From NCBI GenBank assembly GCA_000384615.1, contig ARQU01000002.1, positions 1-64,000 of the forward strand: 64,000 bases of DNA. The letters run 5' to 3'. The position numbers and the translations under genes were made by a program. Shown here one piece after another: positions 1 through 64,000 of this stretch (position 1 is its first letter; each line of letters starts with the position of its first letter). The notes below the pieces were generated by a model that saw nothing but the letters and a program-made list of their open reading frames with translations, had not been told where the DNA came from and made no database searches. The stretch comes from an alpha proteobacterium SCGC AAA536-G10 (GTDB lineage Bacteria; Pseudomonadota; Alphaproteobacteria; Puniceispirillales; Marisalimonadaceae).

Positions 1-173
1 CAGGAAAAGCCCCACTAAGATTAATAGCCAATCCAATAAAAATGCAGGAGACACCTCCAAGTTATAGATTGTCACCCCCATTATTAGGAGAACATACTGA
101 AGAAATTTTATCTGAAAAAATTGGCTTGTCGTTGGATGAGATAAAGAATTTAAAGGATAAAGGTATAATATAA
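1..173 (+). CDS. CaiB/BaiF family CoA-transferase, C-terminal fragment
   Basis: The frame is open from the left edge and stops at 171-173. The visible ~56 residues end in a PPLLGEHTEEIL segment and a GLSLDEIKNLKDKGII tail. This is the usual C-terminus of family III CoA-transferases, which move CoA between organic acids and sit at the entry of acid catabolism. The active-site Asp lies upstream and outside the window, so substrate cannot be judged. An MFS carrier starts 33 bases downstream on the same strand, suggesting joint uptake and activation of an acid. Confidence rests on the tail motif only. Confidence 0.75.
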   Translation, partial: GKAPLRLIANPIKMQETPPSYRLSPPLLGEHTEEILSEKIGLSLDEIKNLKDKGII

Positions 174-206
174 ATTAACCTGATTAAATCTTTTTTAATA
201 TAATTA

Positions 207-1448
207 ATGGTGGGTGTCATAAGTGCATTTAATACTACCTCTAACATTGAATATGACAGCTTAAAGTCTTGGATTAGGCTAATATTATTATTTACTATAG
301 GTGTTATTGGTACAGTTGGTATGTGGTCAGTTGTGGTTGTAATGCCTGCAATTGAAAACAATTTTAATATAGATAGGGGACAGGCAAGTTTACTATACGC
401 TACTACTATGGTTGGTTTTGGACTTGGAAATTTTTTAATTGGAAAAATTATTGATAAATTTGGCTTAAAGTTCCCAATTATTTTCGCAATAATAATTCTT
501 GTTTCTTCTTATTTAATTGCAATGATATCTACCGAATTTTGGCATTTGCTAATCTTGCAAATTTTCATGGGGACGGCTGCAGCGACTTTTTTTGGCCCAT
601 CTATGGCTGATATAGGAAATTTTTTTGAAAAAAGAAGAGGGTTAGCTGTTGCGATTATTGCTAGTGCTAATTATGTAGCTGGAGCTTTTTGGCCCTTAAT
701 CATAAGCTATTTCCTTGAATACACAACTTGGAAAGAAGTCTACTTATATATAGCAATAATCTGTATGGTGATTATGTTTCCAATAGCATTATTTCTAAAA
801 AACAATGTTGCAAGTAACATATCTAATAATGATTTAAGTACTGAAGGAAACAGTTTAACCAACTTAAGTCCCAATACATTACAAATCTTATTAATTTTGG
901 CAGGAATTGGTTGTTGCTTGGCAATGGCAATGCCACAAGTACATATTGTTGCTTTATGTGTTGAGAGAGGCTTTGGATTAAGCATCGGAGCTGAAATTTT
1001 GGCCGTAATGCTTTTTTCAGGAATGATAAGTAGAGTTGGATTTGGTTTCTTGTCAGACAAGATTGGTCCTGTTTACACCTTATTTATTGGATCATTATTA
1101 CAAATGCTTTCCTTAGTATTTTTCTTGCCGTTTGATAGTCAATTATCGCTTTATATTGTTTCGTTAATGTTTGGGTTGTCCCAAGGAGGTATAGTGCCTG
1201 CATATGCTATGATAATAAGAAAATATCTTCCAATTGAACAGGTTGGTGAAAGAGTTGGATTAGTAATTATGGCAACAATTGTAGGTATGGGCTTAGGTGG
1301 CTGGATGTCTGGTGAAATTTTTGATATCACCCAATCTTATAAATTAGCATTTGTAAATGGAATATTTTGGAATTTTACAAATCTTTTGATAGTAACATTC
1401 ATAATGTGGCAAATTTATTTCAAAAAAGATAAGCTAGTTCTAGGTTGA
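207..1448 (+). CDS. MFS transporter (oxalate/formate-antiporter-like)
   Basis: 413 residues with about 12 hydrophobic segments in two halves of six. Both halves carry the loop signature of the major facilitator superfamily: GKIIDKFG after helix 2 and FLSDKIG after helix 8. The overall look (acidic N-terminal tail, MPAIENNF before helix 2) recalls the monocarboxylate/oxalate-formate branch. It probably carries a small organic acid across the inner membrane, consistent with the CoA-transferase just upstream. The ATG at 207 lacks a clear ribosome-binding site. The next gene begins 13 bases after its stop, probably in the same transcript. The substrate is unknown. Confidence 0.85.
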   Translation: MVGVISAFNTTSNIEYDSLKSWIRLILLFTIGVIGTVGMWSVVVVMPAIENNFNIDRGQASLLYATTMVGFGLGNFLIGKIIDKFGLKFPIIFAIIILVSSYLIAMISTEFWHLLILQIFMGTAAATFFGPSMADIGNFFEKRRGLAVAIIASANYVAGAFWPLIISYFLEYTTWKEVYLYIAIICMVIMFPIALFLKNNVASNISNNDLSTEGNSLTNLSPNTLQILLILAGIGCCLAMAMPQVHIVALCVERGFGLSIGAEILAVMLFSGMISRVGFGFLSDKIGPVYTLFIGSLLQMLSLVFFLPFDSQLSLYIVSLMFGLSQGGIVPAYAMIIRKYLPIEQVGERVGLVIMATIVGMGLGGWMSGEIFDITQSYKLAFVNGIFWNFTNLLIVTFIMWQIYFKKDKLVLG

Positions 1449-1461
1449 AGAGGAATTACTA

Positions 1462-2433
1462 ATGAATAAGATCAGAGAGCTTACAAGGTCATCCCTTGAA
1501 ATTACTTATGAGCTATTCATAATAATGATACCAACATTAATTATAGTAAAAATACTAGATGAGTTAGGTTTTGTTGAAATATTAAATAAGTTCTGTGCTC
1601 CTTTGATGTTTTTGTTAGGATTACCAGAGGCTATATCACTAGTTTTTACCACATCATTGCTCACAAGCCCCTATGCAGGTTTAATAGTTTTTTCAGGACT
1701 ACCAGCGGACATGCCATTTACTGCTGCTCAGGCAAGTGTATTAGGACTTTTAATTTTATTCACACATTCATTGCCTATTGAAGTTATTATTTGTAGAAAA
1801 GCAGGAGTAAGAGCCCGTGCTATGATATTTATAAGATTAGGCCTTGGTATTTTATCATGCTATTTTTTAAATCTTTTTTTTCAACTTACTGGTTATATGA
1901 ATTATCCAGCAACAATTTTATTACCAAGTTTAGAAAGTGCACCTGATTTGTTTAGTTGGGGTTTATCTCAACTAAAAGGGCTGGGAATGATCTTTATTAT
2001 TATTATAGCACTAGTAATAATTTTAGATTTTTTAAAATACATAGGCGTTGAAAGATTAATAGAAAAAGCTTTAAAACCCTTTTTAAACTTTCTTGGAGTT
2101 GGTGAAAAAGCTTCTACAATTGCAATAGTAGGAGTGACCCTTGGGATTGGCTTTGGTGCTGGACTTTTAATTAAAGAAGTTAAAACTGGAAAACTTCACT
2201 ACAAAGATGTTTTTGGCGTTTTAGTCTTAGTAGGAATGCTTCATAGCATAATTGAAGATACGGCAGTCATTTCACTTATAGGTTCAAATATTATAATAAC
2301 GCTTTTTTTAAGAGCGGTTTTAACATTATGTATCGTTTATGTTTTTATGAGATTAGGGGCTAAATTAACGCAAGAATTTTGGCAGAAACATCTTACTAAT
2401 TATAATATACCAGAATACAAACCTAATTCTTAA
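1462..2433 (+). CDS. Gate (nucleoside-recognition) domain membrane protein
   Basis: 323 residues, very hydrophobic, with two similar halves each holding a re-entrant, helix-rich block. The first has SLVFTTSLLTSPYAGL and LLILFTHSLPIEVI; the second has GVTLGIGFGAGLLI and GMLHSIIEDTAVI. This is the pattern of the Gate/nucleoside-recognition family related to SpmA/SpmB and FeoB gates, whose substrates are mostly unproven. AGAGGAATTACTA precedes the ATG. It follows the MFS gene by 13 bases and overlaps the convergent SDR gene by four bases at the stop. Transport of an unknown solute is inferred. Confidence 0.7.
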   Translation: MNKIRELTRSSLEITYELFIIMIPTLIIVKILDELGFVEILNKFCAPLMFLLGLPEAISLVFTTSLLTSPYAGLIVFSGLPADMPFTAAQASVLGLLILFTHSLPIEVIICRKAGVRARAMIFIRLGLGILSCYFLNLFFQLTGYMNYPATILLPSLESAPDLFSWGLSQLKGLGMIFIIIIALVIILDFLKYIGVERLIEKALKPFLNFLGVGEKASTIAIVGVTLGIGFGAGLLIKEVKTGKLHYKDVFGVLVLVGMLHSIIEDTAVISLIGSNIIITLFLRAVLTLCIVYVFMRLGAKLTQEFWQKHLTNYNIPEYKPNS

Positions 2434-3128
2434 TAGGGAATAATTTTATTATCCCAATCAAATATTTTACCATTATCGGCTACTGTCTTTGTATCAATAA
2501 CACTTACCAATTTTTCTGCCGAAAATTCGGGAGTAAAATATTCTTTATCTTTTTTTTGAAAAGGTTTCGATAATTTTGAATCTACTGTGCCTGGATGAAG
2601 TCCAAAGATGATACTATCTAGATTTGATCTTTTTTGTTCAATTGATAATCCTTTTAAAACCATATTTAAAGCAGATTTAGACGCCCTATATGAATACCAA
2701 CCACCTAGTTCGTTGTCTTCTATACTTCCAACTCTAGCAGATATTGAAGCAAATTTTGTTATTCTATCTTTGTATAATTTTGGTAAAAAATATTTTGCAA
2801 TTAAAGCAGTTGGAATAGTATTAGCATTAAACATGTCAATAAATTTAACAGAGGATAGGTCTCTTATTGATTTTTCTGGTTGTTCAAGCGCACCAATCGC
2901 GACAATAATTATGTCCAACTTACATTTAAGTGATTGAGCGGTCTCAGCCAAGCTATTTTCATTTAAATAATTAACTTGTTTTGAAATTATAGATTGATGA
3001 TCTAATTGAACACCATTCCTAGAAAAAGCAAATATGTTATTTACACTATTGTTTTTTGAAAATTCAAAACACAATGCTTTTCCAATTGCACCAGAGCTCC
3101 CAAAAATAGCTATATTTAATGGTTCCAT
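2430..3128 (-). CDS. SDR family NAD(P)-dependent oxidoreductase
   Basis: 232 residues with a Rossmann dinucleotide-binding loop FGSSGAIGKAL at residues 9-19 and a catalytic YSYRASK (YxxxK) in the second half, preceded by SISARVGS for the catalytic Ser. It is therefore a classical short-chain dehydrogenase, a little shorter than the usual 250 residues. Some residues recall the C-factor (CsgA)-like subgroup. It is alone on this strand, convergent with the Gate-domain gene (four-base overlap) and divergent from the hydrolase gene. The substrate cannot be read from the sequence. Confidence 0.85.
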   Translation of the reverse strand: MEPLNIAIFGSSGAIGKALCFEFSKNNSVNNIFAFSRNGVQLDHQSIISKQVNYLNENSLAETAQSLKCKLDIIIVAIGALEQPEKSIRDLSSVKFIDMFNANTIPTALIAKYFLPKLYKDRITKFASISARVGSIEDNELGGWYSYRASKSALNMVLKGLSIEQKRSNLDSIIFGLHPGTVDSKLSKPFQKKDKEYFTPEFSAEKLVSVIDTKTVADNGKIFDWDNKIIPY

Positions 3129-3217
3129 TCTAATTTCTTTTATTTAAATTAAGTGACACATATTTATTATTGATAGTATTATATTATCATTTAATTGATA
3201 AATTTAAAGAGATCTAT

Positions 3218-3940
3218 ATGACAAATAATAAACCTAATATTGTATTAGTACACGGTGCTTGGCATGGTGGATGGATTTGGAAAGAAGTTGCAGACCTCTT
3301 AATGTATCAAGGTTATAATGTAACTTGTCCTACCCAAACAGGTTTAGGTGAAAGAAAACATTTATTGTCCCCTGAGATAACTTTAGACACATATATTGAT
3401 GATATAATTAATCATATTTTATTAGAAGATTTAGAAAATATTATATTAGTAGGACATAGCTTTGCGGGAAGTATTATAAGTGGTGTTGCTGACAGATTAA
3501 AAGAGAGAATTAATAGGCTTGTTTATTTTGATGCAATGATTTTATCAAGTGGTCAAAGTCCTTTTGATATTGCTCCAAAAGAAATAGTTAGAGAAAGAAT
3601 AGCTTTAGCAGAACAATCTGAAGGCAAGCTCTCAATTCCTCCTCCATCACCCGAAGCATTTGGAGTTTTTGATATAAGAAAATCTTTAATCTTGGCTAGT
3701 AAATTAACCCCTCATCCTGTAAGCACTTTTAAATCAAAACTAAATTTAGAAAATGAAATTGGGAATGGACTTTCTGTTTCCTATATATTTTGTACTGATC
3801 CAGTTTATCAATCTTTAGAAAGTTCAAGAGTGTCTGTAAGAAAAATGAATTGGCCAATTTTTGAATTGAAGGCAGGGCATAATGCTATGTTTACACATCC
3901 AAAAGAAACTTTGAATTTACTTATGAAAATTTGTAATTAA
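3218..3940 (+). CDS. alpha/beta hydrolase (esterase, HNL/EstC-like)
   Basis: An upstream in-frame ATG at 3170 exists, but the ATG at 3218 follows AAAGAGATC and begins directly before the conserved strand, giving 240 residues. It has the oxyanion motif VHGAWHGGW at residues 11-19, the nucleophile elbow VGHSFAG with Ser81, and a C-terminal AGHNAMF His. This pattern is typical of esterases related to plant methyl-salicylate esterases and hydroxynitrile lyases. It precedes the thiolase by 23 bases. It may hydrolyse an ester or CoA-linked intermediate of the same pathway, but this is only inferred. Confidence 0.85.
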   Translation: MTNNKPNIVLVHGAWHGGWIWKEVADLLMYQGYNVTCPTQTGLGERKHLLSPEITLDTYIDDIINHILLEDLENIILVGHSFAGSIISGVADRLKERINRLVYFDAMILSSGQSPFDIAPKEIVRERIALAEQSEGKLSIPPPSPEAFGVFDIRKSLILASKLTPHPVSTFKSKLNLENEIGNGLSVSYIFCTDPVYQSLESSRVSVRKMNWPIFELKAGHNAMFTHPKETLNLLMKICN

Positions 3941-3963
3941 AATATCTATTTTAGGAGGATAGA

Positions 3964-5130
3964 ATGTCATCTTGTATAATTGGCTGGGCTCATAATAAAT
4001 TTGGTGTAAATAAAGATCAATCTTCAGAGAATATGATTGCAGAAGTAGTTGAAAAGGCAATAAATCATGCAGAAATTTCGCCAAAAGATATAGATGCAAT
4101 TTATGTTGGAACGTTCAACAATGGGTTTCAAAAGCAGGATTTTCATGGTGCATTACCAGCTGTTTCACAAATAGATCTAAGGTATGTACCAGCTATGAGA
4201 GTTGAAAATGCGTGCGCAACAGGTTCAGCGGCCATTCATACAGCGATGAATGCAATTGAAGCTAAAAGAGCAAAGACAACACTTGTTGTTGGTGTAGAGA
4301 AAATGACAGACACGTCTTCCAAAAAAGTTGGTGACATTCTCTTAGGTGCAAGTTATCGGCCAGAAGAAGGGGAAACCAAAGGGGGATTTACAGGTGTTTT
4401 TGCAACTATTGCAAATGCTTATTTTCAAAAATATGGAGATAAGTCAGATATACTAGCTAAAATTGCTGCTAAAAATCACGAGAATGGAAGTATAAATCCT
4501 CTTGCTCATATGCAAAAAAATCTAGGTTTTGATTTTTGTAATGATGTCTCAGAAAAGAATCCTTACGTTGCAGAGCCTTTAAGAAGAACAGATTGCTCTA
4601 TGGTGTCTGACGGTGCTGCAGCTTTAATAATTCAAGACATAGAGCTTGCACTTTTTGCAAAGAGAGCAGTTGCCTTTAGAGCAAGAAGACACGTAAATGA
4701 TATTCTTCCACTGAGTAAAAGAGAAAAAACAGAGTTTGAAGGTGCTCGTCAAGCTTGGAGTTATGCCCTGCAAGATGCTAAAATAAATCTTGATGATTTA
4801 TCGTTTGTAGAAACCCATGACTGTTTCACAATTGCAGAACTTATTGAGTATGAAGCAATGGGTTTAACTAAATTAGGCGAGGGTTATAAAGCAATCGAAG
4901 AGGGTTGGGTTCAAAAAAATGGTAGACTTCCTATAAATCCCTCAGGTGGTCTTAAGTCAAAAGGGCACCCTGTCGGCGCTACTGGAGTTTCTCAACATGT
5001 GATGTCAGCAATGCAACTCACTGGGGAGGCAGACGAAATGCAGGTCAAAGATGCTAAATTAGCAGGTATTTTTAATATGGGCGGAGCCTCTGTCGCAAAT
5101 TATGTCTCAATTTTGGAGAGAATACGTTAA
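3964..5130 (+). CDS. Thiolase family protein (acetyl-CoA acetyltransferase type)
   Basis: 388 residues, the normal thiolase length. The nucleophile Cys84 lies in VENACATGSAA. Later ETHDCFTIAE and GGLKSKGHPVGATG supply the His and the GHPxGxTG loop. The HDCF sequence matches the SCP2-thiolase branch rather than FadA/PhaA. It would cleave a 3-ketoacyl-CoA in the cytoplasm. The start is secured by TAGGAGGA at 3952-3959. It is flanked by an esterase upstream and SixA downstream, with no DUF35 (OB-fold) partner next to it, although many SCP2-type thiolases have one. The opposing acyl-CoA dehydrogenase/crotonase operon could provide its substrate. Confidence 0.88.
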   Translation: MSSCIIGWAHNKFGVNKDQSSENMIAEVVEKAINHAEISPKDIDAIYVGTFNNGFQKQDFHGALPAVSQIDLRYVPAMRVENACATGSAAIHTAMNAIEAKRAKTTLVVGVEKMTDTSSKKVGDILLGASYRPEEGETKGGFTGVFATIANAYFQKYGDKSDILAKIAAKNHENGSINPLAHMQKNLGFDFCNDVSEKNPYVAEPLRRTDCSMVSDGAAALIIQDIELALFAKRAVAFRARRHVNDILPLSKREKTEFEGARQAWSYALQDAKINLDDLSFVETHDCFTIAELIEYEAMGLTKLGEGYKAIEEGWVQKNGRLPINPSGGLKSKGHPVGATGVSQHVMSAMQLTGEADEMQVKDAKLAGIFNMGGASVANYVSILERIR

Positions 5131-5136
5131 TATTAA

Positions 5137-5640
5137 ATGTCTAAATTAATATTAATACGTCATGCTAAATCCGATTGGAGTGGTAACGTCAATGATCTTC
5201 AAAGGGGTTTGAACAAAAGAGGTTATAATTCTTGTAAAGTTATTTCTGAGGAACTTAAAAAAAGAATAGATAAACCAGATTTGTTTTTAATCTCTCCTGC
5301 ATCAAGAGCTCAGTTAACTTACGAAAATATATTTTTGAATTGGGATCATAAAGACAATCTTTTATCTATTGAGGAAGATCTATATCATGCATCATTAGAT
5401 CAGATTAAAAAAAAATTAACCTCCAAAGTTGTTAGATTTAATACTGTGGTTGTAATAGGTCATAATCCCATTTTAAATTCATTAATGTTTCAATTATCAA
5501 CTAAAGGTCATAATAAGTTGCCTATTAACTTAGTTACTTGTGGTGTTGTTATTATAGAATATTCTGAAAATAATTTTAAAGCACCAGTTTTTATAAACGG
5601 GGAAGTTGTCGATTATATTTTTCCAAGAATGTATATGTAG
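5137..5640 (+). CDS. sixA: SixA-like phosphohistidine phosphatase
   Basis: 167 residues beginning LILIRHAKSDWSG, the RHG signature of histidine phosphatases in the SixA subgroup (RHAKSdW). A second catalytic-core His occurs in VVIGHNPILN. Such small enzymes dephosphorylate phosphohistidine on carrier or signalling proteins. The gene starts six bases after the thiolase stop and is probably cotranscribed, although a functional link is not obvious. It converges on the crotonase gene with a 16-base gap. Confidence 0.85.
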   Translation: MSKLILIRHAKSDWSGNVNDLQRGLNKRGYNSCKVISEELKKRIDKPDLFLISPASRAQLTYENIFLNWDHKDNLLSIEEDLYHASLDQIKKKLTSKVVRFNTVVVIGHNPILNSLMFQLSTKGHNKLPINLVTCGVVIIEYSENNFKAPVFINGEVVDYIFPRMYM

Positions 5641-5656
5641 AATTTAAAAACCTTAG

Positions 5657-6454
5657 CTAAGAGTTTGTGTAATTAGGTTTTCTTTTTTCTAAAAGGGCGT
5701 CTATTGCTTCTCTATGGTCATCAAGTTGTTGAAGAATACTTTGTTGACTAGCCGCCATTTCTAACGCTTTGTCCAGAGAAACATTTTGTGATATTCTTAA
5801 CAATCTTTTTGCTCTTCTTGAAGCTTCAGGGGGTTGTGAGGCAATTTTATTTGCAGTTCTGTTAGCTTCATCCAAAAGTTCATCATTTGTTACAACCTTT
5901 GAAACAAGACCCCAATCTAGAGCCTTTTGGGAATCAATAACGTCACAAGTTAAAATCATTTCATTTGCTCTTGCTAGTCCAATTATTTTCGGAAGAAACC
6001 AGGATCCACCATCACCTGGAATAATTCCAATTCTAAGGAAACTCTCTGAAAACTTTGCGTCTTCTGCTGCAATTCTAATATCGCACATTGTACACAAATC
6101 GTTTCCTGCACCAATGGCGTGTCCATTTACAGCAGCTACAATTGGAACATCAATACTATTCATTGTAAGTGGAATTTTTTGTATTCCAAATCTATACCAA
6201 TCCTCTAATTCAGTTAAAGACATGTTGTCCTTAGTGGTCATATCTTTGATTTCTTGAAGATTTCCACCAGACGAAAAGCTTTTTCCAGCACCTGTTAATA
6301 TTACACAACCTACATTTTTATCTTTATCAGCTTTATTTAGAGAATCTACTAAACCTTCTATAATATCTCCGGAAAGAGCATTTCTTGTGTCCGGTCTATT
6401 TAGTGTTATTTTAACAATTCTATCATCTTGTTCATATAAAACTGAGTCAGTCAT
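5657..6454 (-). CDS. Enoyl-CoA hydratase/isomerase (crotonase) family
   Basis: 265 residues with crotonase hallmarks: NRPDTRNALSG near the start, the oxyanion-hole segment AVNGHAIGAGNDL in the first half, then SFLRIGIIPGDGGSWFLP. The second catalytic carboxylate of true hydratases is replaced by the IIPGDGG stretch, so a hydratase or another crotonase activity is possible. CGAGGTGAAAA gives a good ribosome-binding site. It is the last gene of a leftward operon with two acyl-CoA dehydrogenases, consistent with oxidation followed by hydration of an acyl-CoA. Confidence 0.87.
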   Translation of the reverse strand: MTDSVLYEQDDRIVKITLNRPDTRNALSGDIIEGLVDSLNKADKDKNVGCVILTGAGKSFSSGGNLQEIKDMTTKDNMSLTELEDWYRFGIQKIPLTMNSIDVPIVAAVNGHAIGAGNDLCTMCDIRIAAEDAKFSESFLRIGIIPGDGGSWFLPKIIGLARANEMILTCDVIDSQKALDWGLVSKVVTNDELLDEANRTANKIASQPPEASRRAKRLLRISQNVSLDKALEMAASQQSILQQLDDHREAIDALLEKRKPNYTNS

Positions 6455-6479
6455 TTTTCACCTCGAATTAAAATAGTAT

Positions 6480-7508
6480 TTAAGTTAAATATTCCCATAA
6501 ATTTTGATTGTTATTTTCTAAAAAATCTTTTCCTAATAGGTCTTCCCAATAACTCTCATTTCCAAAATCGTTTCTCCAACTATTTAGATTGCGAGTAAAG
6601 TAAGCTAACTCATACTCTTGAGTAAATCCAATTGCGCCGTGAACTTGATGGGATATTGCTATAACTTTTCCTGCAGCTGCTCCAGCTCTTATTTTTAAAA
6701 TAGCTATATCCTTTTTATTTTTATAAAAATCATCAGAATTAGTAATTGTTGATAAAGCTGCAGAAGATGCAGATAGCTCAACGGCCATTTCAGAAATCTG
6801 ATGTTGAATAGCTTGGAATTTTGAGAGTGCTCTTCCAAATTGTTTTCTTTGTGAACAGTAATCAATACATAAATCTAAAATTTTTTCCATTGACCCTATC
6901 ATTTGAGCAGATCTTACAATAGCGCCTAAATGTTTAAAATTTATCCTTAAGTTAATTGGTTTCATATCAAGGATTTTACATTTATTTAATTTTAAATTAT
7001 AGCGTGGCTCAGATAAAAAATTCTTTTTTAACTCTTTTTCTTTACCACTATTTTTAATAAGAATAACTTTTTTTGTTTTTTTAATCTCAGTAATAACAAC
7101 AACTTTATCAGTAAGATTTAAATATGGAACAGAAATTAATTCGCCGGATATTTCATTACCTATGATTTTAAGGTTCTTTACATCTATTGCATAAGTTATA
7201 ATGCCACTTGGAGGGTTTATATCAGATTCTGACAGAATATAATTAGACAATATTGTTTCGGATAAAGGTATTGGTGCTCCTATATTATTTGATAATTTGA
7301 TTATTGGTAAAGTAGTTAAAAGAGTTAAGCCTGATCCATTGAACTTATCTTTAACGGCTATTTTAGGAAGGCCAAGTTGTTCAATTTCATCCCATAAATT
7401 AATTAAATCAGAATTATCGTTATCTATGTTTTGTCTTAATTTATGATCTACGTGCTTGTTAAGAATTTTTGAGGTTGTTTCTAAAATAATACCTAGTTCT
7501 TCATTCAT
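6480..7508 (-). CDS. Acyl-CoA dehydrogenase, small partner subunit
   Basis: 342 residues. The C-terminal half is clear: RKQFGRALSKFQAIQHQISEMA is a canonical acyl-CoA dehydrogenase signature, and HQVHGAIGFTQEYEL follows. The N-terminal half is divergent and Lys-rich, and no clear catalytic Glu of the ALE type is present. It overlaps the larger dehydrogenase gene by four bases (ATGA), so translation is probably coupled. Pairs like this form alpha2-beta2 enzymes in steroid side-chain degradation, in which one subunit is catalytically degenerate. I infer the same arrangement here. Confidence 0.85.
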   Translation of the reverse strand: MNEELGIILETTSKILNKHVDHKLRQNIDNDNSDLINLWDEIEQLGLPKIAVKDKFNGSGLTLLTTLPIIKLSNNIGAPIPLSETILSNYILSESDINPPSGIITYAIDVKNLKIIGNEISGELISVPYLNLTDKVVVITEIKKTKKVILIKNSGKEKELKKNFLSEPRYNLKLNKCKILDMKPINLRINFKHLGAIVRSAQMIGSMEKILDLCIDYCSQRKQFGRALSKFQAIQHQISEMAVELSASSAALSTITNSDDFYKNKKDIAILKIRAGAAAGKVIAISHQVHGAIGFTQEYELAYFTRNLNSWRNDFGNESYWEDLLGKDFLENNNQNLWEYLT

Positions 7509-8659
7509 CTCAGACCTAACTGTCTTGCTATTATCCCTTTCATAATTTCAGTTGTTCCACCTCTTAATGAGTTTGAGGGTATTCTGAGAGTGGCGTCTTC
7601 AAATAAATTTTGTAATTTAGAAGGCCATTCATAAAGTGGAATTATACTGGAAAACTCTCTTAATGTTTCTACCATAGTCTTTTCAAATTTATTGCCCAAC
7701 TCCTTAACAAATGCAGCTTGTGTCTCCGGAGATTCTCCATTTTGTAGCATAGAGGCTATAGAAAAACTCATTCTTCTTAATGTTTGAAGTTCAGCAATTA
7801 ATTTACCTATTAATTTTGAACCTGATTTTATTAAAATATTTTTGAATTCATTTATAAAGCTCTCAAGTAACGTGAAATGAGACAAAAATCTTTCAGGGCC
7901 AGATCTTTCAAGTGCAAGTTCACCAACTACCTGAGACCAACCTTTCCCTTCAACTCCAAGCAATGCATCCTCAGAAAGTATAACATTGTCGAATAGAGTT
8001 TCGTTAAAATGGCGTTGACCTGTCATGTCAGGGATACCTTTTACATTTACATTTGGAAGTGATAAATCAACCAAAAACTGAGATAGTCCTTCATGCCTAT
8101 TGTTTTCTGACGCAGGACTAGTTCTTACAAGTACAATCATATAATTTGCTATATGAGCGCCAGTAGACCAAATTTTTCTACCCTCAAGTTTCCATCCATT
8201 TTCTATCTTAGTAGCTTTGGTTTTAACTGAAGCTAAGTCTGAACCAGAGTCAGGCTCACTCATTCCAATAGCAAAAAAGCATTCTCCTGCGGTTATTTTA
8301 GGAATAATTGATTTTTTTTGCTCCTCATTTCCATATCTTAAAATTTGACTCCCGCTTTGTCTGTCAGCTATCCAATGAGCGGCGACAGGAGCTCCAGAAG
8401 CTAAAAGCTCTTCGGTCACAACATACCTCTCAAGTGCAGTTCTTTCATTCCCACCGTACTTTTTTGGAAATGACATGCCCAGCCATCCCATCGATCCAAG
8501 TTTCTTACTAAACTCTGGGCTGGCAGAAAAGACCCAAGCATCAGCAGAAGGCTCAAACTCTTTATGATTTAACGATTTCGTTATAAAATTTCTTACTTCT
8601 TTTCGAAGGTTTGATAAATCATTAGTTTCTTTAATAGAAGGAAAATTAAACTTAGACAT
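7505..8659 (-). CDS. Acyl-CoA dehydrogenase, catalytic partner subunit
   Basis: 384 residues. FAIGMSEPDSGSDLAS (about 129-144) and GRKIWSTGAH (160-169) are the FAD-binding signatures of the family. GELALERSGPERFL places Glu251 where isovaleryl- and long-chain-type enzymes carry their catalytic base. The C-terminal motif is LRGGTTEIMKGIIARQLGLR, with Gly where short- and medium-chain enzymes carry Glu. It desaturates an acyl-CoA with electrons passing to ETF. It is the first gene of a leftward operon with the small partner and a crotonase. The substrate is unknown. Confidence 0.88.
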   Translation of the reverse strand: MSKFNFPSIKETNDLSNLRKEVRNFITKSLNHKEFEPSADAWVFSASPEFSKKLGSMGWLGMSFPKKYGGNERTALERYVVTEELLASGAPVAAHWIADRQSGSQILRYGNEEQKKSIIPKITAGECFFAIGMSEPDSGSDLASVKTKATKIENGWKLEGRKIWSTGAHIANYMIVLVRTSPASENNRHEGLSQFLVDLSLPNVNVKGIPDMTGQRHFNETLFDNVILSEDALLGVEGKGWSQVVGELALERSGPERFLSHFTLLESFINEFKNILIKSGSKLIGKLIAELQTLRRMSFSIASMLQNGESPETQAAFVKELGNKFEKTMVETLREFSSIIPLYEWPSKLQNLFEDATLRIPSNSLRGGTTEIMKGIIARQLGLR

Positions 8660-8803
8660 TTATAATACTTATTTTGTTAATTAATTTAAAATAAGTTAAA
8701 TTATATAGGATAAAGGTCAATATAATTAATACAAAAAAAGTGCCCTTATAATAACATTATTAATTAAGAGTAAAATTATTTTGGGTACTTCGGGAGTTTA
8801 TAA

Positions 8804-9454
8804 ATGTCTGTTAATGATGAAATTTTAGAAAGATTAAAAAAAATTGCTACACCAACCTTAGCCAATGCACTAGATGATGTTGGTTTTAATGGTGTTATGA
8901 ATAACCTGGCTCCTGCAGGTTTTGGTATGAAGGTAGTAGGAAGAGCTATTACGGTTCAAGAAACAACAGGTCCTTTTGGCAGTTTTTCATCAGATGATTT
9001 TAAAGTTGGGCATATGATTGACGCGGCAAATCCAGGAGATGTCATTGTTGTTGCCAATAATGGAGCTCAGGTGTCTACCTGGGGTGGGATGGCTTCTTAT
9101 GCTGCAAAGTTGAAAGGGGTTGGTGGCCTTGTGGTCGATGGAGGTATTCGTGATAGAGAAGAAATTATAGAATTTTCCTTTCCAGCATTTTCTAAACACA
9201 TGGTACCAACACCCGGAAAAACGAGGATAAAAGTTTTATCTATAAATGATCCTATTATTTGTGCAGGAGTAAGAGTAAGAAAAGGTGATATTATTGTTGC
9301 TGATGGCACAGGTGTTTTATGTATACCAATTGAACATGCTGAGAATATAACTGAAGCTTCCGAAAAGTTTTCTGCCGATGACAGAAAGGCAATGGAAGAA
9401 ATGGATGCTGGATTAACTTTTACAAATGCTTTAAAGAAGTTTTCTAAAATTTAA
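8804..9454 (+). CDS. RraA-like aldolase/decarboxylase
   Basis: 216 residues of the RraA / HMG-CHA aldolase fold. WGGMASYAAKLKGVGG followed by VVDGGIRDREE contains the conserved Gly-rich phosphate/substrate loop and the Arg-Asp pair used by 4-hydroxy-4-methyl-2-oxoglutarate aldolases. Such enzymes cleave or decarboxylate 2-oxo acids with a divalent metal; RNase E inhibition is a side property of only some members. GGGAG lies before the ATG. It converges with a four-carbon sugar-acid kinase gene (eight-base gap), which supports a role in organic-acid breakdown rather than RNA control. Confidence 0.85.
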   Translation: MSVNDEILERLKKIATPTLANALDDVGFNGVMNNLAPAGFGMKVVGRAITVQETTGPFGSFSSDDFKVGHMIDAANPGDVIVVANNGAQVSTWGGMASYAAKLKGVGGLVVDGGIRDREEIIEFSFPAFSKHMVPTPGKTRIKVLSINDPIICAGVRVRKGDIIVADGTGVLCIPIEHAENITEASEKFSADDRKAMEEMDAGLTFTNALKKFSKI

Positions 9455-9462
9455 TTTTTGAT

Positions 9463-10734
9463 TTAACTAAAAATTTTGAGAGCTCTCTCAAAGAAATCTG
9501 TTTGACCAAAGTTTCCAGATTTAAGCGTCACAGATATTGGTTTATTACCATTAGAATGAGGTGACCATAAGGCAGGGACGCCATGAGAAATTTCTTCGCC
9601 TATTTTAAGCTCTTGTACACCTAAACCTTTTATGACTGCTCCTGAGGTTTCTCCTCCAGCTGAAATAAACGTTCCAAAATTATCTTTTACTAGTTTTTTT
9701 GATAGTAATTCAAAAAAGTTTTCAATTTTATTTGCTAGGATTTCTTGGCCATATTGTTTTTGTTTTTCTGTGACAGTTTTAGTGTCAGAAGACGAGTAAA
9801 CAAGAGGGGCTATTGTTTCATTATCTTTAATCCATGAAAAGACCTTTTCAACCAAGTCTTCATTGTTAATTACTTCATCAGGAGAAACATATAAGGATGG
9901 TTTATTCTCCTTATAAATATTTATTTGATTTATTGTTGCAACTGAGCATGATCCAGAAAGAATAATTGCATTGGAACTATTTTTAGGAATTTCAAAATTA
10001 GATGCAGACAACAAACCTCTATCTTTATAAATTTTTGGTAATCCAAGCGCAATACCAGATCCACCAGTTAAAAATGGTAAGTCTTTTACGCCGTTACAAA
10101 TAATGTCAAAGTTATCATTTTTAATAGTGTCAACAATTGCATACTTATATCCATCTGTTTTTAACGTTTGAATTTTCTCTTTGATGCTATTCGCTCCTTG
10201 TGAAATAGTTTGAAAATCAATCAGGCCAACATTATTTTTGGTTTGATAATTAAGCCACCTAACTAAATTATGATCTGTCATTGGAGTTAGAGGATGATTT
10301 TCCATGCCTGATTCATTTAATGGTTTGCCATTAACAAACATATGTCCAAAATAAACAGTTCGTCCAGCATCAGGAAAGGACGGGCACGCTATAGTAAAAT
10401 CTATATTTAATTCTTCCATAATGGCATCAGTTACCGGTCCTATATTTCCTTTTTTGGTGGAGTCAAAAGTTGAGCAATATTTAAAAATAAATTGTTCACA
10501 TCCACAATCTTTTAACCATGAAAGAGCTTTTAAGCTCTCTGATATTGCTTCTTCAATTGGTATGGTTCTAGTTTTGAGGGCAATTACGGCGGCGTCAGTT
10601 GGTTCTTTTTTTATTTCCGAAGGAAGTAGAGTTGGAATACCAGCATACATGGATACTTGCATTCCTGATTTTTTAAGGTTATTTGCAATATCAGATGAGC
10701 CTGTAAAATCATCACCTATTATCCCTAGTTTCAT
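9463..10734 (-). CDS. Four-carbon acid sugar kinase (OtnK/DtnK family)
   Basis: 423 residues. It begins LGIIGDDFTGSSDIANN, the typical start of the DUF1537 family. A later SGSCSVATINQI and the C-terminal SAGGETSGAV plus GEEISHGVP form the nucleotide-binding part. Characterised members phosphorylate D-erythronate, L-threonate or D-threonate at the 4-position using ATP. It is transcribed after an ABM-domain gene and an isopropylmalate-dehydrogenase-type gene. Its usual partner PdxA2 is not in the window, so the enzyme acting on the phosphorylated acid is uncertain. Confidence 0.88.
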   Translation of the reverse strand: MKLGIIGDDFTGSSDIANNLKKSGMQVSMYAGIPTLLPSEIKKEPTDAAVIALKTRTIPIEEAISESLKALSWLKDCGCEQFIFKYCSTFDSTKKGNIGPVTDAIMEELNIDFTIACPSFPDAGRTVYFGHMFVNGKPLNESGMENHPLTPMTDHNLVRWLNYQTKNNVGLIDFQTISQGANSIKEKIQTLKTDGYKYAIVDTIKNDNFDIICNGVKDLPFLTGGSGIALGLPKIYKDRGLLSASNFEIPKNSSNAIILSGSCSVATINQINIYKENKPSLYVSPDEVINNEDLVEKVFSWIKDNETIAPLVYSSSDTKTVTEKQKQYGQEILANKIENFFELLSKKLVKDNFGTFISAGGETSGAVIKGLGVQELKIGEEISHGVPALWSPHSNGNKPISVTLKSGNFGQTDFFERALKIFS

Positions 10735-10749
10735 AATCCGCTCTTTGTT

Positions 10750-11040
10750 CTATAATGCTTGTTTTTCTAATTGTGTTACAATTTTCTCTTTAACCCAAGG
10801 GGTTACTTCTTTATTAAATGATAGATAATGTTTGCTGTTGAGGTGAATGTCAAAAGCGTCTTTATCGGTGTAGGTTTCATATAAAAATACTATATTTTTA
10901 TTATTAGGGTCGTGGCAGACATCAAACTCATGACAATCTTTTTCAAGTTCAAGAGAGTCTCTAGCTTGCTGTAAGATTCTTAGTTTAAATTTTTCTGTGT
11001 CTTTTTCGTGAATTACAAATTTAACAGTTATTACAAACAT
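10750..11040 (-). CDS. ABM-domain protein (putative quinol monooxygenase)
   Basis: 96 residues, a single antibiotic-biosynthesis-monooxygenase (ferredoxin-like) domain. The central strands read CHEFDVCHDPNN and IVFLYETYTDKDAFDIHL, as in YgiN and LsrG-type proteins, with HLNSKHY supplying the conserved His. Family members oxidise quinols or act as isomerases on phosphorylated small molecules such as phospho-AI-2. It sits 15 bases before the sugar-acid kinase and 18 after the dehydrogenase gene, so it may modify an intermediate of that pathway. This link is inferred. Confidence 0.8.
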   Translation of the reverse strand: MFVITVKFVIHEKDTEKFKLRILQQARDSLELEKDCHEFDVCHDPNNKNIVFLYETYTDKDAFDIHLNSKHYLSFNKEVTPWVKEKIVTQLEKQAL

Positions 11041-11058
11041 TATTAATTTTAACTCCTA

Positions 11059-12186
11059 TTAGGTTAATACTTCATTCTGAACATTCTTATCTTTTAATAA
11101 TGTGATTAATTTTTCAGTTACTGCTTTTGTTCCCATATCACCACCAAACTCAATTGGCCTTAACTCATTTCTTTTAAAGCCTATTTCAATTGCAGCCTCT
11201 ATTAGTTTTGAGCCTTCAGAGGCACTTTTACATCCCTTTTTATCCGATAAATAGTCAAGCATCAAAGTAGAGCTAAGAATAGTCGCTAGTGGATTTGCCT
11301 TGTTTTGCCCAATTATATCTGGAGCGCTTCCATGAGCGGGTTGAAATAAACCATGGTTGTCTCCAATTTCTGCACATGAAGCCATTCCCATGCCACCTAC
11401 TAATCCTCCACCAAGATCAGACAATATATCGCCAAACATATTTTCCATTACCATTACGTCATATTCCCAGGGGTTCCTTATGAGATTTAGCGCCATCGCA
11501 TCAACATAACAATGTTCCGCTTCTATATCCTTGAAATTTTCTTTTCTTTCATCAAATATTTTTCTAAACAAAGCCTGAGAACGAAATACATTGGCTTTAT
11601 CAACACAAGTAACTTTACCTAACTTTCCCTTACTCTTTCTTTGTCGTGCTAATTTAAATGCAAAGTCATGTAATTTTTCTGTTGTTTTTCTGGTGATACG
11701 CATAATATCTTGAACTTCGTCATTGTTATCCACGGGGCATCTATTGTGAACAGCTGCTGTGTAGAACAAACCTTCAGTTGACTCTCTTAATATAACTAAA
11801 TCAATATTACTTGCTAATTTATTACTTAACCTGTTTGTAATGTTTGGGTAAGCCTTAACTGGTCTTACTCCAGCATATAATCCAAACATTTCTCTAAATC
11901 TGAGGTGAGGGCATACTTCTGTCCCATCTTTATGTCTTATCGTAGGTAGTCCAATCGCCCCAAGGAAAATACTGTCAGCATTACTTATTCTATCTTCACC
12001 GCCTGGTTCTACATCACAACCTTCTTGTGCAAAATATTCTGCACCAGCATTAATATTTTCCCAGTTGCATTTAAAACCACCAATAATTTCAGATGAGAGA
12101 TCAACTATTGATATCGCTGAGTTTATTATGTCTTTACCTATCCCATCTCCAGGTACCGTAGCTATCTGAAATTCATTATTATTCAT
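11059..12186 (-). CDS. Isocitrate/isopropylmalate dehydrogenase family enzyme
   Basis: I chose the ATG at 12186 (375 residues); a TTG four codons upstream is possible. PGDGIGKDII opens the protein, LILRESTEGLFY and RVTRKTTE-like IMRITRKTTEKL follow, and GLFQPAHGSAPDI is the cofactor-site loop of this family. It oxidatively decarboxylates a 2-hydroxy acid with NAD(P). A second member of the family occurs at 17.75 kb, so this is unlikely to be simply LeuB. As first gene of an operon with an ABM protein and a four-carbon acid kinase, tartrate-, malate- or threonate-type substrates are likely. Confidence 0.87.
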   Translation of the reverse strand: MNNNEFQIATVPGDGIGKDIINSAISIVDLSSEIIGGFKCNWENINAGAEYFAQEGCDVEPGGEDRISNADSIFLGAIGLPTIRHKDGTEVCPHLRFREMFGLYAGVRPVKAYPNITNRLSNKLASNIDLVILRESTEGLFYTAAVHNRCPVDNNDEVQDIMRITRKTTEKLHDFAFKLARQRKSKGKLGKVTCVDKANVFRSQALFRKIFDERKENFKDIEAEHCYVDAMALNLIRNPWEYDVMVMENMFGDILSDLGGGLVGGMGMASCAEIGDNHGLFQPAHGSAPDIIGQNKANPLATILSSTLMLDYLSDKKGCKSASEGSKLIEAAIEIGFKRNELRPIEFGGDMGTKAVTEKLITLLKDKNVQNEVLT

Positions 12187-12307
12187 GTTTGATACCAAAT
12201 ATTTTTAATAAAATATTACTTAGGTCGATTAACATTTACAATGATTTAATATATATTTGTAATTTATAAAAAATAATCTTTTAGAGTTATAAATTTTTAA
12301 ATGAAAA

Positions 12308-12353
12308 TATGGATGAACTTGTAATCTTGGGAGATATATTGAGTTCATCCATA
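12308..12353. repeat. Perfect 12-bp inverted repeat
   Basis: TATGGATGAACT at 12308-12319 is exactly complementary to AGTTCATCCATA at 12342-12353, with a 22-base spacer containing TTGGGAG. No T-run follows on either strand, so it is not an ordinary terminator. It lies 122-167 bases upstream of the dehydrogenase ATG and just left of the Fur-like boxes. It may be an operator pair or an RNA hairpin. The function is unknown. Confidence 0.7.
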
Positions 12354-12366
12354 ATCAAACAATAAT

Positions 12367-12385
12367 GATAATGATTATCATTGTC
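12367..12385. promoter_or_regulatory. Fur-box-like site 1 upstream of mbfA
   Basis: GATAATGATTATCATTGTC agrees with the classical 19-base Fur consensus at 17 positions. It lies about 110 bases before mbfA. A Fur-family protein (Fur/Mur or Irr) is the likely binder. In an A+T-rich genome such matches need caution, but an iron gene sits directly downstream. Confidence 0.7.
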
Positions 12386-12406
12386 AATAATTTATTTAAT
12401 AATTTT

Positions 12407-12425
12407 AATAATTATTATCATTTGC
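12407..12425. promoter_or_regulatory. Fur-box-like site 2 upstream of mbfA
   Basis: AATAATTATTATCATTTGC matches the 19-base Fur consensus at 14 positions and lies 22 bases right of the first box. It may be a second operator or chance similarity. Confidence 0.45.
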
Positions 12426-12495
12426 AAAAATAAATAATAAATTCAATGACTTATCAATTAAATTAATATATTTAAAAATTGTTTGGGAATGCATT

Positions 12496-13470
12496 ATGTA
12501 CAAGTTTTTAATAAAAAAGAAATTTCAAGACTTAAATGATAATGAAATATTATCTCTTGCAATTGTTGGTTTAGAAGAAGATATAAAATTATATGATGAG
12601 TATTCTTCTCATTTTCTTATAAATTACCCAGAAACATCAAAAATGTTTAAACAAATGTCTATTTTAAAAAATAAAAATAGAAAAAAATTAGTTGAATTAC
12701 ATAAAAAAAAATTTGGTGAGACTCTAAGCATTACTAACCAAAAAAAAATTACTAATTATTTCAAAAGAAAACCTGAATGGTTGGTGATAAAGAATTCTAT
12801 TGAAAAAGTTAGAAATGAAATTATTGAAATGGAAACTATTTCTGCCGAATTTTATAATTCATTTGCTAAAAAATCCCAAAATATTGAAATTAGAAATTTA
12901 CTTACTGACTTAGCATTGATGAGTAGAGAGCAGAAAGATAATGCTAAATTGATATTATTGAATGCTCAAAAAACAATAAGTGCCAAAGAGGAAGTTACTA
13001 AAGATAAAAGACAGTTTATTTTAACATGGGTCCAGCCAGGTCTTGCCGGTCTTATGGATGGATCAGTTTCAACTTTAGCTCCAATTTTTGCTACTGCTTT
13101 CGCAACAAAAGATAGTCATACAACATTATTAGTTGGTTTAGCAGCATCTATAGGAGCTGGGATTTCAATGGGTTTTACAGAAGCTGTACATGATGATGGA
13201 GTAATATCAGGTAGAGGTTCACCAATAAAGCGAGGGTTTGCCTCAGGCATTATGACCACAATAGGGGGGTTAGGTCATGCACTTCCATATTTGATTTCTG
13301 ATTTTTATGTTGCAACAGTGATTGCAATGTTTTTTGTACTAGTTGAGCTTTGGGCTATTGCATGGATACAAGCTAAGTATATGGAAATTAAATTTACAAA
13401 AGCTGTGTTTCAAGTGGTTTTTGGGGGATCACTAGTTCTGGCTGCTGGTATATTGATAGGCGGAGGTTAA
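12496..13470 (+). CDS. mbfA: MbfA: erythrin-VIT membrane-bound ferritin
   Basis: 324 residues, the usual MbfA length. Residues ~1-160 are a ferritin-like four-helix domain with iron-ligand acidic residues in LAIVGLEEDIKLYDE (Glu27/Glu28) and again in EIIEMETISAEFY. Residues ~165-324 are a CCC1/VIT1-type transporter domain with LAGLMDGSVSTLAP and SIGAGISMGFTEAVHDDG. In Agrobacterium and Bradyrhizobium this protein exports iron across the inner membrane and protects against iron and peroxide stress under Irr control. Two Fur-like boxes lie upstream. It precedes an iron-binding protein gene by 88 bases that contain another such box. Confidence 0.92.
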   Translation: MYKFLIKKKFQDLNDNEILSLAIVGLEEDIKLYDEYSSHFLINYPETSKMFKQMSILKNKNRKKLVELHKKKFGETLSITNQKKITNYFKRKPEWLVIKNSIEKVRNEIIEMETISAEFYNSFAKKSQNIEIRNLLTDLALMSREQKDNAKLILLNAQKTISAKEEVTKDKRQFILTWVQPGLAGLMDGSVSTLAPIFATAFATKDSHTTLLVGLAASIGAGISMGFTEAVHDDGVISGRGSPIKRGFASGIMTTIGGLGHALPYLISDFYVATVIAMFFVLVELWAIAWIQAKYMEIKFTKAVFQVVFGGSLVLAAGILIGGG

Positions 13471-13518
13471 AAAAAATATATTGACATTGATAATAGTTAT
13501 AGTAATTATAATAATAAT

Positions 13519-13537
13519 AATAATGATAATGATTCTT
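13519..13537. promoter_or_regulatory. Fur-box-like site upstream of the iron-binding protein gene
   Basis: AATAATGATAATGATTCTT matches the 19-base Fur consensus at 15 positions and ends 21 bases before the ATG of the ferric-binding protein. The position fits a repressor site acting when iron is plentiful. Confidence 0.6.
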
Positions 13538-13558
13538 AATAACATAATGGTGTTTTAA

Positions 13559-14596
13559 ATGAAAAGTTTTAAATTTTTATTATTTTGTATTTTCAACTTA
13601 ATTTTTTGTTTATCTATCTTAATTTTTGGACTTCAACGCGCTAGTGCAAAAGAGATAAATATTTACTCTTACCGAAGTCCTACTCTTTTGGAACCATTTA
13701 CTAAAGAATATGAAAAAGAATTTTCAGTAAAATTTAACGTGTTACACGCTAAGAAAGGCCTCGCGCAGAGGCTCAAATCCGAAGGGAAAAATTCTCCTGC
13801 TGATGTGATTCTTACCGTCGATATTTCAAGATTATCTGAACTTGCGGATATGGATTTAGTTAAAAATATTAACTCAGACATAATAAATAAAAATGTTCCA
13901 GATCATTTAAGAGATATCAATAAAAAATGGATTAGTTTATCGACTAGAGCAAGAATAATAGGTATTTCCAAAGAAAAGGTAAATAAAAACGAGATTAATG
14001 ATATTGAAGATTTAGTAAAACCAAAGTTTAGGGGTAAAATATGTACAAGAATTGGAAGTCACCCATATAATAGAGCATTATTGGCTTCAATAGTTGCACA
14101 TAAAGGTGAGATAAAAGCAAAATCATGGGCAGAAGGTTTAGTTTCAAATTTTGCAAGAAAACCAAAAGGTAATGACAGAGCACAAGCAAAAGGAATTTAC
14201 TCAGGTGAGTGTGATATAGTTTTAATGAATACCTATTATTTTGCATTAATGAAATTTAATGAAAAGAAACCTGAACAAAAAAATTGGGCACGAGCTACTG
14301 AAGTAATATTCTATAACCAAGGTAATAGAGGGCAACATATTAACATTTCAGGTGCAGCTATTGCAAAATATTCAAAAAATAGTGAAGAAGCTTTAAAATT
14401 TATTGAATGGCTTACTATGCCAAAAGCACAGAAAATTTATGCAAATGTTAATTTTGAATATCCAGTAAATCCTAAAGTTAAACTTGATGGTAAAATAATG
14501 GAATGGGGTACATTTAAGTCAGATAGTTTACCAATAAGTGAGATTGCTAAAAATGCAAAAAAAGCACAAATGATAATTGATCAGGTGGGTTGGTGA
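13559..14596 (+). CDS. fbpA: Fe(3+) ABC transporter periplasmic binding protein (FbpA/FutA-like)
   Basis: 345 residues with a Sec signal peptide (residues ~1-30, long hydrophobic run ending in RASA). The mature protein starts KEINIYSYRSP and later has MNTYYFALM, the Tyr pair that binds ferric ion in FbpA/FutA proteins; FEYPVNPKV is also typical. It captures Fe(3+) in the periplasm for an ABC importer. The matching permease is at 16012-17661 on the other strand, and no ATPase gene is present in the window. The upstream Fur-like box suggests induction by iron limitation. Confidence 0.92.
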   Translation: MKSFKFLLFCIFNLIFCLSILIFGLQRASAKEINIYSYRSPTLLEPFTKEYEKEFSVKFNVLHAKKGLAQRLKSEGKNSPADVILTVDISRLSELADMDLVKNINSDIINKNVPDHLRDINKKWISLSTRARIIGISKEKVNKNEINDIEDLVKPKFRGKICTRIGSHPYNRALLASIVAHKGEIKAKSWAEGLVSNFARKPKGNDRAQAKGIYSGECDIVLMNTYYFALMKFNEKKPEQKNWARATEVIFYNQGNRGQHINISGAAIAKYSKNSEEALKFIEWLTMPKAQKIYANVNFEYPVNPKVKLDGKIMEWGTFKSDSLPISEIAKNAKKAQMIIDQVGW

Positions 14597-14654
14597 TTAA
14601 AAGAAATAACTAATACCAAAATAACCAACTAATAGCCAAGCTATACCTTTAATT

Positions 14655-14690
14655 AAAAAAAACAGGAATAAAACAAGTCCTGTTTTTTTA
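14655..14690. terminator. Bidirectional rho-independent terminator
   Basis: AACAGGA (14661-14667) pairs with TCCTGTT (14678-14684), extended by an A-run on the left and T-run on the right, so the hairpin has a U-tract on either strand. It separates rightward fbpA from the leftward SDR gene and probably terminates both. Confidence 0.85.
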
Positions 14691-14725
14691 TATTTATCTT
14701 TGAAATTTTAATATAATCTAGATAT

Positions 14726-15466
14726 TTAGACAGTTTGACCGCCATTAATCTGGATCTCTGTTCCATTAACATATGAGAAAGTTTCTGAACACATTGAAAG
14801 AATGACACCTGCAACTTCATCTGGTGTTCCAAATCTCTTCATAGGTATCCTCTCTGTCAGTAATTTTTTGCTACTTGCAGTAACCATAGAGGTTTCAATT
14901 TCTCCAGGGGCTATAGCATTTACTCTTATATTATCTTTGGCTAGATCTGATGCCATTTCTCTTGTTAGTGATTTTAGAGCAGCTTTAGATGTTGCATAAG
15001 CAGGTCCTGCAAATTGGTGAACATTATCACTGGCAATAGATGTTACGTTAATAATCATACCATTAGCTGATTTTAGATTATTAACAATAGCTTTTGAAAT
15101 AATGATTGGAGCAAAAAAATTAACATTAAATACTTTACGCCATAATTCTAATGATGTGTCGTTAAAACTAAGTCTCTCATTTTTTTTATCTTTGGGAGAA
15201 ATTGCAGCATTATTAATGAGTGCTTTTACTGGCCTCCCATTTAAAAATTCAGATAACTCTTTAAGTTTTTTGTTTAAAGAGATTTCATCTTCAAGATCAA
15301 CTTGAAAGTGAAATTGTTTATTGTTAGACCAAGGACATTTTGTTGCAACTTCAGATCGTGAAAATGTAATTACTGTCCATCCATCATCCCAAAATTTTTT
15401 TGAAGTAGCGTGACCTATGCCCCGGCTACCTCCTGTAAGAATTATAATTTTATCTTTTTCTTGCAT
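14726..15466 (-). CDS. SDR family oxidoreductase (FabG-like)
   Basis: 246 residues of a classical short-chain dehydrogenase: GGSRGIGHATSKKF at the N-terminus, NNAAISP, and YATSKAALKSLTREMASD with the catalytic Tyr and Lys. IRVNAIAPGEIETSM and a C-terminal VNGTEIQINGGQTV also match. It resembles 3-oxoacyl-ACP reductases and glucose-dehydrogenase-like enzymes; the substrate is unknown. It lies between fbpA and fur, and a Fur-like box in its 84-base leader suggests it may belong to the iron regulon. Confidence 0.87.
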   Translation of the reverse strand: MQEKDKIIILTGGSRGIGHATSKKFWDDGWTVITFSRSEVATKCPWSNNKQFHFQVDLEDEISLNKKLKELSEFLNGRPVKALINNAAISPKDKKNERLSFNDTSLELWRKVFNVNFFAPIIISKAIVNNLKSANGMIINVTSIASDNVHQFAGPAYATSKAALKSLTREMASDLAKDNIRVNAIAPGEIETSMVTASSKKLLTERIPMKRFGTPDEVAGVILSMCSETFSYVNGTEIQINGGQTV

Positions 15467-15480
15467 TTTTAAATTTTCGA

Positions 15481-15499
15481 GAGATTGATAATCATTCTT
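15481..15499. promoter_or_regulatory. Fur-box-like site in front of the SDR gene
   Basis: GAGATTGATAATCATTCTT matches the 19-base Fur consensus at about 14 positions, with an intact TGATAATCATT core. It lies 15 bases upstream of the SDR start codon and downstream of fur. Confidence 0.5.
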
Positions 15500-15550
15500 A
15501 ATAATACATTAAGTAACTTTGAAATCAAAGAAATTAAATAAACAAGAATG

Positions 15551-15955
15551 TTATTTTTTAATTTTTTTTCCAAATAACTCTAATCTATGATCTACTAATT
15601 CATATCCCATATTAAGTGCTACTTGCCTTTTCATTTCTTCTAGTTCTTCGTTCTGAAATTCAATTATTTCACCACTCTCAACATCAATTAAATGTTCATG
15701 ATGTTCGCCAGCTTCTTCATATCGAGATCTGCCGTCACCAATATCTAATCTTTCAATTATTCCAGCCTCTTCAAACAATTTGATTGTTCTGTACACAGTT
15801 GCAATTGAGATTGAACGATCTTTTTCAACAGCTCTTCGATACATCTCATCCACATCAGGGTGATCAACTGAATCTTCGATTACTTCTAGTATAATTTTTC
15901 TAGGTAATGTCATTCTCAGACCGTTTTTTATACATTTCTCATAAAGTTGGGCCAT
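15551..15955 (-). CDS. fur: Fur family transcriptional regulator (Fur/Mur type)
   Basis: 134 residues. The DNA-binding half ends in SIATVYRTIKLFEEAG, the recognition-helix signature. HHEHLIDVESGEIIEF (His85, 86, 88) is the metal-site segment. The CxxC structural zinc motifs of gammaproteobacterial Fur are absent, as is usual in alphaproteobacterial Fur/Mur proteins, which may sense Mn(2+) or Fe(2+). Neighbouring iron genes carry Fur-like boxes, so it is a candidate local regulator. Its own upstream region contains TTTAGAATCATT (minus strand), which resembles half an Irr-type element, a weak observation. Confidence 0.92.
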   Translation of the reverse strand: MAQLYEKCIKNGLRMTLPRKIILEVIEDSVDHPDVDEMYRRAVEKDRSISIATVYRTIKLFEEAGIIERLDIGDGRSRYEEAGEHHEHLIDVESGEIIEFQNEELEEMKRQVALNMGYELVDHRLELFGKKIKK

Positions 15956-16011
15956 TCTTTTTTCCTAGAAAGATTTATAATGATTCTAAACTAATACAAG
16001 TTCACAAAAAA

Positions 16012-17661
16012 TTACATTATTTTTTTATTTATATTTATTATTTTATTAATAAACAAAATAGGTAAAAGTCCTATAATTACTATAAGCAGAGCTGCGCTTG
16101 ATGCTCTTTCAAGCATTTCATCATTTGCATATTGATATACGTAAGTGGCTAATGTTTCAAAATTGAAAGGTCTTAATAATAATGTTATTGGAAGTTCTTT
16201 AATAATATCTACAAAAGCCAGAATAAATGCAGTTAAAATAGATGGTCTTAATAACGGTAATATAACCTTCCTAAAACTATACCAAAACGGATTACCAAGT
16301 GATCTACTAGCTTCAAGCAAATTAGGTGGTAATCTATTTAGTCCGCTATTAATTGCCCCAAATGAAACAGCATTAAATCTTGATACATAGGCAAAAATTA
16401 ATAAAAAGTAAGAACCAATTAAGATTAAATTTAGATCAATAGAAAAGATTTCTAATGATAAATTTACATATTTTTCAACAAAAGAAATAAAAAATAAAGT
16501 CCCAAGAGCTATAATTATGCCTGGAAAAGCATATCCAATACCTGCAATTGTAGATAAAAAATTAAAGCCTTTAAAATTTTGATATTTAATACTTACGGTT
16601 AAAATTATAGATAGTAATATTATGATTGTTGCAGTAGTGAAGCTAATAAAAAAAGAGTTTTGAGCAATCGTAAATAATTGATTAAAATTTTCAAGGTGAA
16701 AATAATTTAGAGAATTCTCAATTAAAATAAGTACTGGAATCAAAAACCCAAATAATATTGGCATAACGCATATTGAAAAAATTATAATATTTTTAGATTT
16801 AGATACTTGAATATTAAAAAAATTGTGAGTGTTGAATTTAGGATCGTTAAATTTTTGTCTTTTTCTTGCATAAAGCTCTAGTGCAAGCAAAACAATTACA
16901 AACGTAAATCCTACCAAAGCTAGCTGTGATGCTGAGGCTAGATTATTCATTCCAAGCCATAGGTTAAAAATACCCAGAGTAATTGTTTCAACTGCAAAAA
17001 AATCTACTGTACCAAAATCAGAAACTGTTTCCATCAACACTAATGACAATCCAGCAACTATTGCAGGTTTAGCCAGAGGTAAAGAAACAAAGTAGAAAAT
17101 ATTTTTTCCAGAGATATCAGCAAACTCAATTAAAGATGAAGGAGTAGATTTAAAAGCAACTTTGGTAATTAGATAAACATAAGGGTATAAGACAAAAGAT
17201 ATTACAAACACTGCTCCTCCAAGAGATCTTATTTCTGGAAAATAATAATCACTTGGTGAAGAAAAATTTAATAAATCTCTTAATATTGTCTGAACAACAC
17301 CACTATATTCAAAAAAATCAGTATAACAATACGCAACTATATATGATGGTAATGCCAGAGGCAAAAGTAGTGCCCACTCGATTATATTTTTCATGTAAAA
17401 ATTATATCGGCAAACTAACCAGGCAAGAGAAACTCCAATCACAAAGGTAGTTAAACAAACACCTAACATTAACATAAATGTGTTGTATAAATAATATTTT
17501 AAACGTGAATTTATAAGATGTAGCCATAAATCATATGTGTTTTGAAAACTTGATATAATTATAGAAATAACTGGAGAGAGAAGTAAGAAAATTATAATTA
17601 TACTTATGATTTTTAAATGCGAGTTTAATATTTGATTTAATAGTTTAGAGATAGCTACCAT
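16012..17661 (-). CDS. fbpB: Iron(III) ABC transporter permease (FbpB-like, fused two-domain)
   Basis: 549 residues with about 12 membrane segments: two binding-protein-dependent permease domains in one chain, as in FbpB/SfuB. Each half carries an EAA-type loop for the ATPase, IEFADISGKNIFYFVSLPLAKPA in the first half (about residues 177-199) and LLEASRSLGNPFWYSFRKVILPLLRP in the second. It forms the inner-membrane channel for iron delivered by the FbpA-like protein. It ends 56 bases upstream of the fur start and may be transcribed with fur. The cognate ATPase must lie elsewhere. Confidence 0.9.
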   Translation of the reverse strand: MVAISKLLNQILNSHLKIISIIIIFLLLSPVISIIISSFQNTYDLWLHLINSRLKYYLYNTFMLMLGVCLTTFVIGVSLAWLVCRYNFYMKNIIEWALLLPLALPSYIVAYCYTDFFEYSGVVQTILRDLLNFSSPSDYYFPEIRSLGGAVFVISFVLYPYVYLITKVAFKSTPSSLIEFADISGKNIFYFVSLPLAKPAIVAGLSLVLMETVSDFGTVDFFAVETITLGIFNLWLGMNNLASASQLALVGFTFVIVLLALELYARKRQKFNDPKFNTHNFFNIQVSKSKNIIIFSICVMPILFGFLIPVLILIENSLNYFHLENFNQLFTIAQNSFFISFTTATIIILLSIILTVSIKYQNFKGFNFLSTIAGIGYAFPGIIIALGTLFFISFVEKYVNLSLEIFSIDLNLILIGSYFLLIFAYVSRFNAVSFGAINSGLNRLPPNLLEASRSLGNPFWYSFRKVILPLLRPSILTAFILAFVDIIKELPITLLLRPFNFETLATYVYQYANDEMLERASSAALLIVIIGLLPILFINKIININKKIM

Positions 17662-17753
17662 TTAACAATTTTTTAAATATTGAAATAATTAAGTTATTAA
17701 TAGATAAACTATTTTTATTATTATTTATATTTATTTATTTAAGAAGGCGAAAG

Positions 17754-18824
17754 ATGTACAAAATTGCAGTTATTCCTGGTGATGGGATTGGTACAGAAGT
17801 AATAGATAGTGGAGTTGAGGTTTTAAAAGCTCTTTCAAAGTCAGTCCAAAATTTACCAATAGAATTTCATCAATTTGATTGGGGAGCAGAGTACTACAAA
17901 AAACATGGTGTAATGATGCCCGATGAAGGGGTAGACGAACTTAAAGATTATAATGCAATTTATTTTGGATCTGCTGGAGTTCCAGACATTCCTGATCACC
18001 TAACTTTATGGGGATTAAGATTAAAAATTTGTCAAGGACTTGATCAATATGCAAATCTAAGACCTGTAAAGTTGCTTCCTGGTATCTCATCTCCATTAAA
18101 AAATGTTGAAGAAAAAGATATTGATTGGAGTTTTATTAGAGAAAATTCTGAGGGGGAATATTCAGGAATTGGAGGTAGAAGTCATAAAAGCTATTCAAAC
18201 GATACTGCAATGGATGTAACTCTTTTCACAAAGCAAGGAGTTGAGAGAATACAGAGGTTTGCATTTGAGATAGCACGTTCCAGACCCAGAAAATTATTAA
18301 CTTTGGTAACAAAATCTAACGCACAAAGGCATGGCATGGTTATGTGGGACGAAATCTTTAAAGAAATCTCAGAAGATTATAGAGACGTTAATACCGATAA
18401 AATGCTTGTTGACGCTATGACTACCCGAATGGTTTTAGATCCTAAAAGTATTGATACCGTTGTTGCATCAAATTTACATGCTGATATTTTAACTGATTTA
18501 GCTGCGTCCCTTTCAGGTTCCATGGGAATTGCACCTACGGCAAATTTAGACCCTGATAAACGTCATCCATCAATGTTTGAGCCAATCCATGGTTCTGCTT
18601 TTGATATAATGGGTAAAGGTATTGCAAATCCAATTGGTTCATATTGGTCAGCTGTCTTGATGTTAGAAAATTTAGGAGAACTTCAAGCTGCTCAAAAGTT
18701 AATGTTTGCGATAGAAAAACTTACTGAAGACAAAAAAGTTTTACCCAAGGATCTAGGTGGAAAAAGCACCACTAAACAAATTACAAAAGCAATAATAGAC
18801 ATTATTTCTGGTAAAAATAATTAA
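17754..18824 (+). CDS. Tartrate/D-malate dehydrogenase-type enzyme (TtuC/DmlA-like)
   Basis: 356 residues of the isocitrate/isopropylmalate dehydrogenase family. PGDGIGTEVIDSG starts the protein; LRLKICQGLDQYANLRPVKL, RENSEGEYSGIGG and FEPIHGSAFDIMGKG follow. The LKICQGLDQYANLRP stretch and length are typical of the tartrate/D-malate dehydrogenase branch, which oxidatively decarboxylates D-malate, tartrate or related 2-hydroxy diacids with NAD and a divalent metal. AAGAAGGCGAAAG gives a good ribosome-binding site. A threonine-synthase-like gene follows after 20 bases. Confidence 0.9.
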   Translation: MYKIAVIPGDGIGTEVIDSGVEVLKALSKSVQNLPIEFHQFDWGAEYYKKHGVMMPDEGVDELKDYNAIYFGSAGVPDIPDHLTLWGLRLKICQGLDQYANLRPVKLLPGISSPLKNVEEKDIDWSFIRENSEGEYSGIGGRSHKSYSNDTAMDVTLFTKQGVERIQRFAFEIARSRPRKLLTLVTKSNAQRHGMVMWDEIFKEISEDYRDVNTDKMLVDAMTTRMVLDPKSIDTVVASNLHADILTDLAASLSGSMGIAPTANLDPDKRHPSMFEPIHGSAFDIMGKGIANPIGSYWSAVLMLENLGELQAAQKLMFAIEKLTEDKKVLPKDLGGKSTTKQITKAIIDIISGKNN

Positions 18825-18844
18825 TCAAATTTTGAGGAAACAAA

Positions 18845-20071
18845 ATGGATAAAAGTTACGTAAGTCACTTGGAGTGTTCAATTTCTGGCAAGCAATATGA
18901 AGCCAATAAAGTGCATGGTTTATCGGATGCAGGAAGACCTTTACTAGTTAAATATGATTTACAAAAATTAAAAAAAGAAGTTTCAAGAGATGATATTTCT
19001 AATTCCAAAGTAGACGGCCTCTGGAGATATTTTCCTCTTTTGCCAGTTGCGGATCCGAAGAACAGAATAACTCTTGGTGAGACTATTACTCCATTAATTC
19101 AATTAGATAGATCGGTTAATTATAATAATAAGGATAAGGGATGTGTTCTAGTAAAAGACGAAGGTAGGTTGCCAACAGGTTCCTTTAAGGCAAGAGGACT
19201 ATGTATGGCTGTTTCTATGGCAAAACAGTTTAAATTAGATCATTTAGCCATTCCAACAAATGGTAATGCAGGTGCAGCAATGGCTGCTTATGCAACTCAT
19301 GCCGGCATAAAATCAACAGTTTTTTGTCCTGATGACACTCCTGACATAAACGTAAGGGAAATTCAATCACTCGGTGCTGATACATACTTAGTTAATGGTT
19401 TAATTAATGATTGTGGCAAAATAGTTGGAGAGGGCAAAGACAAAGTTGGTTGGTTTGATGTATCAACTTTGAAAGAGCCTTATAGAATAGAAGGTAAAAA
19501 AACTATGGGACTTGAGTTGGCTGAACAGCTTAATTGGGAATTACCAGATGTTATTTTTTATCCTACTGGGGGTGGAACTGGTTTAATTGGTATGTGGAAA
19601 GCTTTTTTAGAATTAAAAGAACTTGGGTGGATAAGAGGAAAATTACCTAGGATGGTGGCAGTGCAAGCCAATGGATGTGCCCCTATAGTTAAGGCTTGGG
19701 AAAGTGGTGAAGAACACGCTCCATTATGGGAAAATGCATTTACAAAAGCTGCTGGAATTAGAGTACCGGTAGCAGTAGGTGATTTTCTTATTATAAGAGC
19801 TGTACGTGAAAGTAATGGATTTGCAATGTCTGTTTCAGATAAAGATATAATGGAGGCAAGAGATAGAGTGTCAGCTGTTGATGGATGCTTTTTATGTCCT
19901 GAAGGTGCAGCAACATTGACTGCCTACGAAAAGGCTATTACTTCTGAATTAATAACACGTGATGAGAAAGTTATACTATTTAATTGTGCGACGGGTTTAA
20001 AATATCCTTTGCCTAAAGTATTAAATCAATTAGATAAAGACAAAAATATTAATTATGAGCAGTTTATTTAA
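18845..20071 (+). CDS. Threonine-synthase-like PLP enzyme
   Basis: 408 residues of fold-type II PLP enzymes. PTGSFKARGLCMAVSMAK carries the PLP-binding Lys, TNGNAGAAMAAYA is the substrate loop, and YPTGGGTGLIGMWK binds the cofactor phosphate. An N-terminal ~75 residues opening with CSISGKQYEANKVHGL resembles the threonine synthase N-terminal region. It would convert O-phosphohomoserine to threonine, but pairing with a hydroxy-diacid dehydrogenase leaves open a catabolic role such as a dehydratase. It abuts the leftward FliL-like gene end to end. Confidence 0.82.
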   Translation: MDKSYVSHLECSISGKQYEANKVHGLSDAGRPLLVKYDLQKLKKEVSRDDISNSKVDGLWRYFPLLPVADPKNRITLGETITPLIQLDRSVNYNNKDKGCVLVKDEGRLPTGSFKARGLCMAVSMAKQFKLDHLAIPTNGNAGAAMAAYATHAGIKSTVFCPDDTPDINVREIQSLGADTYLVNGLINDCGKIVGEGKDKVGWFDVSTLKEPYRIEGKKTMGLELAEQLNWELPDVIFYPTGGGTGLIGMWKAFLELKELGWIRGKLPRMVAVQANGCAPIVKAWESGEEHAPLWENAFTKAAGIRVPVAVGDFLIIRAVRESNGFAMSVSDKDIMEARDRVSAVDGCFLCPEGAATLTAYEKAITSELITRDEKVILFNCATGLKYPLPKVLNQLDKDKNINYEQFI

Positions 20072-20668
20072 TTAGCCTCTAGTGGTAATCACAAAAACCT
20101 TAAAATGAGCACCAAAAACTACTGGATCCAATTTTTTTTCATCTAAAAAGGCATTGAACTCATTTTTTATATTTTCAAGCAACTTTTTTTTTCCTTTGCT
20201 ACCCTCTAAGGTAGCCAAACTTGTTTTTGAGATTTCTTTATAGACTATTTTTCTAAAATCAACATCGTAATCTGTTAAAAAATTTGTTAACATTTCCCCT
20301 TCATAAGATGAAAAAGCTAGATCAAAACTTATAAATGATTTTGAATTAGGTACATTAGTCCAAAAACTTTTATTCGAGTTTTCTCCTAGCCCTCCAATAT
20401 CAACATAAGTCAAACTTGGAATAATAACTTTTCCGTCAGGTCCAATTTCTTGAACGATGGGTTTTTCGTCTGGTTCTAATCGCCCAAGTTTAATAGCTTC
20501 TTCTTTTGCAACTTCGTAAATGTCAATCTTTTCTTCTATAATTTTATTTTCTTTAATAACTGCACTACTAAAATAAAAAAACAGAAATGTTAAAACTGAA
20601 GAAAAGAAGGCAATTAAATAAACATATAAGTTTTTAATGTTAATAATTTTATTTATTAGATTTGCCAT
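20072..20668 (-). CDS. FliL-like flagellar basal body protein
   Basis: 198 residues with a single N-terminal membrane segment (about 13-35) and a periplasmic domain. FISFDLAFSSYEGEM, then DFRKIVYKEISKT and KKKLLENIKNEFNAFL, have the spacing of the FliL domain (strand, stator-ring helix, second helix), ending HFKVFVITTRG where FliL ends in a strand. FliL surrounds and stabilises the MotAB stator. Similarity is by pattern only, and the gene is 4 kb away from the core flagellar genes. It is the last gene of a leftward set starting with a cyclic-nucleotide-binding protein. Confidence 0.6.
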   Translation of the reverse strand: MANLINKIINIKNLYVYLIAFFSSVLTFLFFYFSSAVIKENKIIEEKIDIYEVAKEEAIKLGRLEPDEKPIVQEIGPDGKVIIPSLTYVDIGGLGENSNKSFWTNVPNSKSFISFDLAFSSYEGEMLTNFLTDYDVDFRKIVYKEISKTSLATLEGSKGKKKLLENIKNEFNAFLDEKKLDPVVFGAHFKVFVITTRG

Positions 20669-20693
20669 TTATATTTCTTTTAAATTTTAATTT

Positions 20694-21083
20694 TTATTTA
20701 CCAAGAGATTTGTATAAACTTAACTCCAGCCAATGCTTTTCAGCCAAAGCATTAGCGTCTCCAATTCTTAGCGATAATCCTCTGATTATTGCAGCTAAAA
20801 CTGGGTCAGCTCTATTCATTTTATCCTTAACTGTTTTTTCATCGATCACTCTTATTATTGAATTAGTGACTGCCACTGCAGTAACAGTTCTAGGAGATTC
20901 TATAATATGTCCAACCTCTCCAAAAATCTCTCCAGTATCAAGTATTCCTAATTCTAGGCCATGTTTTGATTCTATTCTTACTTTACCGCTATGTATTAAA
21001 AAAATATATTCAGCTGGGTCGTTATGAGAATAAATAGTTTCGCCAGCTTTAAAAGTTTTAGTTTCTTGATTACTTTTTGTCAT
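20694..21083 (-). CDS. Cyclic nucleotide-binding domain protein
   Basis: 129 residues, one CRP/PKA-type cNMP-binding domain and nothing else. KAGETIYSHNDPAEYIFLI, GEIFGEVGHIIESPRTVTAV (phosphate-binding cassette with Glu and Arg) and a C-terminal helix are visible. There is no helix-turn-helix, so it is not itself a transcription factor. It may act as a cAMP- or c-di-GMP-responsive partner. TAGGAAAAG precedes the ATG. It lies 25 bases before the FliL-like gene, hinting at second-messenger input into motility, which is inference. Confidence 0.85.
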   Translation of the reverse strand: MTKSNQETKTFKAGETIYSHNDPAEYIFLIHSGKVRIESKHGLELGILDTGEIFGEVGHIIESPRTVTAVAVTNSIIRVIDEKTVKDKMNRADPVLAAIIRGLSLRIGDANALAEKHWLELSLYKSLGK

Positions 21084-21204
21084 AAATCTTTTCCTACTTG
21101 AAATATAAATTTATTATTTAATCTAAACAGTTTGTAAAATAAATTTTTTATGGTTAATAATACTTATAGCAAATTATTTTAACAAATGAAAAGGAGGTGA
21201 TCTG

Positions 21205-21285
21205 ATGTCTAGTATTTTTTATGGAAATTGTTCTTGTAAGGTTTTAAATTTGTCAGAGCAGCCTTTGATAAAGTTTCTCTTTTAA
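21205..21285 (+). CDS. Possible small protein, 26 residues
   Basis: AAGGAGGTGATCTG, a near-complete complement of the 16S 3' end, stands directly before an ATG. The frame of 26 codons encodes a peptide with a CSC motif and a hydrophobic end (IKFLF). A rho-independent terminator follows 26 bases after the stop. TTGTAA (21132) and TAATAA (21155) with 17-base spacing could be a promoter. The unit runs opposite to its neighbours. I do not recognise the peptide; a small protein or regulatory leader is possible. Confidence 0.6.
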   Translation: MSSIFYGNCSCKVLNLSEQPLIKFLF

Positions 21286-21311
21286 CAGGTAACTTTTTTC
21301 AATCAAATACG

Positions 21312-21341
21312 AAACAGGGTTTTTAAACCCTGTTTTTTTTT
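21312..21341 (+). terminator. Rho-independent terminator
   Basis: AAACAGGGTTT (21312-21322) pairs with AAACCCTGTTT (21325-21335) over a two-base loop, followed by a T-run on the plus strand. On the minus strand there is no U-tract, so it serves the rightward unit with the 26-codon frame. It also overlaps the last codon of the leftward 72-codon gene. Confidence 0.9.
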
Positions 21342-21541
21342 ATATCGTCAGCTATTATTTTTTTAAAAACATTTGTTAAAATAGAGTTCTCCCTTTTACT
21401 TTTCTTCAAAGTATTATTTCTAATAATTATATCACCTTGGTCATTTAAGAAAGGTTTATCAAAATTTTCAAAATCATTAAGGATTAAACTAATTTTCTTG
21501 ATTAATTCGTTATTAACTTCTTTTACTAAACTACTCATCAA
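21323..21541 (-). CDS. Hypothetical small protein (72 residues)
   Basis: 72 residues, charged, no membrane segment. The first ~27 residues (SSLVKEVNNELIKKISLIL) look helical and the C-terminus is Lys-rich. TTAGGAAAG lies upstream of the ATG at a slightly long distance. The stop codon falls in the stem of the terminator at 21312-21341. The composition looks coding, but I recognise no family. It lies between a ParA gene and the cyclic-nucleotide-binding gene. Confidence 0.55.
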   Translation of the reverse strand: MMSSLVKEVNNELIKKISLILNDFENFDKPFLNDQGDIIIRNNTLKKSKRENSILTNVFKKIIADDIKKNRV

Positions 21542-21623
21542 AAATATTCACTTTCCTAATTTTCTAATTACTTAATATTACGGTAGAATTAAACAAAATT
21601 TTAAATTTGACGTAATTTATTAT

Positions 21624-21800
21624 ATGGATAAAATTTTAAACAACATAAAACCTCAAGATATTGAAAATAAATTTGAAGAGAATTTATTTGTAAAAAATAT
21701 TATTGTTAATAAAGACAAAAATACTGTTCCAATCCTACCTTATATAGCAACTGAAAAATGGTTGGAACAATTAGGTAGCAGACTAGAGACTAGCTACTAG
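21624..21800 (+). CDS. Hypothetical small protein (58 residues)
   Basis: A 58-codon frame on the plus strand, starting ATG at 21624 and ending TAG at 21798-21800. The protein ends PILPYIATEKWLEQLGSRLE, with amino-acid use like a folded small protein. It is divergent from the 72-codon gene and overlaps the 3' end of the leftward ParA gene by 11 bases. No clear ribosome-binding site is seen, so a leaderless or weakly translated message must be assumed. Unrecognised. Confidence 0.5.
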   Translation: MDKILNNIKPQDIENKFEENLFVKNIIVNKDKNTVPILPYIATEKWLEQLGSRLETSY

Positions 21801-22554
21801 CTTTTTCAAATGGTATTATATTTTTATTACCATCTTTTTGTGAATAAATTTTGTCAAGTTCACCGTCTAAAACATATTTTTCAATAAAAGAACCAAATTG
21901 TTTAAAATCAGACTGTGCATTAGTATTTGATTTATTTTCCCAATTTTCTATTTTTCCATTATAAAAATGTCTAACGCTAGCTAAATCTCTCAAGGGAGGC
22001 CCTATTACAACATCATGATTTTTAAGTCTCTCAGCCATTAAAGAGAAATCTTTTTGGCCAAATGGTATTTTATTTGGGCAAACTATCAAATGAGGATATG
22101 ATTTTCCATATCTTGCTTTAACCTTATCCATACTCCTTATAAAATTTTCAGTAGGATATAAGTCTGCATTACTAAGTGTAGTTGGAATTAAAACACAATA
22201 ACCTTCGGCTACAAGGTTCCATAGTCTTTGTGAGCTTCCAGCTGGAGTATCTACAATGACCAAATGACCTGGTCGGAATTCATTTTGTTTGATAAACTGT
22301 TGAACTAAGGAGATATTTGTATTTTCAAAAGCAGGTGTAATAGGTAAAAATTCTACGTTAATTTCAGGATTACTATTTGTTAAAAATTCTGTTGCTGTTC
22401 GTTGGAGATCTGTATCTATTAAAGTAATATTTTGAGGAGGAATTTTTTCACCAAGTGCTCTTGCTAGCATAATTGACAGAGTGCTTTTCCCTACGCCACC
22501 CTTCACATTAGCTACAAAAATTGATTTGGCATCTTTAACTTTAGCAGTAGCCAT
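21790..22554 (-). CDS. ParA/MinD-type ATPase
   Basis: 254 residues. FVANVKGGVGKSTLSIMLA is a deviant Walker A box with the signature Lys, LIDTDLQRTATEFL is switch I, and HLVIVDTPAGSSQR is Walker B/switch II. It therefore belongs to the dimerising ParA family that positions chromosomes, plasmids, chemoreceptor arrays or flagella. No parB or parS is nearby. It follows a coiled-coil gene by 13 bases, and such adjacent small proteins often serve as partners. A role in placing polar machinery is inferred from the flagellar surroundings. Confidence 0.85.
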   Translation of the reverse strand: MATAKVKDAKSIFVANVKGGVGKSTLSIMLARALGEKIPPQNITLIDTDLQRTATEFLTNSNPEINVEFLPITPAFENTNISLVQQFIKQNEFRPGHLVIVDTPAGSSQRLWNLVAEGYCVLIPTTLSNADLYPTENFIRSMDKVKARYGKSYPHLIVCPNKIPFGQKDFSLMAERLKNHDVVIGPPLRDLASVRHFYNGKIENWENKSNTNAQSDFKQFGSFIEKYVLDGELDKIYSQKDGNKNIIPFEKASS

Positions 22555-22567
22555 TTATATCTCCATA

Positions 22568-22930
22568 CTAAAAGCTTTTTAAGTTTTTAATCACATTAAT
22601 GGTTTTTTCAAGCATTTCTTTTTCTTGAGTCATTGAATTTATTCTATCTTCAGTATTTTTCTTTTTATTTATGATTTCTTGCTCATAATTTTTAAGTTGA
22701 TCTTTTAATTTATTTTTTTCATTTTCTAAAACTTCCAACTTATTAGTAATAGAATTAACTTCATTAAGATAGTGGAGAAAATGATCGTTTGAATTTATAC
22801 CTTGCGGGTTCACTATATCCTTTATAGCTTTATCATCCTTTTCTATACTATCCATAATTAAATCATCTGGCTTAACTTTTTTCCAATAGCCATCTCTTCT
22901 TAAAATATTTATTTCATAATTATCCATCAT
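22568..22930 (-). CDS. Coiled-coil protein upstream of the ParA gene
   Basis: 120 residues. The first ~60 are polar and opened by EINILRRDGYWKKVKPDD; residues ~65-115 form a long heptad-rich coiled coil (LEVLENEKNKLKDQLKNYEQ and onward). No membrane segment. The gene lies 13 bases before the ParA-type ATPase on the same strand, so it is a candidate partner that stimulates or localises it. No family recognised. The start could be either of two adjacent ATGs. Confidence 0.65.
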   Translation of the reverse strand: MMDNYEINILRRDGYWKKVKPDDLIMDSIEKDDKAIKDIVNPQGINSNDHFLHYLNEVNSITNKLEVLENEKNKLKDQLKNYEQEIINKKKNTEDRINSMTQEKEMLEKTINVIKNLKSF

Positions 22931-23058
22931 GAAATATTAATACAAAATATAGTTTTTGCATATAAATAATTGATTTCATTGTGGAAAAATATAATGTACA
23001 CAATATATAGTACGTTTAATGTTTTATGATGTACAAATATTGTATTTAAGTGATTTAT

Positions 23059-23355
23059 TTATTGGACTTCAGTTTTGCATTTAAATGATTTTTGACATAT
23101 AGGTGATGGTTGAAAAACCGTAATATCTTTGCCTCTGCCTTGTCTTTTGTAAATGCATTTATAACCATCTTTTTGACCATCTTTGATATTTATTAATGTT
23201 TGTCTTAGGCGACAATTTTCATATTTAATATATTCTTTAGATAGAGTTTTAGACTTTCCATAAATTTTTCCTTTTGAATAAGAATATGATGTGCAAAAGC
23301 ATAAACTTATCACAGCAAAAGAAATAAATAATTTGTTATATTTATAACACAACAT
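23059..23355 (-). CDS. Small exported Cys-containing protein
   Basis: 98 residues from the ATG at 23355, which has TAGGAATT upstream. Residues ~1-26 form a signal peptide (hydrophobic LFISFAVISLCFCTS). The mature part is basic with four cysteines (ENCRLRQ, YKCIYKR, PICQKSFKCKT), suggesting two disulphide bonds in the periplasm. Family unknown. It is 15 bases after the preceding 60-codon gene in the leftward operon. Confidence 0.6.
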   Translation of the reverse strand: MLCYKYNKLFISFAVISLCFCTSYSYSKGKIYGKSKTLSKEYIKYENCRLRQTLINIKDGQKDGYKCIYKRQGRGKDITVFQPSPICQKSFKCKTEVQ

Positions 23356-23370
23356 CACAATTCCTATAAA

Positions 23371-23556
23371 TTATTCGTCACTACCTGGCAAATATGCTTG
23401 GCCTTGAACAGCTTTGGCTCCAACTTCCTCGAAAAAAACTGAATTTTTACTTACAAATAATTCTATTTTTTCTTTAATAATTTTTTCTGCTGAATTTATA
23501 TCAGAAGCCTCAACCTCTATAAGACCGTCAATTAACCAATGAACTTTAAATTTCAT
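23371..23556 (-). CDS. Hypothetical small protein (61 residues)
   Basis: A first ATG at 23568 overlaps the upstream stop, but that ATGGAGATTTCT contains a GGAG placed correctly for the second ATG at 23556, so I start there. The protein, MKFKVHWLIDGLIEVEASD and onward, looks like a small alpha/beta domain with alternating hydrophobics and the helix AEKIIKEKIELF. No family recognised. Tight spacing on both sides argues for an operon. Confidence 0.6.
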   Translation of the reverse strand: MKFKVHWLIDGLIEVEASDINSAEKIIKEKIELFVSKNSVFFEEVGAKAVQGQAYLPGSDE

Positions 23557-23567
23557 AGAAATCTCCA

Positions 23568-24203
23568 TTAATTATTAATTTGTTTAAATAGTTTAATTGA
23601 TAAAGATTGAGCTTCAAGTAAATCTTTCTCATTTAATTCATTTAAAATTTCATCTCTTTTAGTTTTAGCTGACTTAATACCCTTAGCAACTGCTATATTA
23701 TACCATGTGTAGGCGTTAATCATATCAGGAGGATCTATATAATTTTCGTATAACTTTGCAATTTGTACAATAGCTCTTTTATCATTATCGATAGCTTTTT
23801 TTTCTAAAAAAGTTCTAAGCTTCTCTTTAATTTTATTTATTTGTTCATCTGTAAGATAATCATCTAATTGTTTAAGAATTTTTTGTGATTTTTTCAATCC
23901 ACCAAGTAAGGCTGAAGATGCCCAAAAATAAGAATTTTCAAAATCTTGTGGGGTCAGATCTCCAGTATATAAAATTTTTGAGATTAGAAGTTGTGCTTGA
24001 AGATTATTATTCTTTGAGAGAACTTCTAATTTTTGAATACCCTTCTTGAACTTTTTTTCTTGTAAAAGTTTATAAATAACTATCATGTCTATATTTTTGT
24101 CTTGAGCTATAGACGAAGATGACCCTATAACTAATAAAATTATCGATATAATACTTATCAAATGTTCAATTAATTTGACATTACTTTTTAAAAAGCTAAT
24201 CAA
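23568..24203 (-). CDS. Exported Sel1/TPR-like repeat protein
   Basis: 211 residues. A hydrophobic segment at ~10-33 ending SSSIAQ acts as signal peptide or anchor. The rest is helical with Sel1-type repeats: ENSYFWASSALLGG and INAYTWYNIAVAKGIKSAK are the typical Ala/Gly-Tyr-Trp repeat cores. Such proteins act as periplasmic scaffolds. It begins two bases after the 132-residue protein stop and overlaps the next gene, so it is operonic. The partner is unknown. Confidence 0.75.
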   Translation of the reverse strand: MISFLKSNVKLIEHLISIISIILLVIGSSSSIAQDKNIDMIVIYKLLQEKKFKKGIQKLEVLSKNNNLQAQLLISKILYTGDLTPQDFENSYFWASSALLGGLKKSQKILKQLDDYLTDEQINKIKEKLRTFLEKKAIDNDKRAIVQIAKLYENYIDPPDMINAYTWYNIAVAKGIKSAKTKRDEILNELNEKDLLEAQSLSIKLFKQINN

Positions 24204-24205
24204 AT

Positions 24206-24604
24206 CTATCTGCCTGCTAACATAACTAATTGTAACTGTACAACCCTAACCTTAAAATTTGACTTATCTTTTTTTTCGTAAACAATGATTTTAGGCCTGT
24301 CAGAATTTGGTTTTTGAAATTCTAGTATCATGTCATCTGGTAAATAAACACCATTGTCTTTTAAAATATCTTTAGGATTGGATTTAAAACTATCTTTAAA
24401 AGATTTATCAATCCAAATTCTAGCTAAAACTCTTCCCAAAATATCAGGTAAATATTTTTTAACGTCTTGTCTGTTTTTTAAAATTAAGTCTTTATCAACT
24501 AATTCAAGAGCTTGTTTCGCTTCATTTTGATCAAATTTGATTGGCAGGTTTGATTTTTTTTTATTAAATTTTACTAAATCTGTACTTTTAGAGGGTATGC
24601 TCAT
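24206..24604 (-). CDS. Protein resembling nitrile-hydratase-type leader peptides
   Basis: 132 residues, soluble. The middle reads VLARIWIDKSFKDSFKSNPK, continuing DILKDNGVYLPDDMILEF. This is the order seen in nitrile hydratase alpha and in the NHLP leader of some modified peptides (Ala-x-x-W-x-Asp-x-x-F...Pro-x-x-x-L...G-x-x-x-P). The C-terminus is not an obvious core peptide and no cyclase or transporter gene is nearby. It is the first gene of a leftward operon, divergent from a flagellar paralog. Assignment rests on motif pattern only. Confidence 0.55.
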   Translation of the reverse strand: MSIPSKSTDLVKFNKKKSNLPIKFDQNEAKQALELVDKDLILKNRQDVKKYLPDILGRVLARIWIDKSFKDSFKSNPKDILKDNGVYLPDDMILEFQKPNSDRPKIIVYEKKDKSNFKVRVVQLQLVMLAGR

Positions 24605-24701
24605 TTTAATATATTCTCCAGATTTATAAAAAAATAATCCTAAATGATATTACGATCAAATCTATCATATGTTTATAAAATTTATTTTCATATAAAGTCA
24701 A

Positions 24702-24717
24702 TGGCATAAATTTTGCT
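24702..24717 (+). promoter_or_regulatory. Sigma-54 (-24/-12) promoter
   Basis: TGGCATAAATTTTGCT matches TGGCAY-N5-TTGCW with GG and GC 12 bases apart. It is 26 bases upstream of the ATG of the extra hook/rod protein gene. Confidence 0.85.
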
Positions 24718-24742
24718 CACTTTAACATATAGGAGAATTAAT

Positions 24743-25546
24743 ATGTTATCAATTTTAAAAAGTGCTTTAAATGCTAATACTAAAGAAATGGGAATAGTTT
24801 CTAACAATATTGCAAATGCAAATAGTACAGGATATAAAAAAAGAAGTACTAATTTTGAGCACATTTACTCTACTCATAATTCAACAGATCCCGACAAGTT
24901 TTCTGGTCAAGGTGTAAATATTACTGATCCTCGTTTACAAATGAGCCAAGGAGCTTTGCAAGCTACTAGCGGTGCTTTGGATTTAGCAGTATCTGGATTA
25001 GGTTTTTTTCCTGTGGTTCAAGCAGGTCAAGAAGATAAGCCGTATTTTACCAGAGATGGTTCCTTTAATATTAAGGCTAATGGTGAAGTTGTTACCAATG
25101 ATGGATTAAGCGTTATGGGTTTTATGGGAGACGATAAAGGGATATTAAAAAATTTAGTTATTCCAACAACAAAAGAAAATGAAGATCAAAGTGTTTCTAT
25201 AATTTCTAATATAAATGTAAGCACAAACGGAAAAATTACAGCCATATATGGACTTGATCAAGAGGTAAATATTGGAAATTTTGTATTAGCTTCATTTGTT
25301 AACGATCCAGGATTAAAATCAGTTGGAAATAATCGTTTTCAAAATAATGCAAAATCAGGATTGCCTAAATTTGATATTCCTATGAATGGTCCTTTTGGAA
25401 AGCTTGAAGCAGGGAACCTTGAAAGAGCGAATGTAGATATTACTTCTGAAATGGTAACAATGCTAAAGACTCAACAAGCATTTTCAGGTGTTTCTAGACT
25501 TTTGCAAACCGAGGTTGATATAACAAAAAGATTAATTGACGGATAA
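24743..25546 (+). CDS. Flagellar hook-basal body protein, extra FlgE/F/G paralog
   Basis: 267 residues from the ATG at 24743, which has AGGAG at 24731. It starts MLSILKSALNANTKEMGIVSNNIANANSTGYKKR, the N-terminal rod/hook signature, and ends LERANVDITSEMVTMLKTQQAFSG, the C-terminal one. The core has DLAVSGLGFFPV. Length fits FlgF/FlgG, but genuine flgF and flgG are present at 42.3 and 43.1 kb, so this is a third rod-type or short hook-type subunit. It is monocistronic, with its own sigma-54 promoter. A specialised junction or rod component is possible. Confidence 0.88.
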   Translation: MLSILKSALNANTKEMGIVSNNIANANSTGYKKRSTNFEHIYSTHNSTDPDKFSGQGVNITDPRLQMSQGALQATSGALDLAVSGLGFFPVVQAGQEDKPYFTRDGSFNIKANGEVVTNDGLSVMGFMGDDKGILKNLVIPTTKENEDQSVSIISNINVSTNGKITAIYGLDQEVNIGNFVLASFVNDPGLKSVGNNRFQNNAKSGLPKFDIPMNGPFGKLEAGNLERANVDITSEMVTMLKTQQAFSGVSRLLQTEVDITKRLIDG

Positions 25547-25580
25547 TTCCATAAATTATTAAAATATAAATATTAAATTT

Positions 25581-25961
25581 TTATAAAAGTGGTATAAAAA
25601 ATTTATAATCAATTATGTCTGAAGTTAGTTCTTGCTCCAGAAATAAAATACCGTTTTTATTAATATTTAATTTATCATTAATAACTAATTCTAATCTTGC
25701 TGGACGTTCATTTTTAATAGAAAGCTGGGTCTGTAATGAGTTGAAAAAATCGTTTGTGACTTGTATGGAACCTGACATGATTGCTCTTTCAAATTTAATA
25801 GTTATTTTATTTTTAAAATTACTATTTTGATTAACAATCATCATATTGCAAGTGCCTCTAGCTATGTTTAATAGACTGCATGACAAATAGTAACATTGTA
25901 TTTGTCGCAGGCTATCGTAGTGTGCATCTACAGTTTTAATGAGCATCTCTAATTTTTGCAT
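25581..25961 (-). CDS. Hypothetical protein downstream of fliA
   Basis: 126 residues. N-terminal half helical with MLIKTVDAHYDSLRQIQCYY, C-terminal half with strand-like LELVINDKLNINKNGILFLEQELT. It contains several cysteines but no membrane segment. It begins seven bases after the fliA stop and so is probably the last gene of the flhA-flhF-flhG-fliA operon. I do not recognise it. The position fits a chemotaxis or motility accessory gene, but this is inference. Confidence 0.6.
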   Translation of the reverse strand: MQKLEMLIKTVDAHYDSLRQIQCYYLSCSLLNIARGTCNMMIVNQNSNFKNKITIKFERAIMSGSIQVTNDFFNSLQTQLSIKNERPARLELVINDKLNINKNGILFLEQELTSDIIDYKFFIPLL

Positions 25962-25968
25962 AATAGCT

Positions 25969-26673
25969 TTAATTTTCTTTTTGTAATTGTTCTCTTATTC
26001 TTTTAATTGCAGAAGTTTTAATTTGCGAAACTCTTCCTGTAGAGACCTCCATTACTTCAGCAATTTCATAAATATTCAATTCTTCAACAAAATATAATTG
26101 TATTATGAGAGCTTCTTTACCCACAAGTTTTTTTAGAACTTCTTTCAAATTATTTCTTAATTCTACATCATTAACTTGTTCTTCTGGGTTTAATTCATTA
26201 GTAACAAACCAGTTTGAATAATCATCATATGAATCGTCTAAACTCTTAATTATGCTAGCTTCAAAAGCATGAGACCATTCAAAATATTTTTCAGTAGATA
26301 TACCAAGCTCATTTGCGACCTCATTATGAAATGGTTCACGACCTAATTTATTACGTAGCATATTTGAAGCTTTTTCGGCATTTTTCTTTATTAATATTGT
26401 TGTTCTATCTAAATTAGAACTCTTTCTTAGATAATCTAAAATTTCTCCTTTTATTCTTATACTAGCATAAGAAGCAAATGAAGCATCTTTTTGAGGAACA
26501 TAATTTTGTGCAGCAGATATTAAGCCAAGCATTCCAATTTGAATAATATCTTCTATTTCAATTATTGAGTTCACACGACCATGAAGATGCCAGGAAATTT
26601 TTTTAACTAAATTAGTATGATTTTTTATTAATTGATTAATATTTGGACTTACTATTTTAGAATAACTATTCAT
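25969..26673 (-). CDS. fliA: FliA, flagellar sigma-28 factor
   Basis: 234 residues, the normal FliA length. Region 2 contains DIIQIGMLGLISAAQNY and ASYASIRIKGEILDYLRKSS; region 3 has KLGREPFHNEVANELGIS; region 4 ends ELNIYEIAEVMEVSTGRVSQ, the -35 helix-turn-helix. It directs RNA polymerase to late flagellar genes and is held by FlgM (present at 34 kb) until the hook is finished. It follows flhG by 23 bases in the flhA operon, as in polar flagellates. Confidence 0.93.
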   Translation of the reverse strand: MNSYSKIVSPNINQLIKNHTNLVKKISWHLHGRVNSIIEIEDIIQIGMLGLISAAQNYVPQKDASFASYASIRIKGEILDYLRKSSNLDRTTILIKKNAEKASNMLRNKLGREPFHNEVANELGISTEKYFEWSHAFEASIIKSLDDSYDDYSNWFVTNELNPEEQVNDVELRNNLKEVLKKLVGKEALIIQLYFVEELNIYEIAEVMEVSTGRVSQIKTSAIKRIREQLQKEN

Positions 26674-26696
26674 GTTAAAACTTCCATTAAATTATT

Positions 26697-27476
26697 TTAT
26701 TTGTCAAAAAATTTGATTGTTCCAATTTTATTTTTTTGTAGAGACAACAAGTTTGTGGCCAATGATAAAAAAGCTTCTACATCGAGGCTTTTATTTGGGT
26801 TTCCTGACATAATAGGTTTTCTAGTAATGATTGAGTTTTTAATTCTTTGTGAAGAAATGACTCCTCCAATAAATTTTAAATTAACATCTAAAAATTTTTG
26901 AGTTATAGCTCTAAATTTATCAAAATTTAATTTAGCTTGTATTTGAGAATTAGCCATATTGACAATTACACCAAAATTATCCATTTTGTAATCTAAAAAA
27001 GAAGTTTTAATCAATCCATATGCATCAATAAAACTAGTAGGTTCGGCCGTTACAACAACTATAACTTTATCTGCAGATGCCATAAAAGTTAAAGAAGATG
27101 ACTCAGCACCTGCACCAACGTCAATTATCATATATTCAGGTTTATTTTTTATATTACTAAAGCTTTGTATTATTTTATGCCTTTCCAAATCACTTAGATT
27201 TAAAAGATGATTAATTGCGCTTCCTCCAGAAACAAATTTTAATTTGTCTTTCGTATTAGTTAATACTTCATCTAAAGATTTATTTCCTGAAACAAAATCC
27301 TCTAATGAATATTTAGGATTTATTCCTAATAGAATATGTGAATTTGCCATACCTAAATCTGCATCTAAAAGCAATGTGTTTTTATTTTGCTTATTTAGAG
27401 CCAAAGAAAGATTAACTGCTATTGTGGTTTTCCCTACACCACCCTTTCCTGACGCAATCGCTATTGTTGTAGTCAT
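26697..27476 (-). CDS. flhG: FlhG/FleN, MinD-like flagellar number regulator
   Basis: 259 residues. IASGKGGVGKTTIAVNLSLAL is the deviant Walker A, LLLDADLGMANSHILLGI the switch I with the DLGMAN typical of FlhG, and YMIIDVGAGAESSSLTF the Walker B. The N-terminal DQA(E)xLR motif that activates FlhF is absent: the protein begins directly at the first strand. It limits flagellar number together with FlhF. Neighbours flhF (12 bases before) and fliA (23 after) support the assignment. Confidence 0.9.
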   Translation of the reverse strand: MTTTIAIASGKGGVGKTTIAVNLSLALNKQNKNTLLLDADLGMANSHILLGINPKYSLEDFVSGNKSLDEVLTNTKDKLKFVSGGSAINHLLNLSDLERHKIIQSFSNIKNKPEYMIIDVGAGAESSSLTFMASADKVIVVVTAEPTSFIDAYGLIKTSFLDYKMDNFGVIVNMANSQIQAKLNFDKFRAITQKFLDVNLKFIGGVISSQRIKNSIITRKPIMSGNPNKSLDVEAFLSLATNLLSLQKNKIGTIKFFDK

Positions 27477-27488
27477 AATTAATCCTTA

Positions 27489-28679
27489 CTATATACTCAT
27501 ATCTTTCATATATTGTGCCAAAACTTCTCTTTTAGCAAAAGCTATAGACCCAATTATAGATCTTGATCCAGATAGAATACCAATTTTACAATTTAATTCG
27601 CCCAAAACAGACAATTCTTCTGCGCTTATATTTGCTTCATCCAGTTTTGTAAGCCCTATGGTAGGGAACGCGCTTTTGTAGAATTTCATTATAGACTTTA
27701 TCATATTTTTATTTGTACTTGCAGGAATTGCTATTAAATTAGAACAATTTTTATCTAAAGTAATTTTTTCTAAATATTGTATGAAACTTGAAGTATTTAT
27801 AATCTCTTGCGATACATCTATTATTAACTTTTTATGACCTTTATTTATATCAATAAATTTAACAATATCTTCCGTAGACGAAATAGAAGAAACGTTTAAA
27901 TTTAATAATCTTCCAAAATTAATAAGTTCAGAATGATTTGATGATTTTGGTCCAAAATTCACAATTGATAATTTATGTTTATCATTTGCTACAAGTTTAT
28001 TATCTAAAATATATGAAGCAATCTTTGAACATAAAGTTGTTTTTCCTGAACCACTCGGGCCATTAACAAAAATTACTTCAGAGTTTGATATCTTATCTTC
28101 GTAAGGAATAACTAATTTTTTGGCTAAGTAATGATAAAAAAGTAATTCAGGATCAATATCATCTTTATAGACAATTTTTTCTTGAAACTCTGATATAATA
28201 TTCTTGGAGAACCCATTCTTTAATAATTCAAAAGTTAAAGATTTATGACAAGATTGATATAAGTCACCAAAATCTGAAATAATCATATTTCTTAATAGAT
28301 TTTCTATTTTATGGGTAAATCTAGAAAATGTTTTAACGTCAATATATTCAGAATTAAAGTTTTTAACATTTGTTTCAGTGACATTTTTTAAATGTTTATT
28401 ATCATTTTGTTTTTCTTCCTCAAGTATATTATTAAATTTCCTGTTTTGAATTCCATGTTCTAATTTGTGATTTGAAAATAAATGACTAAAATTAGATTTT
28501 TGTTTAATAATTTTTTTTGCATTAGATGAAGCAATATCTTCAATATTATTAGAACCTAGTATTTCAATCTTTCCATTAATTTTTTTAGTTTTCAGAATAA
28601 CGGCGTCTTTTCCAAGTACTTTTGATATCTCATCCATTGCCGATAGACTATCTTCTGCAATTACCTTATGTTGTGTCAT
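27489..28679 (-). CDS. flhF: FlhF, SRP-type GTPase for polar flagellum placement
   Basis: 396 residues. The start AEDSLSAMDEISKVLGKDAVILKTKKI is the FlhF B-domain beginning. The NG domain has G1 NGPSGSGKTTLCSKIA around residue 210 and G4 GLTKLDEANIS. G3, normally DTAGR, reads IIDVSQEI, which departs from consensus and may affect GTP hydrolysis. FlhF marks the pole at which the basal body assembles. Order flhA-flhF-flhG-fliA is the standard arrangement in polar flagellates. Confidence 0.9.
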   Translation of the reverse strand: MTQHKVIAEDSLSAMDEISKVLGKDAVILKTKKINGKIEILGSNNIEDIASSNAKKIIKQKSNFSHLFSNHKLEHGIQNRKFNNILEEEKQNDNKHLKNVTETNVKNFNSEYIDVKTFSRFTHKIENLLRNMIISDFGDLYQSCHKSLTFELLKNGFSKNIISEFQEKIVYKDDIDPELLFYHYLAKKLVIPYEDKISNSEVIFVNGPSGSGKTTLCSKIASYILDNKLVANDKHKLSIVNFGPKSSNHSELINFGRLLNLNVSSISSTEDIVKFIDINKGHKKLIIDVSQEIINTSSFIQYLEKITLDKNCSNLIAIPASTNKNMIKSIMKFYKSAFPTIGLTKLDEANISAEELSVLGELNCKIGILSGSRSIIGSIAFAKREVLAQYMKDMSI

Positions 28680-28706
28680 TTCTTTTCTCCGTATTTTAAC
28701 TAAAAG

Positions 28707-30827
28707 TTAATTTTTATTTTCTTCCTCAGAACCAATATTGGCTACTACTTCTATTTTTTTAGAGTCAGGCAATTCTGTGAAAGATAGTACATCTAAGGTT
28801 GGGATATGTTGTCTGAGCATATGAGATAAATCTCTTCTAATTACAGGTGCAGTAATCATAACTGCTTTTCTATTTTCACCTTGCATTTTTTCCATAACAT
28901 TATTTATAGCAGACACAATTTTTTGTATTAGACTAGCTTCAAGAATTAACCCATTTGCACCAGTTTGTTTTGCCACATTAACTATCATTTGCTCTAAGTC
29001 TGCTGAAAAAGTAATTACTGGAAGTGGACTGTTTAAAGGTGCAATTTGTTGTATTAGTAATCCTGATATTGAAGGTCTAATGGCTTCAGCTAATTCAATG
29101 GGGGTCATGTTTTTGACATTCTGAGAAGCTAAAACTTCTAGCACACGCTTCAAATCACTGATTGGCATTTTTTCAGCTAATAAAGTTTTCAAAATGGTTG
29201 TAAGTACGTTTAAGGGTACTAATTTTGGCACAGTTGAAGAGACTAATTGTGGTGAAGATTGTGATAAGTTATCTAATAATATTTGTACATCATCCTGACC
29301 AAGTAATTCAGCAGCTTGTTTAGATAAAATTTGGTTTAAATGAGTAGCTATAACAGCCTCAGGTTCTACAACCATATATCCTAAATTTTCAGCTCTAGCT
29401 TGTTGGTGAGGTTCAATCCAAGTAGCATCCATGTTAAAACTAGGATCTTTGACATCAGTACCCTCAATTTTAGTTTGAGCATTATCTCCAGGAATTGCTA
29501 GAAGTAGTTGTGGAAAAATTTTGTCTTCCGCAACAATTTCTTGCCCAATCCTTATTCTGTAGTGGTTTGCCTCTAAGGTTAAGTCATCTCTTATTCTTAC
29601 TTGAGGGATAATAAAACCTAATTCTTTTGAAATTTGTTTTCTTACCCCAGTAATTCGGGCAATTAAAGGTCCCTCATTTTCATCATCAACAAGTTGGATT
29701 AAGCCATAACCTAGTTGCATTGAAACAGCTGAATTATCAGCAATCTCAGATAAAGAAATATTATTTTCATCTGCTGCATTTTCTATATTTTTAATATCAC
29801 TCCCTTTTTCAGAAATAATATTTTCATTCTCATCTAGGGCTTCATTATTTTTTCTTAGTATCCACCATACAAAAAAAGTTAAAAATGAACCTATTAGGAA
29901 CAAAGTATTAGGCATTCCTGGTATTAATCCTAAAAGAAATAGCACACATGCGCTAGGTAACCACGCTTGCTTAACACCTATCTGTGAACCAATCTGTTTG
30001 GATAGATCTTGACTAGTTGAAACTCTAGTAACAATTATTGCTGTTGCAATAGCGAGTAAAAGGGATGGTATTTGAGCAACTAATCCGTCACCAACTGACA
30101 AAATAATATAGTTCTCTGCAGCAGTTGAAACTGGAAGGTCATGCTGTGCTATCCCTATAATAAGTCCCCCAATAATATTTATAAGAAGGATCAAAATACC
30201 TGCAATAGCGTCACCCTTTACAAACTTAGAAGCACCATCCATTGATCCATAAAAATCTGCTTCTTTAGCAATATCATCTCTTCTTTGTTTTGCTTCTTCA
30301 CTAGTTAAAAGTCCCGCATTCAAGTCAGCATCAATCGCCATTTGTTTTCCTGGCATGGCATCTAGTGTAAATCTAGCAGACACTTCAGAAACTCTTCCAG
30401 CACCTTTAGTAATAACCACTAAATTTATAATTATGAGGATGGCAAATACAAAAATACCTACAACATAGTTGCCTGCAATCACGAACTCTCCAAAAGCTTC
30501 TATAACTTTTCCTGCTGCATCAGGTCCAGTATGACCAGCACTTAATACAATTCTTGTCGAAGCGACATTTAAGCCAAGCCTTAAAATAGTAGCAAACAAT
30601 AAAACAGTTGGAAAACTTGAAAAATCTAGTGGTCTAAAGGTATGGATTGATACCATTAATATTAATAAAGATAACAATATATTTGTAGTAAAAAAAACAT
30701 CTAGTAATATAGAAGGTAAGGGTATCACCATCATCACCATTAACATTAAGATAGCAATTGGCAAACCAAATGGCTTAAGTTTTTCTGGAGCAAAAATTTG
30801 GGCGTTCAATGTATTTGTCAAATTCAT
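28707..30827 (-). CDS. flhA: FlhA, flagellar type III export gate
   Basis: I start at the ATG at 30827, which follows TTAGGAGATGTC, giving 706 residues; an upstream in-frame start adds 16. Residues ~15-320 hold about eight membrane helices. The FHIPEP signature is present: SARFTLDAMPGKQMAIDADL and EADFYGSMDGASKFVKGDA. The C-terminal cytoplasmic part (after ~340) binds export chaperones. FlhA is the main gate component of the flagellar export apparatus. It heads a leftward operon behind a sigma-54 promoter. Confidence 0.95.
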   Translation of the reverse strand: MNLTNTLNAQIFAPEKLKPFGLPIAILMLMVMMVIPLPSILLDVFFTTNILLSLLILMVSIHTFRPLDFSSFPTVLLFATILRLGLNVASTRIVLSAGHTGPDAAGKVIEAFGEFVIAGNYVVGIFVFAILIIINLVVITKGAGRVSEVSARFTLDAMPGKQMAIDADLNAGLLTSEEAKQRRDDIAKEADFYGSMDGASKFVKGDAIAGILILLINIIGGLIIGIAQHDLPVSTAAENYIILSVGDGLVAQIPSLLLAIATAIIVTRVSTSQDLSKQIGSQIGVKQAWLPSACVLFLLGLIPGMPNTLFLIGSFLTFFVWWILRKNNEALDENENIISEKGSDIKNIENAADENNISLSEIADNSAVSMQLGYGLIQLVDDENEGPLIARITGVRKQISKELGFIIPQVRIRDDLTLEANHYRIRIGQEIVAEDKIFPQLLLAIPGDNAQTKIEGTDVKDPSFNMDATWIEPHQQARAENLGYMVVEPEAVIATHLNQILSKQAAELLGQDDVQILLDNLSQSSPQLVSSTVPKLVPLNVLTTILKTLLAEKMPISDLKRVLEVLASQNVKNMTPIELAEAIRPSISGLLIQQIAPLNSPLPVITFSADLEQMIVNVAKQTGANGLILEASLIQKIVSAINNVMEKMQGENRKAVMITAPVIRRDLSHMLRQHIPTLDVLSFTELPDSKKIEVVANIGSEEENKN

Positions 30828-30921
30828 GACATCTCCTAATAGTTCATGATTTATTAAAAAAATCAATAAAATCAATTATTTAAAAAATTTTATAATTTTT
30901 AAAATATTCGAATAATTAAAA

Positions 30922-30937
30922 AGCAAGAACAATGCCA
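30922..30937 (-). promoter_or_regulatory. Sigma-54 promoter for the flhA operon
   Basis: On the minus strand TGGCATTGTTCTTGCT fits TGGCAY-N5-TTGCW. It lies 95 bases upstream of the flhA ATG, back to back with the rightward sigma-54 promoter at 31008. Confidence 0.85.
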
Positions 30938-31007
30938 ATTACATTGATTAATTTTGAGAATATAATTAATTTACCAGCTCATTTTCTATTTATTAAAAAT
31001 CAAAGAT

Positions 31008-31023
31008 TGGCATGTTATCTGCA
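31008..31023 (+). promoter_or_regulatory. Sigma-54 promoter for the flgP operon
   Basis: TGGCATGTTATCTGCA fits the -24/-12 consensus apart from C for the first T of TTGC. GG and GC are 12 bases apart. It lies 36 bases before the flgP ATG. Confidence 0.8.
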
Positions 31024-31058
31024 TTAGAATTCCAAATAATTATTTTTAGGAGTTTTCC

Positions 31059-31580
31059 ATGTCATTAATAAAACAAAAAAACATACTCGTAGGTTTTACA
31101 ATCTGCTCATTATTTTTAAGCACTGGATGCCTTCAAAATCTAGCAAATTCTCACTTTTCAACAACTAACAGTTTAAGTGCAAAACAACTTAATTCTGAAA
31201 GTGATGGTATTGTAGCATTAAAAGAAGTTTTCGACAGTTCAGTTGAAAAAATTCCTACTTTATCTGCGGTAGGCTATGCAGTTGTATCTAGTCAACCAGG
31301 AAGAACAGATGCGCAAAAAAGATTGATGGCTATTAGATCAGCAAGAATGGCTGCAATGAGAGAATTAGCAGAACAAATACATGGTATACAGGTTGATTCT
31401 AATACTACTGTAATAGATCTTATGGTTCAGAATGATACGTTTAGGGCTGTTGTTAAAGGTATCATAAGAGGAGCAAAAACAGTTCGAATAAATCCAACAG
31501 GTGTTGACACTTATGAGACAGTTTTAGAAATTGATAAAGATATGATGTTAATGATGTTAAGAAATGCAAGAAGAACGTAG
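31059..31580 (+). CDS. flgP: FlgP-like LPP20 family lipoprotein
   Basis: 173 residues. A lipoprotein signal with LSTGC places the lipidated Cys at residue 24. The domain GYAVVSSQPGRTDAQKRLMAIRSA continuing AARMAAMRELAEQIHG-like sequence is the LPP20/FlgP core. In Vibrio and Campylobacter FlgP forms outer-membrane-associated ring or disc structures around the flagellar motor. The ribosome-binding site is TAGGAG. FlgT follows after eight bases, which supports a role as motor ring component. Confidence 0.85.
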   Translation: MSLIKQKNILVGFTICSLFLSTGCLQNLANSHFSTTNSLSAKQLNSESDGIVALKEVFDSSVEKIPTLSAVGYAVVSSQPGRTDAQKRLMAIRSARMAAMRELAEQIHGIQVDSNTTVIDLMVQNDTFRAVVKGIIRGAKTVRINPTGVDTYETVLEIDKDMMLMMLRNARRT

Positions 31581-31588
31581 TCTTTGAA

Positions 31589-32749
31589 ATGAATAAAAAT
31601 ATCTTAAAAATTATAAAGTTTTTTCAATACATTTTATCAACGTGTATTTTGATTGTATTTAGTAATTCTTTATTAGCTAATGATAATGCAAACTTCAAAC
31701 AAGTTGAAGCCACAGGAAGAGCTGTTTTAATTGCTGGTGATATTGAAACATCAAGAAAAAGAGCTTTGGAAGATGCATTATACATTGCAGCTTTGAGAGG
31801 TGGGGCTGACATACATGGATTTTCTGCGATTAGTTCCAATACTATAATTAATGATCAATCGATTGTAAAAGCAACTAATAGAGTTTTAGATTTTAAAATA
31901 TTATCTGAAAAACAAAGTAAAGAATTTATAAGTATTAAGATAAGTGCTGTTATCGGCGGGAAATTATCTGAAAAAAATTGTAAAAATAGACCGATAAATA
32001 TTACCTTATTCAAAGGATCTTACAATATCGAATCAAGTGTACCGTCAAAGTTAGCTAGATATACACCAATGTGGTATGGTCAAATATATGATGTAATTTC
32101 GAAACTACCAAATGTAAAAGCAATAAATCACAAAAATAAATCGCTTAAACAAATAATCAAATCTAAAGTAAACTCATCTTTTGATTATAATGCACTTACC
32201 AATGGATTACCCATCATACAAGCTGGTGATTATAGTCTTGTTCCTGAATTATCATTAACAGAGAATAATAAACAAAATAGTTTTTCAAATTATTTGTTAA
32301 AAGTTTCCTTCAAAATTTTCAAAGGACCTGAAATTAAATTAATGACTACTAAAACTTATGACATACTAATCGAATATCAATATAAAAGTAAATTTCAGTT
32401 TATAAATAATATTTCTACGTCTGATATCCAATTAGTTGATCAAAATGTGCATCATCATATGCTCCTTGCCGCAACTAAATTTTTACAAGATCTAAATTGT
32501 CGTCCTTTAGAAGGTAAATTAACTATAAACGATGGTAATTTGCTAGTTGATTTGGGAAAGAAACAAGGCCTTAAACAAAAACAGATTGGGTTAGTAAAAG
32601 GTATTAATATTAAAAACTCAATGCTTAATAATAGTTCAGTAATAGTGCATACTAACAAGATATATGACAATTATAGCATTTTATTGCCTTTAAATGATAA
32701 TGTAAAATTAAGTAATTTAGACAATCTGATTGTTGAATTTGTGGAGTAA
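31589..32749 (+). CDS. flgT: FlgT-like flagellar H-ring protein
   Basis: 386 residues with an N-terminal signal segment (~12-31). Residues ~35-120 match the FlgT N-terminal domain: VEATGRAVLIAGD, then RKRALEDALYIAALRGGADI. The C-terminal segment GKLTINDGNLLVDLGKKQGL resembles the FlgT C-terminal domain. In Vibrio, FlgT forms the H-ring around the basal body and recruits stator-associated proteins of sodium-driven motors. The gene lies directly after flgP. Confidence 0.8.
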   Translation: MNKNILKIIKFFQYILSTCILIVFSNSLLANDNANFKQVEATGRAVLIAGDIETSRKRALEDALYIAALRGGADIHGFSAISSNTIINDQSIVKATNRVLDFKILSEKQSKEFISIKISAVIGGKLSEKNCKNRPINITLFKGSYNIESSVPSKLARYTPMWYGQIYDVISKLPNVKAINHKNKSLKQIIKSKVNSSFDYNALTNGLPIIQAGDYSLVPELSLTENNKQNSFSNYLLKVSFKIFKGPEIKLMTTKTYDILIEYQYKSKFQFINNISTSDIQLVDQNVHHHMLLAATKFLQDLNCRPLEGKLTINDGNLLVDLGKKQGLKQKQIGLVKGINIKNSMLNNSSVIVHTNKIYDNYSILLPLNDNVKLSNLDNLIVEFVE

Positions 32750-32753
32750 TTTA

Positions 32754-33194
32754 ATGAAAAAAAATCAAATTTTTTACTTATATTTAGTATTTATTTTTTT
32801 CTTTTCTAAAATATCTATTTCAGAACCTTTTGTAGTATTAGAATACAGAGGTAACATGGAAAGGGGTAATTTAACTTCCGATAATTCATTTTTGAAAGAT
32901 TTAAATTATAGCGCTAAGCATGTTGTATTAAAAAATGAAACTTTAAGTGATATAATGCTAAATTATTATGGCTCAAAATCATTTAATAATAATATTTTGA
33001 GCTTAGCTATTGTTCATTTTAATAAGAAAGCTTTTGTAAGAAATAACCCTAATTACCTATATTCAGGAAAAAAACTTTATCTTCCAAGTATTAATGAAAT
33101 TAAAGATTTAATTATTAAAAAAAATAATAATAAAGAAAATACTGAAAAAAATAATTCATCAATTACATCTCAGATATACTTTTTTGGAGGTTGA
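32754..33194 (+). CDS. Exported LysM-like (FimV-type) protein
   Basis: 146 residues from the ATG at 32754; GTGGAG at the end of flgT acts as the ribosome-binding site. A signal peptide (about 1-22) is followed by VVLKNETLSDIMLNYYG and later NKKAFVRNNPNYLYSGKKLY, the start and end of a LysM domain of the FimV kind. LysM binds peptidoglycan. Located between flgT and flgA, it may anchor a periplasmic flagellar ring, which is inferred. Confidence 0.75.
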   Translation: MKKNQIFYLYLVFIFFFSKISISEPFVVLEYRGNMERGNLTSDNSFLKDLNYSAKHVVLKNETLSDIMLNYYGSKSFNNNILSLAIVHFNKKAFVRNNPNYLYSGKKLYLPSINEIKDLIIKKNNNKENTEKNNSSITSQIYFFGG

Positions 33195-33198
33195 TTAA

Positions 33199-33951
33199 TT
33201 GTTTAAGATATTTTCTAAATATTTGCTTACTGTTTTGACGTTTACTTTATTGAGTAAACCAACAATAGCTATAACGGGAAAAGACATTTCAGAAAAAGTT
33301 TCAGAATGGCTTGTTTCAGAAGGTATAAAGGGTAAACCTCTTTTTTCAGAAACTAGCGTGTATAAGGATTGTAAAAATAATCTCGAAATTAAAAAACTTT
33401 ATAAAAATTATAAAACAGTAAAAGTAAATTGTTCAGATGAAAATGGCTATCAGTTATTAATAAGAATTAAAATTCCTAATAAAAAATATAAAAATAAGAA
33501 TTTATTAAATTCAAAAATTAAACAAAACAAAATACTTAAAAAGGTAAATAAAAAAGTCAAAACAAAAAGAATTTTTAAAGTTTTAAAATTAAAGAGATCT
33601 CTTGAAAAAAACTCAATTATAGAGTTGGGTGACATAGAAGTAGTAGAACTATTCAATTCATCTCAAAAATCATTTTTTTCACATAAAAAAGAATTAGTTG
33701 GAAGAAAACTAAAGAAAAATTTAAAAATGGGTCAATTATTGCATCCTAGACATTTGTATAAAAAATTTGAAGTAAGTAGCGGAGATGTTATTTCAATTGT
33801 TTCAAATATTGGGAATGCCTCGGTTACTGTGTCAGGGGAAGCACAAGGTTCCGGAAATCTAGGTGACTTGATTAGAGTAAAAAATTTAAGAAGTGGGAAA
33901 ATAATTAAAGGTTATATAAAAAAAGATAAAATAATTAAAATATTTCGCTAA
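33199..33951 (+). CDS. flgA: FlgA, P-ring assembly chaperone
   Basis: 250 residues beginning at TTG (33199), with GGAGG eight bases upstream; no ATG fits. A signal peptide covers residues ~1-24. A Lys-rich linker separates a degenerate N-terminal part from the C-terminal SAF-type domain with SIIELGDIEVVELF, LVGRKLKKNLKMGQLL and the end segment SSGDVISIVSNIGNASVTVS. FlgA assists FlgI polymerisation into the P-ring. It sits between the LysM gene and flgM, a common flgA-flgM order. Confidence 0.9.
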   Translation: MFKIFSKYLLTVLTFTLLSKPTIAITGKDISEKVSEWLVSEGIKGKPLFSETSVYKDCKNNLEIKKLYKNYKTVKVNCSDENGYQLLIRIKIPNKKYKNKNLLNSKIKQNKILKKVNKKVKTKRIFKVLKLKRSLEKNSIIELGDIEVVELFNSSQKSFFSHKKELVGRKLKKNLKMGQLLHPRHLYKKFEVSSGDVISIVSNIGNASVTVSGEAQGSGNLGDLIRVKNLRSGKIIKGYIKKDKIIKIFR

Positions 33952-33997
33952 AATAATTAAATTGGTTGTCGTTATAAATACTGTGGAGATAAATAAA

Positions 33998-34294
33998 ATG
34001 GATAAAATAACAAATAACATCATAAATAATCTACCTAAGAATGAGGTTAGAGACTCTAAAAAGTCTTTAAATGATTTGGTAAATTCATCATCTTCAGTTG
34101 ATAAAGCCATGTCTTCAAATGTTGTGGATATAAAAGATACTAAGAAGTTAGTTTCTGAAATGGCTAAATCAGCCCCTATTGATGTTGACAAAGTTGCAAA
34201 AATTAAAGAGGCAATTTCATCTGGTAACTATCCTCTTGACTTAGACAAATTATCTGATGCTCTTATGCAGGCATACAGAGAAATGAAATCCTAG
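33998..34294 (+). CDS. flgM: FlgM, anti-sigma-28 factor
   Basis: 98 residues from the ATG at 33998, which has GGAGATAAATAAA upstream. The N-terminal half is polar and probably unfolded. The C-terminal half carries APIDVDKVAKIKEAISSGNY and LDKLSDALMQAYRE, the sigma-binding FlgM helices. It inhibits FliA (encoded at 26 kb) and is exported when the hook is complete. Follows flgA and precedes a FlgN-like gene. Confidence 0.9.
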   Translation: MDKITNNIINNLPKNEVRDSKKSLNDLVNSSSSVDKAMSSNVVDIKDTKKLVSEMAKSAPIDVDKVAKIKEAISSGNYPLDLDKLSDALMQAYREMKS

Positions 34295-34309
34295 GTTTCA
34301 GAGATTAAT

Positions 34310-34585
34310 ATGATTGATAACTTAAACAAGTTAGATTTAAATTTAAATAAATTAGAAGAATTTGATAACAAAAAGTTTTCTTCTAATAATTTTAGAGAAG
34401 TTAATCAACAACTAGGATTGATTATGTGTCAATTAAAATCTTCAACGAATGTTGATACCGTAAAAAAACTTGGTGCGGATGAACAGGTTTTTTTAGAAAA
34501 AATATTAATTAAAATTGAAAAATTAGAATCAAAAATTCAACTGAAAGCAAATCTTTTAAATTCTTTTTCAAAATCCATTATTTAA
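34310..34585 (+). CDS. FlgN-like export chaperone (tentative)
   Basis: 91 residues, almost entirely helical with Leu/Lys heptads and no membrane segment. It follows flgM by 15 bases, the usual place for flgN, the chaperone of FlgK and FlgL. Sequence similarity is too weak to prove the family, and it is shorter than the usual ~140 residues. Call is mainly positional. Confidence 0.5.
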   Translation: MIDNLNKLDLNLNKLEEFDNKKFSSNNFREVNQQLGLIMCQLKSSTNVDTVKKLGADEQVFLEKILIKIEKLESKIQLKANLLNSFSKSII

Positions 34586-34621
34586 ATACTTAAATTTTTT
34601 ATAGTAATTTTGTATAAAATA

Positions 34622-35053
34622 ATGAATATATATGAAATGTTTATAGATTATTTATTATCCAATTTTGAAATACTTATCTTCTTTTCCATCTGTTTAATAG
34701 TAGCAGGTTTTTTTTTATTATTTTTCTTTCAAAATTTAAAATTTAAAAATAATAAAGATACAATAACTGAATATGCTAATGATCTTCATAAAACGAACAA
34801 AGAAATTAGAGAATATCTTATTGTTGTAGGTAATTTACTAGAAAATCAAAAAAAAGAAATCACAAATATTTCTGATAAAATAGTTTTTATTGAAAGAGAA
34901 ATTAGTAGATTAGGAAATATTAAAGGGTCAGAGGATATGTTAAGCAAGGCTATTGATATGGTAAAAAATGGTTATGATAGAGAAGAAATAAAAAATAAAA
35001 CTGGTTTAAGAGAAGATGAGGTTGAGGCTATATATACTTATTATAAAAAATAA
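34622..35053 (+). CDS. DUF2802-like membrane protein
   Basis: 143 residues from the ATG at 34622 (an in-frame TTG lies upstream). One N-terminal membrane helix (~12-35), a coiled-coil stretch (about 55-105), and a C-terminal DMVKNGYDREEIKNKTGLREDEVEAIYTY. This last motif is the small helix-turn-helix-like tail of DUF2802 proteins commonly found in flagellar clusters of polar flagellates. Role unknown. Last gene of the flgP operon; converges with the next gene at a two-base gap. Confidence 0.65.
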   Translation: MNIYEMFIDYLLSNFEILIFFSICLIVAGFFLLFFFQNLKFKNNKDTITEYANDLHKTNKEIREYLIVVGNLLENQKKEITNISDKIVFIEREISRLGNIKGSEDMLSKAIDMVKNGYDREEIKNKTGLREDEVEAIYTYYKK

Positions 35054-35055
35054 TT

Positions 35056-35508
35056 CTATACTTCATCCTTCTTTTCCAAATCTTCAAGCAAAATTGCTTT
35101 ACTTCCTTCTATCATTTTCTTGGCATCCTCGTCAGTTACGTCGATTTGAATGCCTGATGGGAAACGAACACCGTTAACTTCCGTAGTTTCTTTTATTTGA
35201 ACTCTTACCCATTCAACTGGAATATTTGTAGGTTTTTTGGAACGCTTTATAATTTTTTCAACAATATTACTATTATCATTTGTTTCTTTAGCAGGAATAT
35301 TGTCATTTGCGCTATTTTCGTCGATAAGACCCTGAATCCTTTGATTCAAAACTGAAACTCTAGCAGCTAGGCATGCAATTTTAAATATCAAGCCATCTTC
35401 TCTATTAGATGCTTGTTTTATTTTAACTGCAATTTCTTCAAGTGTTAATTCTTCAAACTCGTTTAAGAGTTCTTCTTTTTTATCAATAATTTTTTCTGAA
35501 AAATCCAT
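35056..35508 (-). CDS. Hypothetical protein inside the flagellar cluster
   Basis: 150 residues, acidic, no membrane segment. N-terminal half helical (LTLEEIAVKIKQAS, LAARVSVLNQRIQGL). C-terminal domain EWVRVQIKETTEVNGVRFPS then IQIDVTDEDAKKMIEGSKAI is a small beta domain of the kind found at the ends of many phage proteins (G-x-x-x-x-x-G-x-x-x-D-V-x-x-x-x-A). Leftward among rightward flagellar genes. No family recognised. Confidence 0.6.
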   Translation of the reverse strand: MDFSEKIIDKKEELLNEFEELTLEEIAVKIKQASNREDGLIFKIACLAARVSVLNQRIQGLIDENSANDNIPAKETNDNSNIVEKIIKRSKKPTNIPVEWVRVQIKETTEVNGVRFPSGIQIDVTDEDAKKMIEGSKAILLEDLEKKDEV

Positions 35509-35599
35509 AATTTAATCCTACACCATTAATTAATTACGGCAATTAAAAAAATATTAAAGTTTTAATACAAAATAATTTATATTTTATCACCAATTAAAT

Positions 35600-35615
35600 T
35601 GGCATCCTATTTGCA
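35600..35615 (+). promoter_or_regulatory. Sigma-54 promoter for flgBCDEF
   Basis: TGGCATCCTATTTGCA is a perfect match to TGGCAY-N5-TTGCW. It lies 41 bases before the flgB ATG. Confidence 0.9.
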
Positions 35616-35656
35616 ATTATAGCTTCAGATAAAGAAATTATAAGAGTTTTTTAGTA

Positions 35657-36043
35657 ATGGATACAATTAAAGATCAATTATCTTTTTATTCATCAGCCTT
35701 ACAACTAAGAGGTAAGCGAAATAACATTTTAGCTTCAAATATTGCTAACGCAGCAACTCCTAATTACAAGGCAAGAGACATTAGTTTTGAAGATGAAATT
35801 AAAAAATTTGATAGAAATGGTCCGATAATAACTTCACATGCTAACCATATAGTTAAAAATTCTGGCAAATCAATTAATGAGGCATCGTATAGGGAGCCAT
35901 TAATAACATCTTTAGACGGAAATACAGTTGAGCTAGCTGTGGAACAAATGCAATTTGCAGAAAATTCAATGAGATATTCTACTACAGTCAATTTTCTAAA
36001 TGGGAAAATTAATAAAATTATGTCGGCAATTAGGGGCGAGTGA
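35657..36043 (+). CDS. flgB: FlgB, proximal rod protein
   Basis: 128 residues, normal size. LRGKRNNILASNIANAATPNYKAR is the rod N-terminal signature, and the C-terminal VELAVEQMQFAENSMRYSTTVNFLN is typical of FlgB. It forms the membrane-proximal rod next to FliE/FliF (not in this window). First gene behind the sigma-54 promoter. Its TGA stop overlaps the flgC start by one base, indicating coupling. Confidence 0.95.
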   Translation: MDTIKDQLSFYSSALQLRGKRNNILASNIANAATPNYKARDISFEDEIKKFDRNGPIITSHANHIVKNSGKSINEASYREPLITSLDGNTVELAVEQMQFAENSMRYSTTVNFLNGKINKIMSAIRGE

Positions 36044-36456
36044 TGGATATTAAATCAGTTTACGATATTGCCGGTAGAGCTATGGCGGCTCAGTTAGTAA
36101 GATTAAACACAGTAGCTTCAAACCTTGCTAATGCTGGTTCTACCACTGGTGATCCAAAGACAACTTATAGACCTTTGAAACCAATTTTTGAAACTCAATA
36201 TAGTGATTTAGTAAAAAAAAATGGTGTTGCAACAGTTGATGCTGTTGAAGTTAAAGAAATTGGAAGAGAGCCTATTAAATCTTATATGCCGGCACACCCT
36301 GCAGCAGATGAAGCTGGATATATATATAAAGCAGCAGTAAATGTTGACGAAGAAATGGTAGATATGATGGAGGCATCCAGGCAATACCAAAATAACGTAG
36401 AAGTTATAACAACTTTAAGAGCTCTAACAATGCGAACACTTAATATAGGGAAGTAA
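36043..36456 (+). CDS. flgC: FlgC, proximal rod protein
   Basis: 137 residues from the ATG overlapping the flgB stop (TGATG); a GTG one codon upstream is possible. RLNTVASNLANAGSTTGDP and the C-terminal VDEEMVDMMEASRQYQNNV are FlgC signatures. It polymerises with FlgB, FlgF and FlgG into the rod. The usual next gene fliE is missing and flgD follows instead after six bases. Confidence 0.95.
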   Translation: MDIKSVYDIAGRAMAAQLVRLNTVASNLANAGSTTGDPKTTYRPLKPIFETQYSDLVKKNGVATVDAVEVKEIGREPIKSYMPAHPAADEAGYIYKAAVNVDEEMVDMMEASRQYQNNVEVITTLRALTMRTLNIGK

Positions 36457-36462
36457 AATATT

Positions 36463-37155
36463 ATGTCAGAAATAAATTCATCAAATCAATCATTAACTAA
36501 CATTTTAGATAAATTAGGAATTAATTCTGCTAAAGAAAAATTTGCACCAAAAGAAACAAAAGATCAACTGGGACAAGAAGATTTTCTTAAGTTGATGACT
36601 ACGCAATTACAAAACCAAGATCCTTTTGCCCCTGTTGATAATGCAGATTTTATCGCTCAAATGGCTCAATTTTCTACGGTTACTGGTATTACTTCTATGG
36701 ACGAAACTATGAAGTCTGTAAGCCAACAGCTTTCTGAAATGAGAATTGCATCAACAACCCAATTAATGGGACATTCTGTATTAGTTCCTGGTAAATACGC
36801 AAGACCAGACAAAGAAGGAATTATAAGTGGTGTTGTAGATTTACCTGATACTGCTTCAAACTTAAACATCATTTTTGAAAATAGCGATGGTGAGGTTTTA
36901 CATCAAGATACTCTTGGTATGCAAAAAGCTGGTTTAGTTGGTTTCGAGTGGAAAGAATTACCTGAAGAAATAAAGACTTCAAGTTCGCCAATAACAATCA
37001 GAGCATTTACAGGTAATACAGGTGACACAGGTGAGTTGGCAACTCAAGTTTATGCAAGTGTTTCTGGAACCTCTAAAACCGAAAATGGAGTAATGTTAGA
37101 AGTTGAAGATTATGGAACAATTGACCCTTCACAAGTTGTCAGATTCAAGAATTAA
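36463..37155 (+). CDS. flgD: FlgD, hook cap/scaffold protein
   Basis: 230 residues. LGQEDFLKLMTTQLQNQDPF followed by NADFIAQMAQFSTV is the conserved FlgD N-terminal segment. The C-terminal part contains the tudor/FnIII-like hook-capping domain (LMGHSVLVPGKYA, VGFEWKELP). It caps the growing hook and guides FlgE assembly. With a 1694-residue FlgE downstream, the cap is interestingly of ordinary size. Confidence 0.94.
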   Translation: MSEINSSNQSLTNILDKLGINSAKEKFAPKETKDQLGQEDFLKLMTTQLQNQDPFAPVDNADFIAQMAQFSTVTGITSMDETMKSVSQQLSEMRIASTTQLMGHSVLVPGKYARPDKEGIISGVVDLPDTASNLNIIFENSDGEVLHQDTLGMQKAGLVGFEWKELPEEIKTSSSPITIRAFTGNTGDTGELATQVYASVSGTSKTENGVMLEVEDYGTIDPSQVVRFKN

Positions 37156-37185
37156 AAAAATATAATATACTAGGAGAAATTAGAG

Positions 37186-40100
37186 ATGTCATTTTATACC
37201 GCTCTTACAGGACTTAACGGATCACAAGCAGATATTTCAGCTACCTCAAATAATATAGCAAACGTTGCAACCACGGGTTATAAAAGAAGCAAGGCTGAAT
37301 TTGGTGATATCTTCGCTACCTCTCCATTGCAGAACAGCTCATCTTCTATTGGTTCTGGTACTATTTTGAAGGGTATTAAACAGCAATTTACTCAAGGTAA
37401 TGTTTCATCATCACTTAATGCCTTGGATATGGCTATTTCAGGACAAGGATTTTTTGCATTAAAGCCATCATTGACTACTAACCAAACTGTTTACACAAGA
37501 AACGGATCTTTCTCAGTAAATAACGACAGATATGTTGTAGACTCTGCAGGACAGTTTGTTCTAGCACTTCCAGTTTCTGACGATGGATCTGTCCAAGGTG
37601 GTGAAATTGTAGATGCTAAACCACTCAAATTAGAACTAGAAGCAGGTGAAGCTAAAAAGACTGATAACCTTGAGTTGGCTGTTAACTTACCAGCATCATC
37701 AACTGTCTTTGCTTCAGCCGATGATTTTGACCCTGCAAACCCAGCAACATTTAACTCATCAACATCTGTTACTATTTTTGATAATTTAGGTAATCCAGTG
37801 ATTGCAACAGCTTATTTTATCAAAACACAGGCTGCGCAAGGTAATGAAGCTACACACAAGTATCAAACTAAGTTTATTGTTGACGGAAGAGAAGTTGAAC
37901 CTTCTTTGACTGAAGCCATATCACCTACTGGTCAAACACTAGTTGTTGATAGATTTGGTCAAATTATTCCTATGAATGAAAAGCCTCAAATTATATCAGT
38001 AGCGCAAACACAACCATTATTTTACTTAGATGATTTATCTAATAAAACTGTTTCTAAAGCAGCCACTGTTACCTCAACAGTCCTTGAAGATGCGGCTTTT
38101 ACAGCAACGGCGCCATCTATTACAGTCGTAACTGACCCACTACAATATAATACTACATATGAAGCTAACCCAACATTAAATAAATCTACTTACTGGGGAA
38201 AAGATTTTCTTACAGTTCGTGTTGACGATACAACTGGTAGTGCTGGTTTTAAGAGTATAGATATTAGGCCAGGAACATACACGGCTGCAACATTAGCGTC
38301 TGAAGTTCAAAGGGCCATTAATGCTGGTCTTGGGGACGATCAAAAATTATCAATAGATCCAGTTACAGATGGCAGTTTTTCTATTCAGTTCAACCAATTA
38401 GATAACAATGATGAAATTCAAACCTTAACGGCTATAAATGTTGATATGATGCAAGATAGTTTTGTAACAGAGAGCCTTTTTTCTTCTACAAACGGAATAG
38501 AGAACGTCGCGTCTCCAAATTTTACTCGAGAAGAATTTTTAGCACATGCGCAACTAAAAATTAACGATGCACTTAATAGAGCGGCTGTGTCAGCTGATGG
38601 AAATACAAATAATTCATCCACTTATGGAGTAAATTCGTCATTATTTGCAAGAGCAACTGGTTTAAAATTATCTGGAGCGATAAAGGAAACTGAGGTTTTA
38701 AGTTTTAATTACAAGAAACCTACTAGTGATTTGACTGATGAAAACAATATAACTACAGAAGAAAAATTTTTACTTCATAGTTATTACAATTCTTCTCCGG
38801 AATTAAAAGTTTTTGACAAAGCTATAGATGTACTTCCGGTAAGTGGTAACACTATGGTACAAGATTCTAGTGGCACACTTAAAGTTTACATAAACGATTC
38901 AACAAATACTATAAGTTCTACAAGTTTCCCTACTGAAGTTTATCTTGCAGGTGAGTTTGATACTACTACTTCTACTGTTAATAACTTAAAATATAATGGT
39001 GCAAAATTTTCTGTTTCCAGCGCTGGAACAGATGCAAATGGAAACGAATTTTTAAATCTAAAATCAGATTCAACAACAGCCATTAATATCGCAGACACTA
39101 AAATAAAAGTTTTACATACTGAATCAAAAGATGTTTCTGCCTATTTTGAAGGTGGGACAGGTATTTTTTCTGGACAAACTGAACACTTTGGTAGCAACAG
39201 AATAGTTTTAAAAGAACTTAATAAGCATGCATATTTAAACAATAATGTTATGCAGCCAAACACATTATTAAATGATTCGTCAGTAGATGCCTCAACACCG
39301 GGTGACAATGGCAACCTAACTGTAGATACGACTGTAGGCTTTCCATCAAGTGGTACATTAATTATTGGGACAGAGGAAATAACATATACAGGCAAAACTG
39401 CAACTACATTTACTGGGATTGATCGTGCTGCAAATAGTACGACAGCTGCTGTACATTCAGATGACGCTACAATTACGCTAAAAACATTTACTGATGGAAT
39501 TTTTAGCAGTTTTACTGATGAATTAAGAAACACAACACTTACTGACGCTTCAAAGTTAGTTTATGAAAAAACTGGATTGGGTACTAGCGGTGGAAATACA
39601 ATAAAGGTTGACGGAGGAACTCACGGATTACAAGTTGGTGACTCAATTGTAGGAGTTGGTGTGGCTACGGGAGCAAGAATAGGATCTATTAATCATGATA
39701 CATCAACTGTTACTCTTGCAAGCGGAACTTTATCAGCAGCCTTAACAGCAGGTACAACTAAAGTTACATTTATAGCAGATAAACATACAACTGGTTCAGC
39801 TAGTAGTGGTAGTAATCAATTAACAGTAGCCGATGTAACTGGGATTACTGCTGGTGATGCGGTCTATGGAACAAATATAGCCGCTAATACAACTGTAAGT
39901 TCAATATCTGGAAGTGTTGTAACTTTATCAAACAATGCATCAGGAAACATTTTTGGTGGCGACATCACTTTTGTTGATGCAGATAAAGTAGGAACTGGTG
40001 CAGTAACGGCATCTGTTGCAAATGGTGCCACTGCAATGACAACAAGTGCAGATGTTTCAGCTAACTTAGCCGTAGGAATGATTGTAGAGGGTACTGGGAT

Positions 40101-42270
40101 TGCAGAAGGAACAACTATAACAGCTGTCTCAGGAACTTCTGTTACATTGAGTACTGCCACAACTGCGGCCTTAAGTGGTACAGCTGTCACATTTTTGCCA
40201 GTTGAATCAGGTACTTTAACAGTAGGTTCTACATCTGGATTTACTGATGCAACGGCAGCTGCTCCTGGAAAAGTAAAAATAGGAGATGAAATCATTTCTT
40301 ATACAGGTAAAACTGCTACAACTTTAACCGGAGTTACAAGGGGTATTGATAACTCAACAATTTCATCACATCTAGCTACTGCAACTGTAAGTCTTTTAGA
40401 TAGTGTTACAAACCTTGGTTTACAAAAAAGGTCAACCGATGTTAGTGGTGCACAAATTACAGCAACAGCAACTTCAATAACAGTAGATTCTACTGATGGA
40501 TTTGAAGATAACGGTTATATAAGAATAAATGATGAAGTCATAGCCTATACTGGCAAAACAGCAACTACATTTACAGGTCTTACGAGAGGTGTAAGCGGAA
40601 CAACAGCTTCAACACATGAAATTGATAATCAAATAATACAGGAAATAAATATTTCTGATGACTGGGTAGACGAGAATGATCCTGCATTAAAAATAGCTTA
40701 TGACATATCTGGTCAAAATTTTACATTACAAGGAATACCCTCTAAAATTGGTACTTCAACAGCTAGTAAAATGTTTTCTTTTTCTGCATATGGGCCAGGT
40801 GAGGGTAACAACGCAAATGCAATAGGTTTAAAAACACAAAGTAACAAAGCTTCATCAAACATTGGTGGAGGAGCTGTTTTAAAAGCTGAATCTGTTTTAT
40901 TCACTGGAGATCAGATTGCTGCAGATACCCAGCGAGCATATGGTGTAGAAGTTTCTTATAATAACTTAACTCGTAAGTTTAGTATTGCTAGTGGATCAAC
41001 CGGTGAAAATATCCCAGCCAACTCTGCTGTTGGTGTGGGTGATGCAGGTCAGGCCTCATCTAATATTGAAATTGGAAGACTTGCAATAGTAGATGGAGTT
41101 GCAACAGCGTCTGCTGCTGGAATCGGGGGTACGAGTGCTCTTTTAGGAATTAATGCGACGAGTGCTATTACAACTGTAACTGCAGATACTTCAGGAAAAG
41201 GCTTGCAGTCTTCAGCAGCTGTTTTAAATGGTAAAACCTCCAACGAGGATTTGTCTGAAGATTTCTTTTTATCAGATGCTGCGGAAGAAACGATTTTTGT
41301 TGTAAATGCGAATGACATTACTGCTGCTATTAAGGTTCCTGAGGGCGTTTATAATGGAACATCTTTAGCAACTGCGTTACAGTCAAGAATTAATCAAATG
41401 GAAGATAGTTCTGGTAATACAGTAAACGGTGTAACAGTGGCTTATGATACTACCGGCAATTCTTTTTCATTTACTACAGGAACTACCGGATTAAATAGTA
41501 AAATATTCGTATCAGGAAGTTCACGAATGGGACTTGACGACTTAGAATTAGTAACAGGAACAACACCCTCATTTGTTGATATGGCTACGGCTACAGCAAG
41601 CTCTGCAACTGGACAATCTTTATATGTTAATGATGCTGGAACTACAACTACTTTAGCACCAGAAAATTCATGGACAGCAACTACGGATGGAACTTTTGCT
41701 AAGGTATTCTTAAGACCAGGTGAGTTAACTTTTGACACTCAAGGTAACTTAGTTAGTCCTATCCAAAAAGTTGGTTATAAAGGTGATTTTGCCGCAGATG
41801 CTGCTGCTGGTACGAATGCACTATCTATTGATTTAGATTTAAATTTTGACGGATCAACCCAGTTTGCATCTGACTTCAATGTCAGATCTGTTACCCAAGA
41901 TGGTCAAACTGTTGGTAAGCTTGATGGTTTGGATATTGCCGCTAACGGATTAGTTAGTGCTAACTATACTAACGGTCTTAATATAGCTTTGGGAAGGTTA
42001 GTTATGGTTAACTTTAACAACCAAAATGGATTAAAACAAATTGGTAATGCAACTTATGTTGAAACTTCTGTTTCAGGTGTGGCTGCAGTTGGAGAGGCCG
42101 GTGCTGATGGATATGGTACTATATTATCCGGTTCATTAGAAAGATCAAATGTTGATATTACTGAAGAACTTGTAAATTTAATCACAGCTCAAAGAAACTT
42201 CCAGGCAAACGCAAAAACAATTGAAACTAATACAAGCTTGACACAAGCAATAATTCAAATCAGGACATAA
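37186..42270 (+). CDS. flgE: Giant FlgE, flagellar hook protein (1694 residues)
   Basis: The N-terminus SFYTALTGLNGSQADISATS and NIANVATTGYKRSKAEFGD and the C-terminus LERSNVDITEELVNLITAQR are those of FlgE, so both D0/D1 assembly segments are intact. Between them the protein is four times longer than usual. Residues ~1-280 and ~1510-1694 look like ordinary hook domains; ~290-1500 is a Thr/Ser/Ala/Gly-rich insert with no Cys and few aromatics. Repeated beta modules lie at residues ~705-1150. AGGAG precedes the ATG. No frameshift or stop interrupts it. It should form a hook with very large outer domains. Confidence 0.93.
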   Translation: MSFYTALTGLNGSQADISATSNNIANVATTGYKRSKAEFGDIFATSPLQNSSSSIGSGTILKGIKQQFTQGNVSSSLNALDMAISGQGFFALKPSLTTNQTVYTRNGSFSVNNDRYVVDSAGQFVLALPVSDDGSVQGGEIVDAKPLKLELEAGEAKKTDNLELAVNLPASSTVFASADDFDPANPATFNSSTSVTIFDNLGNPVIATAYFIKTQAAQGNEATHKYQTKFIVDGREVEPSLTEAISPTGQTLVVDRFGQIIPMNEKPQIISVAQTQPLFYLDDLSNKTVSKAATVTSTVLEDAAFTATAPSITVVTDPLQYNTTYEANPTLNKSTYWGKDFLTVRVDDTTGSAGFKSIDIRPGTYTAATLASEVQRAINAGLGDDQKLSIDPVTDGSFSIQFNQLDNNDEIQTLTAINVDMMQDSFVTESLFSSTNGIENVASPNFTREEFLAHAQLKINDALNRAAVSADGNTNNSSTYGVNSSLFARATGLKLSGAIKETEVLSFNYKKPTSDLTDENNITTEEKFLLHSYYNSSPELKVFDKAIDVLPVSGNTMVQDSSGTLKVYINDSTNTISSTSFPTEVYLAGEFDTTTSTVNNLKYNGAKFSVSSAGTDANGNEFLNLKSDSTTAINIADTKIKVLHTESKDVSAYFEGGTGIFSGQTEHFGSNRIVLKELNKHAYLNNNVMQPNTLLNDSSVDASTPGDNGNLTVDTTVGFPSSGTLIIGTEEITYTGKTATTFTGIDRAANSTTAAVHSDDATITLKTFTDGIFSSFTDELRNTTLTDASKLVYEKTGLGTSGGNTIKVDGGTHGLQVGDSIVGVGVATGARIGSINHDTSTVTLASGTLSAALTAGTTKVTFIADKHTTGSASSGSNQLTVADVTGITAGDAVYGTNIAANTTVSSISGSVVTLSNNASGNIFGGDITFVDADKVGTGAVTASVANGATAMTTSADVSANLAVGMIVEGTGIAEGTTITAVSGTSVTLSTATTAALSGTAVTFLPVESGTLTVGSTSGFTDATAAAPGKVKIGDEIISYTGKTATTLTGVTRGIDNSTISSHLATATVSLLDSVTNLGLQKRSTDVSGAQITATATSITVDSTDGFEDNGYIRINDEVIAYTGKTATTFTGLTRGVSGTTASTHEIDNQIIQEINISDDWVDENDPALKIAYDISGQNFTLQGIPSKIGTSTASKMFSFSAYGPGEGNNANAIGLKTQSNKASSNIGGGAVLKAESVLFTGDQIAADTQRAYGVEVSYNNLTRKFSIASGSTGENIPANSAVGVGDAGQASSNIEIGRLAIVDGVATASAAGIGGTSALLGINATSAITTVTADTSGKGLQSSAAVLNGKTSNEDLSEDFFLSDAAEETIFVVNANDITAAIKVPEGVYNGTSLATALQSRINQMEDSSGNTVNGVTVAYDTTGNSFSFTTGTTGLNSKIFVSGSSRMGLDDLELVTGTTPSFVDMATATASSATGQSLYVNDAGTTTTLAPENSWTATTDGTFAKVFLRPGELTFDTQGNLVSPIQKVGYKGDFAADAAAGTNALSIDLDLNFDGSTQFASDFNVRSVTQDGQTVGKLDGLDIAANGLVSANYTNGLNIALGRLVMVNFNNQNGLKQIGNATYVETSVSGVAAVGEAGADGYGTILSGSLERSNVDITEELVNLITAQRNFQANAKTIETNTSLTQAIIQIRT
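39301..40640 (+). repeat. Repeated beta modules inside FlgE
   Basis: Two module types are interleaved. Type A occurs three times, with EITYTGKTATTFTGIDRA (near 39380), EIISYTGKTATTLTGVTRG (near 40290) and VIAYTGKTATTFTGLTRG (near 40540), each after LTVDS/T-x-GF and before a S/T-x-H segment. Type B, with VGDSIVGVGV or VGMIVEGTGIAEGTTITAV followed by VTL, occurs about three times at 39590-40200. I recall the type A pattern from tail and virion proteins of phages. Confidence 0.8.
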
Positions 42271-42297
42271 TTGATTAGTTAAATAAGAGGTAAAATT

Positions 42298-43050
42298 ATG
42301 GATCGAAGTATTTACACCGCTCTTAATAGCATGAATATCTTAAGAGACAATCAATCTGTTACAGCACAAAATCTTGCAAATATAAGTGTGACTGGTTTCC
42401 AAAAAGATATTCAAATTAATTTTTCCTCAGTCTATTTAGATCGTGATAAAGGCATTGATCCCAGAGTTATGGCATTACAAGAACCCGGAGGTTATGATAG
42501 CACACCAGGGCCGATACAACAAACTGGTGCACCTTTGGACTTAGCTGTTGATGGTAGTGGATATTTTATTGTTAAACCTGCTAATGGAAAAGTGGCGATG
42601 TCTCGAAGAGGCGACTTTACAGTTTCTGCCGATGGAACCTTAAGAGATGGAACAGGAACCCAGCCACTTAGTGTGGATCTTGAACCTATTGTAGTTCCAC
42701 CACATAGAACAATTTCAGTTTCAGGTGACGGAATAATTGAAATTGAACCTTTAAATGCTCCTCTTGGTCAAAAAGTAAAAGTAGCCCAGTTGGCTACAAC
42801 TTATGGCTCTGAAGTTCCATTAGCAAAAACTATAGATGGTTTTGTTAGACCTATAGATGGATCTATTCCTGAAACTGATAACAGGACACTTTTATTAAGT
42901 GGTTTTTTAGAGGGGTCAAACGTAAAGTCAGTTGACGAGCTAGTTGCTGGTATTGACCAAGCAAGAGCTTATGAAATTAATGTAAAATTTGTTACTACTG
43001 CTAAAGAAATTGACGAAGCGACAGCTTCTTTGATGAGAATGCCTAGTTAA
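42298..43050 (+). CDS. flgF: FlgF, proximal rod protein
   Basis: 250 residues. NQSVTAQNLANISVTGFQKD is the N-terminal rod signature; LDLAVDGSGYFIVKPANGKV and the C-terminal VDELVAGIDQARAYEINVKF complete a FlgF. Follows flgE by 27 bases with GAGGTAAAA before the ATG. Ends the first rod/hook operon; flgG has a separate sigma-54 promoter. Confidence 0.93.
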   Translation: MDRSIYTALNSMNILRDNQSVTAQNLANISVTGFQKDIQINFSSVYLDRDKGIDPRVMALQEPGGYDSTPGPIQQTGAPLDLAVDGSGYFIVKPANGKVAMSRRGDFTVSADGTLRDGTGTQPLSVDLEPIVVPPHRTISVSGDGIIEIEPLNAPLGQKVKVAQLATTYGSEVPLAKTIDGFVRPIDGSIPETDNRTLLLSGFLEGSNVKSVDELVAGIDQARAYEINVKFVTTAKEIDEATASLMRMPS

Positions 43051-43065
43051 TACTCCTCCATAAAT

Positions 43066-43081
43066 TGGCATATGTATTGCA
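43066..43081 (+). promoter_or_regulatory. Sigma-54 promoter for flgGHIJKL
   Basis: TGGCATATGTATTGCA is a perfect match to the -24/-12 consensus, 33 bases upstream of the flgG ATG. It splits flgBCDEF from flgGHIJKL into two transcription starts. Confidence 0.9.
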
Positions 43082-43114
43082 TTATAATTCTTTATTAATA
43101 ATAAGGAGTTTAAT

Positions 43115-43900
43115 ATGTCTAACGCGATGCACGTTGCTAAAACTGGTTTAAATGCTCAAAATAGTAGAATGCAAGTTATTGCTAATAATTTAGCTAACGT
43201 AAATACTACAGGTTTTAAAAGAGATAGAGCAAATTTTGAAACACTTTTATATCAGGTTATAAAAGCATCTGGTGCACAAACATCTGGAGAAACGAAAACA
43301 AACTCAGCATTTTCAGTGGGAACAGGTGTTCGTATTATTAATGCTGATAAATTATTTTCTCAAGGAAATATAGTTTCATCCGATAATGCATTAGATGTAT
43401 CAATAGATGGTTCAGGATTTTTTCAAGTTTTAATGCCAGACGGAAGAGTTGGTTACACGAGAAATGGTGCCTTTGGTAGAAATGCTGAAGGTCTTCTCAC
43501 AACTGCATCTGGATATGTGATTCAACCTGAAATTGCTATACCGGAGGGAGTAACAAGTATTAACATTTCAGCTGACGGTATTGTTTCTGTCCAAAATCCT
43601 GGAGAAGTTGAAGCAGAGGAAGTAGGACAGTTTCAGTTAGCTGACTTTCCAAACTCCAGAGGTTTACAACCAATAGGACAGTCAATGTTAGTAGAGACGC
43701 CTGCAAGTGGTGTTCCTGTTATTGCAAACCCTTTTGAAAACGGTTTTGGTAGTTTAGTCCAAGGTGCTCTAGAAAGCTCAAACGTCAATGTCGTTCAAGA
43801 ATTAGTTGATATGATTGAAACTCAAAGAGCTTATGAAGTTAATTCAAAAGCAATATCTGGTGTTGATGATATGCTTAGATTTATAAGTCAAAATCTATAA
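43115..43900 (+). CDS. flgG: FlgG, distal rod protein
   Basis: 261 residues, the expected size. RMQVIANNLANVNTTGFKRD, ALDVSIDGSGFFQVLMPDGR, and the C-terminal SSNVNVVQELVDMIETQRAY are textbook FlgG. AAGGAG lies before the ATG. FlgG forms the distal rod inside the P- and L-rings. Followed by flgH after 12 bases. Confidence 0.96.
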   Translation: MSNAMHVAKTGLNAQNSRMQVIANNLANVNTTGFKRDRANFETLLYQVIKASGAQTSGETKTNSAFSVGTGVRIINADKLFSQGNIVSSDNALDVSIDGSGFFQVLMPDGRVGYTRNGAFGRNAEGLLTTASGYVIQPEIAIPEGVTSINISADGIVSVQNPGEVEAEEVGQFQLADFPNSRGLQPIGQSMLVETPASGVPVIANPFENGFGSLVQGALESSNVNVVQELVDMIETQRAYEVNSKAISGVDDMLRFISQNL

Positions 43901-43912
43901 TTAGAGGTTACG

Positions 43913-44575
43913 ATGAAAAAGTTAATTATAATAGCCTCTATATTTTTAATAAATGGTTGCTCCACGTATGTAGAGGAAGTCAATAATAAACAGTTTAAAC
44001 CACTGACACCGTCTTTTGAGGAATTTAATAGAGAAGAGCCTTCAAATGGCGCAATTTTTAGTACAAGTTCTTCAGGTCTTTTTTCATCAGACAGAAGAGC
44101 AAAAAAAGTTGGTGATATTTTATCAGTAACTTTAAGTGAAACATTCTCTTCAAATAAAGCTGTAACAAATTCATCTGGAAAAACAGATACTATTGGAGCT
44201 GAGGTTGGTCCAACAGGATTATTAAGGAATTTTGCTGGTTTAGGAGGAAGTGCTTCTAAAACGAACTCTTTTTCAGGTTCTATGGCTACTAATCAATCAA
44301 ATAGTTTGAGTGGGACACTATCTGCTACTGTAGTTAGAGTTTTTCCCAATGGAAACTTGGAAATAAAAGGACAAAAAAAATTGAGGATAACTGAGGGTAC
44401 AGAATATATCAGATTAAGCGGAATAATAAGGCCTCAAGATATATCTACTACAAATTCAGTTTCGTCGGCTAAAATAGCTGAGGCACAAATTGAATATGTA
44501 GGTGCAGGGATACTCGACAGCGCAACAAAACCCGGATGGGGAAGTAAGATATTTAGAGCAATTTCACCATTTTAG
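43913..44575 (+). CDS. flgH: FlgH, L-ring lipoprotein
   Basis: 220 residues with lipobox INGC (Cys16). [20 protein letters not shown] is the conserved FlgH block, and [20 protein letters not shown] with [19 protein letters not shown] completes it. It forms the outer-membrane L-ring. AGAGGTTACG precedes the ATG, and flgI follows after ten bases. The presence of an L-ring confirms a diderm cell envelope. Confidence 0.96.
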
Positions 44576-44585
44576 GATATTACGC

Positions 44586-45710
44586 ATGGAACATTTTAAA
44601 AAATTTATATTATTTAATTTCTTGATTTTATTCACTGCTAACACAGTAATGGCAGATAGATTAAAAGATATGGTTAGTTTCGCAGGAATTAGAACAAATC
44701 AACTCATGGGATATGGAATTGTTGTGGGACTTGATGGGACAGGAGACTCTTCATTAGGTGTAACCCTTCAAAGCATGCAGTCTACTATATCTCAATTTGG
44801 TATGAACATTGATACTGGCAGTTTAAGTGGCAAAAATGCTGCGGCTGTGATGATTACTGCTGACTTAGATCCCTTTGTTAAAGTTGGTCAGAAAATTGGT
44901 ATTACAGTTTCATCTATGGGTAAAGCAAAAAGCTTGAGAGGTGGGACGCTTTTAATGACGCCTTTAAAAGGTGCTGATGGTAAAACTTACGCAATTGCAC
45001 AGGGAAATCTGGCAGTTGGTGGTTTTGGTGTAGAAGGTGCAGATGGTTCTTCAATGTCTGTTAATATTCCAACTGTAGGTACTATTTCAAATGGTGCAAC
45101 AGTTGAAAGAATGGTTGAGGCCCCGTTTATAAATTCGAATAATTTTGTAATGAATCTTCACCAAGGCGATTTTACTACGGCTAACCGCATTACAGAAGAA
45201 ATCAACAAAGTTTTTGGCCCTGATGTTGCTAAAGCTCTAGATCATACTTCTGTATCAGTTAGGGCACCAAAAGATCCATCTCAGAAAGTAAGTTTTATGA
45301 GTTTACTTGAAAATATAGAAGTTGATCCAGCGTCACCAATTGCCAAGGTAGTTGTAAACGCAAGAACAGGAACGATCGTAATAGGAGGTGACGTAAGAGT
45401 TACCCCTGCAGCAGTAAGTCATGGTAGTTTAACGGTTAAAGTCAATGAAGATACTAACACAACACCTGGTCAAACTCTTTATGATGATGCTGGAAATATA
45501 ACTACAACTACTGCTGCTAATGAAGAAAAAGATACTGAAATAGAGGCAGGTGCAGAGACGGCGTCAGCATTTGTTTTTGATGCCGGAACATCTTTAGCAG
45601 ATGTGGTTGATGCCATCAATGCCATCGGTACTACAAGTGCTGACTTAGTAGCAATTTTAGAGGCTCTTAGGGCTGCAGGCGCTTTAAGAGCTCAAATGAT
45701 TATTATTTAA
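44586..45710 (+). CDS. flgI: FlgI, P-ring protein
   Basis: An in-frame upstream start lies inside flgH; the ATG at 44586 begins a proper signal peptide (to about MADRLKDM), giving 374 residues. [40 protein letters not shown] and the C-terminal [20 protein letters not shown] then [14 protein letters not shown] are FlgI signatures. A Thr/Glu-rich stretch (~295-325) before the C-terminal domain looks longer than usual. It forms the P-ring with help from FlgA. Confidence 0.95.
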
Positions 45711-45721
45711 AGGTAGAGTTA

Positions 45722-46054
45722 ATGGACAATTCTATTTCAAAAGTAAATCAGATAGATTTTCTAGCAACAAAGGTTTTTCAAGATCAAAAATCTTTGTCTT
45801 TAAAAGATAAAAATAATCAAGATTTAAAAAATGTTGCAGAGCAGTTCGAATCTATTTTTGTACATCAAATGTTAAAACAGGCAAGACAAAGTAGGCTAGC
45901 AGAGGGTGTGTTTAGTTCTGACGCTCAAGATACATTTAATAACATGCTTGATGTTGAATACTCACAAATTTTATCAAAGAAAAATAATTTTGGTATAGCA
46001 GAGGCATTAATTAAACAGTTTCAACCACATTTTCAAGCTAAGAAAGAAAAGTAA
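45722..46054 (+). CDS. flgJ: FlgJ-type rod-binding protein without muramidase domain
   Basis: 110 residues, only the N-terminal rod-cap domain: LKNVAEQFESIFVHQMLKQA, then SDAQDTFNNMLDVEYSQILS. The C-terminal peptidoglycan hydrolase of gammaproteobacterial FlgJ is missing, as is common in alphaproteobacteria. It caps the growing rod in the periplasm. The flgK ATG begins on the base after its stop codon. Confidence 0.88.
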   Translation: MDNSISKVNQIDFLATKVFQDQKSLSLKDKNNQDLKNVAEQFESIFVHQMLKQARQSRLAEGVFSSDAQDTFNNMLDVEYSQILSKKNNFGIAEALIKQFQPHFQAKKEK

Positions 46055-49000
46055 ATGGCCTCCTTATTTGAGATTGGTAAAACTGGAGTACAAGCTTACA
46101 GACAAGCATTATCTGTAACGGGTCAGAATATTGCCAATATAAATACTGAAGGATATAATAAAAGAAGTGCAGATGTAAGCGAAGTCGCCGGTGTATCTGG
46201 AGGTCCTACAAATGTTTCTGACAGTTCTGGACTTGGAGTAAGAGTTACCAATGTTAGGCGTTCTTTCGATGCTTACTTGTCAGATAAAACCAGGTCGTCT
46301 CAATCTGACTATGAAATGTTAAACGACTTCGTTAACAAGTTGAGTGATTTAGAAAACATGTTATTACCGTCAGGTAGTGATTTAGGTGTTTTTATAGGAA
46401 GATTTTTTGACTCACTTCAGGAAATTGCAAGTAATCCAGATAGCGTTTCTGCTAGGACTGTTGCATTGGAAACTGGAAAAGCCTTGGCATCTTCTTTTAA
46501 CAATTATGACGATCAACTTAAAAATTTTAAGTCAAGTGCACTTCGCCAAGTTGATGTTAAAAATACTGAAGCCAATTTATATATAAATCAACTGGTTCAA
46601 GTTAATAAGTTAATTGCTACAAGTGGATCAAAAAATGCATCAAATGAGGTCTTAGACGCAAGAGATCTATTATTAAAAGATTTATCAAAACTTATGAATT
46701 TTACAGTAGATTATTCTGATACAGGAGAAGCTATAGTCAGACTTGGAGATTCTGGAAATGGAGTATATATAGTCAACAGAAACAAAGGGGCTATAGTATC
46801 ATCTGCTTCAGATGGAAAAAATGTTTCACTAGTTGTTAATAATGATGGAGTAAAAACAACAGGTATATTTTCGTCAGGTATACTAAGTGGAATTTCACAA
46901 TTTTATAGCTTAGTTGATTCAGTCAGTAGCGAAATTAACAGCCTTGCAGAACAATTTTCCAATGAGATTAACAACGTACAGACATCTGGAATTGACTTAA
47001 ATGGTAACTTAGGAAAGTCAATGTTTTCAGTTAATTCTATGGCTCCAAAAGCTAATTCTAATAATAAAGGAACCTTAAACTTTAATATGGAAGTAGGTAA
47101 TCCAAGTAAAATAGCTCAAGAAAAAATTTTAGTGAACTATTCTCAAGCAAATAATAATTGGGAAATAAGAAACTCAAATGGTCTTTCACTTGCGTATGGA
47201 AACAAAATTAATTTTGATGGATACCAAATTGAAGTTTTAGGTCAGGCCCAGAATGGTGATGGATTTGAAATTTCTCCTACATTGACAAAAGCTGGTGCAA
47301 TGAATTTTGATTTAAAAAGTCCAGAAGATTTTGCTGCAGCATCTCAGAATTTAATTTCAAAAAGCTCTTCTAATGTTGGTAATGTTGAACTAAATATTAT
47401 TGGTTCAGCTGTTACCCCTAAAATAAATTTTCCAGAAAAAATTCAAGATGTCTTTACTTCTAGTAGTAATCCTTTGGTTGCAACTACTTTTCTAAAAGAT
47501 GGAGCGGTAACAACAATTCCATCATCAACTAAATCAATTAATTTAAGCTCATTAGGAAATCAATCCTCTGGAACATTTACAATTTCAGATGCTGATATTA
47601 AAGGTTTTTCCTCTTTTAATATAAAATTAGCAAACGCTAATGAAATTACTATTAGTTCTGCATCTACGGATCCGGGAGACGGTATAAAATCGGTAAAAGA
47701 ATTTGCTGATCTTTTAAATTCCGGCCTAATGTTAGATGGTATAAGTCAACATGATTTTAAAAATTATGGTTTATTTGCCTCAGGTTCTAACGGATACCTT
47801 ACAATAGCATCATCAGTATCAGATATTTCAAGTTCATCCATTTTATCAAAGGGTAATTCCTATACTCCAACAATCTCAAATATTACTGCTACGTCTTCAT
47901 TAGCGAGCAATGTTCAAGTTTTCACCAGAGATGGAAGGCATGTGTCTGGAACATCACTAAATACAGCTGAAATAGCTTCATTAATTAAATCTGAAAATGG
48001 TTTTTTAGAATCCGCCGAATACAGAAATGATTATTTAAACAATAATTATAGAGGGATCAATTTATCTCGAAAAACTGTTAGTGGAGATTTTGTTAGAAAT
48101 TTTGGCTCTAATATTAGTTATAATGAACAAGCAACAGACATGGATGGATTATTAACCTCAAAGACTGTTACTTCTGGGTCTATTACTTTAGACGGTCTTA
48201 GACAATATTCTAAAGAGTTAAATTCCAAGATTTCTATTGCATGCGAAAAAGATGAATCTGGGAGAACGTTCACTATAGCAGGTTATGATTTAGATGGACT
48301 TTATCAAACGGAAACTATTCCGGGTGGAAATGCAACTACAGTTACTGGTTCGAAAGTATTTAGAAAAGTTACTAGTGTAAGTATTAATGGAAATTCTGCT
48401 GGTAAAATTACTATTGGAACAGAAGCGGTTAGTAGTACATTAAAAGTAACTAATAGTGATAGTGTAGTTAAAACAACTAATGTACCTGTAGGTTCAAGTG
48501 CATATTATTTAGCTAATAAACTTAAAACTGAATTAGCCGGCTCAGGTGTAAACTTGTCAGCTAGCACTAGTGTAATGTTAGGACCATTAGACGAGAGTGT
48601 GAGTGGTGCATTTACTTTTGACTTAAAGGGTAAAAATACAGATGCAGTTTCAATAAATACAAGTGTGTCTGCAACAGATTTGTCTCTGCTTGCCAAAAGT
48701 ATTAACGAGTACAGTAGTCAAACAGGTTTAACAGCAAATGTGACAAGTGATTTTAAAAGAATTATTATAACATCAGAAGAAGGTCACAACATCAACTTTC
48801 AAAATATTACAGCTCCTTCAGATTTTTATTTAGAAACTATAGGTAAGGATTTTACTAATTTAAATATTCAAACAAATCCAAAGTTATTGATAGATGTTAG
48901 TGATTCAAAAAAATCTTCAGCGAATATTAAAGGGGAGATAAAATTTGTATCTAGTGAAAATTTTTCTGTTCAGACTGATTCAGGTTTGGTGTTGTCAGCT

Positions 49001-52000
49001 GCAGCAGATTTGCTAAAAAATGGATATATAGACGTTCAAAGAAGTAAGACTGGTGAAACTGTTATAATTTCCCCAGAAGTATTTAATGATCTTGATAATA
49101 GCTTAGGTTCACCAGATGGAAAAAAAGCAACAGTTGGTTTATCTAAATATGGATTAGATATAAATCAAAAAGATTACAAGTTGTATATAAGGGACGGTAA
49201 TAGTTTATATGAAAGTGCAAACCCAGGTGTAGCAGGAACTTTATCTCTTGATGGGAAATTAAAAGATGCAAATAATTTAAATGCTATTGTAAGTATCTAC
49301 TCTACTGCTAGCGAAACAGGTAATACATTTACTGTTACGGGAACTAATTTAGCTGGAACAACTATCACAGAAGCTATTACAGGAGGATCTGCTGGTGAAA
49401 GAGTATATGGCTCTACTATTTTTCAAACCATAACATCTATAACAACTTCTGCTACAGCAAGCGGTAACATTAAAATAGGTACTTATGGATGTAATGCCAT
49501 TAATGATGATGATAGTTTAGTAGAATGGACTTCTTTTTCATCAGGATCAATTTCAATGGATGGTGTGTTATCCACAGCAGATTATCTTGGAGCTAAAATT
49601 AAAATTAAAAGTCAACAGGACACAACAGGTACAAGTTTTGTTATTGCAGGTACGGATTTAAATAATGAGGTTATAACAGAGACTATAATTGGATCTAATG
49701 GAGGTATAGTAACCACATCAAATATTTTTAAAACTGTGACGTCTATAAATTCTTCAGGAACTAGCGATGGTAAAATCCGAATAGGGACCGAAGCAGCAGA
49801 CGGAGATTGGAATACAACTATAGATGCAAACGCATTAAATATTGATACTCAAAAAGATATATCTACTGCCCTTTTAACTTCACTTAGATCTGAAACCCCA
49901 ACTTCTCAGTTAAAAGGTATAGTACTAAATTCTTTGCCAAGCGAAGGCCAGTCTGTTGATTTAAGTTTTGAAGGACAGGTTTACTCACTGAAAATGATAT
50001 CAGGTGAATTAGTTGTAGAGGGTCCTGAAACAAACAGAATTAAAGCTCGTTTTAACGGGACATCGGAAAGTATTTCTAACTTAATAGCGACTTCACAACC
50101 TGGTACTGCATTAACCGCAATAACTGTCAACGGATTAAATTCTATTACAGCAGACCCAGATGGTCTGGTTGATAATGAAACTAGAGGAAGTTCTGGAAAC
50201 TTTACTATTGACGGTGCATTATCCTCAGTTGCTTCCACAAATTTAAAATCTACAGTCAGTATTTCAAGTTCAAACAATAATGCTTCAGTTACCTTTACAA
50301 TTACAGGGACAAATGTAGATGGTACTGCTCAAACGGAAACAATTACAGGTGTCAATGCAAATACTGTAAATGGAACTAAATTTTTTAAAACTATTACTCA
50401 AATTTCATCAGATGCAGCTGCTAGTGGAATTAATGTAGGAACATCTCCAGCTTTTGGATCAACTTCGGGTACTAGAGTGTCAATAACATCAACTGGAAAT
50501 GAAAGTGAAAATACTTTCACTATTGTAGGGACTGATAGTGATGGACTTAGCAAAACTGAAACTATAGCTGGACCTACTTCAGGTAAAACTGTCTCATCTT
50601 TAGGCTTGTTCAAAACAATTACATCTATTACTCCAACCTCTAATACGGTTGGTAATGTTGAAATAGGAACTTCCCCAGGATATGAACTAATAGCAACAGC
50701 TGAAGGAACCATTGAAGGAGCTCAATTTAAAATAGTTCCAACAACAACAAATGTTAATAATTCTCAATCTTTTGGTTTAAAGACAGCAACTACAACAATG
50801 TTAGGAAACTTTGTTGCACAACCACTAGCCAATTCAGAAGGTGTTAATAGGCACGCTTTAGGAATAGAGGTGACTGAGAATGATGTAGTGTCAAATTATT
50901 CAATTAAATTTAATAATAATAATATTCCTGTTTTTTATGATAGTACAGGTACAGTAGTGAGTGCGTCTCCGCCGACTGGTATAACGCTCTCTTGGAGTGA
51001 ATCATCTGGCACAACTGATGATGATTCAATCTATAAATCTGCTAATATGTATGCAGGAGTTGCTATTATTACAAGTGGTATCTTGTCTACTACTGACGAT
51101 GAAAGTCTCTTTACAAGTAAATCAGCAACAGCAGGAGACTTGATTTTAGATGGACCTCTTGAAAGTTCTAAGGCTTTAAATGGAAAGGTAACGATATTTT
51201 GCAATGGAAATGAGACAAGTAACTCTTTTGTTGTAAGCGGGTATGATCTTTCGGGTGTTTACAAAACTGATACAATTTCGGGGGTAAACAATACAACAGC
51301 GACAGGGAGCATTTCCTTTAGTGAGATCATATCTATTTCAGCTGCAAGTAATACTGCAAGTACAATCAAAGTTGGAATGCAGGCTACTCAAGTTACAATG
51401 GACCCTCAAGTTATTACAATTACACCGGCAGGCTCTGATGTGGGAGAAAAATATACAATAACTGGTTTAGACCAGTTTGGTAAAAGCCAGACTGAAGTAA
51501 TATATGCTCAAGCTGCCGGAACAAAAGTTATAGGTGAAAAAGTTTTTACACAGATTACGTCAATCGTACCAGCAAGTGCGTCTGCCTCGACTGTAAAAGT
51601 AGGCACTCAAAAAGTTGGTCGGTTATCAATAAGTCATACTATAGACAAGCTTGACTTTAAAATTGCCGGTAACCCAAGAGCAAATGATATTTTTGGCTTT
51701 AAAACTGAAAATATTAGAGCTGTTGTAGATAATGACGGCCTTAAAATCTCGTCTTTTTCAGGTGTTCCAGTTAAGGTTGATATTCCCGATAATTCTATAC
51801 AAAATTCAGTTGCAGAAAAAATAAGTTTAGATAATTTACCGCCAGAAGACTTAATAACTATTGTAATGGGCAATGGTGCAAGAAAAATAAGTGCAGAATT
51901 TGATCAATATGCTGAAAATGATAATCTGGATAGTATTTTGATACCAGAATTGACAATTAAAGTTGATGCTACAAATAGTAATAAAGTTGAGATTTTCGAT

Positions 52001-52453
52001 AAAAAGTCAGGTCATTCAATTGCCTCAAGGATTTTAGATGTTAATAGAGTATTTGATGTAAATAATACTAAATTTCAATTTTCTGAAGATGCTATTATTA
52101 ACAATAGTTTTGAGTTTTCAAGTAATAAAGATGGCTTTGGAGATAATAGAAATATTATAAATCTCTTAAACCTTCAAGGGGCAGACAAATCTGGTGGAAA
52201 TAAAGGTAATTTTCAAGAAATATTTAACACTACAGTTGCTAAGGTTGGGTCAAACGTCCAAGCAAGTAAGTTATCACTAGACTCAGCGTCAAGTACTTTA
52301 GATGCTGCTGAAGCAAGTCAAAGTGAGTTTGCGGGTGTTAACTTAGATGAAGAAGCCGCTCATTTGCTAGAGTTTCAGCAAGCATATCAAGCTTCGGCAC
52401 GAATTTTGCAAACTGCTAAGGAAATGTTTCAATCTTTAATAGATGTTGTATAA
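46055..52453 (+). CDS. flgK: Giant FlgK, hook-filament junction protein (2132 residues)
   Basis: N-terminus FEIGKTGVQAYRQALSVTGQ with NIANINTEGYNKRSADV and C-terminus DEEAAHLLEFQQAYQASARI then LQTAKEMFQSLIDVV are canonical for HAP1, so the assembly segments are complete. Residues ~1-340 resemble ordinary FlgK. The middle (~345-1990) is an enormous Ser/Thr/Gly-rich beta insert; about seven copies of one module occupy ~706-1852. Typical FlgK is 450-700 residues. The gene is uninterrupted over 6.4 kb. Expression should be coupled to flgJ. Large inserts must face outward from the junction. Confidence 0.93.
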   Translation: MASLFEIGKTGVQAYRQALSVTGQNIANINTEGYNKRSADVSEVAGVSGGPTNVSDSSGLGVRVTNVRRSFDAYLSDKTRSSQSDYEMLNDFVNKLSDLENMLLPSGSDLGVFIGRFFDSLQEIASNPDSVSARTVALETGKALASSFNNYDDQLKNFKSSALRQVDVKNTEANLYINQLVQVNKLIATSGSKNASNEVLDARDLLLKDLSKLMNFTVDYSDTGEAIVRLGDSGNGVYIVNRNKGAIVSSASDGKNVSLVVNNDGVKTTGIFSSGILSGISQFYSLVDSVSSEINSLAEQFSNEINNVQTSGIDLNGNLGKSMFSVNSMAPKANSNNKGTLNFNMEVGNPSKIAQEKILVNYSQANNNWEIRNSNGLSLAYGNKINFDGYQIEVLGQAQNGDGFEISPTLTKAGAMNFDLKSPEDFAAASQNLISKSSSNVGNVELNIIGSAVTPKINFPEKIQDVFTSSSNPLVATTFLKDGAVTTIPSSTKSINLSSLGNQSSGTFTISDADIKGFSSFNIKLANANEITISSASTDPGDGIKSVKEFADLLNSGLMLDGISQHDFKNYGLFASGSNGYLTIASSVSDISSSSILSKGNSYTPTISNITATSSLASNVQVFTRDGRHVSGTSLNTAEIASLIKSENGFLESAEYRNDYLNNNYRGINLSRKTVSGDFVRNFGSNISYNEQATDMDGLLTSKTVTSGSITLDGLRQYSKELNSKISIACEKDESGRTFTIAGYDLDGLYQTETIPGGNATTVTGSKVFRKVTSVSINGNSAGKITIGTEAVSSTLKVTNSDSVVKTTNVPVGSSAYYLANKLKTELAGSGVNLSASTSVMLGPLDESVSGAFTFDLKGKNTDAVSINTSVSATDLSLLAKSINEYSSQTGLTANVTSDFKRIIITSEEGHNINFQNITAPSDFYLETIGKDFTNLNIQTNPKLLIDVSDSKKSSANIKGEIKFVSSENFSVQTDSGLVLSAAADLLKNGYIDVQRSKTGETVIISPEVFNDLDNSLGSPDGKKATVGLSKYGLDINQKDYKLYIRDGNSLYESANPGVAGTLSLDGKLKDANNLNAIVSIYSTASETGNTFTVTGTNLAGTTITEAITGGSAGERVYGSTIFQTITSITTSATASGNIKIGTYGCNAINDDDSLVEWTSFSSGSISMDGVLSTADYLGAKIKIKSQQDTTGTSFVIAGTDLNNEVITETIIGSNGGIVTTSNIFKTVTSINSSGTSDGKIRIGTEAADGDWNTTIDANALNIDTQKDISTALLTSLRSETPTSQLKGIVLNSLPSEGQSVDLSFEGQVYSLKMISGELVVEGPETNRIKARFNGTSESISNLIATSQPGTALTAITVNGLNSITADPDGLVDNETRGSSGNFTIDGALSSVASTNLKSTVSISSSNNNASVTFTITGTNVDGTAQTETITGVNANTVNGTKFFKTITQISSDAAASGINVGTSPAFGSTSGTRVSITSTGNESENTFTIVGTDSDGLSKTETIAGPTSGKTVSSLGLFKTITSITPTSNTVGNVEIGTSPGYELIATAEGTIEGAQFKIVPTTTNVNNSQSFGLKTATTTMLGNFVAQPLANSEGVNRHALGIEVTENDVVSNYSIKFNNNNIPVFYDSTGTVVSASPPTGITLSWSESSGTTDDDSIYKSANMYAGVAIITSGILSTTDDESLFTSKSATAGDLILDGPLESSKALNGKVTIFCNGNETSNSFVVSGYDLSGVYKTDTISGVNNTTATGSISFSEIISISAASNTASTIKVGMQATQVTMDPQVITITPAGSDVGEKYTITGLDQFGKSQTEVIYAQAAGTKVIGEKVFTQITSIVPASASASTVKVGTQKVGRLSISHTIDKLDFKIAGNPRANDIFGFKTENIRAVVDNDGLKISSFSGVPVKVDIPDNSIQNSVAEKISLDNLPPEDLITIVMGNGARKISAEFDQYAENDNLDSILIPELTIKVDATNSNKVEIFDKKSGHSIASRILDVNRVFDVNNTKFQFSEDAIINNSFEFSSNKDGFGDNRNIINLLNLQGADKSGGNKGNFQEIFNTTVAKVGSNVQASKLSLDSASSTLDAAEASQSEFAGVNLDEEAAHLLEFQQAYQASARILQTAKEMFQSLIDVV
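48171..51615 (+). repeat. Seven-copy beta module array inside FlgK
   Basis: Copies start near 48171, 49227, 49540, 50187, 50478, 51130 and 51408, each ~70-87 codons. Each shows the order: optional SGxxxLDGxL, then a strand, N-x-F/S-x-I-x-G-x-D-x-x-G, TETIxG, a V-x-G-x-x-x-F, K-T-I-T-S-I and a final G-x-I-x-I-G-T. Examples are FTIAGYDLDGLYQTETIPGG, FTITGTNVDGTAQTETITGV and FTIVGTDSDGLSKTETIAGP. Copies have diverged considerably at the DNA level, indicating old duplications. I recall similar modules in phage structural proteins. Confidence 0.85.
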
Positions 52454-52472
52454 ATTTAAAGTGGTTAACTAA

Positions 52473-53753
52473 ATGCAAATAAGTTCAAAATTATTTAATC
52501 AACAACAATTAAAACAGTTTTCATCTACAACTGAAGAACTTCAAGACCTTCAAAATAAAATTGCGACAGGTGAAAACATCCTAAAAGCCTCTGACGATCC
52601 TGTTGGATCAGTAGAATTATCAGGTTTGAATGTTGTTAAAAAACAAATTGAACAATATGAAAGAAATGTTAATTCGGCTAATGATAGATTAACGCTTTTG
52701 GATAAGAATTTAGAAAATTTATCAAACATAATGATAAGAGCTCAAGAATTATTAATACAGGCTTCTAGTGATGTTTTAGGAGCTTCAGATCGAGAGTCTA
52801 TAGCACTTGAAATTGACGAGATGAAAGAAGAAATAATGAGTGTTGCCAATGCTCAAGACAGCAATGGAAGTTATTTATTTAGTGGTTATAAAACTAATAC
52901 AATTCCATTTGTTAAAGATCTTGCAGGCAGTATAAATTATAAAGGTGATAGGGGCATAGCTTCTTTATCAATATCTGAGTCACGTGTTATGGAAACAACA
53001 CTTGATGGAGGTACATTGTTTCAAGCGGTTAAGGGACCCACAGGAGAAAATGTATCAGTATTTCAGATGTTAGAAGATATTAGTTATTCTATTAGAACTG
53101 CATCAGGCGGAGTGAATTCTGTTAAAGCAACAGGAGTAGCAGAGCTCACCTTTGAAAATAAAAATCCTGGTACTTGGTCTTTTGATCTTACAGGTAACTT
53201 AGGAACAGCAACAATTACAACTGAAATTACAGGTGAAGATCCTTCGGAATTTGTAAAACAAATAAATTTAAGTTCTACTGGTGTTACTGCAACTATTAAT
53301 GACGATGGGAAGACAATAAAACTAACTGACTCAGTTAATGGGCCTATGGAGATAAAAAACTTATCCGTATACGGGATTGATTCAGCTCAAAAGAACCCAA
53401 CATCATTTTTCCAAGTACAACCAACAGATGGATCAGGAAATAGTATAGGTAGTATGCAAAAGTTATTTGATAATAATCAACTACCTTCAAAACAATTAGA
53501 TAATGTAGCTTCAACACAAGTTCATATATCTAACAATAGGGGGGAAATTGGTGCTCGAACAAATTCTCTAACAAGGCAAACAGAACTGTTAGCCAATAGA
53601 AGATTAGGTGTTGAAAAGGATGTCAGTGATTTAAAAGATGCAGACCTTGCTGCTTTAGTAACAAATTTGCAGAGCATGTTAACATCTATGCAAGCCAGTC
53701 AGCAATCATTTGTTAAAATTTCACAATTAAACTTATTTGATTATTTGAGATAA
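52473..53753 (+). CDS. flgL: FlgL, hook-filament junction protein 3
   Basis: 426 residues, longer than the usual ~300. TTEELQDLQNKIATGENILK then ASDDPVGSVELSGL is the flagellin-like N-terminal helix pair; the C-terminus RLGVEKDVSDLKDADLAALV then LQSMLTSMQASQQSFVKISQ also matches. The middle carries an additional beta region (~210-300, GTWSFDLTGNLGTATITTEI). FlgL joins FlgK to the filament. Last gene of the flgG operon; converges with a hypothetical gene at a seven-base gap. Confidence 0.92.
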   Translation: MQISSKLFNQQQLKQFSSTTEELQDLQNKIATGENILKASDDPVGSVELSGLNVVKKQIEQYERNVNSANDRLTLLDKNLENLSNIMIRAQELLIQASSDVLGASDRESIALEIDEMKEEIMSVANAQDSNGSYLFSGYKTNTIPFVKDLAGSINYKGDRGIASLSISESRVMETTLDGGTLFQAVKGPTGENVSVFQMLEDISYSIRTASGGVNSVKATGVAELTFENKNPGTWSFDLTGNLGTATITTEITGEDPSEFVKQINLSSTGVTATINDDGKTIKLTDSVNGPMEIKNLSVYGIDSAQKNPTSFFQVQPTDGSGNSIGSMQKLFDNNQLPSKQLDNVASTQVHISNNRGEIGARTNSLTRQTELLANRRLGVEKDVSDLKDADLAALVTNLQSMLTSMQASQQSFVKISQLNLFDYLR

Positions 53754-53760
53754 TTATTTA

Positions 53761-54243
53761 TTAGAATAATTCAGGCTCTTCATTAAATACTTCACCAATC
53801 CAGTCAATATCTTCAACATCATTTATTAACCAACCAGGAGTAGCCTTAGGTAAAGCTTCATTTCTGATGCTAAATACAGTAGCTTTAAAAATTTTAAAAC
53901 TTTTATCTGAATTATAGTCTTTTATTTTTTCCGGATCAAATGCAGATGAAAACATCCCAGACAATTTTCTTTCGCTTCCACTTGCCTCAAAGTTAACCCT
54001 ATAATGGATATAATCATCAATGTAAGTTACAGCTTCTTCGCCTGCATTGATATCTGATAAAAATTGAAGGATTTTTTCAGCTAGATCCATAACTTCTTCA
54101 AATTTTACTTCACTATATCTGTCAGATATGGCGTTTGAATATTTTCTGGAAACTGCAGCTATAGAGTTGTTAGTTGATAAAAACTCTTTACTTGTTTGTG
54201 CAGCAAATATACCAAAGATCCATTCAGGACAGAATTTTGACAT
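53761..54243 (-). CDS. Hypothetical protein between flgL and fliS
   Basis: 160 residues from the ATG at 54243, chosen because AGGTGATAAA lies directly before it (a TTG at 54258 is the alternative). Mixed helical protein, acidic C-terminus ending DWIGEVFNEEPELF, two central helices FEEVMDLAEKILQFLSDINA. No signal peptide. It is transcribed after fliS with a 77-base gap. No family recognised; the position suggests a secretion chaperone or regulator of axial proteins. Confidence 0.65.
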   Translation of the reverse strand: MSKFCPEWIFGIFAAQTSKEFLSTNNSIAAVSRKYSNAISDRYSEVKFEEVMDLAEKILQFLSDINAGEEAVTYIDDYIHYRVNFEASGSERKLSGMFSSAFDPEKIKDYNSDKSFKIFKATVFSIRNEALPKATPGWLINDVEDIDWIGEVFNEEPELF

Positions 54244-54320
54244 TTTATCACCTATCAATTTAAAATATCAATTATTTATATATGATAAATAAACTTTTTA
54301 TTAAGTAAATCAATAGTATT

Positions 54321-54704
54321 TTATTTAATTTGTTTCCAACCGTCTAAAATTTCATCAATTGGGGGAATTGCATCGTATACTAATTTTGAATCTCTTTTAG
54401 TGAATCCCTTCATTATTCCATCTTTGCAAAACTCATAAATGTTATATAGATTTTCAGCAATTTCTTTTCCGTCTTCAAAATTTAAACTAGATTGAAGAAT
54501 ATAAATTGCCGTTAATGATTTTGAAAAACTATTTGATTTTATAGATGAAACAACAGGTTCGTGGTCTATAGAATATGCTAATGTCTCCATATTCTTTTTT
54601 AAATCTCTTAAAACTTCCTCTATTATTTTATGGGGATTTAAACTAGATGTTTTAGCAGAAATATCATCGCTAATATATTTCTTTATTGACGCATTATAAT
54701 TCAT
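54321..54704 (-). CDS. fliS: FliS-like flagellin export chaperone
   Basis: 127 residues, helical. LNPHKIIEEVLRDLKKNMET, then the FliS hallmark LNFEDGKEIAENLYNIYEFC and the final DAIPPIDEILDGWKQI match the four-helix FliS fold. FliS prevents early flagellin polymerisation in the cytoplasm. It usually lies next to fliD; here fliD is ~7 kb to the right across a sugar operon. No sigma-54 site was seen in front of it. Confidence 0.85.
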   Translation of the reverse strand: MNYNASIKKYISDDISAKTSSLNPHKIIEEVLRDLKKNMETLAYSIDHEPVVSSIKSNSFSKSLTAIYILQSSLNFEDGKEIAENLYNIYEFCKDGIMKGFTKRDSKLVYDAIPPIDEILDGWKQIK

Positions 54705-54787
54705 TTAAATCCCCGAAATAAAAAAGTTAATTAAATATCTCTAAATTAGTACGGTGATTTTCTTTTAATGTTTAGGACTTGTTAAAA

Positions 54788-56500
54788 TTAATGTTTTTCT
54801 ATTTGGTTAATTTCCTCAGAAATTTCTAGATATGCTTTTAAAACATCATTTTCTGAAATAATACCAATCATAGCATTTGTTTTCTTATTTACTATGGGAA
54901 TACTTTCACCAACAAAATTTGATAATTTTTTGATAACAGATAGTAAACTTGTATTTGGGTCAATAATTAGAGGTTTTTTTTCAGAGTAATCAATTAAATT
55001 TAAACCTTTTTTATTTACTAAACTTAACAAACATATCTTACCAATATAAGTATTCTCTTTTGTAACTATGTACCCTTCAGTAGTTTTCTCACTTGTTAAT
55101 AATTTAACAGCCTTATCAATAGATGTTTTTGAGCTAAGTTTAGTGAAGTTTTTATCAACGTAATTTTCTATTAATACCTCATTTAAAAGTATCTGCTCCC
55201 GACCTTTTGTAATGGCAACGCCTCTTGAAATAAGTTGTTTATCAAATAAACTATTCCCAAATATTCTGCTTGTAATGAATGAACAAATTACGATTGGAAA
55301 TGTTGCGGCGATCGCGTATTCGTATGAGCCTGTAAGCTCTAAAACCAGTAAAATTGCAGTTATTGGAGCCCCAATTACAGAGCTAGAAACAGCAGCCATA
55401 CCTGAAACAGCAAGAACAGATAGTAGATCAGGGTTAATAGACGTCATTGGCAAATGAAATATTATAGCTCCTAAGACACCTCCTAAAAAAAGAGCTGGTG
55501 AAAATATGCCTCCAAAAAAACCAAAGCCTATACAAATACTTGTTAACATGAGCTTGCCTATTAAGAGAGCAAAAAGATAGCCAATTATTTGTTCACTTGT
55601 TATTACTGACATTAAAGTCTCTGTTCCTAAACCTAAGACTTCGCTGAAAACCATCCCGCATACCCCACAAGCAAAACCAGCAACTATTGGGGCTTGCCAG
55701 TTTTTTAAATATATTTTTGAAGGAATAGTCCCTAGAAAAAGTATAAGTTTCATAAAAATTACTGCGACAATTGCCGCAAGTGGCCCTATTAAAGCTAAGC
55801 TAGTCAAAATATCAATCATTTCAAAAGGTATTGCGGTCAATAATAGAGGAGGGCTTACAATACCTATTTCAGTGGCAGAGTAATTTGCGACCATGGATGC
55901 AATAGCTAGTGCAGCTACAGCTCTCATAGAAAAATGTCTTAAAACTGTTTCGTGAGCGAATATAATACCTGCAAGGGGTGCGCCAAATCCAGCTGAAATT
56001 GCTGCTGCAACTCCACTCCCAATTATAATGTCATGAGGGATTTTGGGCATAAATGTTTGCCGTCTAATGAAAGAGGATACAGTTGCTCCAAAATGAACTA
56101 AAGGCCCATATATCCCTACTGAAGCACCACCGCTTATAGAAATGAAAGAGGCCAATGTAGATCCGAAACCACCTTTTAGGTCTAAAATGCCCGCTTTATG
56201 ATGAGCTGCATAAATTGTGTCCGCAGGACCAAACCACCTTGGCAATTTTAAATAATACATTAATAATGCTACCAAGATTGAGCTTGGGACACATATGATT
56301 AAGGGTATTAAATTTAGAGATACCTCTCCGATATCAAATGTAAGAATAAAATCATTATTGTTGAAGATAAAATCATATATGTTTTTTGCGCTTATTATGA
56401 ATAACTGAGCAACAAATGATACGATAGATCCAATTAAAGCTGCAATTAATAATAATGACAGACTTTCTTTTGTTGCTTTAAAGCTTATTTTTTTTAACAT
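54788..56500 (-). CDS. ClC family chloride channel/transporter with CBS domains
   Basis: 570 residues. About ten to twelve membrane helices (1-420) are followed by a CBS pair (~440-560, ending IPIVNKKTNAMIGIISENDV). The selectivity segments are GGASVGIYGPLVHFGA and GGIFSPALFLGGVLG. In the first, Tyr131 stands where most ClC antiporters have the gating Glu (GREGP). By family knowledge, loss of this Glu uncouples protons, so channel-like chloride flow is possible. No clear link to the flagellar genes around it. Confidence 0.9.
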   Translation of the reverse strand: MLKKISFKATKESLSLLLIAALIGSIVSFVAQLFIISAKNIYDFIFNNNDFILTFDIGEVSLNLIPLIICVPSSILVALLMYYLKLPRWFGPADTIYAAHHKAGILDLKGGFGSTLASFISISGGASVGIYGPLVHFGATVSSFIRRQTFMPKIPHDIIIGSGVAAAISAGFGAPLAGIIFAHETVLRHFSMRAVAALAIASMVANYSATEIGIVSPPLLLTAIPFEMIDILTSLALIGPLAAIVAVIFMKLILFLGTIPSKIYLKNWQAPIVAGFACGVCGMVFSEVLGLGTETLMSVITSEQIIGYLFALLIGKLMLTSICIGFGFFGGIFSPALFLGGVLGAIIFHLPMTSINPDLLSVLAVSGMAAVSSSVIGAPITAILLVLELTGSYEYAIAATFPIVICSFITSRIFGNSLFDKQLISRGVAITKGREQILLNEVLIENYVDKNFTKLSSKTSIDKAVKLLTSEKTTEGYIVTKENTYIGKICLLSLVNKKGLNLIDYSEKKPLIIDPNTSLLSVIKKLSNFVGESIPIVNKKTNAMIGIISENDVLKAYLEISEEINQIEKH

Positions 56501-56532
56501 TTTAAAATCAAATTTAAATTAAATATTTAACT

Positions 56533-56548
56533 AGGCATAAAAAATGCA
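56533..56548 (+). promoter_or_regulatory. Weak sigma-54-like element before gmd
   Basis: AGGCATAAAAAATGCA has GG and GC at the correct 12-base distance but deviates at the -24 T and at one T of TTGC. It lies 69 bases upstream of the gmd ATG. It could place the sugar operon under flagellar control. Confidence 0.4.
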
Positions 56549-56617
56549 AATACTTTTTCAACAATTTCATAATCCTAGGGTATTGTATATATATAAATTT
56601 TAAAGGAATTACTTAAA

Positions 56618-57688
56618 ATGAAGAAAAAAGCACTCATTACGGGAATTACAGGTCAGGATGGGTCCTATTTAGCGGAGTTCTTGATAGAAAAGGGTTATGA
56701 AGTTCATGGCATAAAAAGAAGAACATCCCTTTTTAATACTGGAAGAATTGATCATCTTTTTAAAGACCCCCACGAAAGTGATCAAAATTTAATTTTACAC
56801 CACGGAGATATGACTGACTCATCAAGTCTTATAGGTATAATGGCTAGAGTAAAGCCTGACGAAATTTACAACTTAGCGGCACAAAGTCATGTGGCGGTTT
56901 CTTTTGAAGAACCTGAATATACAGCTAATTCAGATGCTTTTGGTGTTTTAAGAGTGCTAGAAGCAATAAGAATATTAGGTTTTGAAAAAAAATCTAAGTT
57001 TTATCAAAGTTCAACATCAGAACTTTATGGTTTAGTTCAGGAGACTCCTCAAACTGAAACTACACCTTTTCATCCAAGAAGTCCTTATGGAGTAGCTAAA
57101 ATGTATGGGCATTGGATTACAAAAAACTATAGAGAGGCTTACGGTATATTTGCATCCAATGGTATTTTATTTAATCACGAGTCACCAAGACGAGGTGAAA
57201 CATTCGTTACAAGAAAAATCACTCGCGCCTTCGCAAGTATTGCTCTTGGATCAAAACTTCCTCTTTATTTAGGAAATTTGTCAGCAAAACGTGATTGGGG
57301 ACATGCGAAAGACTATGTAGAAGCACAGTGGCTTATTTTACAACACTCTAATCCAGATGATTTTGTAATAGCTACTGGTATTCAATATTCTGTTAGAGAT
57401 TTTGTTAATTCTGTAGCAAGACATATTGGTATGACAATTAAATGGGTTGGAGAAGGCGTAGATGAAATTGGTTTAGTTGATACTATACAAGGACAGTCTG
57501 AGTCCTTAACTGAATGGATTGGCAAACCTGTAGTAAAAGTAGACGAAAGGTATTTCAGACCTGCTGAAGTGGAAACATTACTCGGAGATGCGTCTAAGGC
57601 AAAAAAAATACTTGGATGGCAACCAAAAATTTCCTTTGATCAATTAGTGGCTGAAATGGTTGATAGTGATATTAAAGATCTTAAATGA
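56618..57688 (+). CDS. gmd: GDP-mannose 4,6-dehydratase
   Basis: 356 residues, standard for Gmd. [19 protein letters not shown] is the NADP-binding loop, [28 protein letters not shown] and [12 protein letters not shown] the catalytic Thr/Ser-Tyr-Lys region, then [20 protein letters not shown]. It converts GDP-D-mannose to GDP-4-keto-6-deoxymannose. First gene of a rightward operon with an epimerase-reductase, a ColD-like enzyme and a GT41 transferase. AAAGGAATT before the ATG. Confidence 0.95.
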
Positions 57689-57709
57689 TTCATAACCTTG
57701 ATTAATATA

Positions 57710-58660
57710 ATGAATGATAACAATCACATTAATAAAATTTTGATTACTGGCGGCTCTGGTATGGTCGGTAGAAATTTTTGTGAATATCATAAATCAAAAA
57801 AATACTCTATATTAAATCCAAAGAGAACAGAAATGAATTTGCTCAATTTTCAAGAAGTTGAAAATTATTTATTAAAAAACAAACCCGATATAATTATTCA
57901 TGCTGCTGCAAGAGTAGGGGGGATCCAAGCAAACATAAAAAATCCAGTTTTATTTTTGTCTGATAACGCTGACATGGGAAGAAATTTACTATTATCAGCA
58001 AAAAACCAAAATATAAAAAAAATTATTAATTTGAGTAGTTCTTGTGTTTATCCCAAAAATATGGAAATTCCTTTGGAAGAGGAATTCATTTTATCGGGCC
58101 CGTTAGAACCAACTAACGAAGCATATGCAATTGGTAAAATATTTACACAAAAACTATGTTCTTATATCAATAAAGAATATTCTGATTTTTCCTATAAAAC
58201 TCTTATTCCGTGCAATCTTTTTGGTAAATATGACAACTTTGATCTAGAGACTGGTCACCTGCTGCCCAACATTATTAATAAAATTCACAATGCTAAACTT
58301 AATAAAGAAAATAGAGTCACCATATGGGGTGATGGATCTGTAAAAAGGGAGTTTATGTATGTAAATGATTTAATTGATTGTATATATTATTCAATTGAAA
58401 ACTTTTCTCAGATGCCTGAAATCATGAATGTTGGGGTTGGCAAAGATTATTCAGTTTTAGACTATTACAATATCATTGCTAAATCTTTCGAATGGGATGG
58501 TTCTTTTGAATTTGATTTGACAAAACCAGTTGGGCAAAGACAAAAACTTGTATCTGTAAAAAAACTTAATAATTTTGGATGGGAAAGTAAAATTTCACTA
58601 CAAAATGCAATTGATGAAACTATAAAGTATTATCTAGAAAGTTATAAATATGACCTATAA
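57710..58660 (+). CDS. GDP-colitose or GDP-fucose synthase (ColC/Fcl family)
   Basis: 316 residues from the ATG at 57710 (a TTG four codons earlier is possible). LITGGSGMVGRNF is the NADP loop; SSSCVYPKN gives the catalytic Ser and Cys, NEAYAIGKIF the YxxxK pair, and GHLLPNII the epimerase His. This enzyme class epimerises at C5 and reduces at C4 of a GDP-4-keto-deoxyhexose. Next to colD, GDP-4-keto-3,6-dideoxymannose is the likely substrate (ColC role); GDP-fucose formation (Fcl) is the alternative. Its end overlaps colD by 11 bases. Confidence 0.85.
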   Translation: MNDNNHINKILITGGSGMVGRNFCEYHKSKKYSILNPKRTEMNLLNFQEVENYLLKNKPDIIIHAAARVGGIQANIKNPVLFLSDNADMGRNLLLSAKNQNIKKIINLSSSCVYPKNMEIPLEEEFILSGPLEPTNEAYAIGKIFTQKLCSYINKEYSDFSYKTLIPCNLFGKYDNFDLETGHLLPNIINKIHNAKLNKENRVTIWGDGSVKREFMYVNDLIDCIYYSIENFSQMPEIMNVGVGKDYSVLDYYNIIAKSFEWDGSFEFDLTKPVGQRQKLVSVKKLNNFGWESKISLQNAIDETIKYYLESYKYDL

Positions 58661-59810
58661 ATTTCCTTTATCATATGACAGCTGGGATCATCAAGAAAAA
58701 GAAGCTATATTTGAAGTTGTAAAAGATGGTTTTTTTACAATGGGTAAAAAAGTAAAAAAATTTGAAGAAGAATTTTCTAGTTATGTAGGTAGTAAATATG
58801 CTGTAATGGTTAATTCAGGATCTTCTGCGAATTTGTTAATGGTCGCAAGTCTCTTTTACACAAAAGATAATAAGATAAAATTAAAAAGAGGTGATGAAGT
58901 TATTGTTCCAGCAGTGTCTTGGAGCACGTCATATTATCCTTTATACCAATATGGATTAAAAATTAAATTTGTAGATATTGACTTAGAAACTTTAAACTAT
59001 GATTTGGAAAAGTTAAAAACAGCTGTTTCCGATAAAACAAAAGTTATTTTAGCAGTCAATCTTTTGGGAAATCCAAATAATTTCAAAGAAATTAAAAAAA
59101 TAATTAATAAAAAAGATATAGTTTTAATTGAAGATAACTGTGAGTCTTTAGGGGCTGAGTTTAAAAATAAAAAAACAGGCACAATAGGGCTTTTGGGTAC
59201 ATTTAGTTTCTTTTTCTCACATCATATTTCTACAATGGAGGGGGGTATGATAGTGACAGATAACAAGGAATTATACCATATTCTCTTGAGTTTAAGAGCT
59301 CATGGATGGACTAGAAATTTACCTGAAGATAATTTGGTAGCAAAAAAATCTAAAAATAATTTTGATGAATCATTTAGATTTGTTCTTCCTGGTTACAATT
59401 TAAGACCTTTAGAAATGTCAGGTGCCATTGGTTCTATTCAAATTCAAAAATTTCCTAATTTTCTTGTTCAAAGAAAAATAAATGCAGAGATTTTTTTAGA
59501 TAAAATGAAAAAATATGATGATATCATTACTCAGAAAGAGATAGGTTCAAGTAGTTGGTTTGGTTTTAGTTTAGTAATCAAACCTGATTCTAATAGATTA
59601 AAAGAAGATTTGGTAAAATTATTGAACAAAACTGGATTTGAATGTCGTCCAATTGTTGCAGGAAATTTTGCTAGAAATGAAGTTGTTAAATATTTTAATA
59701 GTGAAAATGTAGACGATTTAAAAAACGCTGATTTAATAGATAAAAATGGCCTTTTTATTGGAAATCACCATATTAACATGAAAGAGGCTTTAACCTCTTT
59801 GAGTTTATAA
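58650..59810 (+). CDS. colD: GDP-4-keto-6-deoxy-D-mannose 3-dehydratase (ColD)
   Basis: 386 residues of the DegT/aspartate-aminotransferase fold. The PLP-anchoring Lys of aminotransferases is replaced by His: FFFSHHISTMEGGM, His191/His192. This is the mark of ColD and CDP-sugar E1 dehydratases. VIVPAVSWSTSYYPLYQYGL, VNLLGNPNNF, EDNCESLGAEF and RAHGWTRNLP agree with my memory of E. coli ColD (about 388 residues). It removes the C3 hydroxyl using PMP and glutamate, on the way to GDP-L-colitose. An aminotransferase such as perosamine synthase is excluded by the His. Confidence 0.9.
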   Translation: MTYKFPLSYDSWDHQEKEAIFEVVKDGFFTMGKKVKKFEEEFSSYVGSKYAVMVNSGSSANLLMVASLFYTKDNKIKLKRGDEVIVPAVSWSTSYYPLYQYGLKIKFVDIDLETLNYDLEKLKTAVSDKTKVILAVNLLGNPNNFKEIKKIINKKDIVLIEDNCESLGAEFKNKKTGTIGLLGTFSFFFSHHISTMEGGMIVTDNKELYHILLSLRAHGWTRNLPEDNLVAKKSKNNFDESFRFVLPGYNLRPLEMSGAIGSIQIQKFPNFLVQRKINAEIFLDKMKKYDDIITQKEIGSSSWFGFSLVIKPDSNRLKEDLVKLLNKTGFECRPIVAGNFARNEVVKYFNSENVDDLKNADLIDKNGLFIGNHHINMKEALTSLSL

Positions 59811-59839
59811 AGTCATTTACAAAAAATGAGAATTACTTC

Positions 59840-61924
59840 ATGAATTTAAATATAGAAAATGAATTTAAAGCTGGCTTAATTTTTCATAAAGAAGGAAATA
59901 TTACAGAAGCTGAAACCAAATATAAAAAAGTTCTTGCTATTGAGGATAATCATTTTGACAGTCTTCATCTTTTAGGAGTTGTGAAAAGTCAAAAAGGAGA
60001 TTACAAAAAAGCAATCTTTTATATAAAAAAGGCTCTTGAATTAAACAAAGCTAACCCCATGGTTTATAACAATCTAGCTGTTGTTTACATGGAAATGAAC
60101 AACTATAAAGAAGCGTTATATTATTGTAACATGTCATTGTCATTTGATAATAATAATTTAGAAGCAATATATAATAAGGGTAGAATACTTAGTGAGGATG
60201 AAGATTACATTGAGGCAGAAATTTTATTTAAGAAATTAATAAAATTAGACCCGAACTATTATAAAGCCTACTTGAGTTTAGGTATTTTATCATTCACGCA
60301 AGGTAAAACTGAATTATCCATTAATTATTACAATAAAGTAATTCAATTAAAACCTGACTTTTTTGATGCATATTATAATTTAGGTAATATTTATCTTGAT
60401 CTAGAAAAAAATGATTTAGCTGAGCTTAACTTCATAAAGGCACTAAAATGTGACCCTCAAAACTCCCAAGTATATAATAACTTGGGTAATGTGTATAAAA
60501 ATATTAATAAAATTGAAGAAGCTAAAGTTTGCTTTGAAAACTCATTGAAATATAATAGTTCTGATACAAAATCCTTTCACAATTTAATTGATCTTCATTT
60601 ACAAATATCTGACTGGTCTCAAATTCAAAATTATATAAATTCATATGATAGCATTGAAAAATTTAAAGAATTAGGTGTTCCTGTTAATATTCATGTTATA
60701 TTTGATAGACCTGATTACCAAAAATATGTTAACGAAACATTTCTTAGTTATTCTGGTAAGTTGGAAATAAATAACTTTAATTATAAAAGAAAAATAAATT
60801 CGAAAATTAAGGTAGCATATTTTTCTGCAGACTATTCAGATGATAACCCTGTTGCATATCTTATTTCTGATTTAATTAAATTTCATAATAGAGATAAATT
60901 TGAAATTTACGGCTGTTCCTTAAAAGGAACTAAAGAAAAAGATAGTACACGAAAGTATTACGAAAAATATTTTGATCATTTTTTAAATATTCAAAATTTA
61001 ACTAATAAAGAAATAGAAGAGTTATGTATCTTACAAAAATTTGACATTGTAATAGATCTTAATGGTTACACTAAATATGCTCGTCCAGATCTTTTTTCAA
61101 AAAAACTAGCACCAATCCAAGTTAACTTTTTAGGTTACCCAGGTACATTAGGATCTAAAATGTATGACTATATTATTGCGGATAAAACAGTAATTCCGCC
61201 CCAGTATACAAAGTACTATACTGAAAGTATTGCATATCTTCCTTGTTCGTATTTTGTAAACCCAAAACAACGTAGAAGTAGTACTAAGAAGCTCAGTAGA
61301 CAAGAGCTTGGTTTACCATTAGATGGTGTTGTTTTTTCTTGTTTTAATCAGAACTATAAAATTTTACCCAACATTTACGAAGTCTGGATGAGAATACTTA
61401 AAAGAGTTGGAGGAAGTGTACTACTTTTATCCCACACAAATCAATTAGCTAAAAAGAATTTAAAACTTGAAGCAGAAAAAAAAAATGTGAACCCTGACAG
61501 AATTGTTTTTGGTGAATACTTCAGAGATATTGGCGATCACTTAGAGAGGTACAAAGCAACGGATATGTTTTTAGACACCATGCCTTATAATGCTCATACA
61601 ACCGCCTCTGATGCAATTTGGGCTGGCATACCTTTGATTACTTGTATAGGAAAATCTTTTGCGTCCAGAGTTTCTTCGAGTATTTTAAAATCAGTTGGTC
61701 TAGAAGAATTAATAACACAGTCTCTGAAAGAATATGAAGAGAAGGCTGTTCAACTTGCTTTAAATCCCCAAAAATTAATAGATTTAAAATTACAATTAAC
61801 CAACCAACGTTCTAAGGTAACTTTTTTCAACAGTGAACTTTATACCAAAAATTTAGAAAAAGCATATGAAGAAATGCATAGAAATTTTTATTTGGGTAAC
61901 CCTAGTAAAACTTTTGAAATTTGA
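59840..61924 (+). CDS. TPR-GT41 O-glycosyltransferase (SPINDLY/OGT-like)
   Basis: 694 residues. Residues ~1-265 form about seven TPR repeats (YNNLAVVYMEMNNYKEALYY, YNNLGNVYKNINKIEEAKVC). Residues ~320-680 form the GT41 catalytic domain: LNGYTKYARPDLF, APIQVNFLGYPGTLGS, CFNQNYKILPNIYEVWMRIL, and PYNAHTTASDAIWAGIPLIT. Family members add GlcNAc (OGT) or fucose (SPINDLY) to Ser/Thr in the cytoplasm. The catalytic-His segment reads SADYSDDNPVAYL, with Asn where His is expected. It lies 29 bases after colD and just before fliD, so modification of flagellar axial proteins from a GDP-deoxysugar is likely. Confidence 0.9.
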   Translation: MNLNIENEFKAGLIFHKEGNITEAETKYKKVLAIEDNHFDSLHLLGVVKSQKGDYKKAIFYIKKALELNKANPMVYNNLAVVYMEMNNYKEALYYCNMSLSFDNNNLEAIYNKGRILSEDEDYIEAEILFKKLIKLDPNYYKAYLSLGILSFTQGKTELSINYYNKVIQLKPDFFDAYYNLGNIYLDLEKNDLAELNFIKALKCDPQNSQVYNNLGNVYKNINKIEEAKVCFENSLKYNSSDTKSFHNLIDLHLQISDWSQIQNYINSYDSIEKFKELGVPVNIHVIFDRPDYQKYVNETFLSYSGKLEINNFNYKRKINSKIKVAYFSADYSDDNPVAYLISDLIKFHNRDKFEIYGCSLKGTKEKDSTRKYYEKYFDHFLNIQNLTNKEIEELCILQKFDIVIDLNGYTKYARPDLFSKKLAPIQVNFLGYPGTLGSKMYDYIIADKTVIPPQYTKYYTESIAYLPCSYFVNPKQRRSSTKKLSRQELGLPLDGVVFSCFNQNYKILPNIYEVWMRILKRVGGSVLLLSHTNQLAKKNLKLEAEKKNVNPDRIVFGEYFRDIGDHLERYKATDMFLDTMPYNAHTTASDAIWAGIPLITCIGKSFASRVSSSILKSVGLEELITQSLKEYEEKAVQLALNPQKLIDLKLQLTNQRSKVTFFNSELYTKNLEKAYEEMHRNFYLGNPSKTFEI

Positions 61925-61939
61925 TCTTTGATAAATCTT

Positions 61940-61955
61940 CGGCATAAATTTTGCA
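61940..61955 (+). promoter_or_regulatory. Sigma-54-like promoter for fliD
   Basis: CGGCATAAATTTTGCA fits the -24/-12 consensus except C for the first T. Its core GGCATAAATTTTGC is identical to the promoter at 24702. It lies 51 bases upstream of the fliD GTG. Confidence 0.75.
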
Positions 61956-62006
61956 CTTAAGTGTCGTAATTAATTATGTGTAAAAGTTTCTAAATAGGTA
62001 TATGTA

Positions 62007-64000
62007 GTGGCAGTTGATTATTTAAGTGCGATAAATAACTCTGGAAGTGGGTTAAACATTACTCAAATTGTAGATAGTTTAGTAGATGCTGAAAAATCAC
62101 CTCAAGAAAATATTATCCAAAATAAAATAGATGAAAATAATACCTCTATCTCCTCCATAGGTGAAATTAAAAGTGCTTTGTCTAAATTGTCTACGTCTCT
62201 TACCTCTTTAACTGGTAACACTTCCTTAAAGACATCCTCTACAGGATCTTCTTTATCAGCGATAATAACCAATCCCTCAGATGCAAAAACAATAAACTCA
62301 ACTATTAGTGTAACTACTCTTGCCAAAGGACAAACATTAGCATTTTCTGGATATTCATCAAATACGACAGTAGTTGGTTCAGGTTCTCTTAGCTTAGAAA
62401 GAGGTGATTGGTCTTCAGGTAGCTTTGTTGCTAGTTCAACAGTATCGTCCACCTCTGTAACTGTTACATCAACCGATACACTTGAATCTTTAAAAGATAA
62501 AATTAATGCTCTTGATTATGGGATTGTTGCAAGTGTAATCGGAGCTGGCGACGATACTTATACTCTTGTTATAAAATCTGGAGAAGGTAAAAAAAATGCC
62601 TTAAGAGTAACTGCTACAGAAAGTCCTTCAGGATCAGGTTTATCTTCAATAGATAATACGTCAACAAATGGGTCTAAACAAAAAGTTGCTGGTACAGACG
62701 CATCTTTAAGTGTTGATGGTATTTCAATAACTAGATCTACAAACAATATCACTGATTTATTTGAAGGTTATCAAGTGAATTTGTCAAATGTAACAAATTC
62801 TACTGGAAGTGATATACCAGTAAATTTAACTAGTGCAGTTGACGAAGCTGCAGCAGAAACAAATCTTAAATCTTTTATAAATGCTATCAATGATGCTCGT
62901 TCGATTATAAACGAAAAAACTTTCAGAGGTTCCGCTTCTAAAGAAGCTGGAGATTTATCTAGTGATCCTGTTATAAAAAATATTAAAAAAGAAATTGAAA
63001 ATCTTACCAGTACAGCATTATCAGGTTTTAGCAGTAATGGGGTATATATTTCAAATTTAGGAGTTAGAACTGAAAGAGATGGTAAACTATCCTTAAATAC
63101 AACAATTTTAAAAAATGAATTGAAAAACAACCCTACTTCTTTAGATGCAATTTTTAATTCTATGTATTCTTCATCTTCAAGTTTGTTAACCGTTAGTGGA
63201 GGATCCAATAAAGCACCAGTAGCAGGATCATATACATTTGTTATGACCGCTTTTGTATCTGGAAATGTTACAGGTTTAAAAAGTAATGATACATCTCCAA
63301 ATGTTACTGCCTCTAATAATACAATTCAATTAACTGTTGATGGTACTACCTCTGGAACTATTACAGTTCCAGCATCTCACTACAGCTCCGAAGATGCATT
63401 AGCGACCGCTATTCAAACTGCAGTCAATGCTGATACAACATTATCCAATGCTGGTAAATCTGTAACAATAACACATTCAGATGGTAGTTATAAAATAAGT
63501 TCTTCATCAACTGGATCGTCGACAAGCATGGTAGTAAACAATATTGGTTCAAATTTAAATGGTTTCTTAAAATTGACTGGAACAGCAGATGACAATGGTA
63601 TTTCAACTTCGCAATCTGGAACTGCTTCAACAGCATTAACTATTAACGGCGCGTCATCTGTCCCATCTGATACTGATGGATTAGTCGATAATGAAACTTT
63701 AGGGTCTTCAGGTGATTTCTCCATTGATGGAGCGTTACAATCGCAAGCAGCAAGTGGTATTAATTCATTTATTACTATATCAAGCGCAAGTAATAATGCA
63801 TCAGTAACCTTTACGGTTCATGGTACTAATATTGATGGAACTTCTATAAGTGAAACAATTACAGGCGTAAATAATAATACAGTTACATCTACTAATTTAT
63901 TTGCAACAGTAACAAGGGTTAGTTCTGATGCAGGTGCAAATGCTGTTAATGTAGGTAATTCACCTGCGATAGTAAAAACTACTGGAACAAGAGCCTCAAT
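62007..64000 (+). CDS. fliD: FliD, filament cap protein (HAP2), N-terminal part, probably enlarged
   Basis: Frame open from GTG at 62007 to the right edge (664 codons visible). The start AVDYLSAINNSGSGLNITQI then VDSLVDAEKSPQENIIQNKI is the FliD N-terminal coiled-coil motif. NALRVTATESPSGSGLSSID and LDAIFNSM (the latter normally near the C-terminal third) are seen by residue ~390, after which a beta-rich insert begins. At least one copy of the module repeated in FlgK lies at the end. Usual FliD has 400-650 residues, so this protein is probably longer. GTG is preferred because the upstream ATG at 62002 hits a stop. Confidence 0.9.
   Translation, partial: MAVDYLSAINNSGSGLNITQIVDSLVDAEKSPQENIIQNKIDENNTSISSIGEIKSALSKLSTSLTSLTGNTSLKTSSTGSSLSAIITNPSDAKTINSTISVTTLAKGQTLAFSGYSSNTTVVGSGSLSLERGDWSSGSFVASSTVSSTSVTVTSTDTLESLKDKINALDYGIVASVIGAGDDTYTLVIKSGEGKKNALRVTATESPSGSGLSSIDNTSTNGSKQKVAGTDASLSVDGISITRSTNNITDLFEGYQVNLSNVTNSTGSDIPVNLTSAVDEAAAETNLKSFINAINDARSIINEKTFRGSASKEAGDLSSDPVIKNIKKEIENLTSTALSGFSSNGVYISNLGVRTERDGKLSLNTTILKNELKNNPTSLDAIFNSMYSSSSSLLTVSGGSNKAPVAGSYTFVMTAFVSGNVTGLKSNDTSPNVTASNNTIQLTVDGTTSGTITVPASHYSSEDALATAIQTAVNADTTLSNAGKSVTITHSDGSYKISSSSTGSSTSMVVNNIGSNLNGFLKLTGTADDNGISTSQSGTASTALTINGASSVPSDTDGLVDNETLGSSGDFSIDGALQSQAASGINSFITISSASNNASVTFTVHGTNIDGTSISETITGVNNNTVTSTNLFATVTRVSSDAGANAVNVGNSPAIVKTTGTRAS
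63675..64000 (+). repeat. FlgK-type beta module inside FliD
   Basis: From DGLVDNET through GSSGDFSIDGAL, NNASVTFTVHGTNIDGTSIS, ETITGVNNNTV and NVGNSPA to GTRASI the sequence follows FlgK residues encoded at 50159-50490 (DGLVDNET, GSSGNFTIDGAL, NNASVTFTITGTNVDGTAQT, ETITGVNANTV, NVGTSPA, GTRVSI) with hardly a gap. The copy continues past the window edge. Confidence 0.9.

Follow-up and report, generated by a model that had tools for sequence, protein, structure and literature searches.

The stretch of DNA analysed here (the window; 64,000 nucleotides) comes from an uncultured ocean alphaproteobacterium of the SAR116 clade, for which the assembly (G000) is 90% complete. It holds a single tight operon composed of gmd, a gene for a ColC-type reductase (colC), colD, and a gene for a TPR-GT41 protein, here called GT41a. 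On one side, the operon is flanked by genes for FlgL, a FliS-family protein and a ClC channel, and on the other side by fliD (Table 1). The spacer between gmd and colC is 9 bp, colC and colD overlap by 11 bp, and the GT41a gene is separated from colD by 29 bp and from fliD by 82 bp. The initial annotation had described a tight four-gene operon between fliS/flgL and fliD, and this is confirmed, with all four genes at the positions listed. Two further GT41 genes, for GT41b and GT41c, are located beyond the window end; the GT41c gene is directly downstream of a flagellin gene and the GT41b gene also adjoins flagellin genes. From flgL to the third flagellin gene, GT41 is the sole kind of glycosyltransferase recognised.

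Table 1. Features of the flagellar island in and next to the window.
Feature	Position	Strand	Basis or remark
FlgK-like giant hook-associated protein, 2132 aa	46055..52453	+	named by sequence and place
FlgL	52473..53753	+	TIGR02550, 221.4 bits (cut-off 127.2)
ORF without Pfam or NCBIfam match	53761-54258	-	family-library search
FliS-family export chaperone	54321..54704	-	PF02561, 52.3 bits (cut-off 26.7); under TIGR00208 cut-off
ClC channel	54788-56500	-	family match
Sigma-54-like -24/-12 element before gmd, AGGCATAAAAAATGCA	56533..56548	+	2 mismatches to pattern; pattern and conservation
gmd, GDP-mannose 4,6-dehydratase (to GDP-4-keto-6-deoxymannose)	56618..57688	+	TIGR01472
colC, Fcl-family SDR, predicted GDP-colitose synthase (C5 epimerase / C4 reductase)	57698..58660	+	TTG start; tree clade
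colD, GDP-4-keto-6-deoxymannose 3-dehydratase	58650..59810	+	2gms match, His191
GT41a, TPR and GT41, uridine-type (Arg904-type) nucleotide site, putative second transferase	59840..61924	+	PF13844, 252 bits
Sigma-54-like element before fliD	61940..61955	+	1 mismatch; conserved GGCATAAA..TGCA
fliD, 870 aa in all, continues beyond window	62007..64000	+	PF02465, PF07195 (part within window)
Two further GT41 genes (GT41b, GT41c), beyond window end	C2:64780-67434 and 70354-72606	-	between FliD and flagellin genes

The gmd product scores 560.7 bits against TIGR01472 (cut-off 415), which places it in this family, and it is the single match in G000 at E<=1e-60. The best PDB match of the colD product is 2gms (WbdK/ColD of E. 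coli; 514 bits, E 1.6e-153). As in a ColD, a His (His191) occupies the place of the PLP-Lys of aminotransferases, and SHHISTMEGG is present in all four ColD proteins aligned. Its identity as ColD is, from these comparisons, strongly supported. GDP-perosamine, a 4-amino sugar, was rejected as the product, since the protein has His and not Lys at the PLP position. The ColC-type SDR reaches 293.6 bits against the GDP-L-fucose synthase model NF047922, under the cut-off of 500, and in the tree it belongs to a ColD-linked clade of 11 rows (100/99), separate from the 19 Fcl rows, one of which is E. coli K-12 Fcl; the ColD-linked clade is alphaproteobacterial and Fcl-like and is set by ColD linkage, with ColC of E. 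coli O55/O111 outside the comparison. The ColD-linked SDR of the relative G015 is distant from the ColC-type SDR (31%) and has a long branch. Because ColD carries the catalytic His and the reductase belongs to a ColD-linked clade away from the GDP-fucose synthases, GDP-colitose is the likely product of the operon, and the earlier claim of this product is supported to that extent. As for the supply of GDP-mannose, no TIGR01479 (ManC) match above the cut-off was found in G000 at its 90% completeness, in which NTP_transferase matches two frames, a GalU-like ORF of 290 aa and an open frame of 450 aa, nor in G018 (59% complete) or G077 (56% complete). ManC was found in G022, and therefore its absence from G000 may possibly be an assembly gap.

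The GT41 enzymes were compared with SPINDLY (SPY) and OGT, in which SPY Lys689 is a guanine contact and OGT Arg904 a uridine contact. GT41a has Ser531, Arg570 and Tyr583 at the positions of SPY K689, A731 and Y744, with Arg570 at the OGT Arg904 position, and is on the Arg904 side of the GT41 tree. It has one of the three features of the SPINDLY code (Lys at K689, no Arg at A731/R904, Tyr at Y744); its pattern is also mixed relative to the OGT-type UDP-GlcNAc code, with Arg at R904 but Tyr at C917 where a small residue is expected, a combination like that of the intermediate group in PMC10027727. Thus, the proposal of the initial annotation that the operon enzyme is a SPINDLY-like GDP-sugar transferase is not borne out. 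Instead, the SPINDLY-type nucleotide site is found in GT41b and GT41c, in the same island but beyond the window: both have Lys at K689, no Arg at A731/R904, and Phe in place of Tyr at Y744. In the PDB, the catalytic region of GT41b matches SPY best (276 bits), compared to 202.5 bits for Thermobaculum 5djs and at most 143.5 bits for human OGT chains. In structures predicted from three-sequence alignments, the catalytic domains were of too low quality to be of use (mean pLDDT 69.3 for GT41a and 58.8 for G018 GT41b).

None of the 46 GT41 domains compared combines Lys at K689 with Arg at R904 (19 Lys, 22 Arg, five neither), and all 19 Lys domains are on one side of a single branch (99/95). While these two groups are defined by Lys and Arg themselves, residues that do not define them differ as well, i.e. 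Ser at SPY S496 in 17/19 versus 0/22 and Glu at E752 in 18/19 versus 5/22 domains of the Lys and Arg groups, respectively. According to the part of PMC10027727 available to us, the residue code was calibrated on plant and animal enzymes, and prokaryotic GT41 proteins form a mixed intermediate group. Our domains were collected via matches to GT41a and GT41b and represent islands that have a GT41; the tree and tally leave out six sources from outside the order (G483, G407, G312, G191, L241 and L244), among them several with Lys at K689, as well as the duplicate island copies L053 and L054 and the cut-off TPR gene of G077, and keep three Azospirillum rows. At the position of SPY Tyr744, a fucose-binding residue that touches fucose O2 and O3, Phe is present in five of the six domains of the three genomes with a ColD island (the exception being G018 GT41b with Tyr), and Tyr in all nine domains of genomes with gmd and without ColD. 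In the two genomes with neither gmd nor ColD, G031 has Phe in both domains and G081 has Tyr. The link of Phe to ColD is, on these alignments, suggestive only, and the change from Tyr to Phe would fit a sugar without O3. In SPY, Y744Ala strongly lowered or abolished activity and Y744Cys left hardly any, as described in the accessible parts of PMC9715652 and PMC10027727, which do not mention Phe at this position.

G018 and G022 repeat the gmd-ColC-ColD order within the same flagellar island, and G077 and G128 have it in other surroundings; because it recurs in these four genomes it is beyond chance. In G000, G018 and G022, the sugar genes and the transferases are conserved within the flagellar locus, where the trio occurs together with FlgL, FliS, ClC, FliD and a SPY-type GT41. 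Overall, SPY-type GT41 proteins co-occur with gmd in 12 of 14 genomes compared to 26 of 122 (Fisher p 3e-6, a value that ignores kinship); the 14 genomes are those in which residues were read, and G090-G092 (R/S/Y) and G001, G021, G061 and G062 (Arg at R904) were counted as not SPY-type. The two SPY-type genomes without gmd are G031 (66% complete) and G081 (57% complete). Where the trio was found beyond SAR116, its surroundings are non-flagellar. Among plasmids, of which nine of 14 hits were opened, six from five genera carry gmd-ColC-ColD with the ColC/ColD overlap, and the three without it are from Azospirillum. ColD matches of 44-49% in other alphaproteobacteria were rejected as the same system, because among the loci listed their neighbours, named by sequence look, are GHMP-kinase-like and TPP-enzyme-like with no close gmd; some of these loci also have an Fcl-like SDR (34-35%). 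As a caution, we mention that a ColD-like gene (48%) also occurs in Azospirillum lipoferum and A. ramasamyi, in plasmid clusters that have GT41 genes close by and no annotated flagellar genes.

A sigma-54-like element is present 69-71 bp upstream of gmd in G000, G018 and G022, and none was found before gmd in G077, in which the trio sits outside a flagellar island. The core GGCATAAA..TGCA is found in all ten aligned upstream regions (gmd 3/3, fliD 7/7). Matches to the sigma-54 pattern number 80 in the window versus 56 expected (one of 100 shuffles reached 80), 21 versus 18 expected in L021 (56/200 shuffles), and 29 versus 18.7 in L024 (1/200). By itself, the pattern is weak, and the reading therefore relies on the position and conservation of the element. 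With respect to possible acceptors, Ser and Thr together make up 30.8% of the fliD product, 23.2% of the FlgK-like protein and 19.0% of FlgL, i.e. 19-31% in these axial proteins versus 12.9% over 42 other ORFs of the window (9.3-23.2% in single ORFs). From their composition, FliD, the FlgK-like protein and FlgL are possible acceptors.

Based on these data, we suggest, with somewhat more confidence than doubt, that the locus is a flagellar glycosylation island in which the SPINDLY-type GT41 proteins use GDP-colitose and GT41a uses another sugar. In this model, transcription of the operon would start from a sigma-54-type promoter, together with that of flagellar genes, as the conserved element suggests. 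Gmd would convert GDP-mannose to GDP-4-keto-6-deoxymannose, ColD would take off the hydroxyl at C3, and the SDR of ColC type would epimerise C5 and reduce C4, giving GDP-L-colitose as the predicted product of enzymes whose families, together with the ColD His, are established. In the cytoplasm, GT41b and GT41c would then use GDP-colitose to attach the 3,6-dideoxyhexose to Ser/Thr residues of the Ser/Thr-rich axial proteins before type III export. The nucleotide site of GT41a resembles that of OGT, and this enzyme probably either uses a UDP donor to attach a second or a priming sugar or acts on the adjacent FliD; this is the weakest step of the model. More tentatively, and with a little more doubt than confidence, we propose that the system represents bacterial protein O-colitosylation, in which SPINDLY-type GT41 enzymes modify flagellar proteins, and that it is a variant of SPINDLY-related bacterial O-fucosylation.

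An unlikely alternative is that GT41a itself moves colitose from GDP-colitose to flagellar proteins and that GDP use evolved without the SPINDLY Lys. In support of this, the GT41a gene shares the operon, is found after colD in two of three flagellar islands and is kept in G018 at 51% identity, and the GT41a pair has an active-site change of its own, Asn at the OGT His558 / SPY H495 position, in 2/22 Arg904-type domains; also, according to the available part of PMC9715652, Tyr at the position of Tyr583 leaves GlcNAc little room. However, Ser/Ala at K689 combined with Arg at A731/R904 is the uridine-type pattern, and a SPY-type GT41 is present in 3/3 of the flagellar islands. In G022, the neighbours of colD are fliD and a SPY-type enzyme, while an Arg904-type GT41 is further off at the contig end, shares only 35% identity with GT41a and is placed apart from it in the tree; the G077 trio adjoins the cut-off TPR gene, the start of which resembles, by eye, the SPY-type GT41 of G081. 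The donor could also be GDP-L-fucose or a mixture, with O-fucosylation as by plant SPINDLY and a minor role for ColD. This would agree with ColC being an Fcl-family enzyme and with nine relatives that have a SPY-type GT41, gmd and Fcl, lack ColD and keep Tyr at Y744. Nevertheless, ColD is 79-80% identical in G018, G022 and G077, ColC falls within the ColD-linked clade, and no second Fcl was detected in G000 at E<=1e-30, and we regard a fucose donor as quite improbable.

Similarly, it is distinctly unlikely that the trio makes colitose (or fucose) for LPS or some other polysaccharide and that its place in a flagellar cluster is incidental. Colitose is known as an LPS sugar (PMC8987622, in the part available to us), ColD of the relatives G015 and G128 sits in apparent polysaccharide clusters (named by sequence look), and the Chelatococcus trio is among glycosyltransferases and ABC transporters. 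By contrast, Wzy_C, the marker used for O-antigen ligase/polymerase, has no match in G000 and is present in 9/14 control genomes, the stretch from flgL to the third flagellin gene has the GT41 proteins as its only recognised glycosyltransferases, and the element before gmd accompanies the trios in flagellar islands and not that of G077. Thus, the flagellar rather than O-antigen role initially put forward is favoured by the presence of the trio among flagellar genes in three genomes, the conserved sigma-54-like element, the single gmd and the lack of a Wzy_C match.

Colitose on protein, here a prediction from sequence, would be new. If correct, a 3,6-dideoxyhexose would join the sugars known on proteins, SPINDLY-type GDP-sugar transferases would be flagellar enzymes in an ocean clade, and bacterial GT41 relatives would be at hand for dissecting donor choice residue by residue (GDP versus UDP, fucose versus colitose). 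These observations also caution that a transferase sharing an operon with sugar genes is not necessarily the user of that sugar.

The GDP-colitose pathway of Gmd, ColD and ColC is known from bacteria whose LPS carries colitose, among them some E. coli and Y. pseudotuberculosis (PMC8987622, in its accessible part). Gmd, ColD and the ColD His are alike here, while the operon is in a flagellar island, in contrast to the known use in LPS, and ColC is of the alphaproteobacterial ColD-linked, Fcl-like clade. In Caulobacter, the cytoplasmic flagellin O-glycosyltransferase FlmG is likewise a modular enzyme of an alphaproteobacterium that acts on several flagellins; however, it uses pseudaminic acid, and the main text of PMC7591256 does not name GT41. 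Variable flagellin glycosylation islands of enterobacteria also have a GT41 with a SPINDLY COG3914 domain, for which the authors predict GlcNAc derivatives and allow wider specificity; by contrast, the sugar genes described there in the part of PMC4875605 available to us do not include the GDP-colitose set. Arabidopsis SPINDLY is a GT41 protein O-fucosyltransferase, and the enzymes described here differ from it in being bacterial and flagellar and in their predicted donor, and GT41a in lacking the SPINDLY code. In GT41b and GT41c, A731 is replaced by Met and Leu, respectively, Y744 by Phe and I592 by Leu, while, as read off the alignment, GT41b keeps SPY D491, H495, S496, V497, N662, K665, K689, H728, T748 and E752.

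The window corresponds to positions 1-64000 of contig C2 in a SAR116 genome (G000; 2.16 Mb assembly). The gmd, ColC, ColD and GT41 genes lie where the initial annotation placed them, in one operon with spacers of 9, -11 and 29 bp. FlgL, a FliS-family protein and a ClC channel are encoded 5' of the gmd-ColC-ColD trio, and FliD follows the operon's TPR-GT41 gene (GT41a) after 82 bp. Two further GT41 genes, GT41b and GT41c, lie past the window end, and a fourth GT41 of this genome adjoins urease-like genes on contig C24.

Features of the flagellar island and of related loci (names marked with an asterisk rest on a look at the sequence, for flagellins and the FliS-like gene also on position)
Feature	Position	Strand	Remark
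Hook-type protein*, 1694 aa	window 37186-42270		very large
FlgK-like protein, 2132 aa	window 46055-52453		very large
ORF	window 53761-54258	minus	no Pfam/NCBIfam match
ClC chloride channel	window 54788-56500	minus
gmd-ColC-ColD	window 56618-59810	plus
GT41a	window 59840-61924	plus
GT41b	C2:64780-67434	minus	past window end
Flagellin*, 916 aa	C2, past window		between GT41b and GT41c
GT41c	C2:70354-72606	minus	past window end
Flagellin*, 738 aa	C2, past window	minus	28 bp upstream of GT41c
FliS-like gene*, then flagellin*, 666 aa	C2, past window
Sigma-54-like site	C2:67430-67445		at mechanical start of GT41b
Sigma-54-like site	C2:74873-74888		before flagellin upstream of GT41c
Sigma-54-like sites, 0 mismatch	at/before window genes starting 24713, 30875 (minus), 35657, 43115
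PF13759 oxygenase	L024 (G018:C14) 8977-9642		between GT41a and fliD
Double GT41, 1564 aa	L034 (G022:C8) 2787-7481		two SPY-type domains
Double GT41, 1455 aa	L044 (G031:C27) 6449-10816		two SPY-type domains, flagellar island
Cytidylyltransferase (PF02348)	L044 (G031:C27) 10839-11648		flagellar island
gmd, ColD neighbourhood	L060, 1831-14243		alphaproteobacterium AG-337-E20
ColD-like and GT41 genes	L140, 8098-16694		Azospirillum lipoferum plasmid

The trio most likely makes GDP-colitose, because of the match of Gmd to its family profile (560.7 bits; cut-off 415), the match of ColD to E. coli ColD as top PDB hit (514 bits), the His in place of the PLP-Lys kept in all four aligned ColDs, the ColC clade and the recurrence of the gene order. 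ColC is an Fcl homologue that scores 293.6 bits against a GDP-L-fucose synthase cut-off of 500. A 33-row tree places it with 10 other ColD-linked proteins (support 100/99; SAR116, Rhodobacterales, Chelatococcus and Cryobacterium) and separates it from 19 Fcl rows including E. coli K-12 Fcl (94/94); three rows on long branches, including the ColD-linked protein of G015, belong to neither group. The order gmd-ColC-ColD with a ColC/ColD overlap recurs on six of the nine plasmids examined (of 14 with a ColD match), from five genera (Parasedimentitalea, Chelatococcus, Phaeobacter, Paracoccus (2) and Sulfitobacter), and is absent from the three Azospirillum plasmids among the nine. ColD-like genes (48%) accompany GT41 genes on the plasmids of A. 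lipoferum (L140) and A. ramasamyi (L141), in clusters without annotated flagellar genes. The weak point of the GDP-colitose reading is the supply of GDP-mannose: no ManC above the cut-off turned up in the assembly of G000, which is 90% complete, and one is present in G022.

ColD was detected at E<=1e-90 in six of 136 genomes of the order. In three of these (G000 and its congeners G018 and G022), the trio lies between ClC and FliD inside the flagellar island; in all three, the interval from flgL to the trio contains the ORF without a family match and the ClC gene. In G077, the trio is flanked on one side by a cut-off TPR gene, the start of which is by eye similar to the SPINDLY-type GT41 of G081, and on the other by apparent central-metabolism genes. 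In G015, of the same genus, and in G128, ColD lies within clusters resembling polysaccharide synthesis. For G000, O-antigen use of the trio is disfavoured, as far as a 90% complete assembly can tell, because one gmd, one Fcl/ColC and no match to Wzy_C were found. A distant, looser second flagellar neighbourhood (L060) has gmd and a 53% ColD with GT11 and GT2 genes in place of GT41, next to FliS-like, ClC-like, flagellin and FliD_C genes; no ColC was seen there. Between GT41a and fliD, the island of G018 carries a putative 2OG-Fe(II) oxygenase with a sigma-54-like element; this gene, which could encode a modifier of an axial protein, is not present there in G000 or G022.

In Arabidopsis SPINDLY (SPY), the residues selecting GDP-fucose include K689, which contacts guanine (L866 in human OGT), A731 (R904 in OGT, a uridine contact) and Y744 (C917 in OGT) (PMC10027727). 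At these positions, GT41a has Ser, Arg and Tyr, with Asn at OGT His558, GT41b has Lys, Met and Phe, and GT41c Lys, Leu and Phe. The GT41b catalytic region matches SPINDLY best in the PDB (276 bits; Thermobaculum 5djs 202.5; human OGT chains at most 143.5), and for whole GT41a the top match is human OGT, with SPINDLY scoring 216 bits, though the TPRs contribute to these scores. Among 46 GT41 domains, the Lys is present in 19, the Arg in 22, neither in five and both in none; as these residues define the groups, the independent tests are the tree, in which all 19 Lys domains fall to the same side of a single branch (99/95; 200/200 bootstrap trees), and other positions, with Ser at SPY S496 in 17/19 Lys versus 0/22 Arg domains and Glu at E752 in 18/19 versus 5/22. 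In the order, gmd is present in 12 of 14 genomes with a SPY-type GT41 versus 26 of the other 122 (Fisher p 3e-6; the genomes are not independent). A SPY-type enzyme is found in all three flagellar colitose islands and GT41a in two. The islands of G000, G018, G020 and G032 contain at least one Arg904-type and one SPY-type enzyme each, and in G022 an Arg904-type GT41 is encoded at some distance on the contig, which looks as though two sugars are attached. Because of residues, tree, gmd co-occurrence and island content, we read GT41b and GT41c as the putative users of the GDP-sugar and GT41a, compared with SPINDLY in the initial annotation, as an additional enzyme that would use a different donor.

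The Phe in GT41b and GT41c counts against this assignment. SPY Tyr744 contacts O2 and O3 of fucose, while colitose lacks O3; a Phe would therefore not be unreasonable with colitose as substrate. Tyr is kept in GT41b of G018, and Phe occurs in G031, where neither gmd nor ColD was found. SPY Y744A abolished activity in one study and significantly lowered it in another, and Y744C was hardly detectable (PMC10027727; PMC9715652). A further point against the assignment is that the residue code comes from plant and animal enzymes, and that mixed patterns are noted among prokaryotic GT41s (PMC10027727). The paired domains within the double GT41 proteins of G022 and G031 are nearly identical (branch lengths 0 to 0.007), reflecting recent duplication or an assembly artefact. 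Elsewhere (L257-L259, in G090-G092), GT41s with Arg, Ser and Tyr at the three positions adjoin UDP-glucose dehydrogenase-like and epimerase/decarboxylase-like genes, named by a look at the sequence, and perhaps use UDP-xylose.

A sigma-54-like -24/-12 site, AGGCATAAAA..ATGCA, lies 69-71 bp before gmd in G000, G018 and G022 and was not found before gmd in G077; GGCATAAA..TGCA is present in all 10 aligned upstream regions (gmd 3, fliD 7). Counts of the pattern by themselves are near chance, and weight is therefore placed on conservation and position. Because one such site sits at the mechanical start of GT41b, its true start is probably further in.

The candidate acceptors, the axial proteins, are very long (FlgK-like 2132, FliD 870, flagellins 666-916 aa) and contain 19-31% Ser+Thr versus 12.9% over 42 other window ORFs (single ORFs up to 23.2%), which were called mechanically and may include non-genes. 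For other flagellins, glycosylation in the cytoplasm ahead of export has been described (PMC4065374; PMC7591256). As expected of a glycosylation locus, the island varies within the genus: that of G031 has a cytidylyltransferase gene and a fused double GT41, and that of G023 (by look also G002) a small methyltransferase gene. Because the cytidylyltransferase gene of G031 lies in an island without colitose genes, sugar genes appear to be swapped between species.

In the open-licence literature, judged mostly by titles and abstract starts, we found no description of colitose on protein or of a flagellar enzyme of the SPINDLY type that uses a GDP-sugar. For Enterobacteriaceae, flagellin islands with GT41 enzymes are already on record; those islands share GT41 with the island studied here, but the sugar predicted there is GlcNAc (PMC4875605).
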